Shown here one piece after another: positions 1 through 64,000 of a DNA stretch of 64,000 nucleotides. The notes below the pieces were generated by a model. The model searched no databases and had not been told where the DNA came from. It was given only the letters and a program-made list of their open reading frames with translations. Position 1 is the stretch's first letter, and every line of letters starts with the position of its first letter. The position numbers and the translations under genes are program-made. The stretch covers positions 64,037,558 through 64,101,557 of the forward strand of contig NC_134825.1 of assembly GCF_004210375.1 (NCBI RefSeq), written 5' to 3'. Source of the DNA: Tachypleus tridentatus. Its lineage: Eukaryota; Arthropoda; Merostomata; Xiphosura; Limulidae.

Positions 1-346
1 TTTCCATATCCTCCTTGTAATTTTAAGTGCAGGATGTCTCCTCCCTGCATTTACGTTTGCTTGGGTTATATTTTCTGCTTGTAATACCAGTTACAGATAT
101 TGCTCTGTTTTTATGGTTAAGTTGTACGATACCTCGACCTCATAACGATGGGTTCTGTTTGTTGTTCTTATTGTACATATGGTGGTTTTGGTTTACTGTT
201 AACTTCTTCTGTGTAATTCTGGTTGTTTGAGATATGACACATTGTTTACTTATGGTTGAGGTTAAGGACCGTATGTAACATGATTCACATGCCCCAGCCG
301 CTATGTTTATGTTACTCTATATTTGTTTTTACTCTTAACCTTCTGC
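1..346. other. no gene recognised
   Basis: T-rich sequence with short ORFs of no recognisable family. Nothing supportable is seen before the SINE at 347. Confidence 0.5.
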
Positions 347-446
347 TTCCCGTTATTACAGCGGTAGTCTTTCTAAGAATTTACATCGTTAAAATCATAG
401 GTTCGATTCCTCTCGGATGTGGCTTAGCTATAAGAAAACACACTCT
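347..446 (+). repeat. SINE family B copy 1
   Basis: It reads CCCGTTATTACAGCGGTAGT, CATAGGTTCGATTCCTCTCG (B box GGTTCGATTCC) and GATGTGGCTTAGCTATAAG followed by AAAACACAC. It is shorter than copy 2 because the middle AGATAGCC part is missing. Confidence 0.7.
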
Positions 447-829
447 TAACCTTCTTATGCCAAGGGTAAATTATGGAACCTCGTCTGTACTTTAGAAGTT
501 GGGTATATACAGAGTTCACTCATTTTTATTTTACTGTGGGTTGTACTTCTCTGAACAAATTGCACTTACACACGTCCTTTTTGTCCATATCAGTTTCATT
601 TCCTGTTTCAAGGATGTAGATCACAACTATTCCAGATGTAGTGCAGTCTCCCACATGTGCATTTAGGTTTGTTCTTGGAGCACAAGTATTTTTGGTGATT
701 TTTGCTTGGTTTCAATGTTGAGTGCCTCCACCAACTTCTCCACCTTTTTTAATCTTGGATTCTAGCTTAATTGAAGGGGAGGTAAGACTAATGAAAGTTA
801 AAATTTTCTGGTACAGATACCCTAACATG
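447..829. other. no gene recognised
   Basis: Spacer between a family B and a family A SINE. No coding or repeat signal is recognised. Confidence 0.5.
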
Positions 830-1100
830 GCCAAGTGGTTAGTGTACTCGACTCGTAATCTGAGGGTCGTGGGTTCATATTCCCGTGACACCAAACATTC
901 TCGCCTTTTCAGCAGTTGGGGCGTTATAATGTGACAGTCAACAGTTACCAACTGTTCGTTGGTAAAAGTGTAGCCCAAGAGTTGGCGGTGGGTGGTGATG
1001 ACTAGTTGCTTTCTCTCTAGACTTACACTGCTAAATTAAGGACGACTAGCGCATATAGCCCTCGTGTAGCTTTGCGAGAAATTCAAACCAAACCAAACAA
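830..1100 (+). repeat. SINE family A copy 1 (tRNA-derived)
   Basis: The tRNA-like head has an A-box-like ATGGCCAAGTGG and a B-box-like GGGTTCATATTCC. The body contains AGTAGCCCAAGAGTTGGCG-type text (here AAAGTGTAGCCC) and GGTGGTGATGACTAG. The tail is TAGCCCTCGTGTAGCTTTGCG with a CAAAC-rich end. Copies at 1364, 9749, 12011 and 50727 share this layout. Confidence 0.85.
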
Positions 1101-1363
1101 GCACATAACATTTTTTTCCAACAAATACTTTCCTCACTATTGCAAGTGTACTTCATTAGAGCCTGCCAATTCTCGAAAGTGAGAATTGAGCAGGAACATC
1201 ACAGTGACCTAATTGCACCAATAGAGGTCGTGCAATGATACTATTGTAGAGTAGTCATATGCTATGTACTTTTTAAATAGTGGTACGAAATTGGTGAGGT
1301 ATATAGACTAGTACACTGAGCGTGAAAAGTTTTTCAACAATGTTTAGAGAGCAATAAGAAGAT

Positions 1364-1618
1364 TGTTTTGTTTGTTTTGGAATTTCGCACAAAGCTACTG
1401 CTAATTTAGCAGTGTAAGACTAGAGGGAAGGCAGCTAGTCATTACCACCCACCGCCAACTCTTGGGCTACTCTTTTACCAACGAAAAGTGGGATTGACCG
1501 TCACATTATAACGCCCCCACGGCTGGGAGGGTGAGCATGTTTGGCGCGACGCGGGCGCAAACCCGCGACCCTCGGATTACGAGTCGCGCGCCTTACGCGC
1601 TTGGCCATGCCGGGCCGC
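1364..1618 (-). repeat. SINE family A copy 2 (tRNA-derived, inverted)
   Basis: Reverse-oriented copy. It has TTTGTTTTG then GCACAAAGCTACTG at the tail side and CGCTTGGCCATGCCGGGCC at the head. With the copy at 830-1100 it forms an inverted pair about 265 bases apart. The head is unusually GC-rich for the region. Confidence 0.85.
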
Positions 1619-3016
1619 AATAAGAAGACCAAGATACTTTTGTGTAATACAAATAAGTACCTATTGAAAAAACAACCATTTTCAGCGCAAGAAAATGTTA
1701 TATTTTGCTAACCCAAATACATCCCAGCCCTGTTTATCTAACTAGCTATGGATCTAAGCAGTTAATGGTTGTATTACTGGGTGTTACTCTATAGGATCAA
1801 CTATGGGATCAGACTGAGGCCTCGAAGGCACACTACATACCTCTACAACTTGTCCATAATACTCCCCTTTATATGTGCCTGTTTGAAACAGAACGTCTTA
1901 ACATATCTATGCATTTCTTGATTATAAATAAAATTCTATACTGTATTTTTGATTAACAAATGCATGTAAAATTTAGGATGACGAAGAGCTTCATGACTTT
2001 TCCTTGCACCACAGTATCAGAGGCCAAGGCCAGGTGCTGTTGTTTATGTGCACATGTGGTGACACCTGGCAGTATAATGACACTCAAATTATGAAACACG
2101 TGGTAATCACAAAAGTAAATCGCAAAATGTGCATAGTATGGCAGAACAGAGTTATTAATTTGATCGAGAAAATAGAAATCTATTGCAAAATGGAAAGAAA
2201 GATGACAAAACTTCAAATGAATAAGCAAAAGTTCCCTTTTGAAGACATTTTTTGTTCACAAGAAGTCTGAAGAGACACTGAGTGTGAAAGCACTGTTTGA
2301 TTGATTGTGTGATCATCAGTTTAGTGCAAAGTGTGAAGCATCAGGTATAGTTAGTGTGGCATTAATAGGGAACATAATGTGGGTTATAACACCTGTAAGA
2401 CATGGCCGCTATAAGTCGATATATGGTAGTATCTTCAGTTTGATTGACAGGTCTCAAATGGAGAGTTTCAGGTGAGAGCCAGCCCGGGTGGCCTCAATAT
2501 ATGTTGAAAGAGACTGCTTGGGACTGGGAAACAGGTCACCACAAGCTAAATTGATCACAATACAAATATCCATAATACCTTATGTTTTACAAACATAAAA
2601 TAGAAGAAAATACTTGGGACTGAGCCAAAGTGGTTGTAATTAAGGGTTGATCACTATATTGTAGTGACTGGTATGCGAGTTTGGACTATTTATTTACAGC
2701 TTATCTTTTGAGACACGCATAAGGATAGGAACACAATTAACTAGCCAACTGCACATTAATTACAAGAAGAATTGGTCAAATCTTCATTGGTCGACAAAAT
2801 GAAAGTGTCATAAAATGTGGAGAAGAATTATCAAAATGTTATAATTAGCTGTACAAATGGCTGTGTGTGTGTGTATGTGTGCAGTAACTCGATTTCTTGC
2901 TTTTATTGAATACGCCACACTCATCTGATGATTATGTTACTTCGCACATCAAATAATAGATATAAAAATGTTTGACAAACATTATTGGATTAAAAGGAGT
3001 CTTAGTACGTTATTTA
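1619..3016. other. intergenic, nothing recognised
   Basis: An 88-codon plus-strand ORF (2004-2270) has an ordinary amino-acid mix but no motif I know and no clear splice context. A short GT run is near 2862. Otherwise unremarkable. Confidence 0.5.
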
Positions 3017-3213
3017 CAAAAGTAATATCTGGACTCAAAATAAGGGTAAGATATATCCTTAGACGATAAAAAAAACACATAACAAAAGTAATATTTGAAC
3101 CAAAAATAAGAGTAAAATACATCCTTAGATGATAAAAAACACATAACAAAAGTAATATCTGGAGTCAAAATAAGGGTAAGATACATCCTTAGATGATAAA
3201 AAACACATACAAA
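3017..3213. repeat. minisatellite, three units of 64-66 bp
   Basis: AGTAATATCTGG...GATAAAAAACACATA recurs from 3021, 3087 and 3151, with units of 66 and 64 bp and a few differences. A spurious minus-strand ORF (3010-3225) results from the repeat. Confidence 0.85.
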
Positions 3214-3507
3214 ATTACAAGTCATTGAACTACTCGAGAAAGTTCGTAGAACAGATACAAAATCTCACAAAACCACAAATTTCTCAATTTCACTGACTGC
3301 TTGATATTGTTGAATGCTTCTAGATGTGTAATAAACAGGCTTGCCATAGTTATAAGCAGTGGTGGGATTCAAAAAATTTTAAGAAGGGGTTCTCTCAAGG
3401 GAAGGCCTCAATAATAACGGGTTCTCTTACTTTTCCGGAAGTCTATACTGATACATCATTTGAAAAGGAGAATAATGGAAAAAGTGCTTTAAAATCTTTT
3501 ATTTATT

Positions 3508-5679
3508 TCATTTTAAAAATTTCCAAATAGTCAATTGATTGTCATCATATTTGTCCGTTTTTTTCTGTTTCACTCTATTATCATCTGCACTGTGATTATT
3601 GCGAAGCCATGTTTTAACAAAAGGAGTATCATCCCATAAATCGAAAGGAAGGCCAATAAGATTAATCGTCAATAGGTTTCTGACATTTTCTACTGTGAGG
3701 CGGCTTCTTTTATCTGAGTATATAATATTCATTCTTGAAAACCCTCTTTCTGCCTCTGCAGAACTGATGGCAATCGTATTCATAATGGTTTTCGCCTTTT
3801 GTATACTCTCAGGAATTACACGATTATTAAAATCTTTCAGGACATTTTCCACATAATCACGAAAATCATTAATGGGAATGTTGTGATGAAATATTTTACA
3901 GAAGCCATTCAACTTTTCTTCCGCAGCTTTCCATGGGACAACAATTTCCTGAATATTCCAAGTATTTGGTTCCAGCAAGTTCAGCAATTCATGAAGTTTG
4001 TTGTCAGCTTCCCGGTCATTGTTCTTGGATATTAAATGATCGCAGTCCATCAGCCTTTTTTTCATATTTTCGATTATTACATCAAGTAAATTGTTACGAG
4101 GAAGTCTAACAAATCTATTATTTTTGATAAAATGGATATCCTTAAATTCATCAGAAGAAATTCTATCGTCGATTTCTTTTTCAAATGTTCCAATACCTTC
4201 TTTCAGTATTTCAAAAGCCTTAATAGATCTCTTTATCAGTTTCTCAGCTCTTGACAAGGTTAAACATCTAGCTTGAAGGGCATCAGAAAGTAAAGAAATT
4301 TCTGTCAGTATATCTATCATCAGTGCCAAGTCATGAAAGAAATATGTATTGCCAAGACGCGCAGCCATTCCTGAAAATTTCGTGTCACTAGAGAAATATC
4401 TGTACAATGCTGGATAAACACGCCATACAGCAAGTGCAGATCTCAAACTGCAAGCAGCCCATCTTGGTCCCAAAACTCTTCCTATCTTCAGAATTTGATG
4501 GCCAAGTTCTTCTGAAATTTTGAAAAGGTCCATTTGGTTTTTGTTTGATTGGTGAAAGATTGTGTAGATTTTATCCATGAATATTTTGAAGTGATTCACT
4601 TGTTCTACTTCTCTGACAGAATCATCCAAAATAAGTTGTAATCGATGATTTAGGCAATGCCAAATGATAATATTGGGGAAATTGCTTTTAAATCGAGCGC
4701 CCACTCCAGAATTACGGCCAAGCATTACGCTTGCCCCATCTGAACAGAAAGCAATCAAATTAGTTTTCAAATATTCATTATCGAATCCGGCACGGTGCAA
4801 ACTGTTCAACAATGACGTGTATATTGTTTCTGCTCCTCGTCCATTCAATTCGACCAAATCCAAAAAAAATAGTTGGAGATATATAGCAGTATTCAATCTT
4901 TAAGAAAGTAACGAGTACGGGCTTACTGGATATGGTTGAACTTTCATCAATGATGACACAGATCTTTAATTTCTGTTCAATAATTTTTGTGAATACCTCT
5001 TTCCTTATCTCATTTGCAATGTGCTCTGTTATTTTCACAGCAGTTTTTCGAGAATGGAGTCCAATACCCAAATCTACTCCATTTTTCATTTGAAGCTGAA
5101 TCTCATCTTTGACATCAGAAAAGGGACGATTTCTTTTTGCTAGACTGTAGATTGTATTAAAAACTCTATTAGTAGAATCCACATACTTGCTGTTCAATTT
5201 GTCAATGCATTTCTCAATCGAATTATTAGCACGATCTTTTCGGTGCGTAATACAAATGCTGTGAGCTTTTGATGAAAAGTGTTTATTCATCTTCTTTCTT
5301 AGGGAAGCTTGTTGAATTTTTTTATCTCTTCCAGAAGGTTGAACACTGCAAGTGACCCATTCTTGTGACATGTGAATTCCTTTCATGTTCACTAATTTAA
5401 AATAAAATTTGGAACATATATCACATCCAACATTTTTACTACGAACAATCAACCCATCGTACTTTTCCTTGAAGTCCATATACTGTTCTATACTCCAGCA
5501 ATCTGGAAGATCGAGTGTTTCAACTTCTTCACATTTACCTTCAGCGACATTCGCAGTACAACTTTCATTAGAATAATGCCGTAAAATTAACTTTGTTTCA
5601 TCGTCATTTGCATCTTGCTTTAAAGGTTCGGTTCTAGGAACTTTACGAAAAAGCTATCCATATCCTTTTGTCTCTTCAT
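3508..5679 (-). pseudogene. hAT-family transposase (KIAA1586-like), frameshifted
   Basis: On the minus strand the frame starts at ATG 5679 (MKRQKDMDSF...). It shifts near 5640, is open from before 5479 to 4778, and shifts again in a run of eight T (A on the plus strand) near 4862-4869, where PTIFF passes to LDLVEL. It then runs to a stop at 3508. Motifs: CDICSKFY near the N-terminus, as in KIAA1586-like hAT proteins; IIDESST (first catalytic Asp, about 4950); AFCSDGASVM (second Asp, about 4745); and SSAEAERGFSRMN (catalytic Glu and dimerisation region, about 3760). All key residues are still visible and only about two single-base indels break the gene, so inactivation is recent, or one indel is a sequencing error in the homopolymer. 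Confidence 0.88.
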
Positions 5680-6589
5680 TTTAGGGTCCGACGTCCGAGC
5701 ACTGAAATGAAAAGTATTTTTAAGACCTTCACTATAAAACTTATGTAAGGTCTTTATGTTAAATTACTTTCTTTTACAGAGTGAGGCGTAAATATTGAAA
5801 CATAATTTAAAACTAAATTAGACTGATAGTTAAACAATACAGTTATAAATGGAATTAGACACAGAAAAAGTTGAAAAGAAAATAATAAATTACCTTTCTT
5901 TGTTCCGAAATAAAAGATGTGCTACAGCTGAGTGAAACTGTAGTTTATAATTCCCGCCTTAGGACAATTTAATTGAACTTAATTGGGTTGAACTAATTAA
6001 TTGAACTTTACGTATGGATTGAAAACACAATTTAAATAGAAATTCACTTACTTTATGATGCTTCCACGAAAAGTATTCGAGAATAAATGAGTCAAATTTC
6101 AAGGGACTTGATTATATACAAATGAAACGAGAAATCAATCATAGTTAGACCCTTCGTCCGTTAAAGTAAATACTGTTTCAAAGATGGCTAAAGACACGCG
6201 AACATCGACTAACAACAGAAGCATTCTATTCGATGCCACGTCACACTAGCTGAATTGTGATTTGCCAGCCATCAGTCAGACAGCTAGCTGCGCGCATTCG
6301 GAAAAAGCATTATGACGAGATGAATAAGCTGACAAAGTTGAGTGCTGAGCATAGATAATACATAATGTAGATAGCCAGACTGACTTCCGCGTTGTGACCA
6401 AAATTCTATTGAGAAAGTTGATGATGGGAAAAATCGATAGAGTAAGTAACGCTTGCCACAAGCGGCTGCAACCGACATGTGTCTGCCCATGTGTTTCCTT
6501 CGTACTTACAAGTAAATCACTTGAATGTAGAATTCATTCTGTGGTCTTCACGTCATTCGTGCATCATCTCCACTCTTATTTTTTATTGA

Positions 6590-6973
6590 TTGAATAGAAT
6601 GGCTAATGTAAATTCTGAACGAACCTCGAGGACAAATCGAAGAACGTGCAATGCGTTTAACTGCCGAAATTATCGTGTGAAGGGATCAGAAATTTCTTTT
6701 CACCGGTTTCCATCAGATCATGAATTACGTACAAAATGGATTTTAGCCACACGGCGGGAAAATTTTAATCCTTCCAAATCGGCTGTCCTCTGTTCGAAAT
6801 ATTTTGAGTCTGACTGCTTTATCGATTCAGATTGTTCTTTTTCTATATTATCGCGAAAAAGACTGCATGGAAACGCCGTTCCCAGCATTTTTGACTTCCC
6901 TGACCGTCTTCAGCAACCGCCTATCAAGAAAAGGTGCACCTCAACTTCAGCTGTAGGGATTAAGTCGTATTGA
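6590..6973 (+). CDS. THAP-type zinc-finger protein ORF inside the hAT element
   Basis: A 127-residue ORF (a second possible start is Met4). It has the THAP layout: Cys20-x4-Cys25, HRFP at 38-41, Trp50, Cys68-x2-Tyr71, then FESDCF and AVPSIF at 96-101. THAP domains are C2CH DNA-binding modules used by P-element transposases and many host factors. The fourth zinc ligand should be His at position 71 and is Tyr here (CSKYF instead of CSKHF), so zinc binding is doubtful. Nothing catalytic follows; the ORF stops soon after PIKKR. It lies between the hAT transposase and its right end and between two inverted repeats. It could be an exon of a captured gene or a helper protein of the element. Confidence 0.75.
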   Translation: MNRMANVNSERTSRTNRRTCNAFNCRNYRVKGSEISFHRFPSDHELRTKWILATRRENFNPSKSAVLCSKYFESDCFIDSDCSFSILSRKRLHGNAVPSIFDFPDRLQQPPIKKRCTSTSAVGIKSY

Positions 6974-7079
6974 AATTGCCTCTTGCGTATTTTCTTGTTA
7001 ACGGAGTTTCTGGTAAATTTTTACATGAAGTTTTGCGAGAAGCAATAAACAAACTTTTTGAGGCTAGAGTGACCTGACC

Positions 7080-7300
7080 ATTGTTTCAATCACACTTGTG
7101 ACGTTCCCTCCTCAGATTCCCTGCCGGACGTGACTCTTTATTGTTCTCAAGGTCTCTGCGGATAGCACACTCCTGTTCGCCGGTCGGTGCACAAGGACAA
7201 AAGCCTACGTCACCTTCGCAGTTATGGGGGTGTTGCTTAGCCCGCGCGCGGTTCACAGTGACCTTGTTCTTTGCCACTCTTTGGTATTCTTCGGTCTTCA
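7080..7300. other. GC-rich segment inside the hAT
   Basis: This stretch is clearly richer in G+C and CpG than its surroundings (for example CCCGCGCGCG near 7239). An ORF on the minus strand (7086-7277) has no recognisable domain. It may be the internal promoter of the element or captured foreign DNA. Confidence 0.35.
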
Positions 7301-7619
7301 GGCCCTTTCAGTGCCTTAATATAGTACGTCATAATTTATTCAAACTAAGTGCTCTATTTCAGCTCTAAGTATGGAAATGATTAAATCTACTTATTACGTT
7401 GATGTGAAGACATGTAGGCCTACTATACGATCTTCTTTAACTTATGAATGGGGCATAAACGAATGCACGCTTATGATGACTCGTGCATAAGCCGACCTGA
7501 CTGTAGCGCAAGCAAGCGAGTTACTTACTCTATCGATTTTCCCCCGTAGCGGGAATGGTAATAGGAAAACGGTCACACGCGCCGACATGCAAATTGGAGA
7601 AGTGTGACTATCTACTTTA

Positions 7620-7866
7620 TCTATTATCTGTGGTGCTGAGCTCCGGAGACAGTTTCCAGATAAGCCTTCTGTCACCCCACAACATCTGGGGAAAAGTTGT
7701 CATGGAATGCTTTTCACTCTGAAGAAACTGCAAGCCGCCTTAGCCGACAGAAATCGGCCTGACGTGAAGGCTGAAAGGAAAGACTATGCCCTGTGGTTCA
7801 TGGAGACGGCACTTCGCGCACCCCATGTCATCTACATCGACGAGATGGGGTTCAACGTATGGACAA
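7620..7866 (+). pseudogene. fragment of Tc1/IS630-type transposase captured in the hAT
   Basis: The plus-strand frame reads ELRRQFPDKPSVTPQHLGK, MLFTLKKLQAALADRNRP, then YALWFMETA and VIYIDEMGFNVWT. The order LFTLKK...RxDYA.WF...IDE.GFN.W is that of the DDE domain of IS630/Tc1-type transposases, with IDE holding the first catalytic Asp. The frame ends soon after (TGA near 7890), with no later D or E motif. It is a short piece embedded near the right end of the hAT element. Confidence 0.68.
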
Positions 7867-8101
7867 TTAAGAAACTGACTGCATTCACTTGACGAACTTT
7901 GTCAATAATACGGTCTGTGATTTTCTCATTAAATCTTTCTTGTCGAAATGTGTGATGAAGTGTGACGCAATCAGTTTCCACGACATCAACAATTCGACGG
8001 TATAATTGAAGCCATCAACGGGTCCGCTAAGCTCAAAAATTTTTAAGAACGGGTTCGCGCGAACCCCTGCGAACCTCCTGAATCCCACCACTGGTTATAA
8101 G

Positions 8102-9399
8102 TGTACCACTCAGAACAGTAACACAGGAAACAGTAGGTAGTGCTAGCGTTTTCTATACTAATCACAAACAGGAAGAGCTATTTAACATACATCAGGTTAC
8201 AACTTGAAATGGAATGACATGTTAAAATACATACGTCCACTTACTCACTCCATATCATAATTATAGTAATACATATAGTAGGACTGGACCAGAAATGTAA
8301 TACGTACAATACAAATTAAACTCTCAAACACTCTGCAAACAACATATAAACAAAACTTTGGAAGCGATTTACACACTATTGAGCAGCAATCGAACCACCT
8401 GTAGAGTACCAAGCCACCAAAGCACAGGATAAAGTTGGTAGAGCAAAAAAAAAACTACACGTTTGTCAGTCTGACTGACTGACTGACTAATGGTGTTGGG
8501 AAGGTTAGCTCTTTTTTGTCTTCATGCTATGCAAATATAAATGTTCATGACTGAATTATGATACCTTTGCTAAAAACATTTTTCTTATAACCTTGGTAAT
8601 AATAAGTAATAACAACAACCATTTTGCAACATTACTAATGGCCTAATAATACACCAGTGGCAATATTCTATGAATACGCCACACTCTGTCACTTGCCAAG
8701 TGACAATCTGCTTTCATGTATGGGTGAACAGTTTCTGCAGCTGTATTTACTAGATGAAAAACACGTACTTGATAAATTCTCTAGATTTAGGTTCTAGCTA
8801 TGATCTAACCTTTCAAAATAAAGTTTTCAGTTTTATACATCTGACTTGAGCGTTCTTTGTTATGCTCTGGATTGAAAATAAGAATAAGTTGTAAGATTTA
8901 CCTTTGCACTGTTTTCAAACTGAGTGTGAACTGTTTACATCTAAGGTTTTACTTGAAACAGTGCAATTTTAAAATATACCTTTTAAGGAAAAGAAAAGAC
9001 GAAGGAAAATGAGAAAATCCTATATTGATTACTTCGAAAAGTATTTGTTCAAACGAAGAGAGCATTACTTCAAGAGTACAGATAAATTTAGAAACAGTAA
9101 TTTCGAATATGCAAAACAAGCCTCAGTCATTAAGAAATAAATTGATGCATTATGATTATTTTAAGCGAAATCCAAAAGAATTTGCCCAATGATGGAATAA
9201 GTTATGACAATATATAAATGAATAACCGGTTAAGGGCACGAAAGACTTTAAAGTTTGAAAGTGAAATCTTGTTTGTAATGAAAATGTCTGTTCTAGTTTT
9301 CTTTGAATGGTGGTCAGATTCTTTACTTGTTGGGTTTGAGTGTATTATTGTGTTTGTAATCATAGTAATTTTGATTTTCGTTAATATAGTTATTTGTTG
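8102..9399. other. intergenic, nothing recognised
   Basis: AT-rich sequence right of the hAT target duplication. The only repeat seen is the short GACT run. Small ORFs look random. Confidence 0.5.
8463..8489. repeat. short GACT simple repeat
   Basis: Five or so units of GACT between 8467 and 8487. Nothing else is visible around it. Confidence 0.7.
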
Positions 9400-9497
9400 A
9401 GAATCGAGCACAAAGCTATACAATTGACTATCCATGCTCTGCCCACGGTTTCTAAGTGGTGTGAGTCCGTAGACATACCGTTGTTCCACTGGAGGAA
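9400..9497 (-). repeat. SINE family C copy 1 (inverted, decayed)
   Basis: Read in reverse it has the pattern CCACTGGAA(C)..GGTATGTCTACGGACT and a GGGCAGAGCATGGATAGTC-like middle, ending AGCTTTGTGC. This is the same family as the copy at 10119, but shorter and more diverged. Confidence 0.6.
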
Positions 9498-9748
9498 AGA
9501 TTGCTAACACGACAAATAACTATAGCATAGTTATAACTTATCAAGTTTGAAACATATTCCATAATTATTGAATTTTCTATTCGTGCTATTGTTTTTTTAT
9601 ATGAAATAAAGAGAATCTTATTATTTGGATATAAACATGAACTTGCTCCGATTGTTTATTTACTTATTATTTTTTTTGTGGAATTATGATATATTTAACT
9701 AAAACTTAGTTAACCTTAAATCAATGGGATAGGTAATTTAATAAAGAT

Positions 9749-10019
9749 TGTTTATTTTGAATTTCACGCAAAGCTACTCAAGGGCTATCTGCGCTAACCG
9801 TCCCTCCTGTAGTAGTGTAAGACTAGAGGGAAGGTAGCTAGTCATCAACACCAACGGTCAACACTAGGCCTACTCTTTTACCAAGGAATAGTGGGATTGA
9901 TCGTAATATTACAATGCCCCTACGGCTGAAAGGGCGAGCATGTTCGGTGCGACTGGGATTCGAACCCGCGACCCTCGGATTACTAGTCGAACGCCTTAAC
10001 CCATCTGGTCATGCCCCCA
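9749..10019 (-). repeat. SINE family A copy 3 (tRNA-derived, inverted)
   Basis: Reverse-oriented. It has CGCAAAGCTACTCAAGGGC at the tail, GGTAGCTAGTCATCA in the body, and GATTCGAACCCGCGACC (B-box complement) and CATCTGGTCATGCC (A-box complement) at the head. It is well preserved. Confidence 0.87.
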
Positions 10020-10118
10020 TATTTGATAAATTTATCTCTTGGTCAATTTATAAACACAAGTAATGTGTCTATAATATCTATAAACCACATCATATTATAC
10101 TTCAACATGAAAATGACT

Positions 10119-10249
10119 TTTGTTTGTTTGTTTGCTTATAATTAAGTACAAAGCCACTCATTGGGCTATCTGTGCTCTGCCCAACACGGATATCGAAACC
10201 CGGTTTTTAGTGTGTAAGTCCGCAGACATTCCACTGTGCCACTGGGGGG
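10119..10249 (-). repeat. SINE family C copy 2 (inverted)
   Basis: Plus-strand text runs TTGTTTGTTTGCTTATAATT, GCCACTCATTGGGCTATCTG, ATATCGAAACCCGG (B-box complement), AAGTCCGCAGACATTCC and GTGCCACTGGGGGG. It is a third tRNA-derived family. In its own orientation the tail reads AGATAGCCCAATGAGTGGCT. Confidence 0.78.
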
Positions 10250-10899
10250 CGATGAAAATGGCCCAATCCATGTATTATTTAAAAATCACATAAAGTAGCC
10301 TTTAACAAAATCAGTCTTGATTCTGTTGACATTAATTCTGTTAACCTATGTCGAAGGATTTTATTTTATGTATAATATTATAGGTTGAAAATTAACATTT
10401 TATTGTATCCATAAACAAATGAAAAAATTTAAAATTCATAGTAAAATGTTTTTAAACACATGAAATTAATCTTTCAGCACAAATAAACGCAAATCCCTTT
10501 AAAGGTAATACAGAAAAGAAAACATGTATTGAGAAAAAGCTATTCAGTTTCTTTCGTAAATAACATGACAAAATAAAAGCGTACAATATATATATATATA
10601 TATTTACAAAAAAGTTTAGATTATAATGTACAGAATATGCGTCATTTCTGGAATGAGTTACATGATCAAGTTTAGCAATATCTTGTAATAAATAGCCTAA
10701 TTGAATATTCTTTATTCATGCTCGCCTATCGTATTGTTTCAGAATAAATTTAATTTTACCTGGATACACTGTGCAAACAACCAAACACAAAGGTAGCTAC
10801 AAAGAATAAGTCAAAACTTAAACAGTTTTTTAGATAGAATCTCTTATCTAAATAACTTCTTTATTTACGTGTTTATTCGTGAAAATCAACGACACTAGA
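10250..10899. other. upstream flank of how
   Basis: AT-rich with an AT microsatellite at 10586. No ORF or recognisable element. It could contain regulatory DNA that I cannot identify. Confidence 0.5.
10586..10603. repeat. short AT microsatellite
   Basis: Nine AT units upstream of how. Confidence 0.8.
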
Positions 10900-11101
10900 T
10901 AAAACGTGTTTCACATTTGATACTGCGCATGCTCCTATTGCCTCTTAAACGTCATAGGTAAGTGATATTCTGAGAAGGACGTGTATGTATCGGGTTAATT
11001 AATACATGTGATTAGGCTTGTGGAATAGTGTTTATTTAGAAAGTTTAGTAATAATTTCCATTTTTTATCTCGTTAAATTAAAATATTTCAAAGTTGTGAA
11101 A
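10900..11101 (+). promoter_or_regulatory. probable how promoter / 5' leader
   Basis: The 200 bases before the how ATG include TGCGCATGC at 10924-10932, close to the NRF-1 palindrome found in many animal promoters. There is no convincing TATA box at a normal distance. A good-looking donor, ATAG followed by gtaagt, lies near 10955, so a non-coding leader exon could end there, but no partner acceptor can be assigned by eye. The transcription start is not determined. Confidence 0.3.
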
Positions 11102-11228
11102 ATGAATCAGAATTTCGTTGATAACCCTCAGAATGTAGCAGACTACCTATCGCAACTATTTAAAGATAAAACGAAACTTGCAGCTTTTCCAAACATGTTT
11201 ATCCATTTACAAAGGCTTCTTGATGATG
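11102..11228 (+). CDS. how: how exon 1: N-terminus and QUA1 start
   Basis: Encodes residues 1-42 plus one base of codon 43 (phase 1). The reading ADYLSQLF...[14 protein letters not shown] matches the QUA1 dimerisation segment of HOW and quaking. The donor is gtaggt at 11229. QUA1 mediates homodimerisation in this family. Confidence 0.88.
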
Positions 11229-14200
11229 GTAGGTGATTTACATTGGCAGTACTATCTTTTTGTACTCTGGCCTAAGGAGTAACAGCTATGTTTTGTGTGT
11301 AAATTCAAATGCATCGTGAATTATCTTTTTAGCGACAGCGTATGTTTATTCTGTCTCGTATTAGTATATTACAAAGTTGTATAGTTATAAGTTTGAATTA
11401 AAGTAAGAACTCATTGATAATATTATTTAATAATTTTCGTTTATTTTTAAGTTTTGATGAAGTTGTATGCTGCTGCTATGTCTACTGCTACTAGTACTAA
11501 CTGCAATTGTTATTTGTTAAAAATGACTAATTTTAATTTATAAAGCAAAATTGTTTGCATATTTGTGTTCACTTTTCAACATAACTGCAGAATGTCAAAA
11601 ATAGGGCTGAGATGAGGTATTCAACATAAGTGATGATGTTTCTATTAACATAATAATTAAGACACATTGGAAGATACCGGGACTTTTCTTTGTTCTTTCT
11701 TCTTTTGACAATATTTGTTTTCAATAACAGTAACAGTCTGCTTTCTGCAACAAAATGGAAAGAGGGTTAATTTTTACCCTCTGTGCTTTTTTTTTTAACC
11801 AATCTTAGATAAGGGGCATCTTTAAATCTTGCTCCATATATCTCTTCCTGGGACTCTTGCATCTTCCATGTTCCATGAAAAGTATTAGTAGTAACAGCAA
11901 TAGTATACCAGAATGTCCACAACTAGGCTACACCCTGCTATGGTGCAGGCTACATTTGACATTGAATAATTTGGAAACATTTGAGTGTCATTCCATGAAA
12001 ATAGGTTCGTGGCCCGGCATGGCCAGGTGGGTTAAGATGCGTGACTCGTAAACTGAGGGTCACAGGTTCGCATCCTCGTTGCACCAAACATACTTATCTT
12101 TTCAGCCATGGGGGCATTAAAATGTGATGGTCAATCCCAGTATTCATTGGTAAAAGAGTAGCCCAAGAGTTGGCAGTGGGTGGTGATGACTAGCTGCCTT
12201 CCCTCTAGTCTTACAATGCAAAATTAGGGACGGTTAGTGCAGATAATTATCGAGTAGCTTTGTGCAAAATTAAAAAAACAAACAAACAAAAATAGGTACA
12301 CCAAAGGTGAATTTAAAATAGTAAGTGTTACCATTAGTATTTTACAGTTTTTAAAAGTTTACTAACTAATTTCTGATAACAAAATTACTATCTTTGAGGG
12401 GTTAGAGAACCACAGTGTATAAAAAAAGGTAGATGATGATGATATATTTTTTATCTTGTAGTTGTTGCATAAAACATGTTAGATTTATATTTAAATGATT
12501 AAAAATTTAACATTGATATATTTCATGTTTATCAGAAGATACCAGTCACTGTTTTTGAAGTTAATCTTTTTGATGATAATTAATAATTTATGAAAATTAC
12601 ATTATGAATGTTATTACAAAGAACCACGAATCACAGAAACGGGATAAGAAACTCTGAAAACCTTTTGCTCACCCTAATCAACTAGCAAACTACTGACCTA
12701 GTACATCATACACCTGGAATAAAAATTTACTGAGATTTGTGACTCAACTACTGGCATGTACAAGTATTATTGTGTGAAGAACATTGAGGTGTTTTAATCA
12801 TAGTGAGTCTGTCTAGTTTCTTGTATAGAATTTCAAAAATATACTAACAAAGTTGTAACATTGCTGAGTCAATTTTAATCTGTATATTTTGCAAAAAATA
12901 AAATTATTTGTTCTAAAAATTGCTGTCAGCTAAGTTGTTTGACAATAGGACCATGTGTTTACGGTAACAAATAAGCATACTAGTGTAGTTAAGGTTATCA
13001 ACTTGTAATACTATGTTTTGCTGACTTACAGTTCAGTTGGAACCATTCATACATGGACATACTGTTTTAACTATTATTCAGACAACTATTATCTTTAAAT
13101 ATAAATTTATGGCACAGACCAGAGATTCTGGTAAATATGTTAATTCTACTTTGAGAAGATTTTTTGCTATGAAGGACTCCTTGGTATACCTTTGAATGAA
13201 TAATGTTTAATTCAGTATGTGCTATGGGTCTACAATCTCTAAACGTTTTTTGATAATATTTTAATACGTTTGGCAAAATGTTTATTCAATAACCAGATTG
13301 AACAGGTTTTTTTTTCTGTATATAGTGGTTGTAGAGGCTTGAGGATATATTGTGATATCATTCTAATATCAAGTTGTTTTTTTCCATATAAATCAACTAT
13401 AAATGATGTTTAAAATTACATTTTTGTCTGATTTGTATTTCCAGTAAAACTGTCAGCCCACTTTTGTCATAAGGACAAATACTTTCTGGTTTTGTAAAAA
13501 CTAGGAGTATTTTGTGTGTTTGTTATTTTGAATAGAAAGTGATTAATAAACATTTTGCCAAGTTTTTAGATTTTTCTTGAAATTCATATTCTGAGGCATC
13601 TTCGTATTTAGGTTTGACATGTTACTTTTTCTTTCTGTTTTAGATTATTTAGAAGTTGCCAAATATTAGAAAATTAAAATAAGGTATTATGTTCCATTTT
13701 TAACTGCAATTGAAAGCATACATCTGTGAACTTATTTTAATAATAAGGATGAATCAATTTAACATCTTTTTTTCCCATAATGTTATCTCTAGAAATTGCT
13801 AAGGTCAGAAGCTCTTTACTTCAAAAGAATGGAGCCAAGAAAGAACCTTTGCTGTTGCCTCATCCAGAAGGAGAAATTGTAACTCTTCAAGAGAAGGTTT
13901 TTGTCCCAGTGAAGGAGTACCCTGAAGTATGTTTTGACAAGTATATATTAGATAAATATGTTGTACCTGTTGACTTGCTGAACAACCATTCATGAGTTCA
14001 GGGTGTAAGTTGACTGTTACACCTGATAATTCAGAGTTAGCATTAGCTAAACTCTGTGTACTTTTTCCTTTTTGAAAATAAACTGCATGCTATGTGCCAT
14101 TTCAAATTTACTTGACAGTAAATATATATTTATCAAATGTAGGAAAATGAATTATAACACATTGTAAGGATGCCGAGTTGCTGTATAATTCTTAGTCATA

Positions 14201-17200
14201 TATTTGTGTTAGGTCATGTTGTTTACAAATGAAACTTGAACTGAATTATGTCTATATACAGCAAGAACAACTCAACATAAATTGAAATGGTGAGCTTTTT
14301 ACAACTTAACTACTCATTTGCTTGTAGGTTTTTAAAACATCTAAAATTGCAAGGTAAAATGACCAACATAAAAAATTATTAGCTTGCTTTCAAACTTTAA
14401 AATGTGTTTTGAAAATGTAAGAAAATAAAATTTTGAATGTAATAAATGACACAAATTTATAAATAATACATATGCACAACACAGTTGCAATTAGTTTCAA
14501 AAGTAGTCTTGAATTTATCAAATTAACAATATTACATTATTATTGTCCCCCACTGGTACAGTGGTAAGTCCATGTATTTACAACACTAAAATCAGGGGTT
14601 TAATTGACCTTGGTGGACTTGGCAGATAGCCCGATGTGGCTTTGCTATAAGAAAACACATACACACACAGTAAAATCTTGCTATATAAATGTAGGAGTTG
14701 CCAGTAATAAAGGTGTTTGTATGTACATAATTTTTAAAAGGCACTTACTTGCCTGTACAGCAGTTTGGTAAACATATTTAGAGTATTTTTAACAGTTAGC
14801 CATTTTGATCAAGATGGGAAATGAGCATTTTAATTGTATTCATTCTGTAAACTGTCCTTACAGATTTTGTCTTTGTTTTAGGCAGATATGGTTCATCAGT
14901 GACTTATGTTAATGTTGATAAATGTAAAACTGTAGGATAAATATATTGTGTATACATTTCTAAATACTTCAATTCTTACAATGTACATGTAACTAAATCT
15001 TCTTACCATGTCTGATTATGGAAACTTAATTATATTACCATTAAACATTTTTGTTTTTTTCTGTAACTTTAGGTATGATACTCCTCTAAAGTCTTACCTC
15101 TTCTCAGACAAAGGTATCTCAATCTTCTTTCTGTCCCTTAAGCATTTCTAAAAACAAATTTAATGCTCAGTACACTTGTCTATATATCCCACAGCTTTTG
15201 CACCATCTTTGAATATGTAACTGACATATGACAACCCTCCACCAATAGTATTCTGCCACCTATATAGTTGTAGCTAGCTTTTTTTAATGTCTCATTCAAC
15301 CCTCACTTTCTCAACGAATACACCCTCATTTAGACATGTTTTTTGTATGTAACTACTGTTTATAATTTGCTAATATTTTAATACATTTTTAACAGTTTTC
15401 ATTTCTTATATATTGTTTCAAATTGTTTTTGTATTTGTTTATTGTTGCTAAATTATATGGCAACTTAATGACATTGCAGTTCAGTTTTCAATCAACAGAA
15501 ATTCCAGTCACAATAGACGACACTTTTTGTACAATTACCCAGGTATTGGGTATGACTATCTGTTGAGAAGATACATGTCTTACTTTGCAGGGAGTTGTAT
15601 TCCTATGTTTGACCAGTGGTTTTTCCTCATTTCTGAGGGTGAATACAGTCAAAAAGTTTGAAACTGGATTCACTTTTACCAGCACCTTCTAATTTTGGTT
15701 TGTCACACACTACATATATTTTATGCAGTCAGTTTATCAGGTATGTGGTGTATTACATGTTATCTTTTCCTCTTAGATTGCAGCTATTGTTGTTCTAATA
15801 TGTAGTCTACTAAGATTACCAGAATCCTCTGTTATTGCTCTTATGTCAGCATATATCTTGACTGGGCCTTCCTTCTAGATTTCTGTAGCCTAGAGAGGCC
15901 ATTTGGTTCTCATACCCATTTCTTTACCATTTATCTTTCACTTATACTGCTATTCCAATTCCACTTGATTTTCTTGTCAAATTTACTCCCTACGGTTTTA
16001 TGTGACATGTACTACCTCTTTTGAGATTTCACTTTCCTGACTTTTTATTCCTTGAAGCCCTTCTATTTCCTATGTTCTATCCCCTGTTACACTAACAGGT
16101 TGGGTTCCTCAACTTCTTGGGCTGATGGTGAACATAAGATAACTCTCCAATAAAATGTCTTTTCACCAGTTGCATTGGTAAACTGTGGTACATCTATACC
16201 ATTGATGGCAATTATATAAAAGAGGTAATGAACAGCTCACCTCATCCCATGAGTGATGACTCCCAGACAGAATTGGAGATTCACCTCTACATTAGCCAGA
16301 GTGAAGTCTATTTTGACTTGCATGTGTAATGGTTTCTTTTTGAGAAACTGATATCCTGTGAGTACCAATGTTCTGATCACCAGAAACATCTTCTACTGCC
16401 CCTTTACTCTAGATGTTGTCCTGAAAGGAAAGGCCAAACCAAGACTCTTAAAAAGTATGTATCATAATTCATTCAACCCTAAGAGAGCTTGGATGACCAC
16501 CAATTATTTCTGGGAAAGCTTTTGTTTTTCCTCAAGTTCGACTCCCTTAATTTTTCAGACATGTACCAGCTATGTTTATTACCTGTTAACTCTTTTATAC
16601 CTGCTGAGCTGTCAGGTGAAAGTAACAACCTTGTCTACGTTGCTGTTTGGTATGATATGGACAGTGTGCTTGAAATTGATGCAATGGTTCCCATTCAAAT
16701 TGTGTGCTAAATAGGTCAATGGCCAGACTGTCCAGACTCAAGATCAGACATTATATAGACATTTCAAGCATTTGTTTGCCTGGATTGCTTCAAAAAATGA
16801 TCCAAATCTTCCTTCACTGCATCCTTTAATGTTGGGGACAAAATCTATTTTGACTTCATGGAGTGGCAAGAACTTTTCCTTCAAGAGCTGCTTTTATCTG
16901 TTACCTGATTGAAGCATCTTTGACACTATGGGTACAGCATAGTAAGCTTAATAAGGTTATTAATCTGCCAAATGTACCACTACTACTATGACCCTTAGTC
17001 ATTGTGTGTTTCCCTTGCACTAATGTCAGGATAGGAGAGCATAATTGGCTATTCTTGGTATTCAAGACATTGGTAGTCTTCCTTTTTGAGGTATTGGCTG
17101 TAATAAGAAAAACGTTATGCACCTTTGCAGCACCAGAAAATGTCCTACTGCCAGAATAGGTTTTTGTCCTGGACCTGAAAACTTGGACAACCATCTCCTT

Positions 17201-20200
17201 TTTGTGACTGACACTTCGTTTTAAGCCATTCAAGTGTGGAAAATGCTAGTTTCTCAATAATAAAGCTTTTCTAAGTTTAATAAATCAAGAGTTAAAGTAA
17301 ACATCAATACACGCATCTGCAGAATACAGAAAATCATGCAAATATATTCTATGGTCATATCACCAAAATTTTCTTCTTGTCAACCAGTTTGTGGTATTTC
17401 CAAGTCAAACTGATTTTTTCATACAGCAACATGATTGGTCCACCAAATAACAGGATATTTGATCAAGATATTTATTATAAAATAATTATGGTCTCACAAT
17501 AACTGAATGTGTGAGGGAAAAAAAAATAAAGATGATGGATGCAATTGTACAACAATACAGAGAAAAATATTTATTCAAAGAAATGCTGTGTGTGTATATG
17601 TGCCAACCATTATAGAAAGTTGCTTTTAATGGATTTAGACTACTTTATATGTTAACTTGGTTGATGTATTTTTCAAAACTGATGAAACCTCATGTTAATT
17701 AGATAAAATGTTAATGCAGTGATTACCCAGATCAAATAACATATTGTATGATGGAGGATGATAATTTCAAGATATCATCTAACCTACCATTGGAAGAAAC
17801 TGCTCTCTACATTTGTAAACAAGGGTTTAAAGTGTGTATATATATACCCATTTAACTGAATACCTTGGTAAAATTCTTTATTAAAATAAAGGTGGAAAAT
17901 GTTTGACATGCAGGAATACTACAATGCTAAACACGATGGACTTTCATTGTTAAATTGGGAAACTGTTAAAGTCCATAAACATTTTTCTTGTGCATCTTTT
18001 ACTCAGATGACAGCTTTTTTATTTTTGTTCTGGTATAATACTTGTGACCTTAGCAGTCTGTCATGTAGAAAAGTGTTGTTAATCCACTTTAATTTTGTCT
18101 GGTAGTACAACTTTGTTGGACGAATTCTGGGGCCTAAAGGTTTAACAACCAAGTTATTAGAACAGGAAACAGGTTGCAAGATTATGGTAAGAGGAAAAGG
18201 TTCTACGAGGGATAAAAAGAAGGTAAGGACTTTTGCCCTTTGCTGTTTTTACAAAATGACTAGTATATTTTAAAGTTGTAGGAAGTAAATCGTGTATTTT
18301 TTACAAAATGAGCTTCTAATAAGTTTTAATCATCTTAAATAGTTTTTATAAGAACATAAATGCTTGCTTGTTCAACCTAGTGTTGTATTTTTTCCCAGAT
18401 TTATATTTGGATGTGTTAAATAATTCAAAGCAGTGCTTTTTATAAGCTATTATTCTCAATTTATTATTCACCAAGTACCATACATTTTATACAGACTTGT
18501 ACCTGTTGATTAAGTGTAAATAGAAATGTTTGTGCAGGAAGAGATGTTTGGGTATGATGGAGTGTGAACATTTTAAAGGAAATTTTAGGAGGTTTTAGTT
18601 TCCAATAGAGGAAAAAAAAACTATATATTGATAGTATTTTATTGGAGGAAAAAGTTGGTTCTTGAATAATGTATGCCTTTACACACTCACACACCATAGT
18701 TATACTAAACGTTTGTCCCAACCTCTACCGTTACATATGAATACTTGAAGTGGAAAATGAGGTAGTGATTTTTATGAATTTGCAGGTTTGACAAGCACGA
18801 TCAGAGAAAAAATTTAAAATATGTAAACAACTCACTTGTGTAACCTAAAACACCATTTATCGTTTACAGTGTATAAAATGTAATCATCAGTATGTAGGAC
18901 ATACATAAACAACTTTAAGAGAACATTTTAACATTCATAAATCTTCTATTAACACCAAAAAAGATCCCTATTGCTCAACAGTTCAATTAACATGGTCACT
19001 TTATGAATGATGTTATTCTCACTGGCATTGAAACAGGATTCAAAACTAAAGCAGGTAGAGAGATAAAAGAAGCATATTGGATTACTAATTTAAACACTGT
19101 TTAACCTTTCAGAATTAATCTAGATCCAGGAATAAGTGATCTCTGGTCATTAGTTTCATCTCTGTCAGAAAAAGAAAAATAACTTTATTTTTCACTTTTT
19201 TTTTTTTTATGAGTATCAAAGCTGATTTTTTCAAAATTGATTAGTGTATCTTTTTCAATCACTCTCTAGGTGCTATCTTTATTTTATTTTACTTAAACAC
19301 CAAAGCATATTTTTTTTAAAAATATACACATACATTTAGCCATTTCAAAATTAAAATATCACTGACACCTTTTCACACAAACTCTCACTGTTTGCTACAT
19401 TGCACTGGAAATGAAATGCTCACAATAGTACACAGAGAAATAAACAATTCTTGGAAAACCAGATGATCTCCCCATGATATCACTAAACACCCTCTATATA
19501 TTACACTTGTTGAATCACTACCACTCTAAGTTTGCCCCTGAAGAAGAAAGGTCTACTTTTCAAAAGTGCTTGGGTTATAGGGTTTCTGTTTCATTTTAAT
19601 CTGTACTAATTTTCTTAACTAATATGGAGTTTTTTCTCCCTCTGGCTTCAAAAGGATAAACAATGAAGTAAGTAAATATTGGTGCATTATTATAATGTTT
19701 GTTAAAATATATTTACACGTAGTTTTGATTGGTTAAGCAGTTAGTCATAGGCAAGGTACTTATATTATACTTTTCATGTTTCTACATTTGCTGTGACACT
19801 GTTTAAGTTTCAATATTAAAAATGATTTTTGTCATTATCTTGGAATGTGTTCCTTGAGAGTGCATACTGGAAGTATTTAACACCTAAACAATGTAAAAAT
19901 AAATCAAAATTGAGTTCGAGCTTTTGTTTCAAATTGAGTTCGAGCTTTTGTTTCCTAAAAGATGTCCAGTATTTTTGTAACTTGTTTAGCATTTATAGAA
20001 TTTTATCAATTTTTTAATTTGCTGTGTTTATAAATGCTTATAAAACTTAAGTCATTTGCAGTCAACTTTTATAACAGTTTTTAGACTTTTATTGATTTCC
20101 AATAGTTTGCCTGATTTCTCATTCAAACCATAACTTAAATTCCTCATTACTGAAGAATTGATAGATATTTAGGAAGTTGTCAAAATAAAATTCTAGTATT

Positions 20201-23200
20201 TAATTATCAAGCATTTTAAGGCCTAATGTTATTTTAGCAAATTACAGGATCTTTAGAGACTAAAATAGAATTGTGGAATTGTATGTTAATAGGAATTTAT
20301 TGAGTAGACATTCACTGTTGGAGGGAATTCATCTACATTAGAATCCTTTTCTTCATCTTTTGATGTTCATTGGTATCCCAGAGATATTGGCATCAATAAT
20401 GGATGGATATTCAGAATAGATACTGTCCTTAGTTTTAAGGTTCTTCCACTCAGGCTAACTGTTGCTAATGGTGTCTGTGTCTACCAAAGGTGAATGGGGT
20501 CTGTAGGAGTGAGGTTACAAAAATTGATGGGCATGTGGTATTCTTTCACCTCGGATGCATAGGTAAGTCAGCTTCTGGCATTGAGTTTGGTCTTTCAGTT
20601 CACTTCTCCACCTGCATTATCCATCCAACCTGTGGTATTTCCACCCCCCAATCAATGAATAAAATGTGGATTTTTGTTCAAAGTTATTGATCATGGGGGT
20701 GGTAGTGAGAGCTTGTCCTGTTCTTTTGAGATTTTATTTCCATTTATTTGTTGTGTTTAAGATAATGGAAGATTAGCAGATGATCATTGATCTTTCATGT
20801 CTCAACCAATTCTTCAATCCTCCCAGGTTCATAATGGTATTCTTTTCATAACCTACATTGGTATTCTTCACAAGGTCTGTGGAGGATCAAGTTTGATGTT
20901 GCTGATGCATTTTTACTGAATTAATCCTGGCACTATTTGTTTCCCACACAGAGGTTAAGGTCTGCTGTTTATAGATCTACCCTTTGGCCTAGTATCTGGC
21001 CATATATTTTGTACAGGATCATACAAGTTTTTCAACAGCCAACTCCCATCAGGCTCTAGGCTATGGAATGGATAGTCAGGCTCTTACTTATGTGGATAGT
21101 TCTATCTTTTTGGGGGATGTGGGCATCCCTCAAATCTTTGATTCCATCGAGACAAGCACACATGCAGTCATTTTATTGGTCACTGCATGACCAGTGGATC
21201 AGGTATTCCAATCTACTGGATCATTCAGTCTCCTTTAAGGATCTACATTTAGTTCTTGAATAATGCTTTAATCATTTCAGCACTATCATTGATGTACCTA
21301 TGCTGCTTCCCTGCAGTGAGTTTCATCTTTTCACAAACACTTCACTTCAGAAACAGGGTGTGTATATTGATGGTCAGGAATTCCAGGATATATATGGAAG
21401 ATGAATCTTTCTTCCACATTAATAATTTAGAACTTCTTACTGTTCAATAAGCTATGGTTCAAGGTCTAGTTCTTATTGCAGGGGAATGTTGTCATGATTC
21501 TTTTAATTTCACAGTGGTCTCTTAAATTTCTCATCATGGGAATGTTCATTCTTAGGTTTTTTGTTTTTGAACTTTGGCTATTTCTTTATGAATCTTACTC
21601 TCTTCACATCAGCCTCCTCCCTCACAGCTTTCCTGGGGTGATGAATTTCATGGTACATCACCTGTCTCAGCCCAGTCAATTTCTCCCAACCTAATGGATT
21701 CTTCATTGCAAGGTTTTTTGATGGATTTACACTTTTAGGTCTCCAATGATCAGTGCACTCATCTACAGGCATTTATGGTCTCCAGTATCTCATCCTCAGA
21801 CTTTGGTGATAGATCCATTCAGTACAGATTGGATGAGATTGCACATTTGTACCTTTCACCCAATTCCTCTGTTCTCAGAAATCTGGCTATTTTGGAACTG
21901 TTGGTAGCCCCTGTTAGTTTGCTTAATCTTTGATTCCTTTTCTACAGTATCTTCAAAAGGGTCTACCTCTGTATATTCTTTTAGCTATTCTTGTTCAGTT
22001 AACCCATTCTAACATCCTGTATCTAAATTTTCCTTGTATGAGCCTCACAAGAAGTTTGAGCCCACTTTGTTGAAATTTGTTTACTATATAAAATTTTTTA
22101 TTCTGGTCTAGCTTTATCACTTTTTATTTGATGTAAGGCAACTTTGTAATCTGCTTGTAATTATTTTAAACATTGGAACATGGTTGACTCTTCAGTGCCA
22201 TCCATCTTTCTCCAATTAGTGTGCCTCTTGGCGTGGATTTCTGTACATGGTGAGGAGACCTTTCAGAGAAGGTTCTATTCTTTTAGTTTACCTTCTCTGG
22301 GATCTAAACATCCACCCATGTGTTTGCCGTGTGTGGTGACGTGTGAAGGGAAGGAGAGAATCCTGGTGGTTGAGGGGTTCAACCCCAACACACTACTTTG
22401 GCCTTGATTTCCTGTAGACAGGCAGTCTTGGGGTGGTCCCTCTTGGGTAAATCAGCTAGTCCACTTGAGCTAGGGTTAGCCAAGTACCAGTGTTGTATAT
22501 TCTAAACAGGTGTTGTGGAAATTGTATCTGATGCTGGTGTTTGGGTATAGTGCTCACGAAACCCTGGTGTTGCTGCAGTTTCCTTGTTTGGCATTGCAGT
22601 GCATCTCCTTGTAGGGCTCCATGGTGGGTGGGGTTAGTGGGCACCAAAATATTCTTTTATTTTATTATGGATTCTCCAAATAAAAACTTAAATGAAATTG
22701 TGAAAAAACAGTCAGTAGGTAAATGACCACATCTTGAAGATTCTGAGCAGCAATCTTCAACATCTGTAACACCTGTACCTCATTTTCTTATACTACATTC
22801 TCTTTCAGACAAATCTTTCGGGCAGATGTCTCCCTTTTTCATTCAGAAGGGACTACAGGGACTTGCTGTTTCTCCAAAGTCAGTAAAAAAGCTTTGCTCT
22901 GGTGATATATTGGTGGAAACATCCACATCTTAACATAGTGAACTCCTTGTATTCAAAGGCTATTGGCGGTATTCCTATTGAGGTTATGCTTCATGTTACT
23001 TTGAATTCATCACAAGGAGTTATTGTTGAGAGGGATTTGAAGAACATCCCCAAGTCAGAGATTCTTGCTGATTTCTCCACCCAAGGAGTTTCTGCAGTGA
23101 CTCGTATCTCCACTCCCAAAGATGGAATTATGGTGTTGACCAGTGTTTTCATTCTGACATTTATGTCACCACATGAAACTACTATCATCAAGGCAGGTTA

Positions 23201-26200
23201 TCTTAATTGCAAGGTATGGCCATATATTCCAAACCCTCTCAGATGTTTCCAGTATCAGCGGTTCGGTCACTCAGAGACATCATGTCGTGGTTCCTTGATG
23301 TGTGTTTCTTATGGTGACAAGGACCACGATGCCTATGAGTGTGATATGGGCCCTCATTGTGTGAATTGCAATGGCTCTCACTTGTCCTACTTTTGTTCTT
23401 GCCTTAAATGGTTGGAAGAAAAAGAGGTGCAGCATTTGAAAACGATTCAAAACATTACTTACCCTAAGGCTTGAAAGTTTCTTTCCACCACTTCATCTTG
23501 GATGTATGCTGTTGCACTTCACTCCACTACTACAGTGGGAGTGCAGATGATCTCTCTGTGCCTCTGAAAGAATTGTTCTCAAACCAAATGAAAAGTCTTT
23601 TGTCTTCCATGGTTGAAAAAGTTGATGAATCAACTACAACACCCATCTCTGTCCTTAACATACATTCCAGCAAACCCCAAGTTCCACTTCCTTTGGTTCC
23701 AGGTATAGCCATTTCATTGGGTACATCTTCTCCCATTCCAAGATGCAAAACGATCATTTGTTCACATTCTCAGTCACTGGAATTCTCTTCCAACAGCAAA
23801 GATCTGCCCAGTCGACCCAGGGCAGGATCCATGGAGGTTTACAGACTTTCCTCAAATAAAGAAAATAGAGAGAAGACATGATCATATACAGAAGGGCTCT
23901 CCACTCAGTTAGCATACACATAAATAAAAATTGCCACCTTGATGCAATGGAACTGTTGAGGTTTACGTTGTAATCTAGATGACATCAAAGCACTGATTGC
24001 TTCCTAATATCCTGTATGCCTTTCCATACAGGAAACATTTCTGAAACCTGATGATACAGTCACCTTTTAACAGTTTTCTTTGTACAGAAATGACAGGCTG
24101 TGTTTTGTATGAGTGCATGGAGGGGTGGCATTGTTGGTTGATCAGCATGTGTCCACCCTGTGTTTGCCACTCGACACACCCTTGGAGGCCGTAGGCATCC
24201 GTGTTTCCTTGGGTCGTACCATCACTGTTTGTTCTCTCTACCTGTCACTTGGAGAGATTTATGGTCAATCAGACCTTGATGCTCTCATTGAACAGTAGCC
24301 ATCTCCCTTTTTAATCCTGGGGGACTTTAATGGACATTATCCCCTCTGGGAAAGTGCTGATATTGATAGGAGGGGTCGCTCCGTGGAGAGTATGATCTCT
24401 GATCACAACCTTTCTCTTTTCAATAGTGGTTCTTATATTTATTTTCATGCATCTAGTCAGTCCTTTACTGCTATTGATCTCTCAATTTGCTTCCCTTCAC
24501 TATTCTCTCACCTGTCATGGAGGGTTGACAACAATCCATAAGGCAGTAATAATTTTCCTGTAATTTTGAGAGAGACTGGCCATTGTCTATGCCACCTGAC
24601 CTGTATGCCCCAGTGAAAGTTAAATCAAGCAAACTGGCCATTTTTCACTGCTTTCACAGATCTTGATCCTGCCATCATTTGTAAGCCATCAGTAGACGAC
24701 TGTGTGGCAGCAGTAACTGACTGTATTATACAGGCAGCTGCTCAATGTATTCCTAAAACCCTATGTTTTCCACTATATCCTTGTCCATGGTGGAATCCTG
24801 CCTGCCACATGGTACAGAAGGCTCAAAAACGGGCCTGGGATACTTTCTGTAGATATCCCACACTCTCGAACCACATCGCTTTCTGGCAGGCCCGTGCACG
24901 TGCTCGGTGGGTAAGATGTCAAAGCAAGAAGGAATCTTGGATTAAGTTTGCAACTGGTTTATCTTTTACAACCAATTCCAAAGTCATTTGGGACAATATT
25001 TGAAAGGTCAGTGAGCAATATAATTCTGTCCCCCTCTCATTCTTGCTCTCTGATGGCCGGGAAGTAGCTGATACCTAGAGCATCACCGATACTCTAGGTT
25101 AAAGCTTTTTCTGATTATCCAGCACTTTTGCTTCTTCCTCCTCCTTCTCAGCCATCAAGACTCAGGAAGAGCAATCACCTCTTTCCTTTTGAGCTGATTG
25201 TTTCTATGACTATAATCTTCCCTATACACTGGTGGAACTCAAACTAGCCTCTCATCAGTCTGGCAGTACATTGGTTGGACCTGTTGATTTGTACACTATG
25301 AAATGCTGCACCATCTATCTCCTGCTTCTCATGCTATTCTTCTGATTATTTTAAACTGGATCTGGCAGGAGAATGTTTTTCATGATGCCTGGTGCCAGGT
25401 TATTGTCCTACCTTTCTCTAAGCCTGGGAAGGATCCCAAGATTCCTTCAAACTACCATCCACTTGCTTTGACAAGCTGTCTGTGTAAGACCTTAGAGAGG
25501 ATGGTTAATGCTTGTCTCATTTGGTTCCTCGAATCAAACAACCTTCTCTATCTCACCCAGTGTGTGTTCCGACGACAGCACTTCACTGTGGACCACCTGA
25601 TTCAACTTGAAACATCAGTCAGAGAAGCCTTTTTCAAACGACATCTTGTATCAATATTCTTTGACATTGAGAAGGCTTATGATATAACATGGAGGTATGG
25701 CATTTTGCGAGACCTCCATATATGTGGATTATGTGGACATTTGCCCATTTTTATTGAAAAATTTTAATGGATAGGAGATTCCAAGTTCATGTGGGTTTGA
25801 CACTTTCCCATTCTTTTCTATAATCATTTGGAGTCCCTCAGGGCTGTGTTCTGAGTGTCACACTTTTCAGTATAAATAATCCATGATGACAAGAAAACCC
25901 AATTGTAGAGAAAAATATATATGATAAAACGACTGGTATGGGTTGAGAAAATTGAAGGAAGTCAAAATGTTGTTCACTCCTCTACATAAAATTTTCTCAG
26001 CCCATACCAGCTGTTTTTACATAAATATTCTTCAGCATAAAAATTAATGTCATAACTGAACAACTCTCCCTCTCCCTGTTACTAACACGCTCTATGTCGA
26101 CGACTTTCATATCTCATGTCAGTCGTTGAATATGAGGTATATTGAGCGGCAGCTACAGACTGCCCAAAATCTCTCTCTCTCTAAAACCGTTTGCATACAC

Positions 26201-29200
26201 TTTTGCTGCCAATGGGGGATATTCACCCTGATCCTGAACTCTGTATCAGTGAAGTTGTGCTGTCTGTGGTTCCTGAGACAAAGTTCTTGGGGCTTATCTT
26301 TGACCGTAAGCTGATTTTTATACCACACATCAAGCAGCTATGAGTCAAATGTACAAGAGCACTGAAAATCCTCCATGTCCTATCTTTCACTACTTGGGGA
26401 GCAGATCGATGTTCTATGCTAAAGATATATCGTGCTCTTTGATTGAAACTCTACTATGGATATCTGGTCTGTGGCTCTGCCAGAACCTCAGCCTTAAAGA
26501 TGTTGGACCCCATTCATCATCAAGGACTTCAGCTCTGCACTTGGGCTTTCTGCAGTTCCCCAGTTCAGAGCTTATAGATTGTCTCATGAACCTTCTTTGC
26601 AACTCTTCACTTTATGCTTCGAAACTTTGTTCCTTACCAAAGCATCCCACCTGTGGTTGTGTTTTTCTTCCTTGGTGGGCTATACTTTTTCAGAATATTC
26701 AGGCACAGTTGGATGAATTGGGTCTGTTCTTGGATAACATTGCTGTATCCACTGGTCATCCCATCCCACCGTGGCTTCTTACAGTCCCCAAATGTGACCT
26801 ATCTGTAAGTCATCTGAGAAAAGCAGACACTCCCAATTGGAAATACTGTCTGTTATTTGCTGAATATTTTTCAAACCATCCCTCCATTCCTATTTATACA
26901 GATTATTCAAAATCAGGTGACTGTGTGGGCTCTGCCATGGTTTGTTGTGGTTTGGTGGTTGCATGCAGAGTCCCTTCTACAGCTACTGTGTTCACTGTTG
27001 AACTGTATGCCATTTCTCTTGCCCTGGATCACATAGAAGGTAAGCAGTACTCAAACTGCACTAGTTATATTTAATTGCTTAGTTCTCTACTGGTCCTGGA
27101 ATTGCTTCACGTTAGTTCACACCCTGTTCTAGCCGATATTCAAAACTGACTAGCCAATTTTTCATTAGCTTTTATTTCTATTCAGTTTTTATGGATACCT
27201 GGCCATGTTGGTATTCACAGGAATGAGCTTGCCAACACAGCATCTAAATCTATCTGCTCTGGAACTATCACCACTGTGCCTATTAAATGCATGGACTGTG
27301 GTCATGTATTTAAGGCTTGGCTCTGTGCCAGCTGGCATTCGTCTTGGAGTGAGAAACATGAAAACAAGCTTTTCCATATAAAACCCTGTATTGGACTTTG
27401 GCCATCTTGCTTTCATAAGCATCAGAAAGAGGAAGTTGTTCTAACTAGACTGTGCATTGGTCACAGTTTTGTAACTCACCATTTTCTTTTATCTGGAACT
27501 GACACACCAATGTGTAGTTTGTGTAACACTCGGATCACAATAAGCCACATTTTACATTTCTGCTGTCGTTGCAAGTCTCAATGATGGCACCACATTTCAA
27601 ACGTTCTGCCCCAAGGTTTGTCCATAATGTTAGACAGTGTTATTGGTGATGGTGATACTGTCCATCTTGGAAATGTTTTTAGCTTTTTTAAAGGTCATTA
27701 ATCTTTTTAATGCCATTTAAGGTTTTTAATTTATACATTACACCTTTTTTAATGTGATTCCCTTTTAAGAATTACAGTCCATCTAGTTTGATTTGAAATT
27801 AGAAAATGGCTGTAACATCAAATAACTCGAAACCACGACTGGAAAGGCAAACTTCAGGTGACTAACACCGCTGTTTGAACTACCCATTAGTCATCCTGGC
27901 AAGGTATTATTAAAAATTTGCTACAAGTCTTTTAAAACTTTTATTACTTTTTGAAAATGGCCATAATGTCAAATAACTCAGAATCAGAACTGGAAAGCCC
28001 AACTTCAGGTGACTGACAGTGGTTTTTGTACTTACCTGTTAGTCTACTTGGTGAGTTATGATAATTACAATTATGCTACAGAAAGTTCTTTACAACTTGT
28101 ATTACCGTATTTTTTTTCTTAACATTGTAGACTAGATGTGAACATTGGTTTTATGCTATTTATGATTTATTTTAAAACCTAGGTTTGTTTTACCTTAATT
28201 TCCTTTTATGAATTTTACTAAATTTACTTCAATTTTAATTTTTTACTGGATGTTTGGCACAGATAGCCTAGTTGCTTTGTGCCATAAAACACTAAATTAA
28301 CCAACTAACAATTAATATTAGTACCATACAGATGATGTGGATTACATCCTATCTACACTCACTTTGTGTTATATGATGGTGTAATTGGTCCTGACTTCAA
28401 CCAAGTACATATTCCTTGAATAGCATCTCGGTTAAGTGACTTTATTCCACCAAAGATACCTTGAATAATGCTCATTCAGAGGAGAAGTTGAAAATATCAC
28501 AGGACTTTATCAACACTAATTTTAAGATTGTAGTATTGATTGCAGGCTATCTTTGCTTTCATGATTTTGTGGTGACTATGCTTCATGATGTCGTAGATAT
28601 CAAAGGTCTAGGAATATAAACCAATTGACCTTTTACATTTCACATCACATAAACTATCATCAGACTGATTTACATACAAGTTAACAAAGGTGTTGATTTT
28701 TATTTAAAGAAACACATGTTAATAAATTAGTAAATTTGTTAACAATCATTTATAAAGACAATTACATTTATTGTAGAAAATATATGGCATATTATTCATC
28801 ACGTAGGTCATAAACTAAGGACACAAAGTATAAATAAAAATATTATGCATGAGAATACCATTTACAGTTATGCGAAAAGTTAGGACACCCTATGAAAGCC
28901 TGTGTATTTTTCTAACATTTTTGGATATATAGATATTTAATTTCAATTTTAACAATAGTGAGAGCTTATAGGAATATAACTAAACAATTAAAACTGAAGA
29001 AAAGACTTTTCAAGATCTTCTGTAAATGTAATTCTACAAAAATGCATATTCTAACTGATGAAAAGTTAGGACACCCCCACATTTATTCACACTTAAAATG
29101 GCTCAACTCACACACAGGTGTATCACACCAGGTGCACGTATTAGAAGATTGTTACTCAGCATTTTGAATGAGGCTTGCCCTATTTAAACCTTAGACATTT

Positions 29201-32200
29201 AGTTTGGTGTGCTCTTGACTGTTGAAGTGAGAGTGAGCACCATGGTGAGAGCAAAAGAGCTGTCTGAGGCTTTCAGAAAGAAAATTGTAGCAACTTATGA
29301 GTCTGGTAAGGGATTTAAAAAGATCCAAAAAGATTTTGAAATCAGCCATTCCACTTTCTGGAAAATAGTCAACAAGTGGAGGGCTTTAAAAACAATTGCC
29401 AACATGCCCAGGTCTGGTCGTCCAAGCAAGTTTACCCAAAGAGCAGACTGCAAGATGCTAAAAGAGGTCTCCAAACACCCTAACATGTCATCATGGGACC
29501 TAAAGCAGGCTCTGGCTACTGTTGATATGAAGGTGCATGCCTCTACAATAAGAAAGAGACTGCACAAGTTTAACTTGCATGGGAGGTATTCAAGGAGGAA
29601 ACCTTTGCTCTCTAAGAGAAACATCAAGGCCAGACTGAATTTTGCCAGAGAGAATGTAGACAAAGACCAGGACTTCTGAAATAATGTTCTTTGGACAGAT
29701 GAGTCCAAAATTGAATTATTTGGGCACCAGAACAGAGGACATGTTTGGCATAAACCAAATACAGCATTCCAGGAAAAGAACCCCATACCAACTTTGAAGC
29801 ATGGAGTTGTAAGTGTCACGGTTTGGGGCTGCTTTTCTGAAGCAGGACCCGGGACAGCTCACAATCACAGAACCCACCATGAATTCTACTGTGTATTAGA
29901 GGGTGCTTGAGGAACATGTGAGTCCATCTGTAAGAAAATTAAAGCTGAAGTGTAACTGGACCCTGGAAAACAACAATAACCCAAAACATACCAGTAAATC
30001 CACCAAGGACTGGCTGAAAACTAAGAAATGGAAGTCCTGTAATGGCCAAGTTAAAGCCCAGATCTTAATCCCATTGAGATGCTGTGGGGTGACTTGAAAC
30101 AGGCTATACATGCAAGAAACGTCTCAAACGTCTCACAGCTGAAAGAATTCTTCATTGAGGAGTGGGGCAAAGTTTCTACAGACCGATGCAAGAGACTGGT
30201 AGATGGCTACAAGAAGCATCTCACTGCAGTTATTTCAGCCAAAGGGGGTAACACTAGCTATTAGGGTGTAGGGTGTCCTAATTTTTTCCTCAGTTAGAAT
30301 ATGCATTTTTGTAGAATTACATTTACAGAAGATCTTGAAAAGTTGTTTCTTCAGTTTTAATTGTTTAGTTATATTTCTATAATCTCTCAGTATTGTTGAA
30401 ATTGAGATTAAATATCTATATATCCAAAAATGTTACACAGGCTTTCATATGGTGTCCTAACTTTTTCACATGACTGTATAAATCTCAAAGGGATGATTGG
30501 CCTTACTTTATGACAGTAGATGTTGCTTTTATTATTTTAGATTTGCCCTAACCAAAACATTATAAACTTCAATTATTATATACTTTTCTGGTTAATTTGA
30601 TCAAGAGGTGAATCATTTAAACATGTTATTCAAAGCACATGAAATAGTTTCATATTAAATTGTGTTGTTGTTATTAATGAAAAAGTCAACGATTTACATC
30701 GAGCATCCCTTAAACTGAAGTAAGTTGTCCTGAAATCCACTGTAATAGGTTATAAAAAAAAAAAACAACTTGTTAATTTTGCTTTCTGATACATATATGT
30801 TATGTGATAATTGTGTGATGTATCTAGTTTCTGTCCACATGTTGAATAGGAAGAACAGTCTAAAGGAAAACCCAACTGTGAACACCTCAGTGAAGATCTA
30901 CATGTTCTAATCCAAGTGGAGGATACCCGAAATCGAGCCACTCTGAAACTTGAACATGCCAAGAATGAAGTAAAGAAACTTCTAATTCCAGTGGTTAGTT
31001 TTGATCTTTCTCTGCATTTTTGTGTTTTTGTTTAAGAATGTAATTATGCCAAAACCAAAGAGTACTAAACCTTTTATAATAATAATAATGATAAAGTGTG
31101 GAATTTTTTATTTATTGTTGACATTAAAGAAACACTTATTGATTATTAATAGAGATTTTCCAGTCCTGCCTTGATTAGTATTTAGAATTGTTTTTCAAGA
31201 ATAATTCAGTATATAAATGTTATTTCACAGATGCTAAGTGGTTAATTGTACTTTAATGATGTTTGTTATTGGATTTGCATGACTTGATGTGTACATGTGT
31301 ATAAAATATGCAATTAGTTTAAGTTCAGTTTAATTATAAGAGGAGATAATAATATAAAAATAATTTGAAGATTGTAATTGCTTTATAATTTTCCTGATTG
31401 TTAATGTTTCAATCGAACATTCAGACTGAAGGAGAGGATGAATTAAAGAAAAGGCAACTTATGGAGTTAGCCATCATCAGAGGAACTTACAGAGAGAGTG
31501 GGACTAAAGTTACTAGTAAGGTTCATTCATTTTATTATTTAACCACAGTAATTACACTAGTTTTATTTCTCTTTATTCACTTAAATAAACTGAACTTTTA
31601 CTGCAGTGGTTATATCAGTTTTAGGTATCGCACATCTAAGTTTAAAATTAAAAATAAGTGTCTTGGTGAGATATTACAGTAAAACATTACTTTAAACATG
31701 TGAACTGTTGTTACAATGTATACTGGTTTCACTTGTTTCCCTTTTCAAGTGAAAATTATGTGTTAATGAGATGACTAGCGATTTGATGTAGGAAAGTGTT
31801 TTTTGTGATTTGGGACAAGTATTATTAATAGCTGTAAATGTGTGGTAAAATCTTTTTAATGGTGTAACAGTTTGGAGTTTTTCTAATCAGTTACTCATCA
31901 TCCTTGAACCATTTAATTTGTTTGATTTAATTAGGGGGATTAAGAACTGTTGATGCCACATTGTGCTGATGACACAGATCACAGAATTAATTAAACCCAT
32001 ATATTCTGTTGTCATTTTTTATTAGTAACTTGTGTATTTAAAGTCAAATGTATTAAAATCTTCTGTTTCAGAATAAAATACATTAATTATTCAAATTAAT
32101 TGATGTTTTAAGTTTTGGTCATAATTTTCAAAATTAAATGAGAAGTAACTTCATATACATGTTCTGTATTTGTATTTCTTTGTGTATTGTAAAATATGTA

Positions 32201-35200
32201 GAATTCTAAACTTTTGAACTTGTTTCTTCCACATAGTATAGACAATTCAATCAACTTTGACTACAACAAAATTATTATTTTGTGGCACTTGTGTATGATG
32301 TGACAGTGAAATGTATAAGTTGAACAGGTTAAAATCCTTAAAATGACAATAGGTCTTTTGTTAGACTTTCTTCATTAGAAAAACTGATGATATATTTTGT
32401 CAAAAATGATCATCAGAGCATAATAAGAATTGTATATGCACAATTTATTTATTCTGTTGTTGTGGATTATAAATGAACCTTATCATATGTACAGATCTCA
32501 ATGGCTATTACTTAGGTAGTCAGTTACCACCATAGAGCATCATATACCCAGTGTAAAAGCCATATGAAGTTATATTGTAGCAGTAGTAGCTACAGATACA
32601 CACATTATGAAAGTTGTAGCACCCAGAATTGAAATACAGTAAAGAACTGCTTCAGTTTGTGGAAATTTTATCAGAGGAAGAATATTCAGTGGTTGCAACC
32701 CAACTTCATGTTGCTTCTGAAAGACATTCAGTGGGGAACAGAAACTGTGTGCTGATTCTAAAGGACCTGGTATTGATGGGAAATCCAAACTTATTGACGC
32801 TGATGTCAAATGTCTACCAGTGGGTTCACTTCCCACCATTATAAGGTTTTCCAGTAAGTAAAAACAAACTTCTTAGGGACCTGGATGAGAAGCATATAGT
32901 GATAACTAAAACTGCGTAAGAAGTTGGTTAGTGTGGTCTCAAAGTATATATTGCTGTGAAAAAAAATAAAAACTTGTAGAAAAAAAAGCTATTAGAGACA
33001 AAAATGAGCACATAAAACATGAGGGATTGATAGTTGTAGAAGTGATAATGTTGTACACAAACAGTTGGATTTTAACTACCAGTAACCAGACTCGTTTATT
33101 TTTGTGCCAAGTAATAAAATACCTGAAACAATGAACAATGATAGTGTGGTAACAGTGAAGCTAGGAGGAATAGAGTACTAATATGGCTTGCATTTCAGTG
33201 AAGTGTAAACATATCCTGATAATTTGTCATCCATTCACAAATGTGCCTTGTTAGAATGCAATTCATATTTTAAAAGAATAATGACTATATAAACAGTTAC
33301 TGCAATAAAGTGCAACTTGAAACATGAGAAAGAGAATGGAACACCCAATTATCTTTTGTGGGTGACCAATAAAAAACCTACTGCTAACAGTATTTTAGCT
33401 TTTTGGAGCTACATGGAAACTGTAAAGGATAAAACTGGTACAGGAATATTCCTCGGATACTTTTAGATAAACTGTGTAGGAATACTGTCACTCATTGCTC
33501 ATTATTAGTCCAGACAAAGTGATTTCAACTAAGTACTGCTACTGTTATATGAGTCAAAAAGATTTGGTAGTGTGGAAGCACCTACAGTTCATTGTGTTAA
33601 TTCAGGCTGCAAAGACTGTGAATAAACAATACTATTTGTATTACGAGTGTTTTTGTATGTTTCCATATTTTTAAAGAATGAATGCACATTTCATGTTTCT
33701 TGTAACTAATTTTTTAAGGCTTTATAAAAAGTTACTTTTGGAGACAATATTGATATCCAACTAATTTCAGAGTTTGACTTGTATCATATTAAATATAAAA
33801 GTATTAAAATATGGGAAATTGCATAAATGTACTGTACTAAGAAATTCTTGATACCCAATTTAAGATGCATTCAAGAATTTGGAATCTGCTCAGTTATCTG
33901 TTGTCATGATTTTATAAAACAGTTGGAACATGCCATGTTATTGATCAGATCTGAAAAAAATGTTGACAAAATTTTATGACTTTAGTTTTTTTTCATCTGT
34001 TAACTTTCATGAGAAAATGCTTATGAAAATATTGGAATGATAAACTTGTAATATAAGTATGTGAAATGATTTAATAATGTGTTAAAACGTTAATACAGGA
34101 CATATGAGAAAAACATGCATGTATATGTAAATTTAATTAATCATTATATAGAGTTGTCTATCACATGGTGATATAAAATGAACAAAAAATGAAACCATGC
34201 TTATGGAGTGTAGTCTTGCAGAATATAAAAGTGTTTTTAGTTATACCTATATGTATTTTGAATGTATCAGAGAAGGTTGACTGTGTATCAGAAATTAAAG
34301 AAATTAAAAGTATGGAGTGCACATCATATAAATGACATGGTATGTTTGATCAGCTTTGTGGAAAATTTTATACCTCCTGTAAAGTTTAAAGTACAAGGAA
34401 ATAACTAGCACTATATACAAATTATTGAATTGTAAGAAAATCTAATGTTCCATCATTATAAATTGTACCTTGGTATGCACTTGCGTAGTAAAATTTTGTG
34501 CATATTTACGTAAATAAAAAGGTTAAATATATTATTTTAAAACTATTTTAGAGCCTTTATGTTATTACAATTCATGTCTAGTTGTGCTCTGTCTGATTAC
34601 TTTGTATCTTACAGTATGATATCCATTGCATAAAGCTGTCATATATAAAGCCCACTACTTTGCCCTCCTGCATTCTGTTATGTGCTTGATATATGATTAT
34701 GACTGTTTCCCAGCATATTTCAACAGTTCATTGGTACAGACATCCATATGCACTGCATCCAGTGAGTTGACTGATATGTTTCTTTCATTCCTAACCTGCT
34801 TGAGGTATGTGATGGTTGAATAGGAAGTTAGACTAGAAGTCTTCCTTTTTATAAATTCGTACCCTGTTTACCTTGCTTACAGGTAAGAGTTCTTTCTTGA
34901 TTAGGCTGTGTACTGTTGCATGAGGCACGTGAATGACTTTTGCAAATGTCTCTTGTGTTTATAGATTATCCCCTTCAGCAATATGCCAAACTGTGCCAAC
35001 CACCATTTGGTGTACTTGTTGCAGGTCTCTTTCAGGATTGTTCTGATGCTCCAAGTTGGTTTATATTACTTTGTTTTCCAATTCCATAAAGTACAAGGAA
35101 TATTTAAATTTTGGAAATTCCTAGTTTCCAATCTGAACACATGATATTTGCATGTATGAATATCTTGCATTAGAAGGGGCTATGTTTCCAAAAAGCAACC

Positions 35201-38200
35201 AGTTTTTTGTGCTGTCACATTACCTATAAAATTTAATCAATGGCAAAACATGTCTGAGATATGCCATTCCACAGCAACTGTATCAACTGTTCTTGTCATG
35301 TGACTTGCTGAATTACACCTCCAGTGGTAAGTCTGAAGACATGATGTAAAATGGGTTTCAGTTCCTGTTGTGGGCAGAATACAGGTTTGCCATTATGTGG
35401 CTTTATACTTAGGTTCAAGTGAATAAAAATTATTTATAGATTTTAAAATCATTATTATGTAATATACTCAGTTCTGTATATACCCATTTATTATTATACA
35501 TACTATTCTAATAACCCATTTTACGAAAATCTTTAACTAGCAGACAGTATGTTAAAAAAAAAGTGTGTATTTACTTTAGATTCTGATTTAAGTTGTATAG
35601 GAAGTTACTGCACAAACTGAATAGTATGTGCTTGTATTAGTCTAAAAAACTGAGTTATCTGTAAGTTTAATATACAGAAAATATGTAATAATAGGAAGCA
35701 TTTTATTAATGAAATTGTTTTTCATTTATTGATAAGTGATGTTATACCACAGTCACAGTTCTGAGTATAATGTGTTTAATCAGTTATGTACTAAAGAGAA
35801 TTTACAGATTAATATATGTTTCTTTCTGGCTGATGCTTGTTGCCAGAGGACAAGCTATGAACATATTTTAAGACAAAAACTAGTTCAATTTCTAGACATG
35901 AATACTGCATATTTTAAGGAATATATGAGATCTGACTGGTATACATTAGAATTAATAAGTGATTAGGATTTAAGAAATATTTGAGACCTGATATAAACTT
36001 CAATTAGTACATTTGTTTTTTTTTTTTAATATAAAATGACATTTTACTATCTAATTCTATATAGTAAAATGTCACTGTATAGTAAAAGGTCTATTTCTAA
36101 AATATAGTTAGTGTTTGTTTAATATTTTGCATTTTTATTTTATATAACATCTTAGGATAGTAGTAACTAGCTTTTATTGTGTTACTATAAGTTTGCCCAT
36201 AACTAGATAATTAGGTGAAACATTGTTTATCAGACATGTAATAGTGACTGTAATATTAAAGAAAAAGGATTGCACTTGTTTTATTTCTGTTGATAGCTTA
36301 ATGGATTTATTTATTTCAGAGTCAGAAATTACTCAGTTAATGGCTCCACCAATCACATTGGGAGCACCTCTTCGTGTGCCGAACCCAATCGGAGCACCTT
36401 TAATCCTTTCTACTCGACATCCGGTGCCAACATCTAATTCTTTGGTGAATGGAAGTGTTCCTACACAACTTATCAATCCTGCGGGTGGAGGCCTCATTTA
36501 CTCTCCTTACACAGATTATCAGTATGCTGCACTTACATCACCTTTCTTAGCACAGTATCCAGGGCTTGACCATTCTGCTGGTGGTGGGTTGTTTGGTTGA
36601 CAAGTATTTTAGTACAGTCATTTTTTTTAGTTGAATAAGTTAAAATAATCATATTTATGTTGAAACATTTGATGGAGAACATTTTTGTCAAGATTATTTT
36701 ACTACCTTTATTAGAGATTTATACATGTTTTTCACTGTTATGTTTCATTGTTGTTGTTCTGAAAATAAGTTTTGTTTTTTTTCCATAAGCATAATTGAGC
36801 TTTTCTCTCGTACTTTTTTTGGGGGATATATTTTTAAATTTATATATTTTTTAACAGGTTAACAAGGTTTGTGACTTGAGAAAATTGTATTTATTTTGCT
36901 GTTGTTTTATTATTAGTTAATTTTGTTCATATTGTATGTTGATATATTAAGTAGTTTAAATGATATATAATACTATTTAGACATTTATGAGATTAATGTA
37001 ATGTTTCTGAGGTGGTTAGAAATACCTGGTTGAGTTGTGTACATTCTAGAAGTATTTGCTGGTATTTTGAATGAGGTAGGTAATTAATATTTTCAAAAAT
37101 ATATATTTCTAGATTTACATGTTAAAAAAATTTATGATAAAAGATATAATACTGTGAAAATCTACAGTATTATATACAGTAAGATTCATTTGGCAGTCAC
37201 AGCTTAATTGTCAATTGTCCTAAGTCAGGTTACATACCATTCATAATTTATGGTAAAAAGAAGCAAAGAAAAAATAAATTTGAGTTTATTGTTTTTATAT
37301 GAAATTCAACATTATACTTTGTTTTAAGGATGCATTCTCAAGAACTGGAAAAGTTAGAATTTAGCAGTCAGATATTATTCTCTAATTAGTCTTAGATGCA
37401 TGTTTTCAATTCTTTGTTGCCTGTTATAGCAACTGTATTGCAAGGATTAGGAATGTTGACTATGCATAGTTTTCAAGAAAGTCAAGGTACATTGAGTAAG
37501 CATTAAGTATACTATGTAAAAACATGCTAAATATTTGTCAAGAAGCAATGTACCCAAACTTTAGACTTTCCATAAACAGTCCTAATTTCTAGGTTTTTTT
37601 GGCACAGTTGCTTGCTTACACAATTTGTATGAGTGTTTTTTAGTTATTTTTCTGAGCTTTGCTATAATGTAGGGGAATTAATGTGGCATAAAGAAAGAGA
37701 AATAATAAGTCAAAAACTTCTATACAAAAACCATAAAAAAATGCTGGAAAACTGAATGGTAGTTCTAATTATCTTTGCCTTTTCTTAATTGTACTTTTGG
37801 TGAATAATATTTGAGGAATAAGTTTTATATTTCTGTCTTCAGTGCTTTATATAGTGTTCATAGCTGTTTATGAAAGAATTAGTTCTAGATGAAATGTTGA
37901 CTGATACAGGAGGTATTGGCTTTTCTTTAGTTACTATTTGAATGTCTTATGTTTTGGTTGTTAATTAACAACTGCCCATTTTAACATACTGATAAACTTA
38001 ATTTCTGATATGCTTTCCTCTGCACTGATATTCTAAAGTATATGCTAGACAATATTTTTTTGACAAGTAACAATATCTCTAATAGATTTATCATGTGTCA
38101 AGCACAAGGAAATGTTATTGTTTTCCTACATACCAGAAGTAATTACATTGTTTGGATGTATCTGTAATATTGTAATACAATAAAAGTGCCAACTTGGCAT

Positions 38201-41200
38201 GGTGTGCACTCTGGTTTGTGGTACTCCTGTTGCTATATTTTTCAGGTTTGAACCATTGTAATTACTTTGCTTAATTAAACAATTGAGTGTGCACTATTAG
38301 AATGCTGGAAAATGCTTTTTTTTAAATGTTATTCTATATTTTTCTCTAATAAAAATGTTGGCTATTTTCAGTATTGGTTAATATAGTTCTTAATACAACT
38401 TAGAATGAAAGAAGGGTGATTTTTTTTTTTTTTTTGCTGAATGTCAGTTTTAAACAGTATAAAATTTAATTGGTATTACAAGAAAAAAATGAAAATATTA
38501 CTTGGTAAAGCATTATAGTTGAAAGAATAGTCATGAATAACACTAAGTAATAATACAAGTTTTGATAATTTTGCAAAACTTTGACTTTTAAACAAGTGTT
38601 TGATTATTTTAGCTACTAAACCAGATTTTACTTTCTATACTTTAAATATTAATAACTTACTAGGTAATTACTGAGTTGTATGTTGTTCTTTCTAATTTAA
38701 TTAGGATAAAAAAACATTTTCAGTAAAGCTTACAAGAAATTCTCAGTATGTTCATCTTTGTACTTTTCTATTCTAGGTAACTTGCCTGCTTATTTAACAC
38801 ATCTTTTAAGACCAGTCAGTATCTAAACATTTTTTTTGAGATGGTCTGAGCAATAACAAAATGATAGTTTTTTAGCCAAATAAAAAAGGAAAGAAGAAAC
38901 AATACTTGTGTGGGCTTTATTTGTTTACATAATTTGTTCATTTGTGAATAAAATATTCTTGCTTATTGTTCTATTTACTGCCTTTGCCTACTTTTGATTC
39001 TAGATCCATGTAAAGTTGTTTAGAAAATTTTCAGTACTATCAACTTTTGTCCAGCAATAAAAAGAAAAAGAAAAAAAACTGTAGAAGTATTCTTAATGGT
39101 GTGAATATAAAAAGTTAGGTTCAGCTTGATTGCCAGAAGTGTAATATTTGCTTTAAAACAGCTTTCAAAATAAACTGTATTTCACCATTATTTGCTGCTA
39201 ATGGAAGCAGTTACAAAATGTAAGAATACTACAAACAGTAGCAAATACTTGGTTAAGTACTTGTTAGTTTTGAATACCTAGTCACTACAGCTAGCAGATA
39301 TTTACTTTATCTCACAGTTTTACAACAAAATGTAAGAATGCTACAAACAGTAGCAAATACTTGGTTAAGTGCTTGTTAGTTTTGAATACCTAGTCACTAC
39401 AGCCAGCAGATATTTACTTTATCTCACAGTTTTACAACATATGCTAGTGCTAGTGGCAGTTTTGAATACCTAAACAGCAGTATTTACTTTATCTCAGTTT
39501 TACAACATATGCTAGTGCTAGTGGCACAAAGCAGTGTACTCAGTCTGTGTGACCTGTCTGAGGCAGTTACCTACTTCTTTTTAGTTGTTAACAAAATATT
39601 TATTTTTACAAACACTCCACATGATTAGTAAGTAAGAAAGAATACTAATTAATGAAAATATCCTTCTCTCTTTCATGTGATCACTCTTGTTTCCTGAATT
39701 AATTTTTATAGTAAGGTCAAATGTGTCATATAGTGTAACAACAGCTTTCAACTGTTTCTTACACATTGTCATTCTTAAAAGTAACTTTCTTTTCGATCCC
39801 ATGTATTATACTTGATAATTTATAAAAAAAAAGCAATATCTTGATTTGGTTGTTACCTTTCTGTATTGAATTTATCATTACAGTTTCTATGTGCAGTATT
39901 AATTATACATGATTCAGAATAATGGCCAGTAGTAGTGGTTAAAGGTAGCAAAAAGTCTTTTGTACTTTGGAAGTAGTAATTTGCAATAAGTAAAAATCTG
40001 TGTTGGAGCTAACGATGAGTTTATATATAAAAAAGGGGAATATTAAAGGTATGTTTAGCATAAGAAAAGTGTGTGATAGTTAAACTTTGTTTTTAATAGT
40101 TTTGTTTCAAAGTGATAATGTTATTAAATTCTCTTTTAAAGGAGTTAGTGCAAGTTCAGCTAATTAAAATATATTCTATACCAACAAGTTGAATTGTTTT
40201 AAGTTTAAGAGAGTGACAGTTTCTAGAAATTAACTTGTGAAAATTAAATGTTTTAACAGCATACAAATATACTATGTTTTGTGACATTTTTATCATAAAT
40301 ACAAGAAAATACAAATTTTGTGCATTGCAGTATTTTTTCTTTTTAAGTCATAACCTGTCATTTTTCAGGATGTAATCCACATTTCTTTAACACATACAGT
40401 TTTACAGTTTAACATATTCTGTAATTCTCCAGGCTAAGTGCATATGTGACAAAAACAAATATTTATTTCCAAAATTGCAAAAAAAAAAAAAATAAAGATC
40501 TGGAGAGCATGCAGGCTGTGCTACTGGTACATGATGTGGTGTCCATCTATCAGATAAGCAATACACACAATATTGCTTGGTATTTAATGTGGAGTGAGGC
40601 AATGCATTGTCATGCTGGGACAACATGCTTCTGCAAAAGAACAAAGTAGTTTTATTCAATAAAGGATCTTTTGATGAAAAATAGATGAACATGATGGTTT
40701 GTTTCACCATGAATATAAAATATTGCCTCTTATCAAAAACATCAAGATAAAATATTTTTTTAGTTCCTCCTATGTTGTGAATTATTTACTTCATAATTTG
40801 GAAAAAAAAAAATTTTTTTTTATCAATGTGAGAGATATATAGTAGCCTAAAATGGATTATATTATATCACTGAATAATCCAGAACAAGATTCTTAGGTGC
40901 ATTCTCATTTTTCATGCAGTGAAAGACATTCATTTTACCACTGTGTTCAAAAGGTCCTCCTTTGTTACTGTTGTATCTCTTCCACTTATATACAAGTGGT
41001 TATAGAACCTGCTTTTTAAAACTTGGTAGGCAATTGACCAATGCTTAAGTAAGATTGAGGATCAATTCTCCACCTCCCCCATAGGGTATCTCAAATGCTG
41101 TTGTAACCTGCAGCTGCCTTAATTCAGAGTTTCCTCACAACAGAGTCACTTCCACTCATTTTTGGAATATTAATAACATCAGCCAATTATTGTAAAAAAA

Positions 41201-42270
41201 TAGACTGAAACATGAAGGGGACACAGAGATATATTATTAAGGACTTGCATATGCCGTGAAGTTAGGTTACTTCTGCACCATCTCGTATGAACCTCGTATG
41301 AAACTGATTTGGACTTGGATTACTTTTACCTCACTTTTTTTTTCTTCAGTGAATGTATATTGACATGTTAATCTTTTATTAGAAAACTTTCATTTGTTCG
41401 CTAACAGTTTATTTGGTATGACAGTCTCAAGTTTTCTTTAATACTGTGTTCATATTGATTTATATTATTTAGGGTATTTACAAAATATACAACATCTAGT
41501 AATTCATAAAATGAAATAAAATCTGGTTGTGAAGTCTCAATATTTTGTAAATTACTTTATGATTAAAAATCTTTTTCTCATTCCACAGTTTTCTGTATTT
41601 GTCAAATATTTATATTGTACATGTACATTATATTTGGGTTTTAAATTTATTTTATGTAACATTAGTGCTGCTAGTACTTAAGAACAAGATTTTGCCATAT
41701 AATAACCTTCTGTTAGGCTTAAGAAGAGTTTTGAATCTCAGTAAAGGACACTTAAGTCTAAAAAGAAATGAAATACCTCAGTTGTTTTCATAAGGAAATC
41801 AGTGTGTACAGTGGGAAATGGGTGCTGTTTTACAGACATTGTAAACAATGAACTTTTCATAGCTCTGTCCTTTAAAAAGTTTGAAGTTTTACAAAATGTG
41901 TAGATATTTGTGTACAAGAATTAAACTTCAAATGTACACTAGTTGAATGTATATTACTGAGAGTAGAAATATATTTTCTATTAACATAGTAACTAATGTG
42001 TATCTGATTTTTTCTTTTTTTTGGAAAAGCATAATACTCAGAAAGGTCAGAGAATTTGAGTAACCAAACTGCAGTGTTTCAGATATTCATAACTTGAAAA
42101 CTAATTACATGTAAACACACATTTCTTATTAAGAATAATTTGCTAATTAACCTGAAATATGTATTATCTCTATTTTGTGTTGTATGTGCACAATAGGTGC
42201 TGTAGCAAAGCAGCGAAGACTCTTGGGAATTAGAGAACATCCATACACACGAACTGGATCTCTCTCATAA
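11102..42270 (+). CDS. how: held out wings / quaking-like STAR RNA-binding protein, seven-exon gene, nuclear isoform
   Basis: STAR-family KH protein that binds ACUAAY-type elements in RNA and controls splicing, stability and translation, known in muscle, tendon and glia. Exons 11102-11228, 13793-13926, 18106-18222, 30850-30993, 31425-31515, 36320-36580 and 42197-42270 join in frame (948 nt, 315 residues plus stop), all with GT-AG introns. Domains: QUA1 about residues 11-48; KH about 75-165 with the GPKG loop at 96-99; QUA2 about 165-198 with QLMELA at 185-190; low-complexity Pro/Ala tail with GAPLIL at 229-234; and a C-terminal QRR...REHPYTR motif like the nuclear signal of QKI-5 and long HOW. 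Family comparison is from memory. Oddities: Cys136 where relatives have Trp (GKPNWEHL) and Leu104 where they have Gln. Horseshoe crabs have duplicated genomes, so this may be one of several paralogues. The start is the first in-frame ATG giving the usual HOW N-terminus; extra 5' exons cannot be excluded. Confidence 0.9.
11229..13792 (+). other. how intron 1 (2564 bp)
   Basis: Bounded by gtaggt and tatctctag. It holds the SINE at 12011 and otherwise AT-rich sequence without coding signal. Confidence 0.85.
12011..12291 (+). repeat. SINE family A copy 4 (tRNA-derived, how intron 1)
   Basis: Complete copy starting GGCCCGGCATGGCCAGGTGG, with B box GGTTCGCATCC. The body has GAGTAGCCCAAGAGTTGGCA and GACTAGCTGCCTTCCCTC, and the end is TAGCTTTGTGCAAAATT plus A/CAAA repeats. 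It is the best-preserved member in the window. Confidence 0.9.
13793..13926 (+). CDS. how: how exon 2: end of QUA1, start of KH
   Basis: The acceptor is tatctctag. Two bases complete Glu43, giving [12 protein letters not shown], then residues 44-87 ending VPVKEYPE, the first strand of the KH domain. The donor is gtatgt at 13927, phase 0. [12 protein letters not shown] is close to the HOW linker. Confidence 0.9.
13927..18105 (+). other. how intron 2 (4179 bp), with an unclassified denser segment
   Basis: Bounded by gtatgt and ggtag. It holds the SINE at 14547. From about 15460 to 17230 base composition rises in G+C and fragmentary frames appear (for example [20 protein letters not shown] near 16260 and overlapping frames at 16358-16714). 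This looks like a decayed mobile element, but I cannot assign a family. Confidence 0.7.
14547..14672 (+). repeat. SINE family B copy 2 (how intron 2)
   Basis: CCCCCACTGGTACAGTGGTA (A-box-like), ATCAGGGGTTTAATTGACC (decayed B box), GGCAGATAGCCCGATGTGG and CTTTGCTATAAGAAAACAC. It is a second tRNA-derived family, distinct from A, with a simple CA-type tail. Confidence 0.8.
18106..18222 (+). CDS. how: how exon 3: KH core with GxxG loop
   Basis: Thirty-nine codons, phase 0 at both ends, with acceptor tctggtag and donor gtaagg. It encodes [11 protein letters not shown] (GxxG loop), then [19 protein letters not shown], which is highly conserved in STAR proteins. [10 protein letters not shown] has Leu where HOW and QKI have Gln (TAKQLEQETG). 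Confidence 0.93.
18790..19600 (+). mobile_element. Penelope-like retroelement remnant (GIY-YIG endonuclease end)
   Basis: Across several stops and frame changes the plus strand reads [12 protein letters not shown] (the YVGxT of GIY-YIG), [33 protein letters not shown], then [15 protein letters not shown] and [14 protein letters not shown]. This is the C-terminal endonuclease of Penelope-like elements followed by the typical INLDPG ending. A CTGAAGAAG-containing tail follows at 19538. The reverse transcriptase is missing, so it is a 5'-truncated, decayed copy within how intron 3. Confidence 0.75.
19907..19954. repeat. perfect 2 x 24-bp tandem duplication
   Basis: AAATTGAGTTCGAGCTTTTG plus TTTC is present twice back to back without a difference. 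It lies in how intron 3 between the Penelope-like and DIRS-like remnants. Confidence 0.9.
20330..22080 (+). mobile_element. DIRS-like retrotransposon remnant (RT and RNase H)
   Basis: Readable blocks with stops and shifts are: [12 protein letters not shown] (RT, near 20965), [13 protein letters not shown] (RNase H, near 21420), [16 protein letters not shown] and [10 protein letters not shown] (near 21600-21690), and [20 protein letters not shown] (near 21815). The order RT, INxLEL RNase H, HIPGxxN, then DxxxxxW...FPPxxL is that of DIRS-type elements. I could not make out a convincing tyrosine recombinase. The copy is heavily decayed and lies in intron 3. Confidence 0.65.
22667..23890 (+). pseudogene. 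LINE ORF1 (gag-like, zinc knuckles)
   Basis: It starts [12 protein letters not shown] at 22667, stops early and resumes in another frame. The open part 22902-23474 includes [16 protein letters not shown], then knuckle-like Cys motifs ([43 protein letters not shown]) and WLEEKEVQ. The CCHC knuckles are decayed: the second Cys of the first is Tyr (Q-Y instead of C), likewise in the second. ORF1 proteins of Jockey elements bind the element RNA. Confidence 0.8.
23930..27590 (+). pseudogene. LINE ORF2 (endonuclease, reverse transcriptase, RNase H), broken
   Basis: Endonuclease pieces: MQWNC near 23945, QETF near 24030, [13 protein letters not shown] near 24315. RT pieces: [27 protein letters not shown] (about 25425-25505), [12 protein letters not shown] (about 25660), PQGCVLS (about 25840) and the catalytic YVDD at 26093-26104. 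RNase [20 protein letters not shown] (about 26890), where Gly of TDGSKSG is Tyr, and [14 protein letters not shown] (about 26995). The C-terminal Cys-rich piece [15 protein letters not shown] is at 27510-27555. At least a dozen stops and shifts are present. The region order matches Jockey/I-type elements with an RNase H. Confidence 0.85.
25877..26041. mobile_element. 165-bp foldback insertion within the LINE, with 11-base flanking repeat
   Basis: The LINE reading frame is interrupted here. TTCAGTATAAA (25866-25876) before the insert is matched by TTCAGCATAAA (26031-26041) at its end, a target-duplication-like pair with one mismatch. The insert contains 41-base arms at 25913-25953 and 25990-26030, which pair around a 36-base loop; the inner 21 bases differ at one position. 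It is a small non-coding foldback element, possibly trimmed on the right compared with its left flank. Confidence 0.65.
27800..28080 (+). repeat. about 150-bp tandem duplication in the LINE 3' region
   Basis: AAAATGGCTGTAACATCAAA (27803) through ACTTCAGGTGACTAAC recurs with drift from 27953 (AAAATGGCCATAATGTCAAA...ACTTCAGGTGACTGAC). Two copies about 150 bases apart are diverged at many positions. They are probably part of the LINE 3' untranslated region. Confidence 0.6.
28865..30476 (+). mobile_element. Tc1-type DNA transposon with about 210-bp inverted repeats, TA-flanked
   Basis: A 1612-bp element between TA dinucleotides (28863-28864 and 30477-30478). The ends begin CAGT and form inverted repeats of roughly 210 bases. 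Each repeat carries two copies of the direct repeat AAAAGTTAGGACACCC (left at about 28875 and 29061), the IR/DR layout of Sleeping Beauty-like Tc1 elements. It lies in how intron 3, 370 bases upstream of exon 4. The transposase inside is broken. Confidence 0.92.
29242..30264 (+). pseudogene. Tc1 transposase, broken
   Basis: The start is ATG 29242 ([16 protein letters not shown]). The paired helix-turn-helix N-terminal half is intact, with GRPSKFT in the linker. The frame stops at TGA 29677 in place of the expected Trp ([11 protein letters not shown]). Motifs after the stop: WTDES (first catalytic Asp at 29698), [15 protein letters not shown] where the usual second Asp of QQDNDPKHT appears as Asn, and [13 protein letters not shown] (Glu near 30075). 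The region 29880-30070 needs frame changes. The last open stretch runs to TAG at 30262. It is non-functional. Confidence 0.9.
30850..30993 (+). CDS. how: how exon 4: KH C-terminal half
   Basis: Forty-eight codons, phase 0 at both ends, with acceptor gttgaatag and donor gttagt. It encodes [19 protein letters not shown]..., then the KH C-terminal helix ending KKLLIPV. Cys136 (TGT) replaces the Trp found in GKPNWEHL of QKI, HOW and GLD-1. Confidence 0.93.
31425..31515 (+). CDS. how: how exon 5: QUA2
   Basis: The acceptor is acattcag and the donor gtaagg, ending in phase 1. It encodes [16 protein letters not shown] then [12 protein letters not shown], the QUA2 region that contacts the ACUAA part of the RNA in this family. 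The 431-base intron before it is the shortest in the gene. Confidence 0.92.
35311..35425 (+). repeat. SINE family C copy 3 (how intron 5, decayed)
   Basis: TCCAGTGGTAAGTCTGAAGA, GGGTTTCAGTTCCTG (decayed B box), TGTGGGCAGAATACAGG, then ATTATGTGGCTTTATACTT. The layout matches the family C copy at 10119 in the opposite orientation. Confidence 0.62.
36037..36074 (+). repeat. perfect 14-bp stem-loop upstream of how exon 6
   Basis: TGACATTTTACTAT at 36037-36050 is perfectly complementary to 36061-36074, with a 10-base loop. It lies 245 bases upstream of the exon 6 acceptor. It may be a remnant of a small inverted-repeat transposon or an RNA structure. Confidence 0.6.
36320..36580 (+). CDS. how: how exon 6: Pro/Ala-rich tail
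   Basis: The acceptor is ttatttcag. Two bases complete a Lys codon, followed by [19 protein letters not shown] and [34 protein letters not shown] and the Tyr/Ala-rich segment are shared with insect HOW. The donor G|gtggtg at 36580/36581 leaves phase 1, which suits the acceptors at 42197 and 54872. Without splicing, the frame continues five codons to TGA at 36598. Confidence 0.88.
36320..36600 (+). CDS. how: how exon 6, read-through terminal form (GGLFG end)
   Basis: If the 36581 donor is not used, the reading frame adds GGLFG and stops at 36598-36600, giving a 297-residue protein without the HPYTR tail. Short quaking isoforms also arise by swapping the last few codons, so a cytoplasmic isoform is plausible. 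AATAAA occurs near 37273. There is no transcript evidence, and it could be a non-productive retained intron. Confidence 0.4.
39212..39535. repeat. tandem repeat, 112-bp unit plus nested 68-bp unit (how intron 6)
   Basis: ACAAAATGTAAGAAT...CTCACAGTTTTACA repeats with a 112-base period (39213 and 39325), nearly identical. The 3' part then repeats in a shortened form with ATATGCTAGTGCTAGTGGCA at a 68-base period (39433 and 39501). The near-identity points to recent expansion. Confidence 0.85.
40402..40710 (-). pseudogene. mariner/Tc1-type transposase fragment
   Basis: The minus-strand ORF contains [11 protein letters not shown] (compare HDNARPHTA, holding the second catalytic Asp) and, 30 residues later, [11 protein letters not shown] (compare PPYSPDLSPxDYFLF). 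Only this C-terminal piece is seen and no terminal repeats are evident. It lies in how intron 6. Confidence 0.55.
42197..42270 (+). CDS. how: how exon 7: nuclear-type C-terminus
   Basis: The acceptor is cacaatag. GT joins the G of exon 6 to give HSAG then [23 protein letters not shown] and TAA at 42268. KQRR...REHPYTR matches the C-terminus of long HOW (KQQRR...REHPYQR) and the nuclear signal of QKI-5. This fixes the orthology and the phase of exon 6. Confidence 0.9.
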
Positions 42271-45200
42271 ACTTGGCCAAGGTTGGTTGTACCTTTGTCT
42301 TTTCAAGCAATCTTTAGTAATGGTTGCTAACAAGCAAAATTGTTACTTATCACAAAAAAAATAATTGTTAGTCAAGTTTTGTAATCTAAATTTTTTATAG
42401 TTTTAACATGTTGTTAAAACACACAAAACCACATAGAATTACTTTAAGACATTTATCTTATAGGTAAGTAACAAATTTGCTTGTCATTTTAAGGATAGGA
42501 TTACATATCTCTATGAGCCTAGAACAATTCAAAGAAAAATCTTGTGAAAGTTTCTTTTTTAATATGAAGTTTTTTGTACCAGAAACTTGCTTTCAGAAGA
42601 TTGTCTGTTCAATACATTAAGATATTATTCTCAGTAATTATCTACAGGCTGGTGTACATACACTTGTGAAAGATAAGAAGAAAAATGTGATATTAGAAGT
42701 AAAGGAACTTCTTACAGAAGGAGAATATTGACAAAAGGTGAAAATGTGCATATCATTATCTTTTGGAGTGTTACATTCAAAACTTAATTAAAATACATTA
42801 TTATCAATGTATATGAATAAACTGGAATCAAAACATATCCTGAGTAAAATATTATGTGAGTGTGATCTTGACTTTAAAGGAAATATAAAACAAGTTACAG
42901 TCTGATCCCCACTTAGGTCTTCCATCTTCTGTAATTTATTTAATACCCTTTTGATGAATATGGTCTAAATGTAAATTACTCATTATTAAATAAATATTAC
43001 TAAGATTAAGAATGACTTTTATTGCTTTGTCTTATTTATTACAGAGTCATAGGATAGAAAATTACTCATTTGCTATTCCCATCTGTCACATCCTCTGTTT
43101 CACAAATTAATTACCAATAGCTTTCTGACATGGTATACTGTATTATTTATAACCAATAGAAAGCCAAGTTTTTAATTTATCAAGTGATGTATCACATTGT
43201 TTTCAGCACATATAATTGGTTATTTTATCTATAGTTGAAAAGCTCAAGATAATATTAAAGTTGTTATACTAAAGCTAGGAAGCCAAAAAAACTGATAGTT
43301 ATAGAATGTTTTGTTTTTCAGGTTTATTGTGTTTTTAGAGATATTTAATTAAATGAAAATTATTTGATGGATTACTAGGATTAGTATAAGAAAGTAGGGT
43401 TACATTTATTCAGCAAGCAACAGCAAATAAAATGAAATTGCAGATAAGGGATATATTTGATATTATTAATGCATATTCTTTATATATTATTATAAAAGTA
43501 GGTTACATGTAAAAATTATAAATTTGGTTATATATGGTTAGATTAGATATAATGAAAAAGATGACAATGAAAATTCTTCATGAGATATGCTGAGAAGCAG
43601 TTCCTGTATTACATAATTTGATATTGTAATGTGAGCCACAAATTCATTAAATGATTTACAACTTGCATGGTGGGATTCTTAATTAAACATATCATAGGCA
43701 GTAAGATTATAAAGTATAATAAAGGTGGTTATAATGTCAGTCCAATCACTTTAATGGAGATAGAGAAAATAATGGATAAAATATGAAGTTTTACTGAAGA
43801 AACATTTTATCTTTATTTAAGAAGTTTTAGAGATTAAGCAAATTAAAATGACAATTTTCAGATAAAAGTATTTCTATTCTTAACATGAAAATCACTTTGC
43901 AGTTGGAGCAGTTGATACTTTAACTCCATATATGCTTGATTCCCCTTGGCAGACTCACCAGATAGTCCATTGTGGCTTTGCCATAAGAAAAACACACCCT
44001 TCATATGTGATTATGCCTAAAGAACTTTTATTTTTTCTGCTGGTTGACATCGAGGTTGAATCAAAGCAAATTATACAATATTAGGAACTTTATGCTTCAG
44101 GAAAATGTTGTTCATGAAATTTTAGAATGATGTTATTTCTTACAAAAATCAGTGAAGTAAAGTAATCTAGTGAAGTAATAGAAAGTTGTACAAACTCAGG
44201 AATGTATACAGATATTTACACATCATGAGAAGAAATCCCACTATTGTATGAATAAGCTGTGATGTGTAAAAAATATATGCAAGTGTGTACAGATAACACC
44301 AGAATGAAAGGATTGGGAATGGTGAAAACAGAAAAGAGTGTTGATATGTAATTCTCATTTAATGATTGTGTTTGTGTAGAAAGCTGCAAAAGTCTACATA
44401 TGATGACATGCATAGAATTATAAAATGATCTTGAAACTTGGAAAGGAACATCATTACTATACATAAAAATGTGTGTAGATTAAAGACAATTTACACAAAT
44501 ATTTTGTTCAAATAATTCAATATGAAACTTAAAAAAAAAAAAAAAAAGAGGTGGTGGTTTCAGAAAATACTTTTACATTTAAACAAAAAGCCAATCACAA
44601 ATGGAAAGATGCTACTATCTGAGATATCTGATAGTTTTTAGAGATTCTGGAAAATGGAAATAGCAGAAATGCTTATAAACTAATAATAGTACTTTAGAAA
44701 CTATTAATTTATTTTGATAAATTTAATAATGTTTATGAATTATTAGACAAAAAACCCTAGAATGAGTTGAGATGTAGATATACACACTTTAATAAATGAA
44801 TCCAAGTTTGGATCATTGGGTTATTGGCAAAATCTTAAGAAGGCCTAGAAGCCTATATAACTTAAATTCTTACATTTTTTTCACTGTTTTTCTTTTTTCT
44901 CTTTTTTTACTAGCATACCAAAACTCATTATTTACCTGTTTTGGTTACATGTATCTTACATATTAACTCTCTCTGTATGGGCTTGTTTAATTTATCTGAT
45001 CTTAATAACCATGAAATTATACGTACCATTATAAGTTATAGTAGCTTCACAAAATTAGTAAACGTTTAGTAAACAGTACAAGCCTTTTGCACACAAAGTA
45101 ATTTTTTAATAATTTTTACTAAAAATCTAAGTAATTTTCATGTTAAGATTGAAAATAATTTTCTTTCATCTTAGTGCTTTACAGTTTTCTTATTTTTACC

Positions 45201-46569
45201 TAACCTTTGATGAAACCTCCTAAATGAATACCAATATTTTGATTAGTAAAGCTTTATATTTTCTGTTCTTTACTATCCTAACACTTTATGAACTTGGTTG
45301 ATTTGACCAAACTTGTAATCAATGCCAAAAAATACAAAATAAATCCAAATTATCCTTTTTACTTTCCAGAAAGTCTGCAGATTACTTGTTTATTTATCCT
45401 AAACATCTGATGGCTCATAACAGTTTACATTTTGTTTTTAATTAATTTTCTTTTTCTTTTGAACTATACCTAGCTGATAATCCCACTATGCAAACTGTGT
45501 ATCACATGTAGCTTAAGTTACAGTATTAAATGCCATGATGTACATTTACTGGTGAGCATACTCTATGAAGAAATGTTTTTATTATTACTTGTTCATTGTT
45601 CAGCTTAATACGTTTCTAGCATATGTATTTTAGCTACTTTTATAAGAATAAAGAAAAACAAGAAATTTAGTAATTATGTTTGGCTTCTTGTTTTTTGCTG
45701 TCCATCTGCTGATCAAAAGGTAAATTTTATTTTCTGCAACGATAGTACTAGTGTATCACATAATTTTTGTTTCTTTCAAATATGCAGTTAAGAACACAAA
45801 ATATTAGTATGCATAAAGCAAACAATGTCCTGTAATTATTATAATTTAACTGTCTTTTTAACTGATGTATAAGTGTCTTAAATTTCCTTTATCTCTTTTA
45901 TTTGAACCTGGCAGTAGGAACTTTCAGCTTGTAGGTGAAATAAAATCTCCACTGAGATCAAGGTAGTATTATAAATCATTCAGTAATTTAAAACTTTGCT
46001 CTTTCTATTGGTTATAAATGAAGTAACTGAACATTAAAGAGAATTATTGGCAATTTGAGGAAGAGCTGTAATAGGAGTGTGTGGCACATGGGTTTGACCC
46101 TGTAGCTTATATCTCTGTAAATAAAGAAGATTGAAAGCTATAAAATTAGAATATGCCTTCATTATATGTATACCACAAGAAGTAATTTACATTAAACTTG
46201 GAACATTAGAGAGGAATCGTTAGAAAACAGATTTGGGTAAGTTGTAGGGAACAAATGTATTGTACAGGTAGAGGGGAAGTGAGAATTTATTTAAGTATTT
46301 TATTTTAAAATTAAAAAATTAAAACATACTCACTTATTTGTATACGTTACTAATATGGAAGTTAAGTTTTGAATGTAACCGTAAAAAGTGTCATACATGC
46401 ATTTTCACCTATCCCTGTTGAGAGGATTAATGAGATATAAAGAGTCGTATTTTGCAATGATTTTCTGTAATTTTAATTTTTAAATCTTTTACTACTTTAG
46501 TGTTAAAAAGTAGTCTGCTCATGAGACATCTTGGTGAAAATGTCATCATCACAATACACCAAACTATTT
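42271..46569. other. 3' flank of how exon 7, little recognised
   Basis: Probably starts with the 3' untranslated region (AATAAA near 42815 and 42989). It has the family B SINE at 43898 and an A run at 44531. No other gene signal is seen. Confidence 0.55.
43898..44000 (+). repeat. SINE family B copy 3, 5'-decayed
   Basis: Only the 3' half is clear: TTGATTCCCCTTGGCAGACT, AGATAGTCCATTGTGGCTTT and GCCATAAGAAAAACACACCC. The head is diverged beyond box recognition. Confidence 0.65.
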
Positions 46570-47020
46570 GAGTTTGAAGAACATTGGGAATATACCCATC
46601 AAGGTTTCTCCCCATGCTACTCTGAATTCCTCAAGAGGAGTTATTGTTGAGAGGGACTTGAAGAATATTCCTGAGTTGGAGATCCTCAATGGTTTTTCCA
46701 GCCAAGGCATTTCTGCCGTGCACCGAATATTCACTCACAAAGACAGAATTATGATGCCTACTAATGTTCTGATTTTGACATTTACATCACCATGTAAGGT
46801 ATGGCCATACATTCCCAACTTACTCAGATGTTTCAACTGTCAGCTGTTTGATCACTTGAAGACATCATGTCGTGGTTCTTTAACACATGCTCGTTATGGT
46901 GGCAAAGAGCATGATGTTGCTGTCTCCACAGGTCAGCCTATCCCATTGTGGATTATAACCATCCCCAAGTGTGACCTTTCTTTGAGTCATCTGAAGAAGT
47001 TGGATACTCCTGATTGGTAG
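46568..47020 (+). pseudogene. ORF fusing LINE ORF1 to pre-RNase H segment
   Basis: The deletion leaves one open frame of 150 codons: a gag-like half with RCFNCQLFDHLKTSC (CCHC with its His retained) and a half from ORF2 (STGQPIPLWIITIPKCDLSLSH). It ends TPDW then TAG. It is a chance fusion within a dead element, with no sign of host use. Confidence 0.65.
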
Positions 47021-47385
47021 TATCATTTTCTGTTTGCCAAACATCTTTAGAACTATCTTTTCATTGCCATTTATATGGATGGTTCAAAATCAGGTGACTC
47101 TGTGGACTCTGCCATTGGTTGTTGTGATTTGGTGGCTGCACACAGCATCCCCTCTACAGTTTCTGTGTTTACTGCCAAATTGTACACCACTTTTCTTGGC
47201 CTGGATCAAATTGCTTCATCTTAGTTCTTACCCTATTCTCATTGATATTCAAAACTGACTGGCCCAGTTTTCTCTATGATCTATCTTATTTTTAGAAACA
47301 AGTTTTTCCATCCATGAACAGTTGATGAACTAAAGGGTGAGTTTTGGCAACACACTGCATCTCTAGTTATAGCAGGAACTATATT
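46570..47385 (+). mobile_element. internally deleted copy of the Jockey-type LINE
   Basis: The sequence begins in the ORF1 region ([12 protein letters not shown]), runs through one zinc knuckle, then jumps at about 46917 directly to the ORF2 segment before RNase H (VAVSTGQPIPLW). It continues through IYMDGSKSGDS- and FTAKLYTT-like pieces to about 47385. About 3.4 kb present in the 22-28 kb copy is missing. Both ends are also truncated. Confidence 0.82.
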
Positions 47386-50300
47386 TTGGTTTAGTTTATG
47401 CAATCATTAGAAAAGAACCATAGTAACATAACTTTTGGAGCTGCTAAGTGTAGCAACCAATTCCTTTGTCTTTTTGTTCACTGAAATTGCAGAAGATATT
47501 CACTGAGTGAAATAAGGCAAAATGCTTTATTGAACTTATGATTCTTTTCCATGAATTTCTAATATTTCTGAATTAGGCTGGGAAAGTTTGCATATTTTGT
47601 GTAATATGTAAAATGCTCAGTTGGAAAGGGGTCAATCTTGAATTGCAACTAGTTGTAATAAATCTACTTTTCTTTTTATTTATACATAAAAAGTTGAAAC
47701 TGAAGATGCTTCACTGCTTCATACTGTAACTTGTGAACACATGTTATGATTGTAGTGATACCCACTCATCACTCCCTTGATGTCTTTTCAACAATAATTT
47801 TGGACTTGAACAGAAGTGACTTCACTTGCATACACCATTTTTCAAGCAATGCCAAGTAGGTCATTGCAAAATAGAGCTGTTCATCTAACCACCTCATCAC
47901 TCTTGTTTTGGCATAAATGACCTGATCTTAAATAGTATGTTAAAATTTGTTTGCTATTATGCCAGAGCATGTAAGAATTTCTTTGCAGTTTCATCTACAA
48001 CAGGACTAACACTTATTACTGGGAGATAATGAACACTGCATCACAGAGGCACCTGGTCTGTAAGAAGACAGTTAAAACCAGTTCATTGAGTTAATAAAGG
48101 CTGTGGTAGGTTTGTAAGGACAAATGCAGCATATTACATCTACTTGAATAAAGGGTTTTACTGTAAACATCTATTTGAAAAGGCAGACCATTTTTCATTG
48201 TTTAAAAATGACTATATATTTAAATGCTTACTACATTACAGAAATTCACCATTTGTGAGAGAGAATTGCATGATGGGAGAAAATAAGTTATTTCCCATCA
48301 AAAATGAATTGATTTATCAAAGTAACAAACACAATTATATATGTGTGAATACTATATTAAAAACAATTTCAAAAGAAATAATAATAGTTTAATAATATAA
48401 TCTTTTATATTGTGATTGTAAGTGTAACAATATGTTGCATGTACATGTCCGTCTTTCAGGTGAATGGGGTATTTTAAGATTGTTGTAGTTATTTTAATTG
48501 TGTTATTTATTATTCTTTCTGATTAAGATCAGTTGAATATATTTTGTTATACATTTTATTTATTCTGCCTATAATAGGCTCTTATAACATTTAAAACTAT
48601 TCTGTACAGCTGGTTTTTAGGTCCTGTATGTGGTATAAGCAGAGTTGAAGACAGTTCTTTAAGTGATCTTCCAGAGTTGGAAATTTATATCTTTGTTGGA
48701 GTTTCCAAATTATCAGTCACTCTGAACAAATCTGCCATTTATCTTATGGTTTGTGCTTCTGTGAGACAGTTTATTCCTGAAAGCCATCTTTATAAGATAC
48801 CAAAGTAAATGCTGCTCTTGTTTCTGACTCCTGAAAAAAGTAGAACTCTTCTCATTGTGCACCACTACAAGAGCTGTGTGATGATCAAGGCATTTCTTTT
48901 CTTGTGTGGGCATAATGCCCAATGTCACTGAGGAGGTTTACCAGCTTGGAAGAGCCAGTGTTGTGCCTTATAGTAACTACCAGACTTGCATGTTTTGAGT
49001 ATAGGTTGTACCTTGTATTTAGGCATTGATGAAAATGTTCTGTGCAATGGAAAGTATTATAAAACATTTCCTTGCCTATACCAGTGAACCATCCTAAGAA
49101 GTTGTAAAAAGTGTCTGGAACACATGATCTAGGAGCTTATTGTCAAAATATTATAAATTGAAAAAAATTCAGAGAAAAAATTTTGCTTCTTTAAAAACAG
49201 TTTTTAAACTTTAATTAAAATAAAAGCAACAGTAAAGAGAAACAGTATCTGTATATTCTCAGAATTGCTCTGGTTGTGATACAAATCTTTTGTAGCAGCA
49301 GCAGTTATTTATACACTGTCATACAGATTTAACTTCATACTGAGCTCTCTGATAATAGTGTATGCACTTACAGCAGATACTTCAGTTTTTGATTTGTCTT
49401 TACTATGCTGTACTGGGTTAAAAGGCAATTTCATTCTTTGTGCTGGCCATCAGCTCTCAACCTATCTAATGGAGTGAAATTCACAGTTATGGTCTGTAGA
49501 GTAGACATGTATTTTTACACAGTATATTATGCCTTCTATAATTGTATACAGTTGCATAATCAAAATGATATACTGAAACTGCATGTATTAGTTTAGTAAG
49601 AAAATTGGGTTTATTATTTCTCTCTAAGTTAATGTAACATATACAAAAATATTAATGGCAGTAGTTGATTAAAAAAAATTGTTTAAGACAGATAATTTAG
49701 ATTTACTGTTATTATTGTTTTACATATACTATCCATAACCATTTATCTGTTGATACACATAATAACAACAGCACATTTGAATTCCTAGAGGTATTTTTAT
49801 TGCACTTAGCCTTTGCAATTTCAAAGTTTGCAAGCTTGGCTTGTAGTTTGGCAGAAGAGTAGTTTTACTGTATGTTTTACTACTTCTACTGATCATCCAC
49901 TTTGACTTTTTACAGAAAATTCAATCATTGCAAGATGTTGTCTTGAAATTTATTCACATAAAAAGGTCCTTCTTGTTTGATAATCACCAGCTATGTTAAT
50001 GGTTTTTTATGCTTTACATTTTTAAGCCTTTTTACTTGCTAGTTTTTTATTAATTATACTATAATATTGTAGATGAAATCATCCATTAGCAGGTGCATTT
50101 ATGCTTTTCTGAGATTCTTCAGGTGTATTCCTTTGCATTGTCTCCTTCAACCCTACCTGACTTCAGCTGTAAATAGACATTCTATTAAACAGTTCCTAGA
50201 GATTTATTTTCTAAAATACTTGTACCTGCCTTTTCCATATATATAACATGAATCTCATTAGTAAAAGGCTGTAACAGTTCAATACCAGTTGGTATACAGT

Positions 50301-50726
50301 TGTGGGTATACAATGTGGTATACTGTTTTCATGGGTATGATTACTGTATCAAAACATTAGCCTTTATTGATTAATTTGTCTCTCTCAGAATAAGTTGTAT
50401 TGTACTGCTGCTATAAAGAACATTAGATTTTTAAAGGTGTTTTTTCAGATTTGTGTGCAAGATTACTGATGTGAATTTTTTCTTTGATTACATTAATTTA
50501 GCATCGAACTATTTATCCTTTTTTTCATGGTACAATGTCTAGTACAATATTTTGGCAATTTATATTAGTTACAGTGCATTTGAATACAGGGAAAATGATA
50601 TGGTAAATTATTAACTCCCAATCAGAGCAAAGTCTCTTCTTAGATCAAAAGGAGTGGTCTACATGTTAATGAGTATAGTTAAGTAAATATACTTTCCTTA
50701 CATTTCTGTAAAGATCAGAATGCACT
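47386..50726. other. no gene recognised
   Basis: AT-rich. 47750-49090 is slightly less AT-rich and may contain old repeat DNA. Short ORFs lack known motifs. Confidence 0.5.
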
Positions 50727-50990
50727 GGGGGCATGGCCTGGCCTGGCTAGATTGTTAGGTCGCTCGACTCCTAATCTACTGGTTATAAGTTTGAATCTTC
50801 ATCCCATCAAACGTGTTCACTCTTTCAGTTGTGACAATCTATCCCACTATTCGTTGGTAAACGAGTAGCCTACGAGTTGGTGGTGGGTGGTGATTACTAA
50901 CTGCCTTCCTTCCCTTTATTCTTACACTGCTAAATTGGGGGTGGCTTGCCTTTGTGTTACGTTGATCAAAATTCAAACAAAACCAGACCA
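50727..50990 (+). repeat. SINE family A copy 5 (tRNA-derived)
   Basis: The head is GGGGCATGGCCTGGCC with TCGACTCCTAATCTAC, the body has ACGAGTAGCCTACGAGTTGG and GGTGGTGATTACTAAC, and the end is an AACAAAACC-rich tail. The tail is shortened compared with copy 4. Confidence 0.82.
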
Positions 50991-52326
50991 GAATGCATTG
51001 TTTCATCAACTGGGTACTTTTACTCTTTAGGATATTTATAGTTCTCAACCCAGTATAATGTTGTAAGGCTTGGTTAGACCTAAATCCATACATATAGGCC
51101 AAACTCATTAAGAAAAACAATCTCTACATGGAAATCATGGGAAAATTAAAAGAATAAAACTAAATATCTTGAACAATCTAACCAGTACTATTAATTAAAG
51201 TAACATTAAAGAAAGAACAATGTGAGGCATAGTGGGAGATAAGCAGTTTTGGGCTACATCTGTTTCTGTATTAGAGATTTAGTTATGCACTTTATAGTTT
51301 TGATTGGATATCCATCATTGTTTCCTCTACAATTTATTAATATTGTTTATTCATGAACACTATTCAAGTTTTACACTATTTACCCACCTCTTTATGTTGT
51401 CAGAGAAGCTTTTGACACATGGTAATGTATCAGTGTGTCTCTATCTTTTTTATACTTTTTTTCTTTGTGTTTATCTCCATTTTCTTTAAAAGGAAATTAG
51501 ATTTAGTAATATTCCTCTGTGTCCAAGGCCTCTAGAAGTATAAAATATATTAAAACTATGAGCATAATGGCTATCCAAAGCTCTGTAATGCCACAGTTTT
51601 TCCACTATTGCTTTTTATATTGGAAAAGATTGCTGTAGAATAAAATGGAATGTGTAATATTAAAATAATGGAATATAAACAGATGTGCAAACAAGAAAAG
51701 TAAATTAATTAAATTAATTGAATGATGATAAACTGGCATAAAGTGTGTCAAAATCAAGATACCAAAGATTGAATCGTTTATCCTGCCATGGCATACAGTC
51801 CTTCTCATGACTTTCCTAAAGATGGTAGCACATTGGCAACTGAAATATAGGATAAAACTAATTAGTGTTTAATGTATACTTAAAGCACCTTATAATTCAA
51901 ATAGGTGATCATAAAGGCTTTTAACTATTACAGCAATTGACTTTTTCAGTATTTTTTTTCTAGTCAACATTTTCTATTTTCAGCATAAACATTATCAAGT
52001 TTTTTAAATGTATTTATTTAGTAATTGGAGTTTTAATTTCATAATTAGGTAGATTGTATTTTATGAATATGAATTTTTCAAAAAGTCACTTTTCAAGATT
52101 CTGATGTGTATCATAGTTTAAATTTATTGATTTCTTTATATTTCATTAAGTTAAAACAGTGCTACACATCAGTATTGAAAACATTTTCTCCTGTATTGTG
52201 AACTAATTTCAAATTATATAAATATTCCTTGTACATTTAACTATCATTGAAAAACAGTTTTATTTTGTTTTATAAACTTAAACCATAAACAGTAATTTAA
52301 TGATTTTATTATTTTAGTCCAACATT
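50991..52326. other. no gene recognised
   Basis: AT-rich sequence between the SINE and the inverted Tc1-like element. Nothing else is visible. Confidence 0.5.
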
Positions 52327-52328
52327 TA

Positions 52329-53858
52329 TAGTGCCTTGCAGAAATATTCACTTCCTACAAATAATGTCATATTTTAGGAAATACAAATATGGTAATCAAT
52401 TTTTTAATGAAGCTGTTTTTATTTAAAATGCTAATGGTCAAACTTAACACTGTTGTGTGTGAAGGAGGTTGAATTTCAGCAAAACCTGCAATGAAATGTA
52501 TAAATTGAAATGTGCTGTTTGCATACGTATTCAGCCCCCTAAGTCAGTACTTGGGTGGAAGCACCTTTGACAGTAATTGCTGCTTGAGTCTTTTTAGAAA
52601 TGTCTCTACTGGCTTTGCTCTTTGGGATGGTGTAATTTTTTATCTATTCTTCCTGACAAAGTTCCAATTCTGACGTGTGTTGGGGAACATTGATGGACTG
52701 CTCTCTTCAAGTCTCACTATAAATATTTTATTGGACTCATGTCAGGACTTTGACTGGGCTGCATCAGGACAGCCACTTTATTCTTTTGAAATCACTCCAA
52801 TGTGACTTTGTCCTTGCACTTTGGGAAATTGTCCTGTTGAAATGTGAATTTTTGATCCAGTTTTAGATTCTTGGATGACTCAAGGTTTTTCTCTTTTAAT
52901 ATCCTTATACTTTGTATTGTCTGTTTTTCCCCTCAGTCTTGACAAGCTTTCCATTCTATGCTTATAAGAATCATCTCCATGATGTAATGCTGCCACAACC
53001 ATACTTAAAAACTGGGATGTTGTGGACTGGATGATGTGCTGTGTTGGACTTGCATCAGATCTAATGTTTGTAGTATCATTTATATGCTTTGTTGCAAACT
53101 CCTTATGAGATATAAGATGACTTTTTCAGTAATAACTTCTCTCTTGTTACTCACTCACACAGGCCAGCTTTGTTTAGGGATTGGTATATTGTCAAAGTAT
53201 GAACACTGACTTTCACCTCAGACATGGAACTTTGCAAATCTTTCAAAGTCACTGTTTGGTTCACAGTGACTTTCTGACCAGTTTCTTGCTTTCTCAGCAA
53301 GGGTAGTCTGATCTGGATAGTGAATGGGTGGTACATAGCAATTCCACTTCTTAAAGTTAGAATTCATCATTTTCAAAGTGGGATAATCAGTGACATTGAA
53401 ATGTTCTTGCAATCTACTTCTTATCAGTGATTCTCTACTACTTTATCCCTGACTTCTTTGGGAAGCTTCTTTGTCTTCATGGTTGGTTTGTCTTATCTCT
53501 ACATAAATTGTGACTTGAGCAGATGAATTTACTCTGAAATCAAGTTAAACCACTTTGATTACACACAAAGACTATTACACTAATCTTGTGACCTTTCAAA
53601 CTAATATTTTGCACCTGAAATGATTTAGGGTTGCCATAGCAAAGGTGTTGAATATTTATGCAATTGAGAATATTCTAATTTTCTTTGAAAAATCTAACTT
53701 ACTTACATAACATAATGTCTGTTTTAGATTTCTCAGGTTGGAGTGGATTGTGTAGGTACTAAATATAAAATCCCATTTGAAAGTTTCATGATTGCAATCT
53801 TGGACCACAACCAAATGTGGAAACTTTGCAGAGGACTGAATGCTTGTGCAAGGCACTG
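52329..53858 (-). mobile_element. Tc1-like transposon on the minus strand, decayed
   Basis: Inverted ends AGTGCCTTGCA (left 52330, right complement near 53850) lie next to TA (52327-52328 and 53859-53860), enclosing 1530 bp. The minus strand starts MKTKKLPKEVRDKVVENH at 53480, then stops, and later shows TFQQDNFPKCKDKVTLE, QPSQSPDMSPIKYL and DLKRAVHQ with several shifts. AGTGCCTTGCA is a common Tc1 terminal sequence in animals. It is older than the element at 28865. Confidence 0.85.
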
Positions 53859-54231
53859 TATAATACTGTATTGATATGAAACAATTTAGACTTGTATATG
53901 TAATACAAAATGAGCAAAGTGAAATTATACAGACAATTTGCTTGAGAATTTAAGTTAAGTGTTTTAGATCACTTTTGTGTCTGTAATTATGGTGTGGTCA
54001 CATGTTGAATCTTTCTAAAAACAAAAATTTTTCTGGGAAGAGTTTGAATCTTGTTAATGAAGAGACTTGTATGGTTGACTACTGGTTCTTATTAGTCAAG
54101 AAACCTGTTATGTGATAGGTTAGTTTTTTGATTAGTGTAATCCAGATATTGCTAGTTTGTTTTTTCATCTCAGTTTAGTGCTTGTTTTTGTAATTTGGTA
54201 ATTTTTTATTTCTACTGGTTTTGGCTCCATC

Positions 54232-55554
54232 ACTAACTCATCTTTTATTCCACTCTATTGTATGTTACAGAACAGCAGCTTTTTTCTGTGATGACAGAAG
54301 CTGTGGGTTTTGTTAACCCATTTATCCATTTTTTTTGGGGGAATACTACTTGAAAAGTAAAGTTACTTGTTTAATAACTCCTAACTGTTTATTTCCTACT
54401 GTGTCTTCACTATGGTTGTAACGTCATTGTTAGAGCCAACAATTCTATGTTGTATCAACAAACAATTCAAAGATTAATGTTATTAAAATAAGCCAGTGTT
54501 ATTGGATGAAATTTCCAGTGAATGCACTGTCTTTAATTCTGTTATATATGAATATAATATTGCAGAGAAGGATCAAACTTTTTTTTATTCACACTAACAG
54601 GCAAGTATAACTTTTTTTTATATAACCTTCTAATATTGTCTTTTTGTTATACCTGTATCCATTCCTGTTATATGTAGATATTGACTACTATGATATAATT
54701 TCATGAATACTAATATTATTTTCATTATTCATAAAATGATTTTATTAATAAAGTGTGGTGAAGCATATAGAAGTTATGGACGTGATCATGAATCATAATT
54801 AACTTTTCAGTCCACTGTAACTAACGTGATCTTCACATGTATTTTTTTCTCTTTGAATCTTGTTAACCCAGTTTCACCACACCACTACTCCATGACTTCA
54901 TCACCAAGACTAACACACTCTCACCTGATGCTTTCAAGCAAGACAAACAACTTCCAGCCAAATTCTCCAGCCAGTTTAGCACAGTTAGTAAGCCATATCT
55001 TTTGAATTAATTTTCAAGATCTCCACTAACAACTTTTCAATATTTGGTGTCCTTTGCCAGTTAAGAAAAACCCATCCTTCAGGTGGCTCGTCTATAGTGG
55101 TAACTTGATTGTTTATGTGTTTTTATTTTCTGTATATGTTAGGCCGTATGCTGAAACTTCAGCTTAGTACTTTTATTCAGTAGTATAGTTGTTGCCTCTT
55201 CTTACAGTAGATAAATTCTAAAGACTGTTAACAGCATCAGTTGCTTTCTCATAAACTAACTCAATTTTTGTATTTGGAAAATGAGTGCAAGTTGGACCAT
55301 TTGGACAAGCTTTTATCTAGGATCCTGTTAATAAAAACTGTAAATTCTTCATGAAACAAATCATGAAATTGGATATTTGTGCTAACGTATAAATAATTTG
55401 TTAATGTATCTTTACTTAATGGAAAAAAAATCACATTATATTGTCACCATTGTTGTAATTTTTAAACCTTGTTTATTATAGCTTTAAATTCCAAAATATA
55501 GAATTCTGGGTGAATTTTTCAAGTACTTGAATACTTTTTTTAAATACAACTAAC
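54232..55554 (+). promoter_or_regulatory. cluster of ACTAAC (quaking/HOW response core) hexamers
   Basis: ACTAAC occurs at 54232, 54593, 54820, 54909, 55025, 55255 and 55549, with ACTAAT at 55579. TAAC half-sites are nearby, for example 54864 just before the acceptor of the candidate exon at 54872. ACUAAY plus a nearby UAAY is the established binding element of quaking, GLD-1 and HOW. Whether it is bound here is inference. The copy at 54820 could equally serve as a branch point. Confidence 0.45.
54872..55005 (+). CDS. candidate alternative terminal exon of how
   Basis: A strong acceptor (pyrimidine tract then ttaacccag) precedes a segment that, joined to the exon 6 donor in phase 1, stays open for 43 codons: VSPHHYSMTSSPRLTHSH... 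to QLVSHIF and TGA at 55003. The peptide is rich in Ser, Pro, His and Asn and lacks the nuclear motif. A donor-like gtaagc at 54988 could make it an internal exon. Seven ACTAAC hexamers surround it. I recognise no homologue. An open stretch of this size can occur by chance. Confidence 0.35.
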
Positions 55555-57254
55555 AGTATGTTAGTTGTTACTCCAAAAACTAATCTGATAGTTTGTTGTC
55601 CCCCTTCCCCCAGTCGATGAATAGTATGTGCACAGTCATACATCTAGCTGCACTTAGATTGTCATTCATAATAAGCAAAACAGTATTTGTGTAAAAGCAT
55701 TTTCATTATAATTCTCCATGTTAAATATAAGGTTACACTTATGCAGCTCAAACATAATGTATAATGTGATTCCAGATTTTGTAATAAAAGCAAGCTGGTT
55801 TTCTACAACAATAACAGGTTATAAAAAAATTATAAAATAGACATAAAACTTTATTTTGTTTTTTTCAAATGTAGTGAGCTTAAAAGTGGGTTTTGTGTTC
55901 CATAGTCATTGGTTTGTGGTGTGGAAGATACTTGTAAGTGTTCGTTAAGATGTGGCAGCTGCCAACATGACAACCAGTAAAATGTTATGTAACTAAGAGA
56001 TGTCACAATGTTGGAAAATGTATTTGTAGGGTCACATTTATACTTTTAAATTATGAAGTGTTTGTTTTAATATTTGTATTTGAAGTAGAAAATGGATTTT
56101 TTTGAAACTTATAAAACGTTGCCAATTGTATCAGCACTATAAACTGAAATTTAGATGTTTTTTCTGTAGTTGTAGTTTATTGTTTTTTATATATTTGTTA
56201 AACCTTTCATTTTATGCTCACTGAACAAAGTAAAGTACTTACTTGATAGTATTAAACTAACAATGTAAGGATTATGAGGATAGTTGTGAATTAACCATTT
56301 TTGAACTTGCTGGCTACTAGTGTAGTTAATAAATAACGTTGCAGCAAGAGCCCCTCCAAACAGACGTCATTATGTGAATGATATTTACATACAATTTAAT
56401 ACACCATGTTTATTGGTAAAAGGAATTGGTGAATATATTACACATGCAGAACAATAAACAAAACAACAACTTGTGATTATAGTGGTTAAAATTTCCTCTT
56501 TTTGTCAGTTTGATACACTGGTTTTTATTTAAATACTTATATCCATTAACCCAGTATCTCTACACAAGATAGTCTTGTTAGCAGTATAATAAATATTGTT
56601 TAGGATAAGTATATTAAGATAGGGTTCAACTCCAAACATTTATAAACTTGTAACTTTTTTTGAAAGAGAAGGATAGATCAGCTGCAAAGTGTTTTATACA
56701 GAATGGTACTGAAACATATTTCAAAGTAGTTTTATATTTAATTATTTTGTGAATATTTTCAATTATTATCTTTATTTTACTTAATAAATAATGCATACTT
56801 GACTTTAAAGGATCATTTTAAAATTCACTGTGATATATAAATTAATTTGCATGGTTTTAAAATTCTTTTTTTCAGATAGAAAAAATACTGTTTTAAATGT
56901 AAGTTAAGGAATACTTCAGTTACAGTATTGTGATGGTTTGAATGTTCCAAAGGGTTTAAAAAAAAACATTTGAATATACTTATTGGATGATTTTTATATT
57001 GAGACATGAAGATAAAATTAACTCTTAAATAAAAAATGCAGCTTCCAGAAATTAGCTTTGATTTGAATTATAACAGATATAAGTTTTGATGCTGCTTTGA
57101 TAATAGCAAAGCAATGAAAATCAGAATTATACTGTTACCAAAACAGTTTGAATGTTAGCTGTTCAACACAACTAACTAAAACTGTAAAGTTCAAAGTATT
57201 GTAAGTAAAGTTAGAATTGATTAAGTATGTTGCAATTACTTGTTTGTTCTTTAG
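55006..57254. other. AT-rich flank between candidate exons
   Basis: Contains three of the ACTAAC hexamers (55025, 55255, 55549) in its first part, another at 56256, and AATAAA near 55329 and 55782. No further coding signal. Confidence 0.5.
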
Positions 57255-57380
57255 TTCTCAATTTATTCTCAACAAGGAAATTGTTGTGGTCGATGTATGA
57301 CAAAGGAAATAATTGGGACTTTTCACGAGAGTGGGATTAACCAACTTTGGCCATTTGTTAGACAAATTGGTTGTTATTAA
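57255..57380 (+). CDS. speculative last exon following 54872-54987
   Basis: After acceptor tttgttctttag, phase 0 (the phase left by a donor at 54988) is open for 41 codons to TAA at 57378. It reads FSIYSQQGNCCGRCMTKEII and ends LWPFVRQIGCY. The joined product would be 371 residues. No homologue is recognised. Support is only the splice signals and the open frame. Confidence 0.18.
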   Translation, partial: FSIYSQQGNCCGRCMTKEIIGTFHESGINQLWPFVRQIGCY

Positions 57381-58242
57381 CATTTAAATATATTTGATTG
57401 CCAGAAATTGTCAGGAGGTATATTTGGCTTTTTTATTGTCTTTTTATGTTTTAATCTGTTATTATTACATGTGGTTATTCTATTCATTTTGAAATTCAGA
57501 CCATACTACAATTTTTGAAAGTTTGCAATTTCTAAAATATTTAGGAATCAACAAGTTCCAAAATTTTATATTGCTTTAGCGTGAACAGAACTATTTTTAT
57601 GAAATGTGGTTTTTAGGTGTTTACTCAATTTCAAAGGCACATTTTATATTTTGTTGCTATCCTCATTTTGTTAGTACATTTTGATTTTCAAGGTAATAAA
57701 GTTCTATTAATTGATCTTATTCCAAATCTTTTAACAAAAATGATTTTTCTTACATTTACCTGTGCCATGGTATAATTAAAATCAGTAGAGCTCTTTACAG
57801 CTTTGTGCCAAACACTTCTAACAACAACTTAATTTTTGTGAAATGAAAACCGTTTTCCTTTTTTAAAATTTAATTCTAATTATTAAGTAGTTCATAGGTA
57901 CACTTAGAAATACAAAAAGTAGCATGCAGGAGTAAAAAGTTTAGTAAAGTCTTTGTTTTAAAGAACCTTTTGAAGTGTAATTTTCCATTATTTTCTCCTA
58001 CAGATTGTGCATTGGTTTAGAACTGTAAATATGACAATACTACTGTATCACTAAATGTATCATATTAACCATAGTTTCTTTCTCTCTCTAATGAAAAGGT
58101 AACATTAAATATCTAAGTATTTATAAAAAGAAATATTACATATTATATTGGCATTTAAAATGTTAATTGATGCTTGAAACTTTTGATAACAGCTATTCAA
58201 CACATGAAGTGTACTTGTCTAAGTTGTATTGGCTAATCAGTT

Positions 58243-58285
<43 letters not shown>

Positions 58286-61200
58286 TTATATTCATCAAAC
58301 TGTCTATATACTTTGCATTTTGATTTAAAATTGTGGGTAATTCATTTTTGCTTTCTCGTGTTACATGAAGTTAGTTAATTTAAAATTATCCCACTGATTT
58401 GAGTGTTAAGCTATTATCATCATCATTGATTTAGTTTAATACTCAAAATAACGTTTTGCATAATTTCTTCATAATTATTGATTTGTGTTTGTAGCCTTCC
58501 ATCTAATTAAATTAGTTGAGAGTGAAATATGAAGTTTTGTAAATATATTTAAGGTACATGAATTTTATATCACATTCTGAATTATTCTATATTTTTTCAA
58601 TCATTCTCTGGTAATCTCATTGTATTTTAATTAAGCCTTTGCATTGAAACAGCAGAATTTTTCTAGAGAAATGGACTAAGACTTCTCTCTTCCTCTCTAT
58701 TTTATTACCCATAATTATTAATGTAATTTAATTTGTGTACTGTAGAAAGCTGTAAGCTGTATTTGTGACATTTAGCATTAGGTAATGATATGTAGTTAGA
58801 GGGTGCAGTGTGTTTGTTGATAAAAGTTTAGTTACATGTATGAGTTTACAAATGTTACCACTTTTGTAACCAGAGTTTATTACTAATACCTCAGTTTTGC
58901 ATCAGAATCTGGCTGTTCCATACTTACTGAAGAGAAATTTGTTACTATTGATAATTTTGTTATATGTTGGAGAAGAAATCTCATGAGTGTATGTAAGGAA
59001 ATGGTGCTATGTCAAAAATGTGGAATTTTATACAATATGAAGCTGTGTGTATCAAGATATACCTAACTTTTTCAGTAAAGTATTTTTATGATTTTTTTTT
59101 TCTCCTTCAAAGATCAAAATACCTCTAGTTTAAAGTTTTTTGTTGTGGGTATTTAATTTTTTTATCCTGCTAACCACTGCTTTCATGTACTTAACTACTT
59201 GTTGCAATAAATTGTTTATTGTATTATAAACAGTTTCTGATTTTTTTATTGAAAGTTTAACTAGGAAACAATGGAAAATTTTAAGGAACACCCAGACTTA
59301 AAAAAAGAAAGCAATGTGGTACATACATCAAGTTGGAAAGATTTAGTTTACTTGAATGTTTAATCTTATTGGGCTCTTAGAGGTACACGGTAAGTGGATC
59401 AACTGAGATTTGTTATTTAAATTCTAAGAATAAAAACAAATTGTGATGTATGTGTAACATTCTTTTGTTTGCACTTCTAACATGAAGCAACAAAAGCTTA
59501 ACAAAATTTTTGTTAAATAGAATAATTGTAAATTTTTGTAAAATAAAATACAGAAGTGACACCTATTTACTGAGCAAGAAAGTAAAATGTTTAAATGATT
59601 ATTTCAGTGAAGGTTAGTTAACTTGATTTGTTAATATGACACTGTTAAATTTGTAATCTGGAAATTTCTAATATAATGTATATATAGACAACAATTTTTT
59701 CCACTTTTCATTCCTTTTCGGTTGGACCAGGCATTATATACTGTGGGTCTGAATATGTATGATTTACCTCCAATTATCATAAAAAATTAAAATTTTATCC
59801 ACACTTTGTGTCATGAGTTCATTATGAGTGATAGTCAAATCATTCTTTTAGAGTAGGCCAAAAAATAGTGGTTTGTAGTGTTGACTAGCTGTTTTTTTTT
59901 CTTGTCTGTCAATTCAAAATGTGGAATGAGTAAGAACAGATAGTTTTTTGTTGTTATTTTTGCAAAACTTCTCAAATAAACTGTTCATAATTATAGTAGT
60001 TGAACTGCATAAGATAACAGAAATAAACTATAACTGAGAAATTGTAATATAAATTTGGAAAAGAACAGTGTTTGTGTTCCAACAAATAATGACCAATCTG
60101 AAACCAGTACAGTGTACTCTTGGTATACATAGTCTGGAAGATTATTATGCTAAATATTTATCATTGCCTGTTTGACCACTTTATTGTAAAATGTCTGTGT
60201 TTTATGGAGGAAGTTGTCCAGTGCACTTAATGAGTATTAAGTTAGAATTTACAACTAAATACATCATAGAAACTTTTTGTCAGCTAATCTACTTCTTAAG
60301 TTGGATTGGTGGATTGGGCTCTGAGATGAATAGGTTTTCTGAAATGAAGAATGTCCCTTCATATGGGACTTGACCTGCTGTGCCCTTTAATGACTAAGCA
60401 GAAAGAGAAGCATATGAGGAATACATGTGTATGAATTGAATATTTAATTATATTTAGCATATTTATGAAACTGGATGTGATCAACTGTATAATTGTTCAC
60501 TTAAATCAGTAGATAACAATGATTTTAAAATTTGTGTTGCTGTTTGACTGTCATAATGACATTGTTATCCAACAGTTCTTTGATTAAATCAAAGATGCAG
60601 TAACCCAAAATCTTTATTATTAATTTTATTAGCAGAACTTTTTTGATATATTTTAACATATATTATTTTTCATAGGTCAAGATTGGTTGCAGTGGTCACA
60701 GTTATGGTAATGTATTTACTTGTGAAACATATGAGAAGGCCTTGTATTATGTTCCTAAAACTTTTATTGCTACGTTTCCAAAAAAGGAAGCAAAAATGAT
60801 TATTTTTAGATGTTATTGATGACCTCAATTAACTTATAGATAGTTAGCAAAGCTGGCAGTGCTAGCTCCAAGTTTCCAGTGTATGTAAAAATCTATTCAA
60901 AAAACTATTATCTGTGCAAAGGATCGTTAGAAACAACTGTAAACAGCACCTATAACTAACTATTGTTTGACAGCATAGTATGATTTGACCATCACTCAGG
61001 TGTATTGATTTCTCCCAGGAGTTATTCTGTGTTTTATAGGATAACAGGATGTGTAACAGACAGTGTGTTATGGAGTAAATCTAAATTTTCTCACTCTAAA
61101 TAAGCTCTAAGAATGAAAGAGACTGGGAACAAAATAATAATAAAAATATCTTTATTTGATATTCAGAAACAGTTAAGAATATGTTTCGACAAAAGACAAC

Positions 61201-61849
61201 ACCTCATCTGGGAGAGCACAGCTCTATATTAAGAAATTTGAAATCTCAATAAGTGTGTGTTCCAGACTGAGAAACTTTAGCATTATATACATAAAACATT
61301 AATTTTCTCAGGTTATGTACGTTAGCGATTTGAATGTTGATCATTCCCATTTTAAAGAGTTTGTGTCTTTGAATTATCATTTGATTTGCCAAATGAAAAA
61401 TATTACTGTCTATGTTTCCTTGGGAAGACCATAAGTAAATGAATGAATTATAATAGGTAGCTTGGGAAAAGGAACTTAGCAACTTTATATACTGTCACTC
61501 TACATTGAAACTGCATACATTCCAGTGAGGAAACATTTTTGAACGTTTGGTATTAAACACTTGGGTATCAAATATATCATACGTGTGAACACCTCAATTT
61601 TTATTCTACATTTATGTTACTTTAAAATTTTGAACCAATTGAATTTATTGTTACATCAGTCAGGACAAGCAGAATGTTAGAATGGGAGTAAATCCTTTGA
61701 GGGATGATACAGGAGAACTGATTTTTTTTTCAATTTTTAGTAATGAATATTTACGTAAGTTTCCTCACCTTTAATAATTGCTAGGTGGAAATGATTTATC
61801 AAGATTATTACATTAGTTATGAGATTATTAAGAAATATTTTGGCTGATT
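57381..61849. other. no gene recognised
   Basis: AT-rich with an AT microsatellite. AATAAA near 57694 follows the speculative last exon. 61130-61640 has text on the minus strand that resembles the end of a retroelement (CCCAGATGAGGTGTTG...CGAAAC), but I cannot confirm a family. Confidence 0.5.
58247..58281. repeat. AT microsatellite
   Basis: About 17 uninterrupted AT units in AT-rich surroundings. Confidence 0.9.
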
Positions 61850-63020
61850 AGAGAATCATAAGGCTTCAGAGCCAGATAATATTGTTAAATGTTAAAGATT
61901 GGATATGTGAGTCACTTGCTACTATTTTTTTTGTAAGTTCTTGAACAGTGGGCAAGGATTAGAGGATTGGAAGATGGCTGACATTGTTCCTCTTTTCAAA
62001 GAAGGTGATTAATAGGCCTTTAGTTACAGCAACAATTTTTGTCTTGCATCAGTGGTAGGAAATGTTTTTGAAAATCTGATAAAAGATGATTTGCAAAGTG
62101 ATTTCACAAAGTTCAAACTTTGCTGGATAGCCAACATGGTATTGCTGAGGAAAATCATTGCTTTAAAAACCTTTAATATTCGTTGAAAAAGTTGCTGTAT
62201 ATTTAGTTAAAAATATGGATTTGAATTTGATGTATCTGAATTTTCAGAAAACATTTGACAAGGTGCCACATAAAAATCCAATAAAAATTATCTCTGGGTG
62301 TTAGTGTTAATTGGAAAGAAAGAAGTTGCTGGATGGAAGAAAGCAGAGGATTTTATAAATGGAGTTCAGTCGCACAGAATTAATGTCACAAGTAGGGTAC
62401 ATCAGGGTTCAGTGTAAGGACCTTTACTATTTTGCTGATGTCAATGACATGGATGAAAGAGAACAGCCAATAAATTATGTACATTCGTTGATATTAAAGT
62501 TTGGGGTGTTGGTTGTGAAAAGGAGGATTCTGCTTTACAAAAGGATTTTGATTATTTGGTGAATTTTACAGATAGCTTTTAATTATCACAGTTTGAAGTG
62601 TAAGTGTAATATTGAAGTGAATAATCTTCATAGTATTATGAACGACAAGAATTCTTGTGTGCTGGTTGTTCAATCTCTTGTGCTATCCAAGCAATGTGCT
62701 GTTGATAGTGGTAAGGTGAACAGGATTTCAGGTTGTATTTGGAGAAGTACTGAATATAAGTAAAAATATTGTAATGTCATTCATTAGGCCATATGGGTAG
62801 AACTGTGTCCTAGGTTAGAAAGAATTCTGAGAAGTGCTATTAGGATGATACCTGAGATAAAAAAGATTGTCATTTGAAGATAGGTTAAGATCTCTGAAAC
62901 TGTTTTCCTTTGTTGAAAAAGAAACGTCAGAGGAGATCTAATTGAAAATTTTAAGATTGAAGGAAATTAATAGTGTTGATACATCATATTTTGTTCTTAT
63001 TAACTAAAATGGGAAGATCA
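61850..63020 (+). mobile_element. CR1-like LINE remnant (reverse transcriptase)
   Basis: With many stops and shifts the plus strand reads LEDWKMADIVPLFKEGD (about 61955), LFKNL-type text, MYLNFQKTFDKVPHK (about 62231), VHQGSV*GPLLF (about 62399) and VNDMDE (about 62440), then FVDIKVWGVG where FADDTKIGG is usual. This is the RT order of CR1/L2-type LINEs. YLDF has become YLNF and FADD has become FVDI, so it is dead. The 5' part is missing. Confidence 0.75.
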
Positions 63021-63261
63021 GAGAGCACTTATAAATATTGACAGCTTAGAGATCTTTATGCTTTTAACAGGGTACTTTGCATTTGTAGTAAGTTGCCTTA
63101 AGGTATGAGACGTATTTTCAATTAAAAAGGATGTAAGGGGAGGCTTGATAAATATTGGAATAAAGGCCGTCTTTGTGTATTTTTATTTTAGAGTTTAGTG
63201 GATAGTATGTTCTGGATAAATGCACAAGTTCCTCGTTGTCTTTAAGTCGTATACATATGTG

Positions 63262-63303
<42 letters not shown>

Positions 63304-64000
63304 TGCCTACTGATATTACCTTTTCTCCCTGTAAAACACAGTAAAAGGACTACACAACCTCTTTACAATGGTTTAATAATGATAGTATAATAAGAATTTA
63401 CAATGTAGGCATTACGTACAAAAACAATGAACAACAAAATAAACGGACACTTCTGCATAAACAAAACAAAAGCAATTTTCTACGATTAGAATCATACCAA
63501 TGTTACAGTAACAAAACACTACTAAAAAGGGGTGCAAAAACTTTGACATAAAGCACAAAACAGACAATAATTATCCATAAATATACGACTAGAAATAAAA
63601 CTCTTCGAAACAGGAATAACATAAGTTCTTTATTAGTTTGTGAAAAATCGAAATCGTACAAAAAGAAGATAGCCTTTTTATGTACAAAGTAAACTCCTTC
63701 TTCATGCTAATAATAAAATAACATAAACAAAATAGAAAAATACAATTCATTAGTGTTCAGGGACCCACTTCGCAGGCGTAAGTAGTGATATGCCACCATG
63801 ACACATCAATAAGGAAGTTTGAGAGATTTCATTAGAAGATGCAAGTTTGGAAATGTGGGTGGTGTCATCAAAGATAATGATGCCGTAGTTCCAAAACTTA
63901 TCACCAGAGGGCACGTTGCTAAGCAGCCATAACGGCCATTATGTCAGAGTGTTGAAATTATAGCTCGATACCAGACGAACGACCATATTGAATGATTACG
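63021..64000. other. right end of window, no gene recognised
   Basis: After the CR1-like remnant and AC repeat there is AT-rich sequence. The last 250 bases become richer in G+C and CpG and hold a CTCF-like core (CACCAGAGGGCAC, 63902-63914). The sequence may be approaching a promoter or another repeat beyond the window. Confidence 0.4.
63269..63301. repeat. AC microsatellite
   Basis: About 16 AC units, preceded by ATACATATGTGTATATAT. A minus-strand Cys/Val ORF here is an artefact of the repeat. Confidence 0.9.

Follow-up and report, generated by a model that had tools for sequence, protein, structure and literature searches.

ACUAAC words clustered around a candidate non-coding exon and kept in gene copies suggest that a horseshoe crab quaking/HOW-type gene may control its own message

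The DNA analysed here is a stretch of 64,000 nucleotides from the horseshoe crab Tachypleus tridentatus (the window), with a STAR gene on its plus strand. The joined translation of the exons, which is conceptual and has an approximate E5/E6 junction, matches the solved STAR proteins quaking (4jvh, E 1.4e-74) and GLD-1 (4jvy, E 2.2e-69), and contains the Pfam families STAR_dimer (E 1.1e-22) and KH. By these matches the gene is identified as a quaking/HOW-type STAR gene, with a predicted QUA1 dimerisation region and KH domain and closest to QKI, in agreement with the sequence-only reading of this DNA, which had called it the how gene. The exons assigned to it are the following.

11102..11228, plus strand: E1, the first coding exon found, with STAR_dimer on the joined translation (Pfam)
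13793..13926, plus strand: E2, exon of the STAR gene
18106..18222, plus strand: E3, exon of the STAR gene, KH domain (Pfam)
30850..30993, plus strand: E4, exon of the STAR gene
31425..31515, plus strand: E5, exon of the STAR gene, 3' boundary approximate
36320..36583, plus strand: E6, last common exon, donor at 36584 (GTGGGT) or 36596 (GTTGAC)
42197..42281, plus strand: QKI-5/HOW(L)-type tail exon, 24 protein letters, stop at 42268-42270, donor at 42282

Both candidate donors of E6 leave phase 1. When E6 is read on unspliced (36584-36601), the frame gives GGGLFG and then an immediate stop, and retention of this intron could possibly yield a short HOW(S)-like end. Upstream of the STAR gene, an open frame at 6590-6973 encodes a THAP domain (Pfam E 3.6e-16).

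The exon at 42197-42281, which the sequence-only reading had overlooked, is a separate nuclear-isoform tail in phase 1 with an HPY motif, and was the best plus-strand frame match over 124 kb to the human QKI-5 tail. It ends 11 nt past the stop codon, at the donor CAAG/GTTGGT (the slash marks the junction).

STAR exons are found at four places in the 2.17-Gb genome, namely the window (C1) and the copies C8, C10 and C5, with weaker matches of a single exon on C7 and C13. Whole-genome duplications have been reported for horseshoe crabs (PMC7815833), and four copies would fit them. The tail exon has counterparts in C8 and C10, each encoding 24 protein letters, and the genome search reported none in C5. 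Pairwise differences among C1, C8 and C10 fall mostly at third codon positions (11 of 12, 15 of 17 and 8 of 9), a pattern by which the tail exon evolves as coding sequence, and the donor CAAG/GTTNGTT is kept 11-12 nt past the stop in all three.

Further downstream, seven ACTAAC hexamers, the DNA form of the ACUAAC word, had been claimed within 54232..55554, and all of them are present on the plus strand, at 54232, 54593, 54820, 54909, 55025, 55255 and 55549. This interval of 1,323 bp holds 7 of the window's 20 plus-strand copies, and the 13 others bear out the estimate of about a dozen elsewhere. When both strands were counted, as had been proposed, the minus strand gave 22, and the total of 42 against 41 expected is no excess; the ACTAAC signal is one of clustering, without a window-wide excess. 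For a span of 1,323 bp, the window's total predicts 0.41, and the 53 copies in 253,900 background bases (the window plus loci L002-L015 and L017-L021, with L016 excluded) predict about 0.28. With 20 points placed uniformly, at least seven in 1,323 bp has a P of about 3e-5, and in the proposed randomised-sequence check seven were reached in none of 300 simulations at each of the Markov orders 1, 2 and 3. Compared with the remainder of the window, no hexamer is more enriched in the interval than ACTAAC (Poisson 2.4e-8; the runner-up, TTTTTT, 1.1e-4), and among 794 hexamers with window totals of 15-24 it alone reaches seven there.

The cluster lies mostly on the sense strand, since the interval holds 9 of the window's 52 plus-strand CTAAC, as against 3 of the 62 copies of the reverse complement GTTAG. 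Eight of the 43 (A/G/T)CTAAC words of the window, which correspond to the HOW core (A/G/U)CUAAC, also fall inside it. In 200 kb of flanks and controls, L016 excepted, no more than 4 ACTAAC occur per 1,323 bp on either strand. L016 (G000:C1:20000001-20010000) has 36 on the minus strand in the 1,323 bp from its position 2363, perhaps a satellite, so ACTAAC clusters also arise elsewhere in the genome.

HOW binds CUAAC with high affinity (PMC12868882). However, the seven sites were not classed as an array of bipartite quaking response elements (ACUAAY with UAAY 1-20 nt downstream), because only one ACTAAC, that at 54593, has the downstream UAAY half-site; the looser YAAY is found 1-20 nt downstream of three, and UAAY within 20 nt upstream of two. 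The claim of HOW binding is tempered accordingly.

A dispersed repeat was considered and rejected as the source of the hexamers: in 2.17 Gb the interval has just four matching places, of which three lie in copies of the STAR gene and the fourth is a second place on C8, near-identical to the first. No tandem repeat is listed within the interval, and Rfam gives no family in the window at the gathering score. In the 164 kb examined, the longest stretch without repeats is 50986-61887, and the cluster lies inside it. At 50830-50949 there is a short element of very high copy number, found at 38 places across the 164 kb surrounding the gene but at only one between 12.2 and 64.3 kb.

As a query, the interval matches only the C8 copy (77%), the second C8 place (76%) and the C10 copy (73%). 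The C8 sequence finds the identical set of places, with C10 at 80%, and neither query matches the fourth copy, C5. The core around the candidate exon thus aligns at 73-80% identity in C1, C8 and C10. The candidate exon starts 12.6 kb beyond the tail exon in C1, and about 2.2 and 2.9 kb beyond it in C8 and C10, respectively; by these positions the conserved block lies downstream of the tail exon in all three copies. The second C8 place (L037, G000:C8:132890594-132894593) is 0.62 Mb from the C8 gene and copies its tail-exon-plus-element region, with 99.1% identity to the first place over 4 kb and a tail exon of its own at C8:132890258; no match of KH, E4 or E5 was reported there. It is either a recent partial duplication or an assembly artefact, and was excluded from the three-copy counts. 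The features of the block and the remaining ACTAAC sites are listed below, with plus signs giving positions relative to 54872.

54732..55118, plus strand: conserved block, aligned in the C8 and C10 copies
54753..54764, plus strand: 5' arm of the stem, GUGUGGUGRAGC, 12 bp
54820..54825, plus strand: ACTAAC, candidate branch site and candidate HOW site, invariant in three copies
54843..54871, plus strand: polypyrimidine tract and AG acceptor, 29 nt, invariant in three copies
54871..54882, plus strand: 3' arm of the stem, GYUUCACCACAC, made of the acceptor G and the exon start
54872..54983, plus strand: candidate non-coding exon, with a conserved GTYAGT donor-like site at 54984
54909..54914, plus strand: exonic ACTAAC at +37, invariant in three copies
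55025..55030, plus strand: ACTAAC at +153, invariant in three copies
55255..55260, plus strand: ACTAAC at +383, matched by one at +376 in C8 and one at +387 in C10, where the sequence aligns poorly
54232..54237, plus strand: upstream ACTAAC, no aligned counterpart
54593..54598, plus strand: upstream ACTAAC with a UAAY half-site 9 nt downstream, no aligned counterpart
55549..55554, plus strand: downstream ACTAAC, no aligned counterpart

Across C1, C8 and C10, 69% of 261 alignment columns in the block are invariant. The invariant runs include AACTAAC, the 29-nt TTTTTTCTCTTTGAATCTTGTTAACCCAG, the exon start, CCAAGACTAAC, AGCCAGTTTAGCAC immediately before GTYAGT, and CCACTAAC. All three ACTAAC of the aligned block are invariant, as against 22% of hexamers (P about 0.011). 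Part of the 29-nt acceptor tract, TTTGAATCTTGTTAA (54852-54866), has an exact second copy at 54043-54057, 809 nt upstream.

In the 1.6 kb around the block, a span picked after the sites were seen, ACTAAC is the top hexamer of each copy, with 7, 6 and 5 occurrences in C1, C8 and C10 against 0.33 expected, and with 3, 0 and 0 antisense. Since homology to the block is what led to the C8 and C10 stretches, these three-copy counts are not independent. When all 4 kb are considered, ACTAAC ranks 1, 1 and 4. Outside the aligned block, C1 has 6 ACTAAC against 0.76 (P 1.4e-4), C8 shows a weak excess (3 against 0.76, P 0.04), and in C10 the count is not significant (2 against 0.77, P 0.18).

The conserved ACTAAC at 54820 stands in the position of a branch site, the arrangement relevant to QKI-SF1 competition, with its branch A 47 nt before the acceptor and no intervening AG. 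It is the only ACUAAC within 200 nt upstream of 54872, so that a pair of such words near the acceptor is not found. The acceptors of E2-E6 have no CTAA in the last 60 nt, and that of the tail exon has one at 54 nt. Acceptors rated good follow 5 of the 20 plus-strand ACTAAC, 1 of the 22 on the minus strand, 7 of 65 in other loci, and 12.6% of random positions. In the window those after 54232 and 55025 also look good; the latter was rejected, as C8 and C10 carry an earlier AG.

The 12-bp stem, which joins a partly invariant run within less conserved intron to the acceptor and exon start, is present in the minimum-energy fold of C1, C8 and C10 (z -2.7, -2.0 and -3.1). Among 38 stems found in 53000-57000, it is the sole one that reaches both 11 bp and 5 G-C pairs. 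Its pairing holds in 48 of 48 cells (four rows, with the C8 near-duplicate counted), as against 27-65% when the arms are slid. Covariation is unsupported, because just two pairs vary, each changed on one side and with no compensatory change, and shuffles do not set the stem apart. An inner hairpin of branch site and tract appears in the consensus fold; it was rejected, not being stable alone (z 0.5, -0.8 and -0.2).

The sequence-only reading had taken 54872 as the start of an in-phase coding alternative terminal exon of how, and the phase-1 frame is open for 43 codons in the window. However, a second frame is equally open there, the phase-1 frame stops at the ninth full codon in both C8 and C10, and C10 carries a net length change of 4 nt. 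The three copies have no frame in common, and substitutions show no codon-position bias, those in the exon's first 57 nt being scattered over codon positions. Pfam searches with two frames of the exon gave no family at E up to 0.1. A coding exon here has a close to negligible probability; the sequence evolves as non-coding. Since the frame is unsupported and the tail exon ends at a donor past its stop, 54872 most likely starts a non-coding exon downstream of the tail exon, with ACUAAC as its putative branch site. Alternatively, it could be a terminal exon running on towards the AATAAA at 55330 and 55783.

The earlier observation is thus confirmed and strengthened by conservation in the gene copies. 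The STAR gene, the mostly sense-strand cluster and the absence of a repeat family stand, and the cluster and 3' splice site are kept in two further gene copies; the coding exon at 54872, its frame broken in C8 and C10, does not stand.

A cluster kept in duplicated gene copies around a conserved non-coding exon suggests that the protein may control its own message. In the proposed mechanism, the HOW(L)-type tail exon, with its stop and then its donor, would be joined to the non-coding exon from 54872. The ACUAAC branch site of this acceptor would double as the word that HOW itself binds, HOW would find more ACUAAC at +37, +153 and about +383, and the conserved stem would fold the acceptor and exon start back onto the intron. 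When HOW is abundant, a dimer could occupy the branch-site ACUAAC together with an exonic or downstream one and compete with SF1, lowering use of the exon, so that another 3' end or isoform would be made. The ACUAAC words retained in the mRNA might add control of stability or translation. Splicing of the exon, binding by HOW and the direction of the effect are predictions from the genomic DNA.

That HOW regulates its own transcript here, through a self-targeting element of a quaking/HOW-type gene, is given about an even chance. This reading is supported by the clustering, the sense-strand bias, the conservation in C8 and C10 and the conserved acceptor, tract and stem, and because a tail exon with a conserved donor precedes the block in all three copies. 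That ACUAAC is also favoured by SF1 alone counts against it, as do the single bipartite site, the missing match in C5, the weak or non-significant excess outside the aligned block in C8 and C10, and the stem's lack of compensatory change. Autoregulation is plausible, and its point of action might be splicing, the 3' UTR or the two together.

If 54872 opened the HOW(L) terminal exon and its ACUAACs acted on stability or translation, splicing would be unregulated. This 3'-UTR explanation is a realistic though doubtful one. All three copies have retained the sites at +37, +153 and about +383, which precede an AATAAA at +458 (C1), +658 (C8) and +479 (C10), and the density of sites in the QKI-5 3' UTR is said in a review to allow autoregulation (PMC12611993, citing Fagg 2017). 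However, conservation is no weaker at the branch-site ACTAAC and in the intronic stem arm than at the exonic sites, and the conserved GTYAGT that follows its 112 nt is a hint that the exon could be internal. It is less probable still that the cluster reflects ordinary splice signals, with the ACUAAC at 54820 a strong SF1 branch site and the rest unbound by HOW. Its distance from the acceptor and the lack of an intervening AG are those of a plain branch site, but the invariant exonic and downstream ACTAACs, and the excess beyond the acceptor, would be left unexplained.

Conserved non-coding DNA is often an enhancer, and the block lies within the long repeat-free run. It could be a DNA element, or part of another transcript, unrelated to how splicing. 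The sense-strand bias, the conserved splice signals in the gene's orientation and the shared placement after the tail exon in three copies all speak against this reading, which is judged very improbable.

Under the self-regulation reading, a more specific RNA switch can be imagined, unlikely as it is in this full form: HOW dimers, bound to the ACUAAC of the branch site (-52) and to that in the exon (+37), would form a bridge around an acceptor-hiding stem, and so set the share of HOW(L) message given the last exon. Since such a switch would have been kept in three copies since duplication, the copies may cross-regulate one another.

Quaking autoregulation is already known in mammals; the new part is the branch-site-centred arrangement with a conserved stem. 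If it is true, a conserved ACUAAC branch site accompanied by exonic ACUAACs in a quaking/HOW gene of invertebrate type would suggest either that the feedback is old or that it arose on two occasions. With its three diverged copies, this single genome provides a natural test of STAR-SF1 competition, and the element is compact (about 400 nt) and fits a minigene. Among the matches listed from open-licence papers, no published account of this element was found, and no such paper joins 'held out wings' with 'horseshoe crab'.

Several known systems come close. It has been reported that QKI-5 alters the splicing of its own gene in mouse (PMC5548867), in line with the statement of the sequence-only reading that vertebrate QKI is known to regulate its own transcripts. 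Mouse qkI is likewise a quaking-type gene with a common exon, a nuclear-isoform tail exon and a further exon, and many binding words in its own 3' region; the block after the tail exon parallels its exons 6-7c-8 (PMC5548867). There, regulation was shown by knockout and concerns exons 7a and 7b; here the clustered words, read from genomic DNA, surround the exon that follows the tail exon, and one of them is a candidate branch site. ACUAA branch sites are contested between QKI and SF1 (PMC13004596), and RAI14 exon 11, subject to this competition, has ACUAAC at the branch-site position, as does the putative alternative exon here. In RAI14 two ACUAAC lie 34 and 43 nt upstream of the acceptor (PMC13004596), whereas here there is one upstream, the next is in the exon at +37, and the target would be the STAR gene itself. 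A 3' region dense in sites, in the gene of the nuclear isoform, is the feature shared with QKI-5 autoregulation through its 3' UTR (PMC12611993), although that system is mammalian and experimental and the present sites are known from genomic DNA. Finally, in C. elegans the STAR protein ASD-2 acts on intron 1A of unc-60, where CUAAC repeats near an acceptor switch 3'-end processing, as is proposed here; unlike the present case, the target is another gene, and the partner protein SUP-12 is required (PMC3469465).
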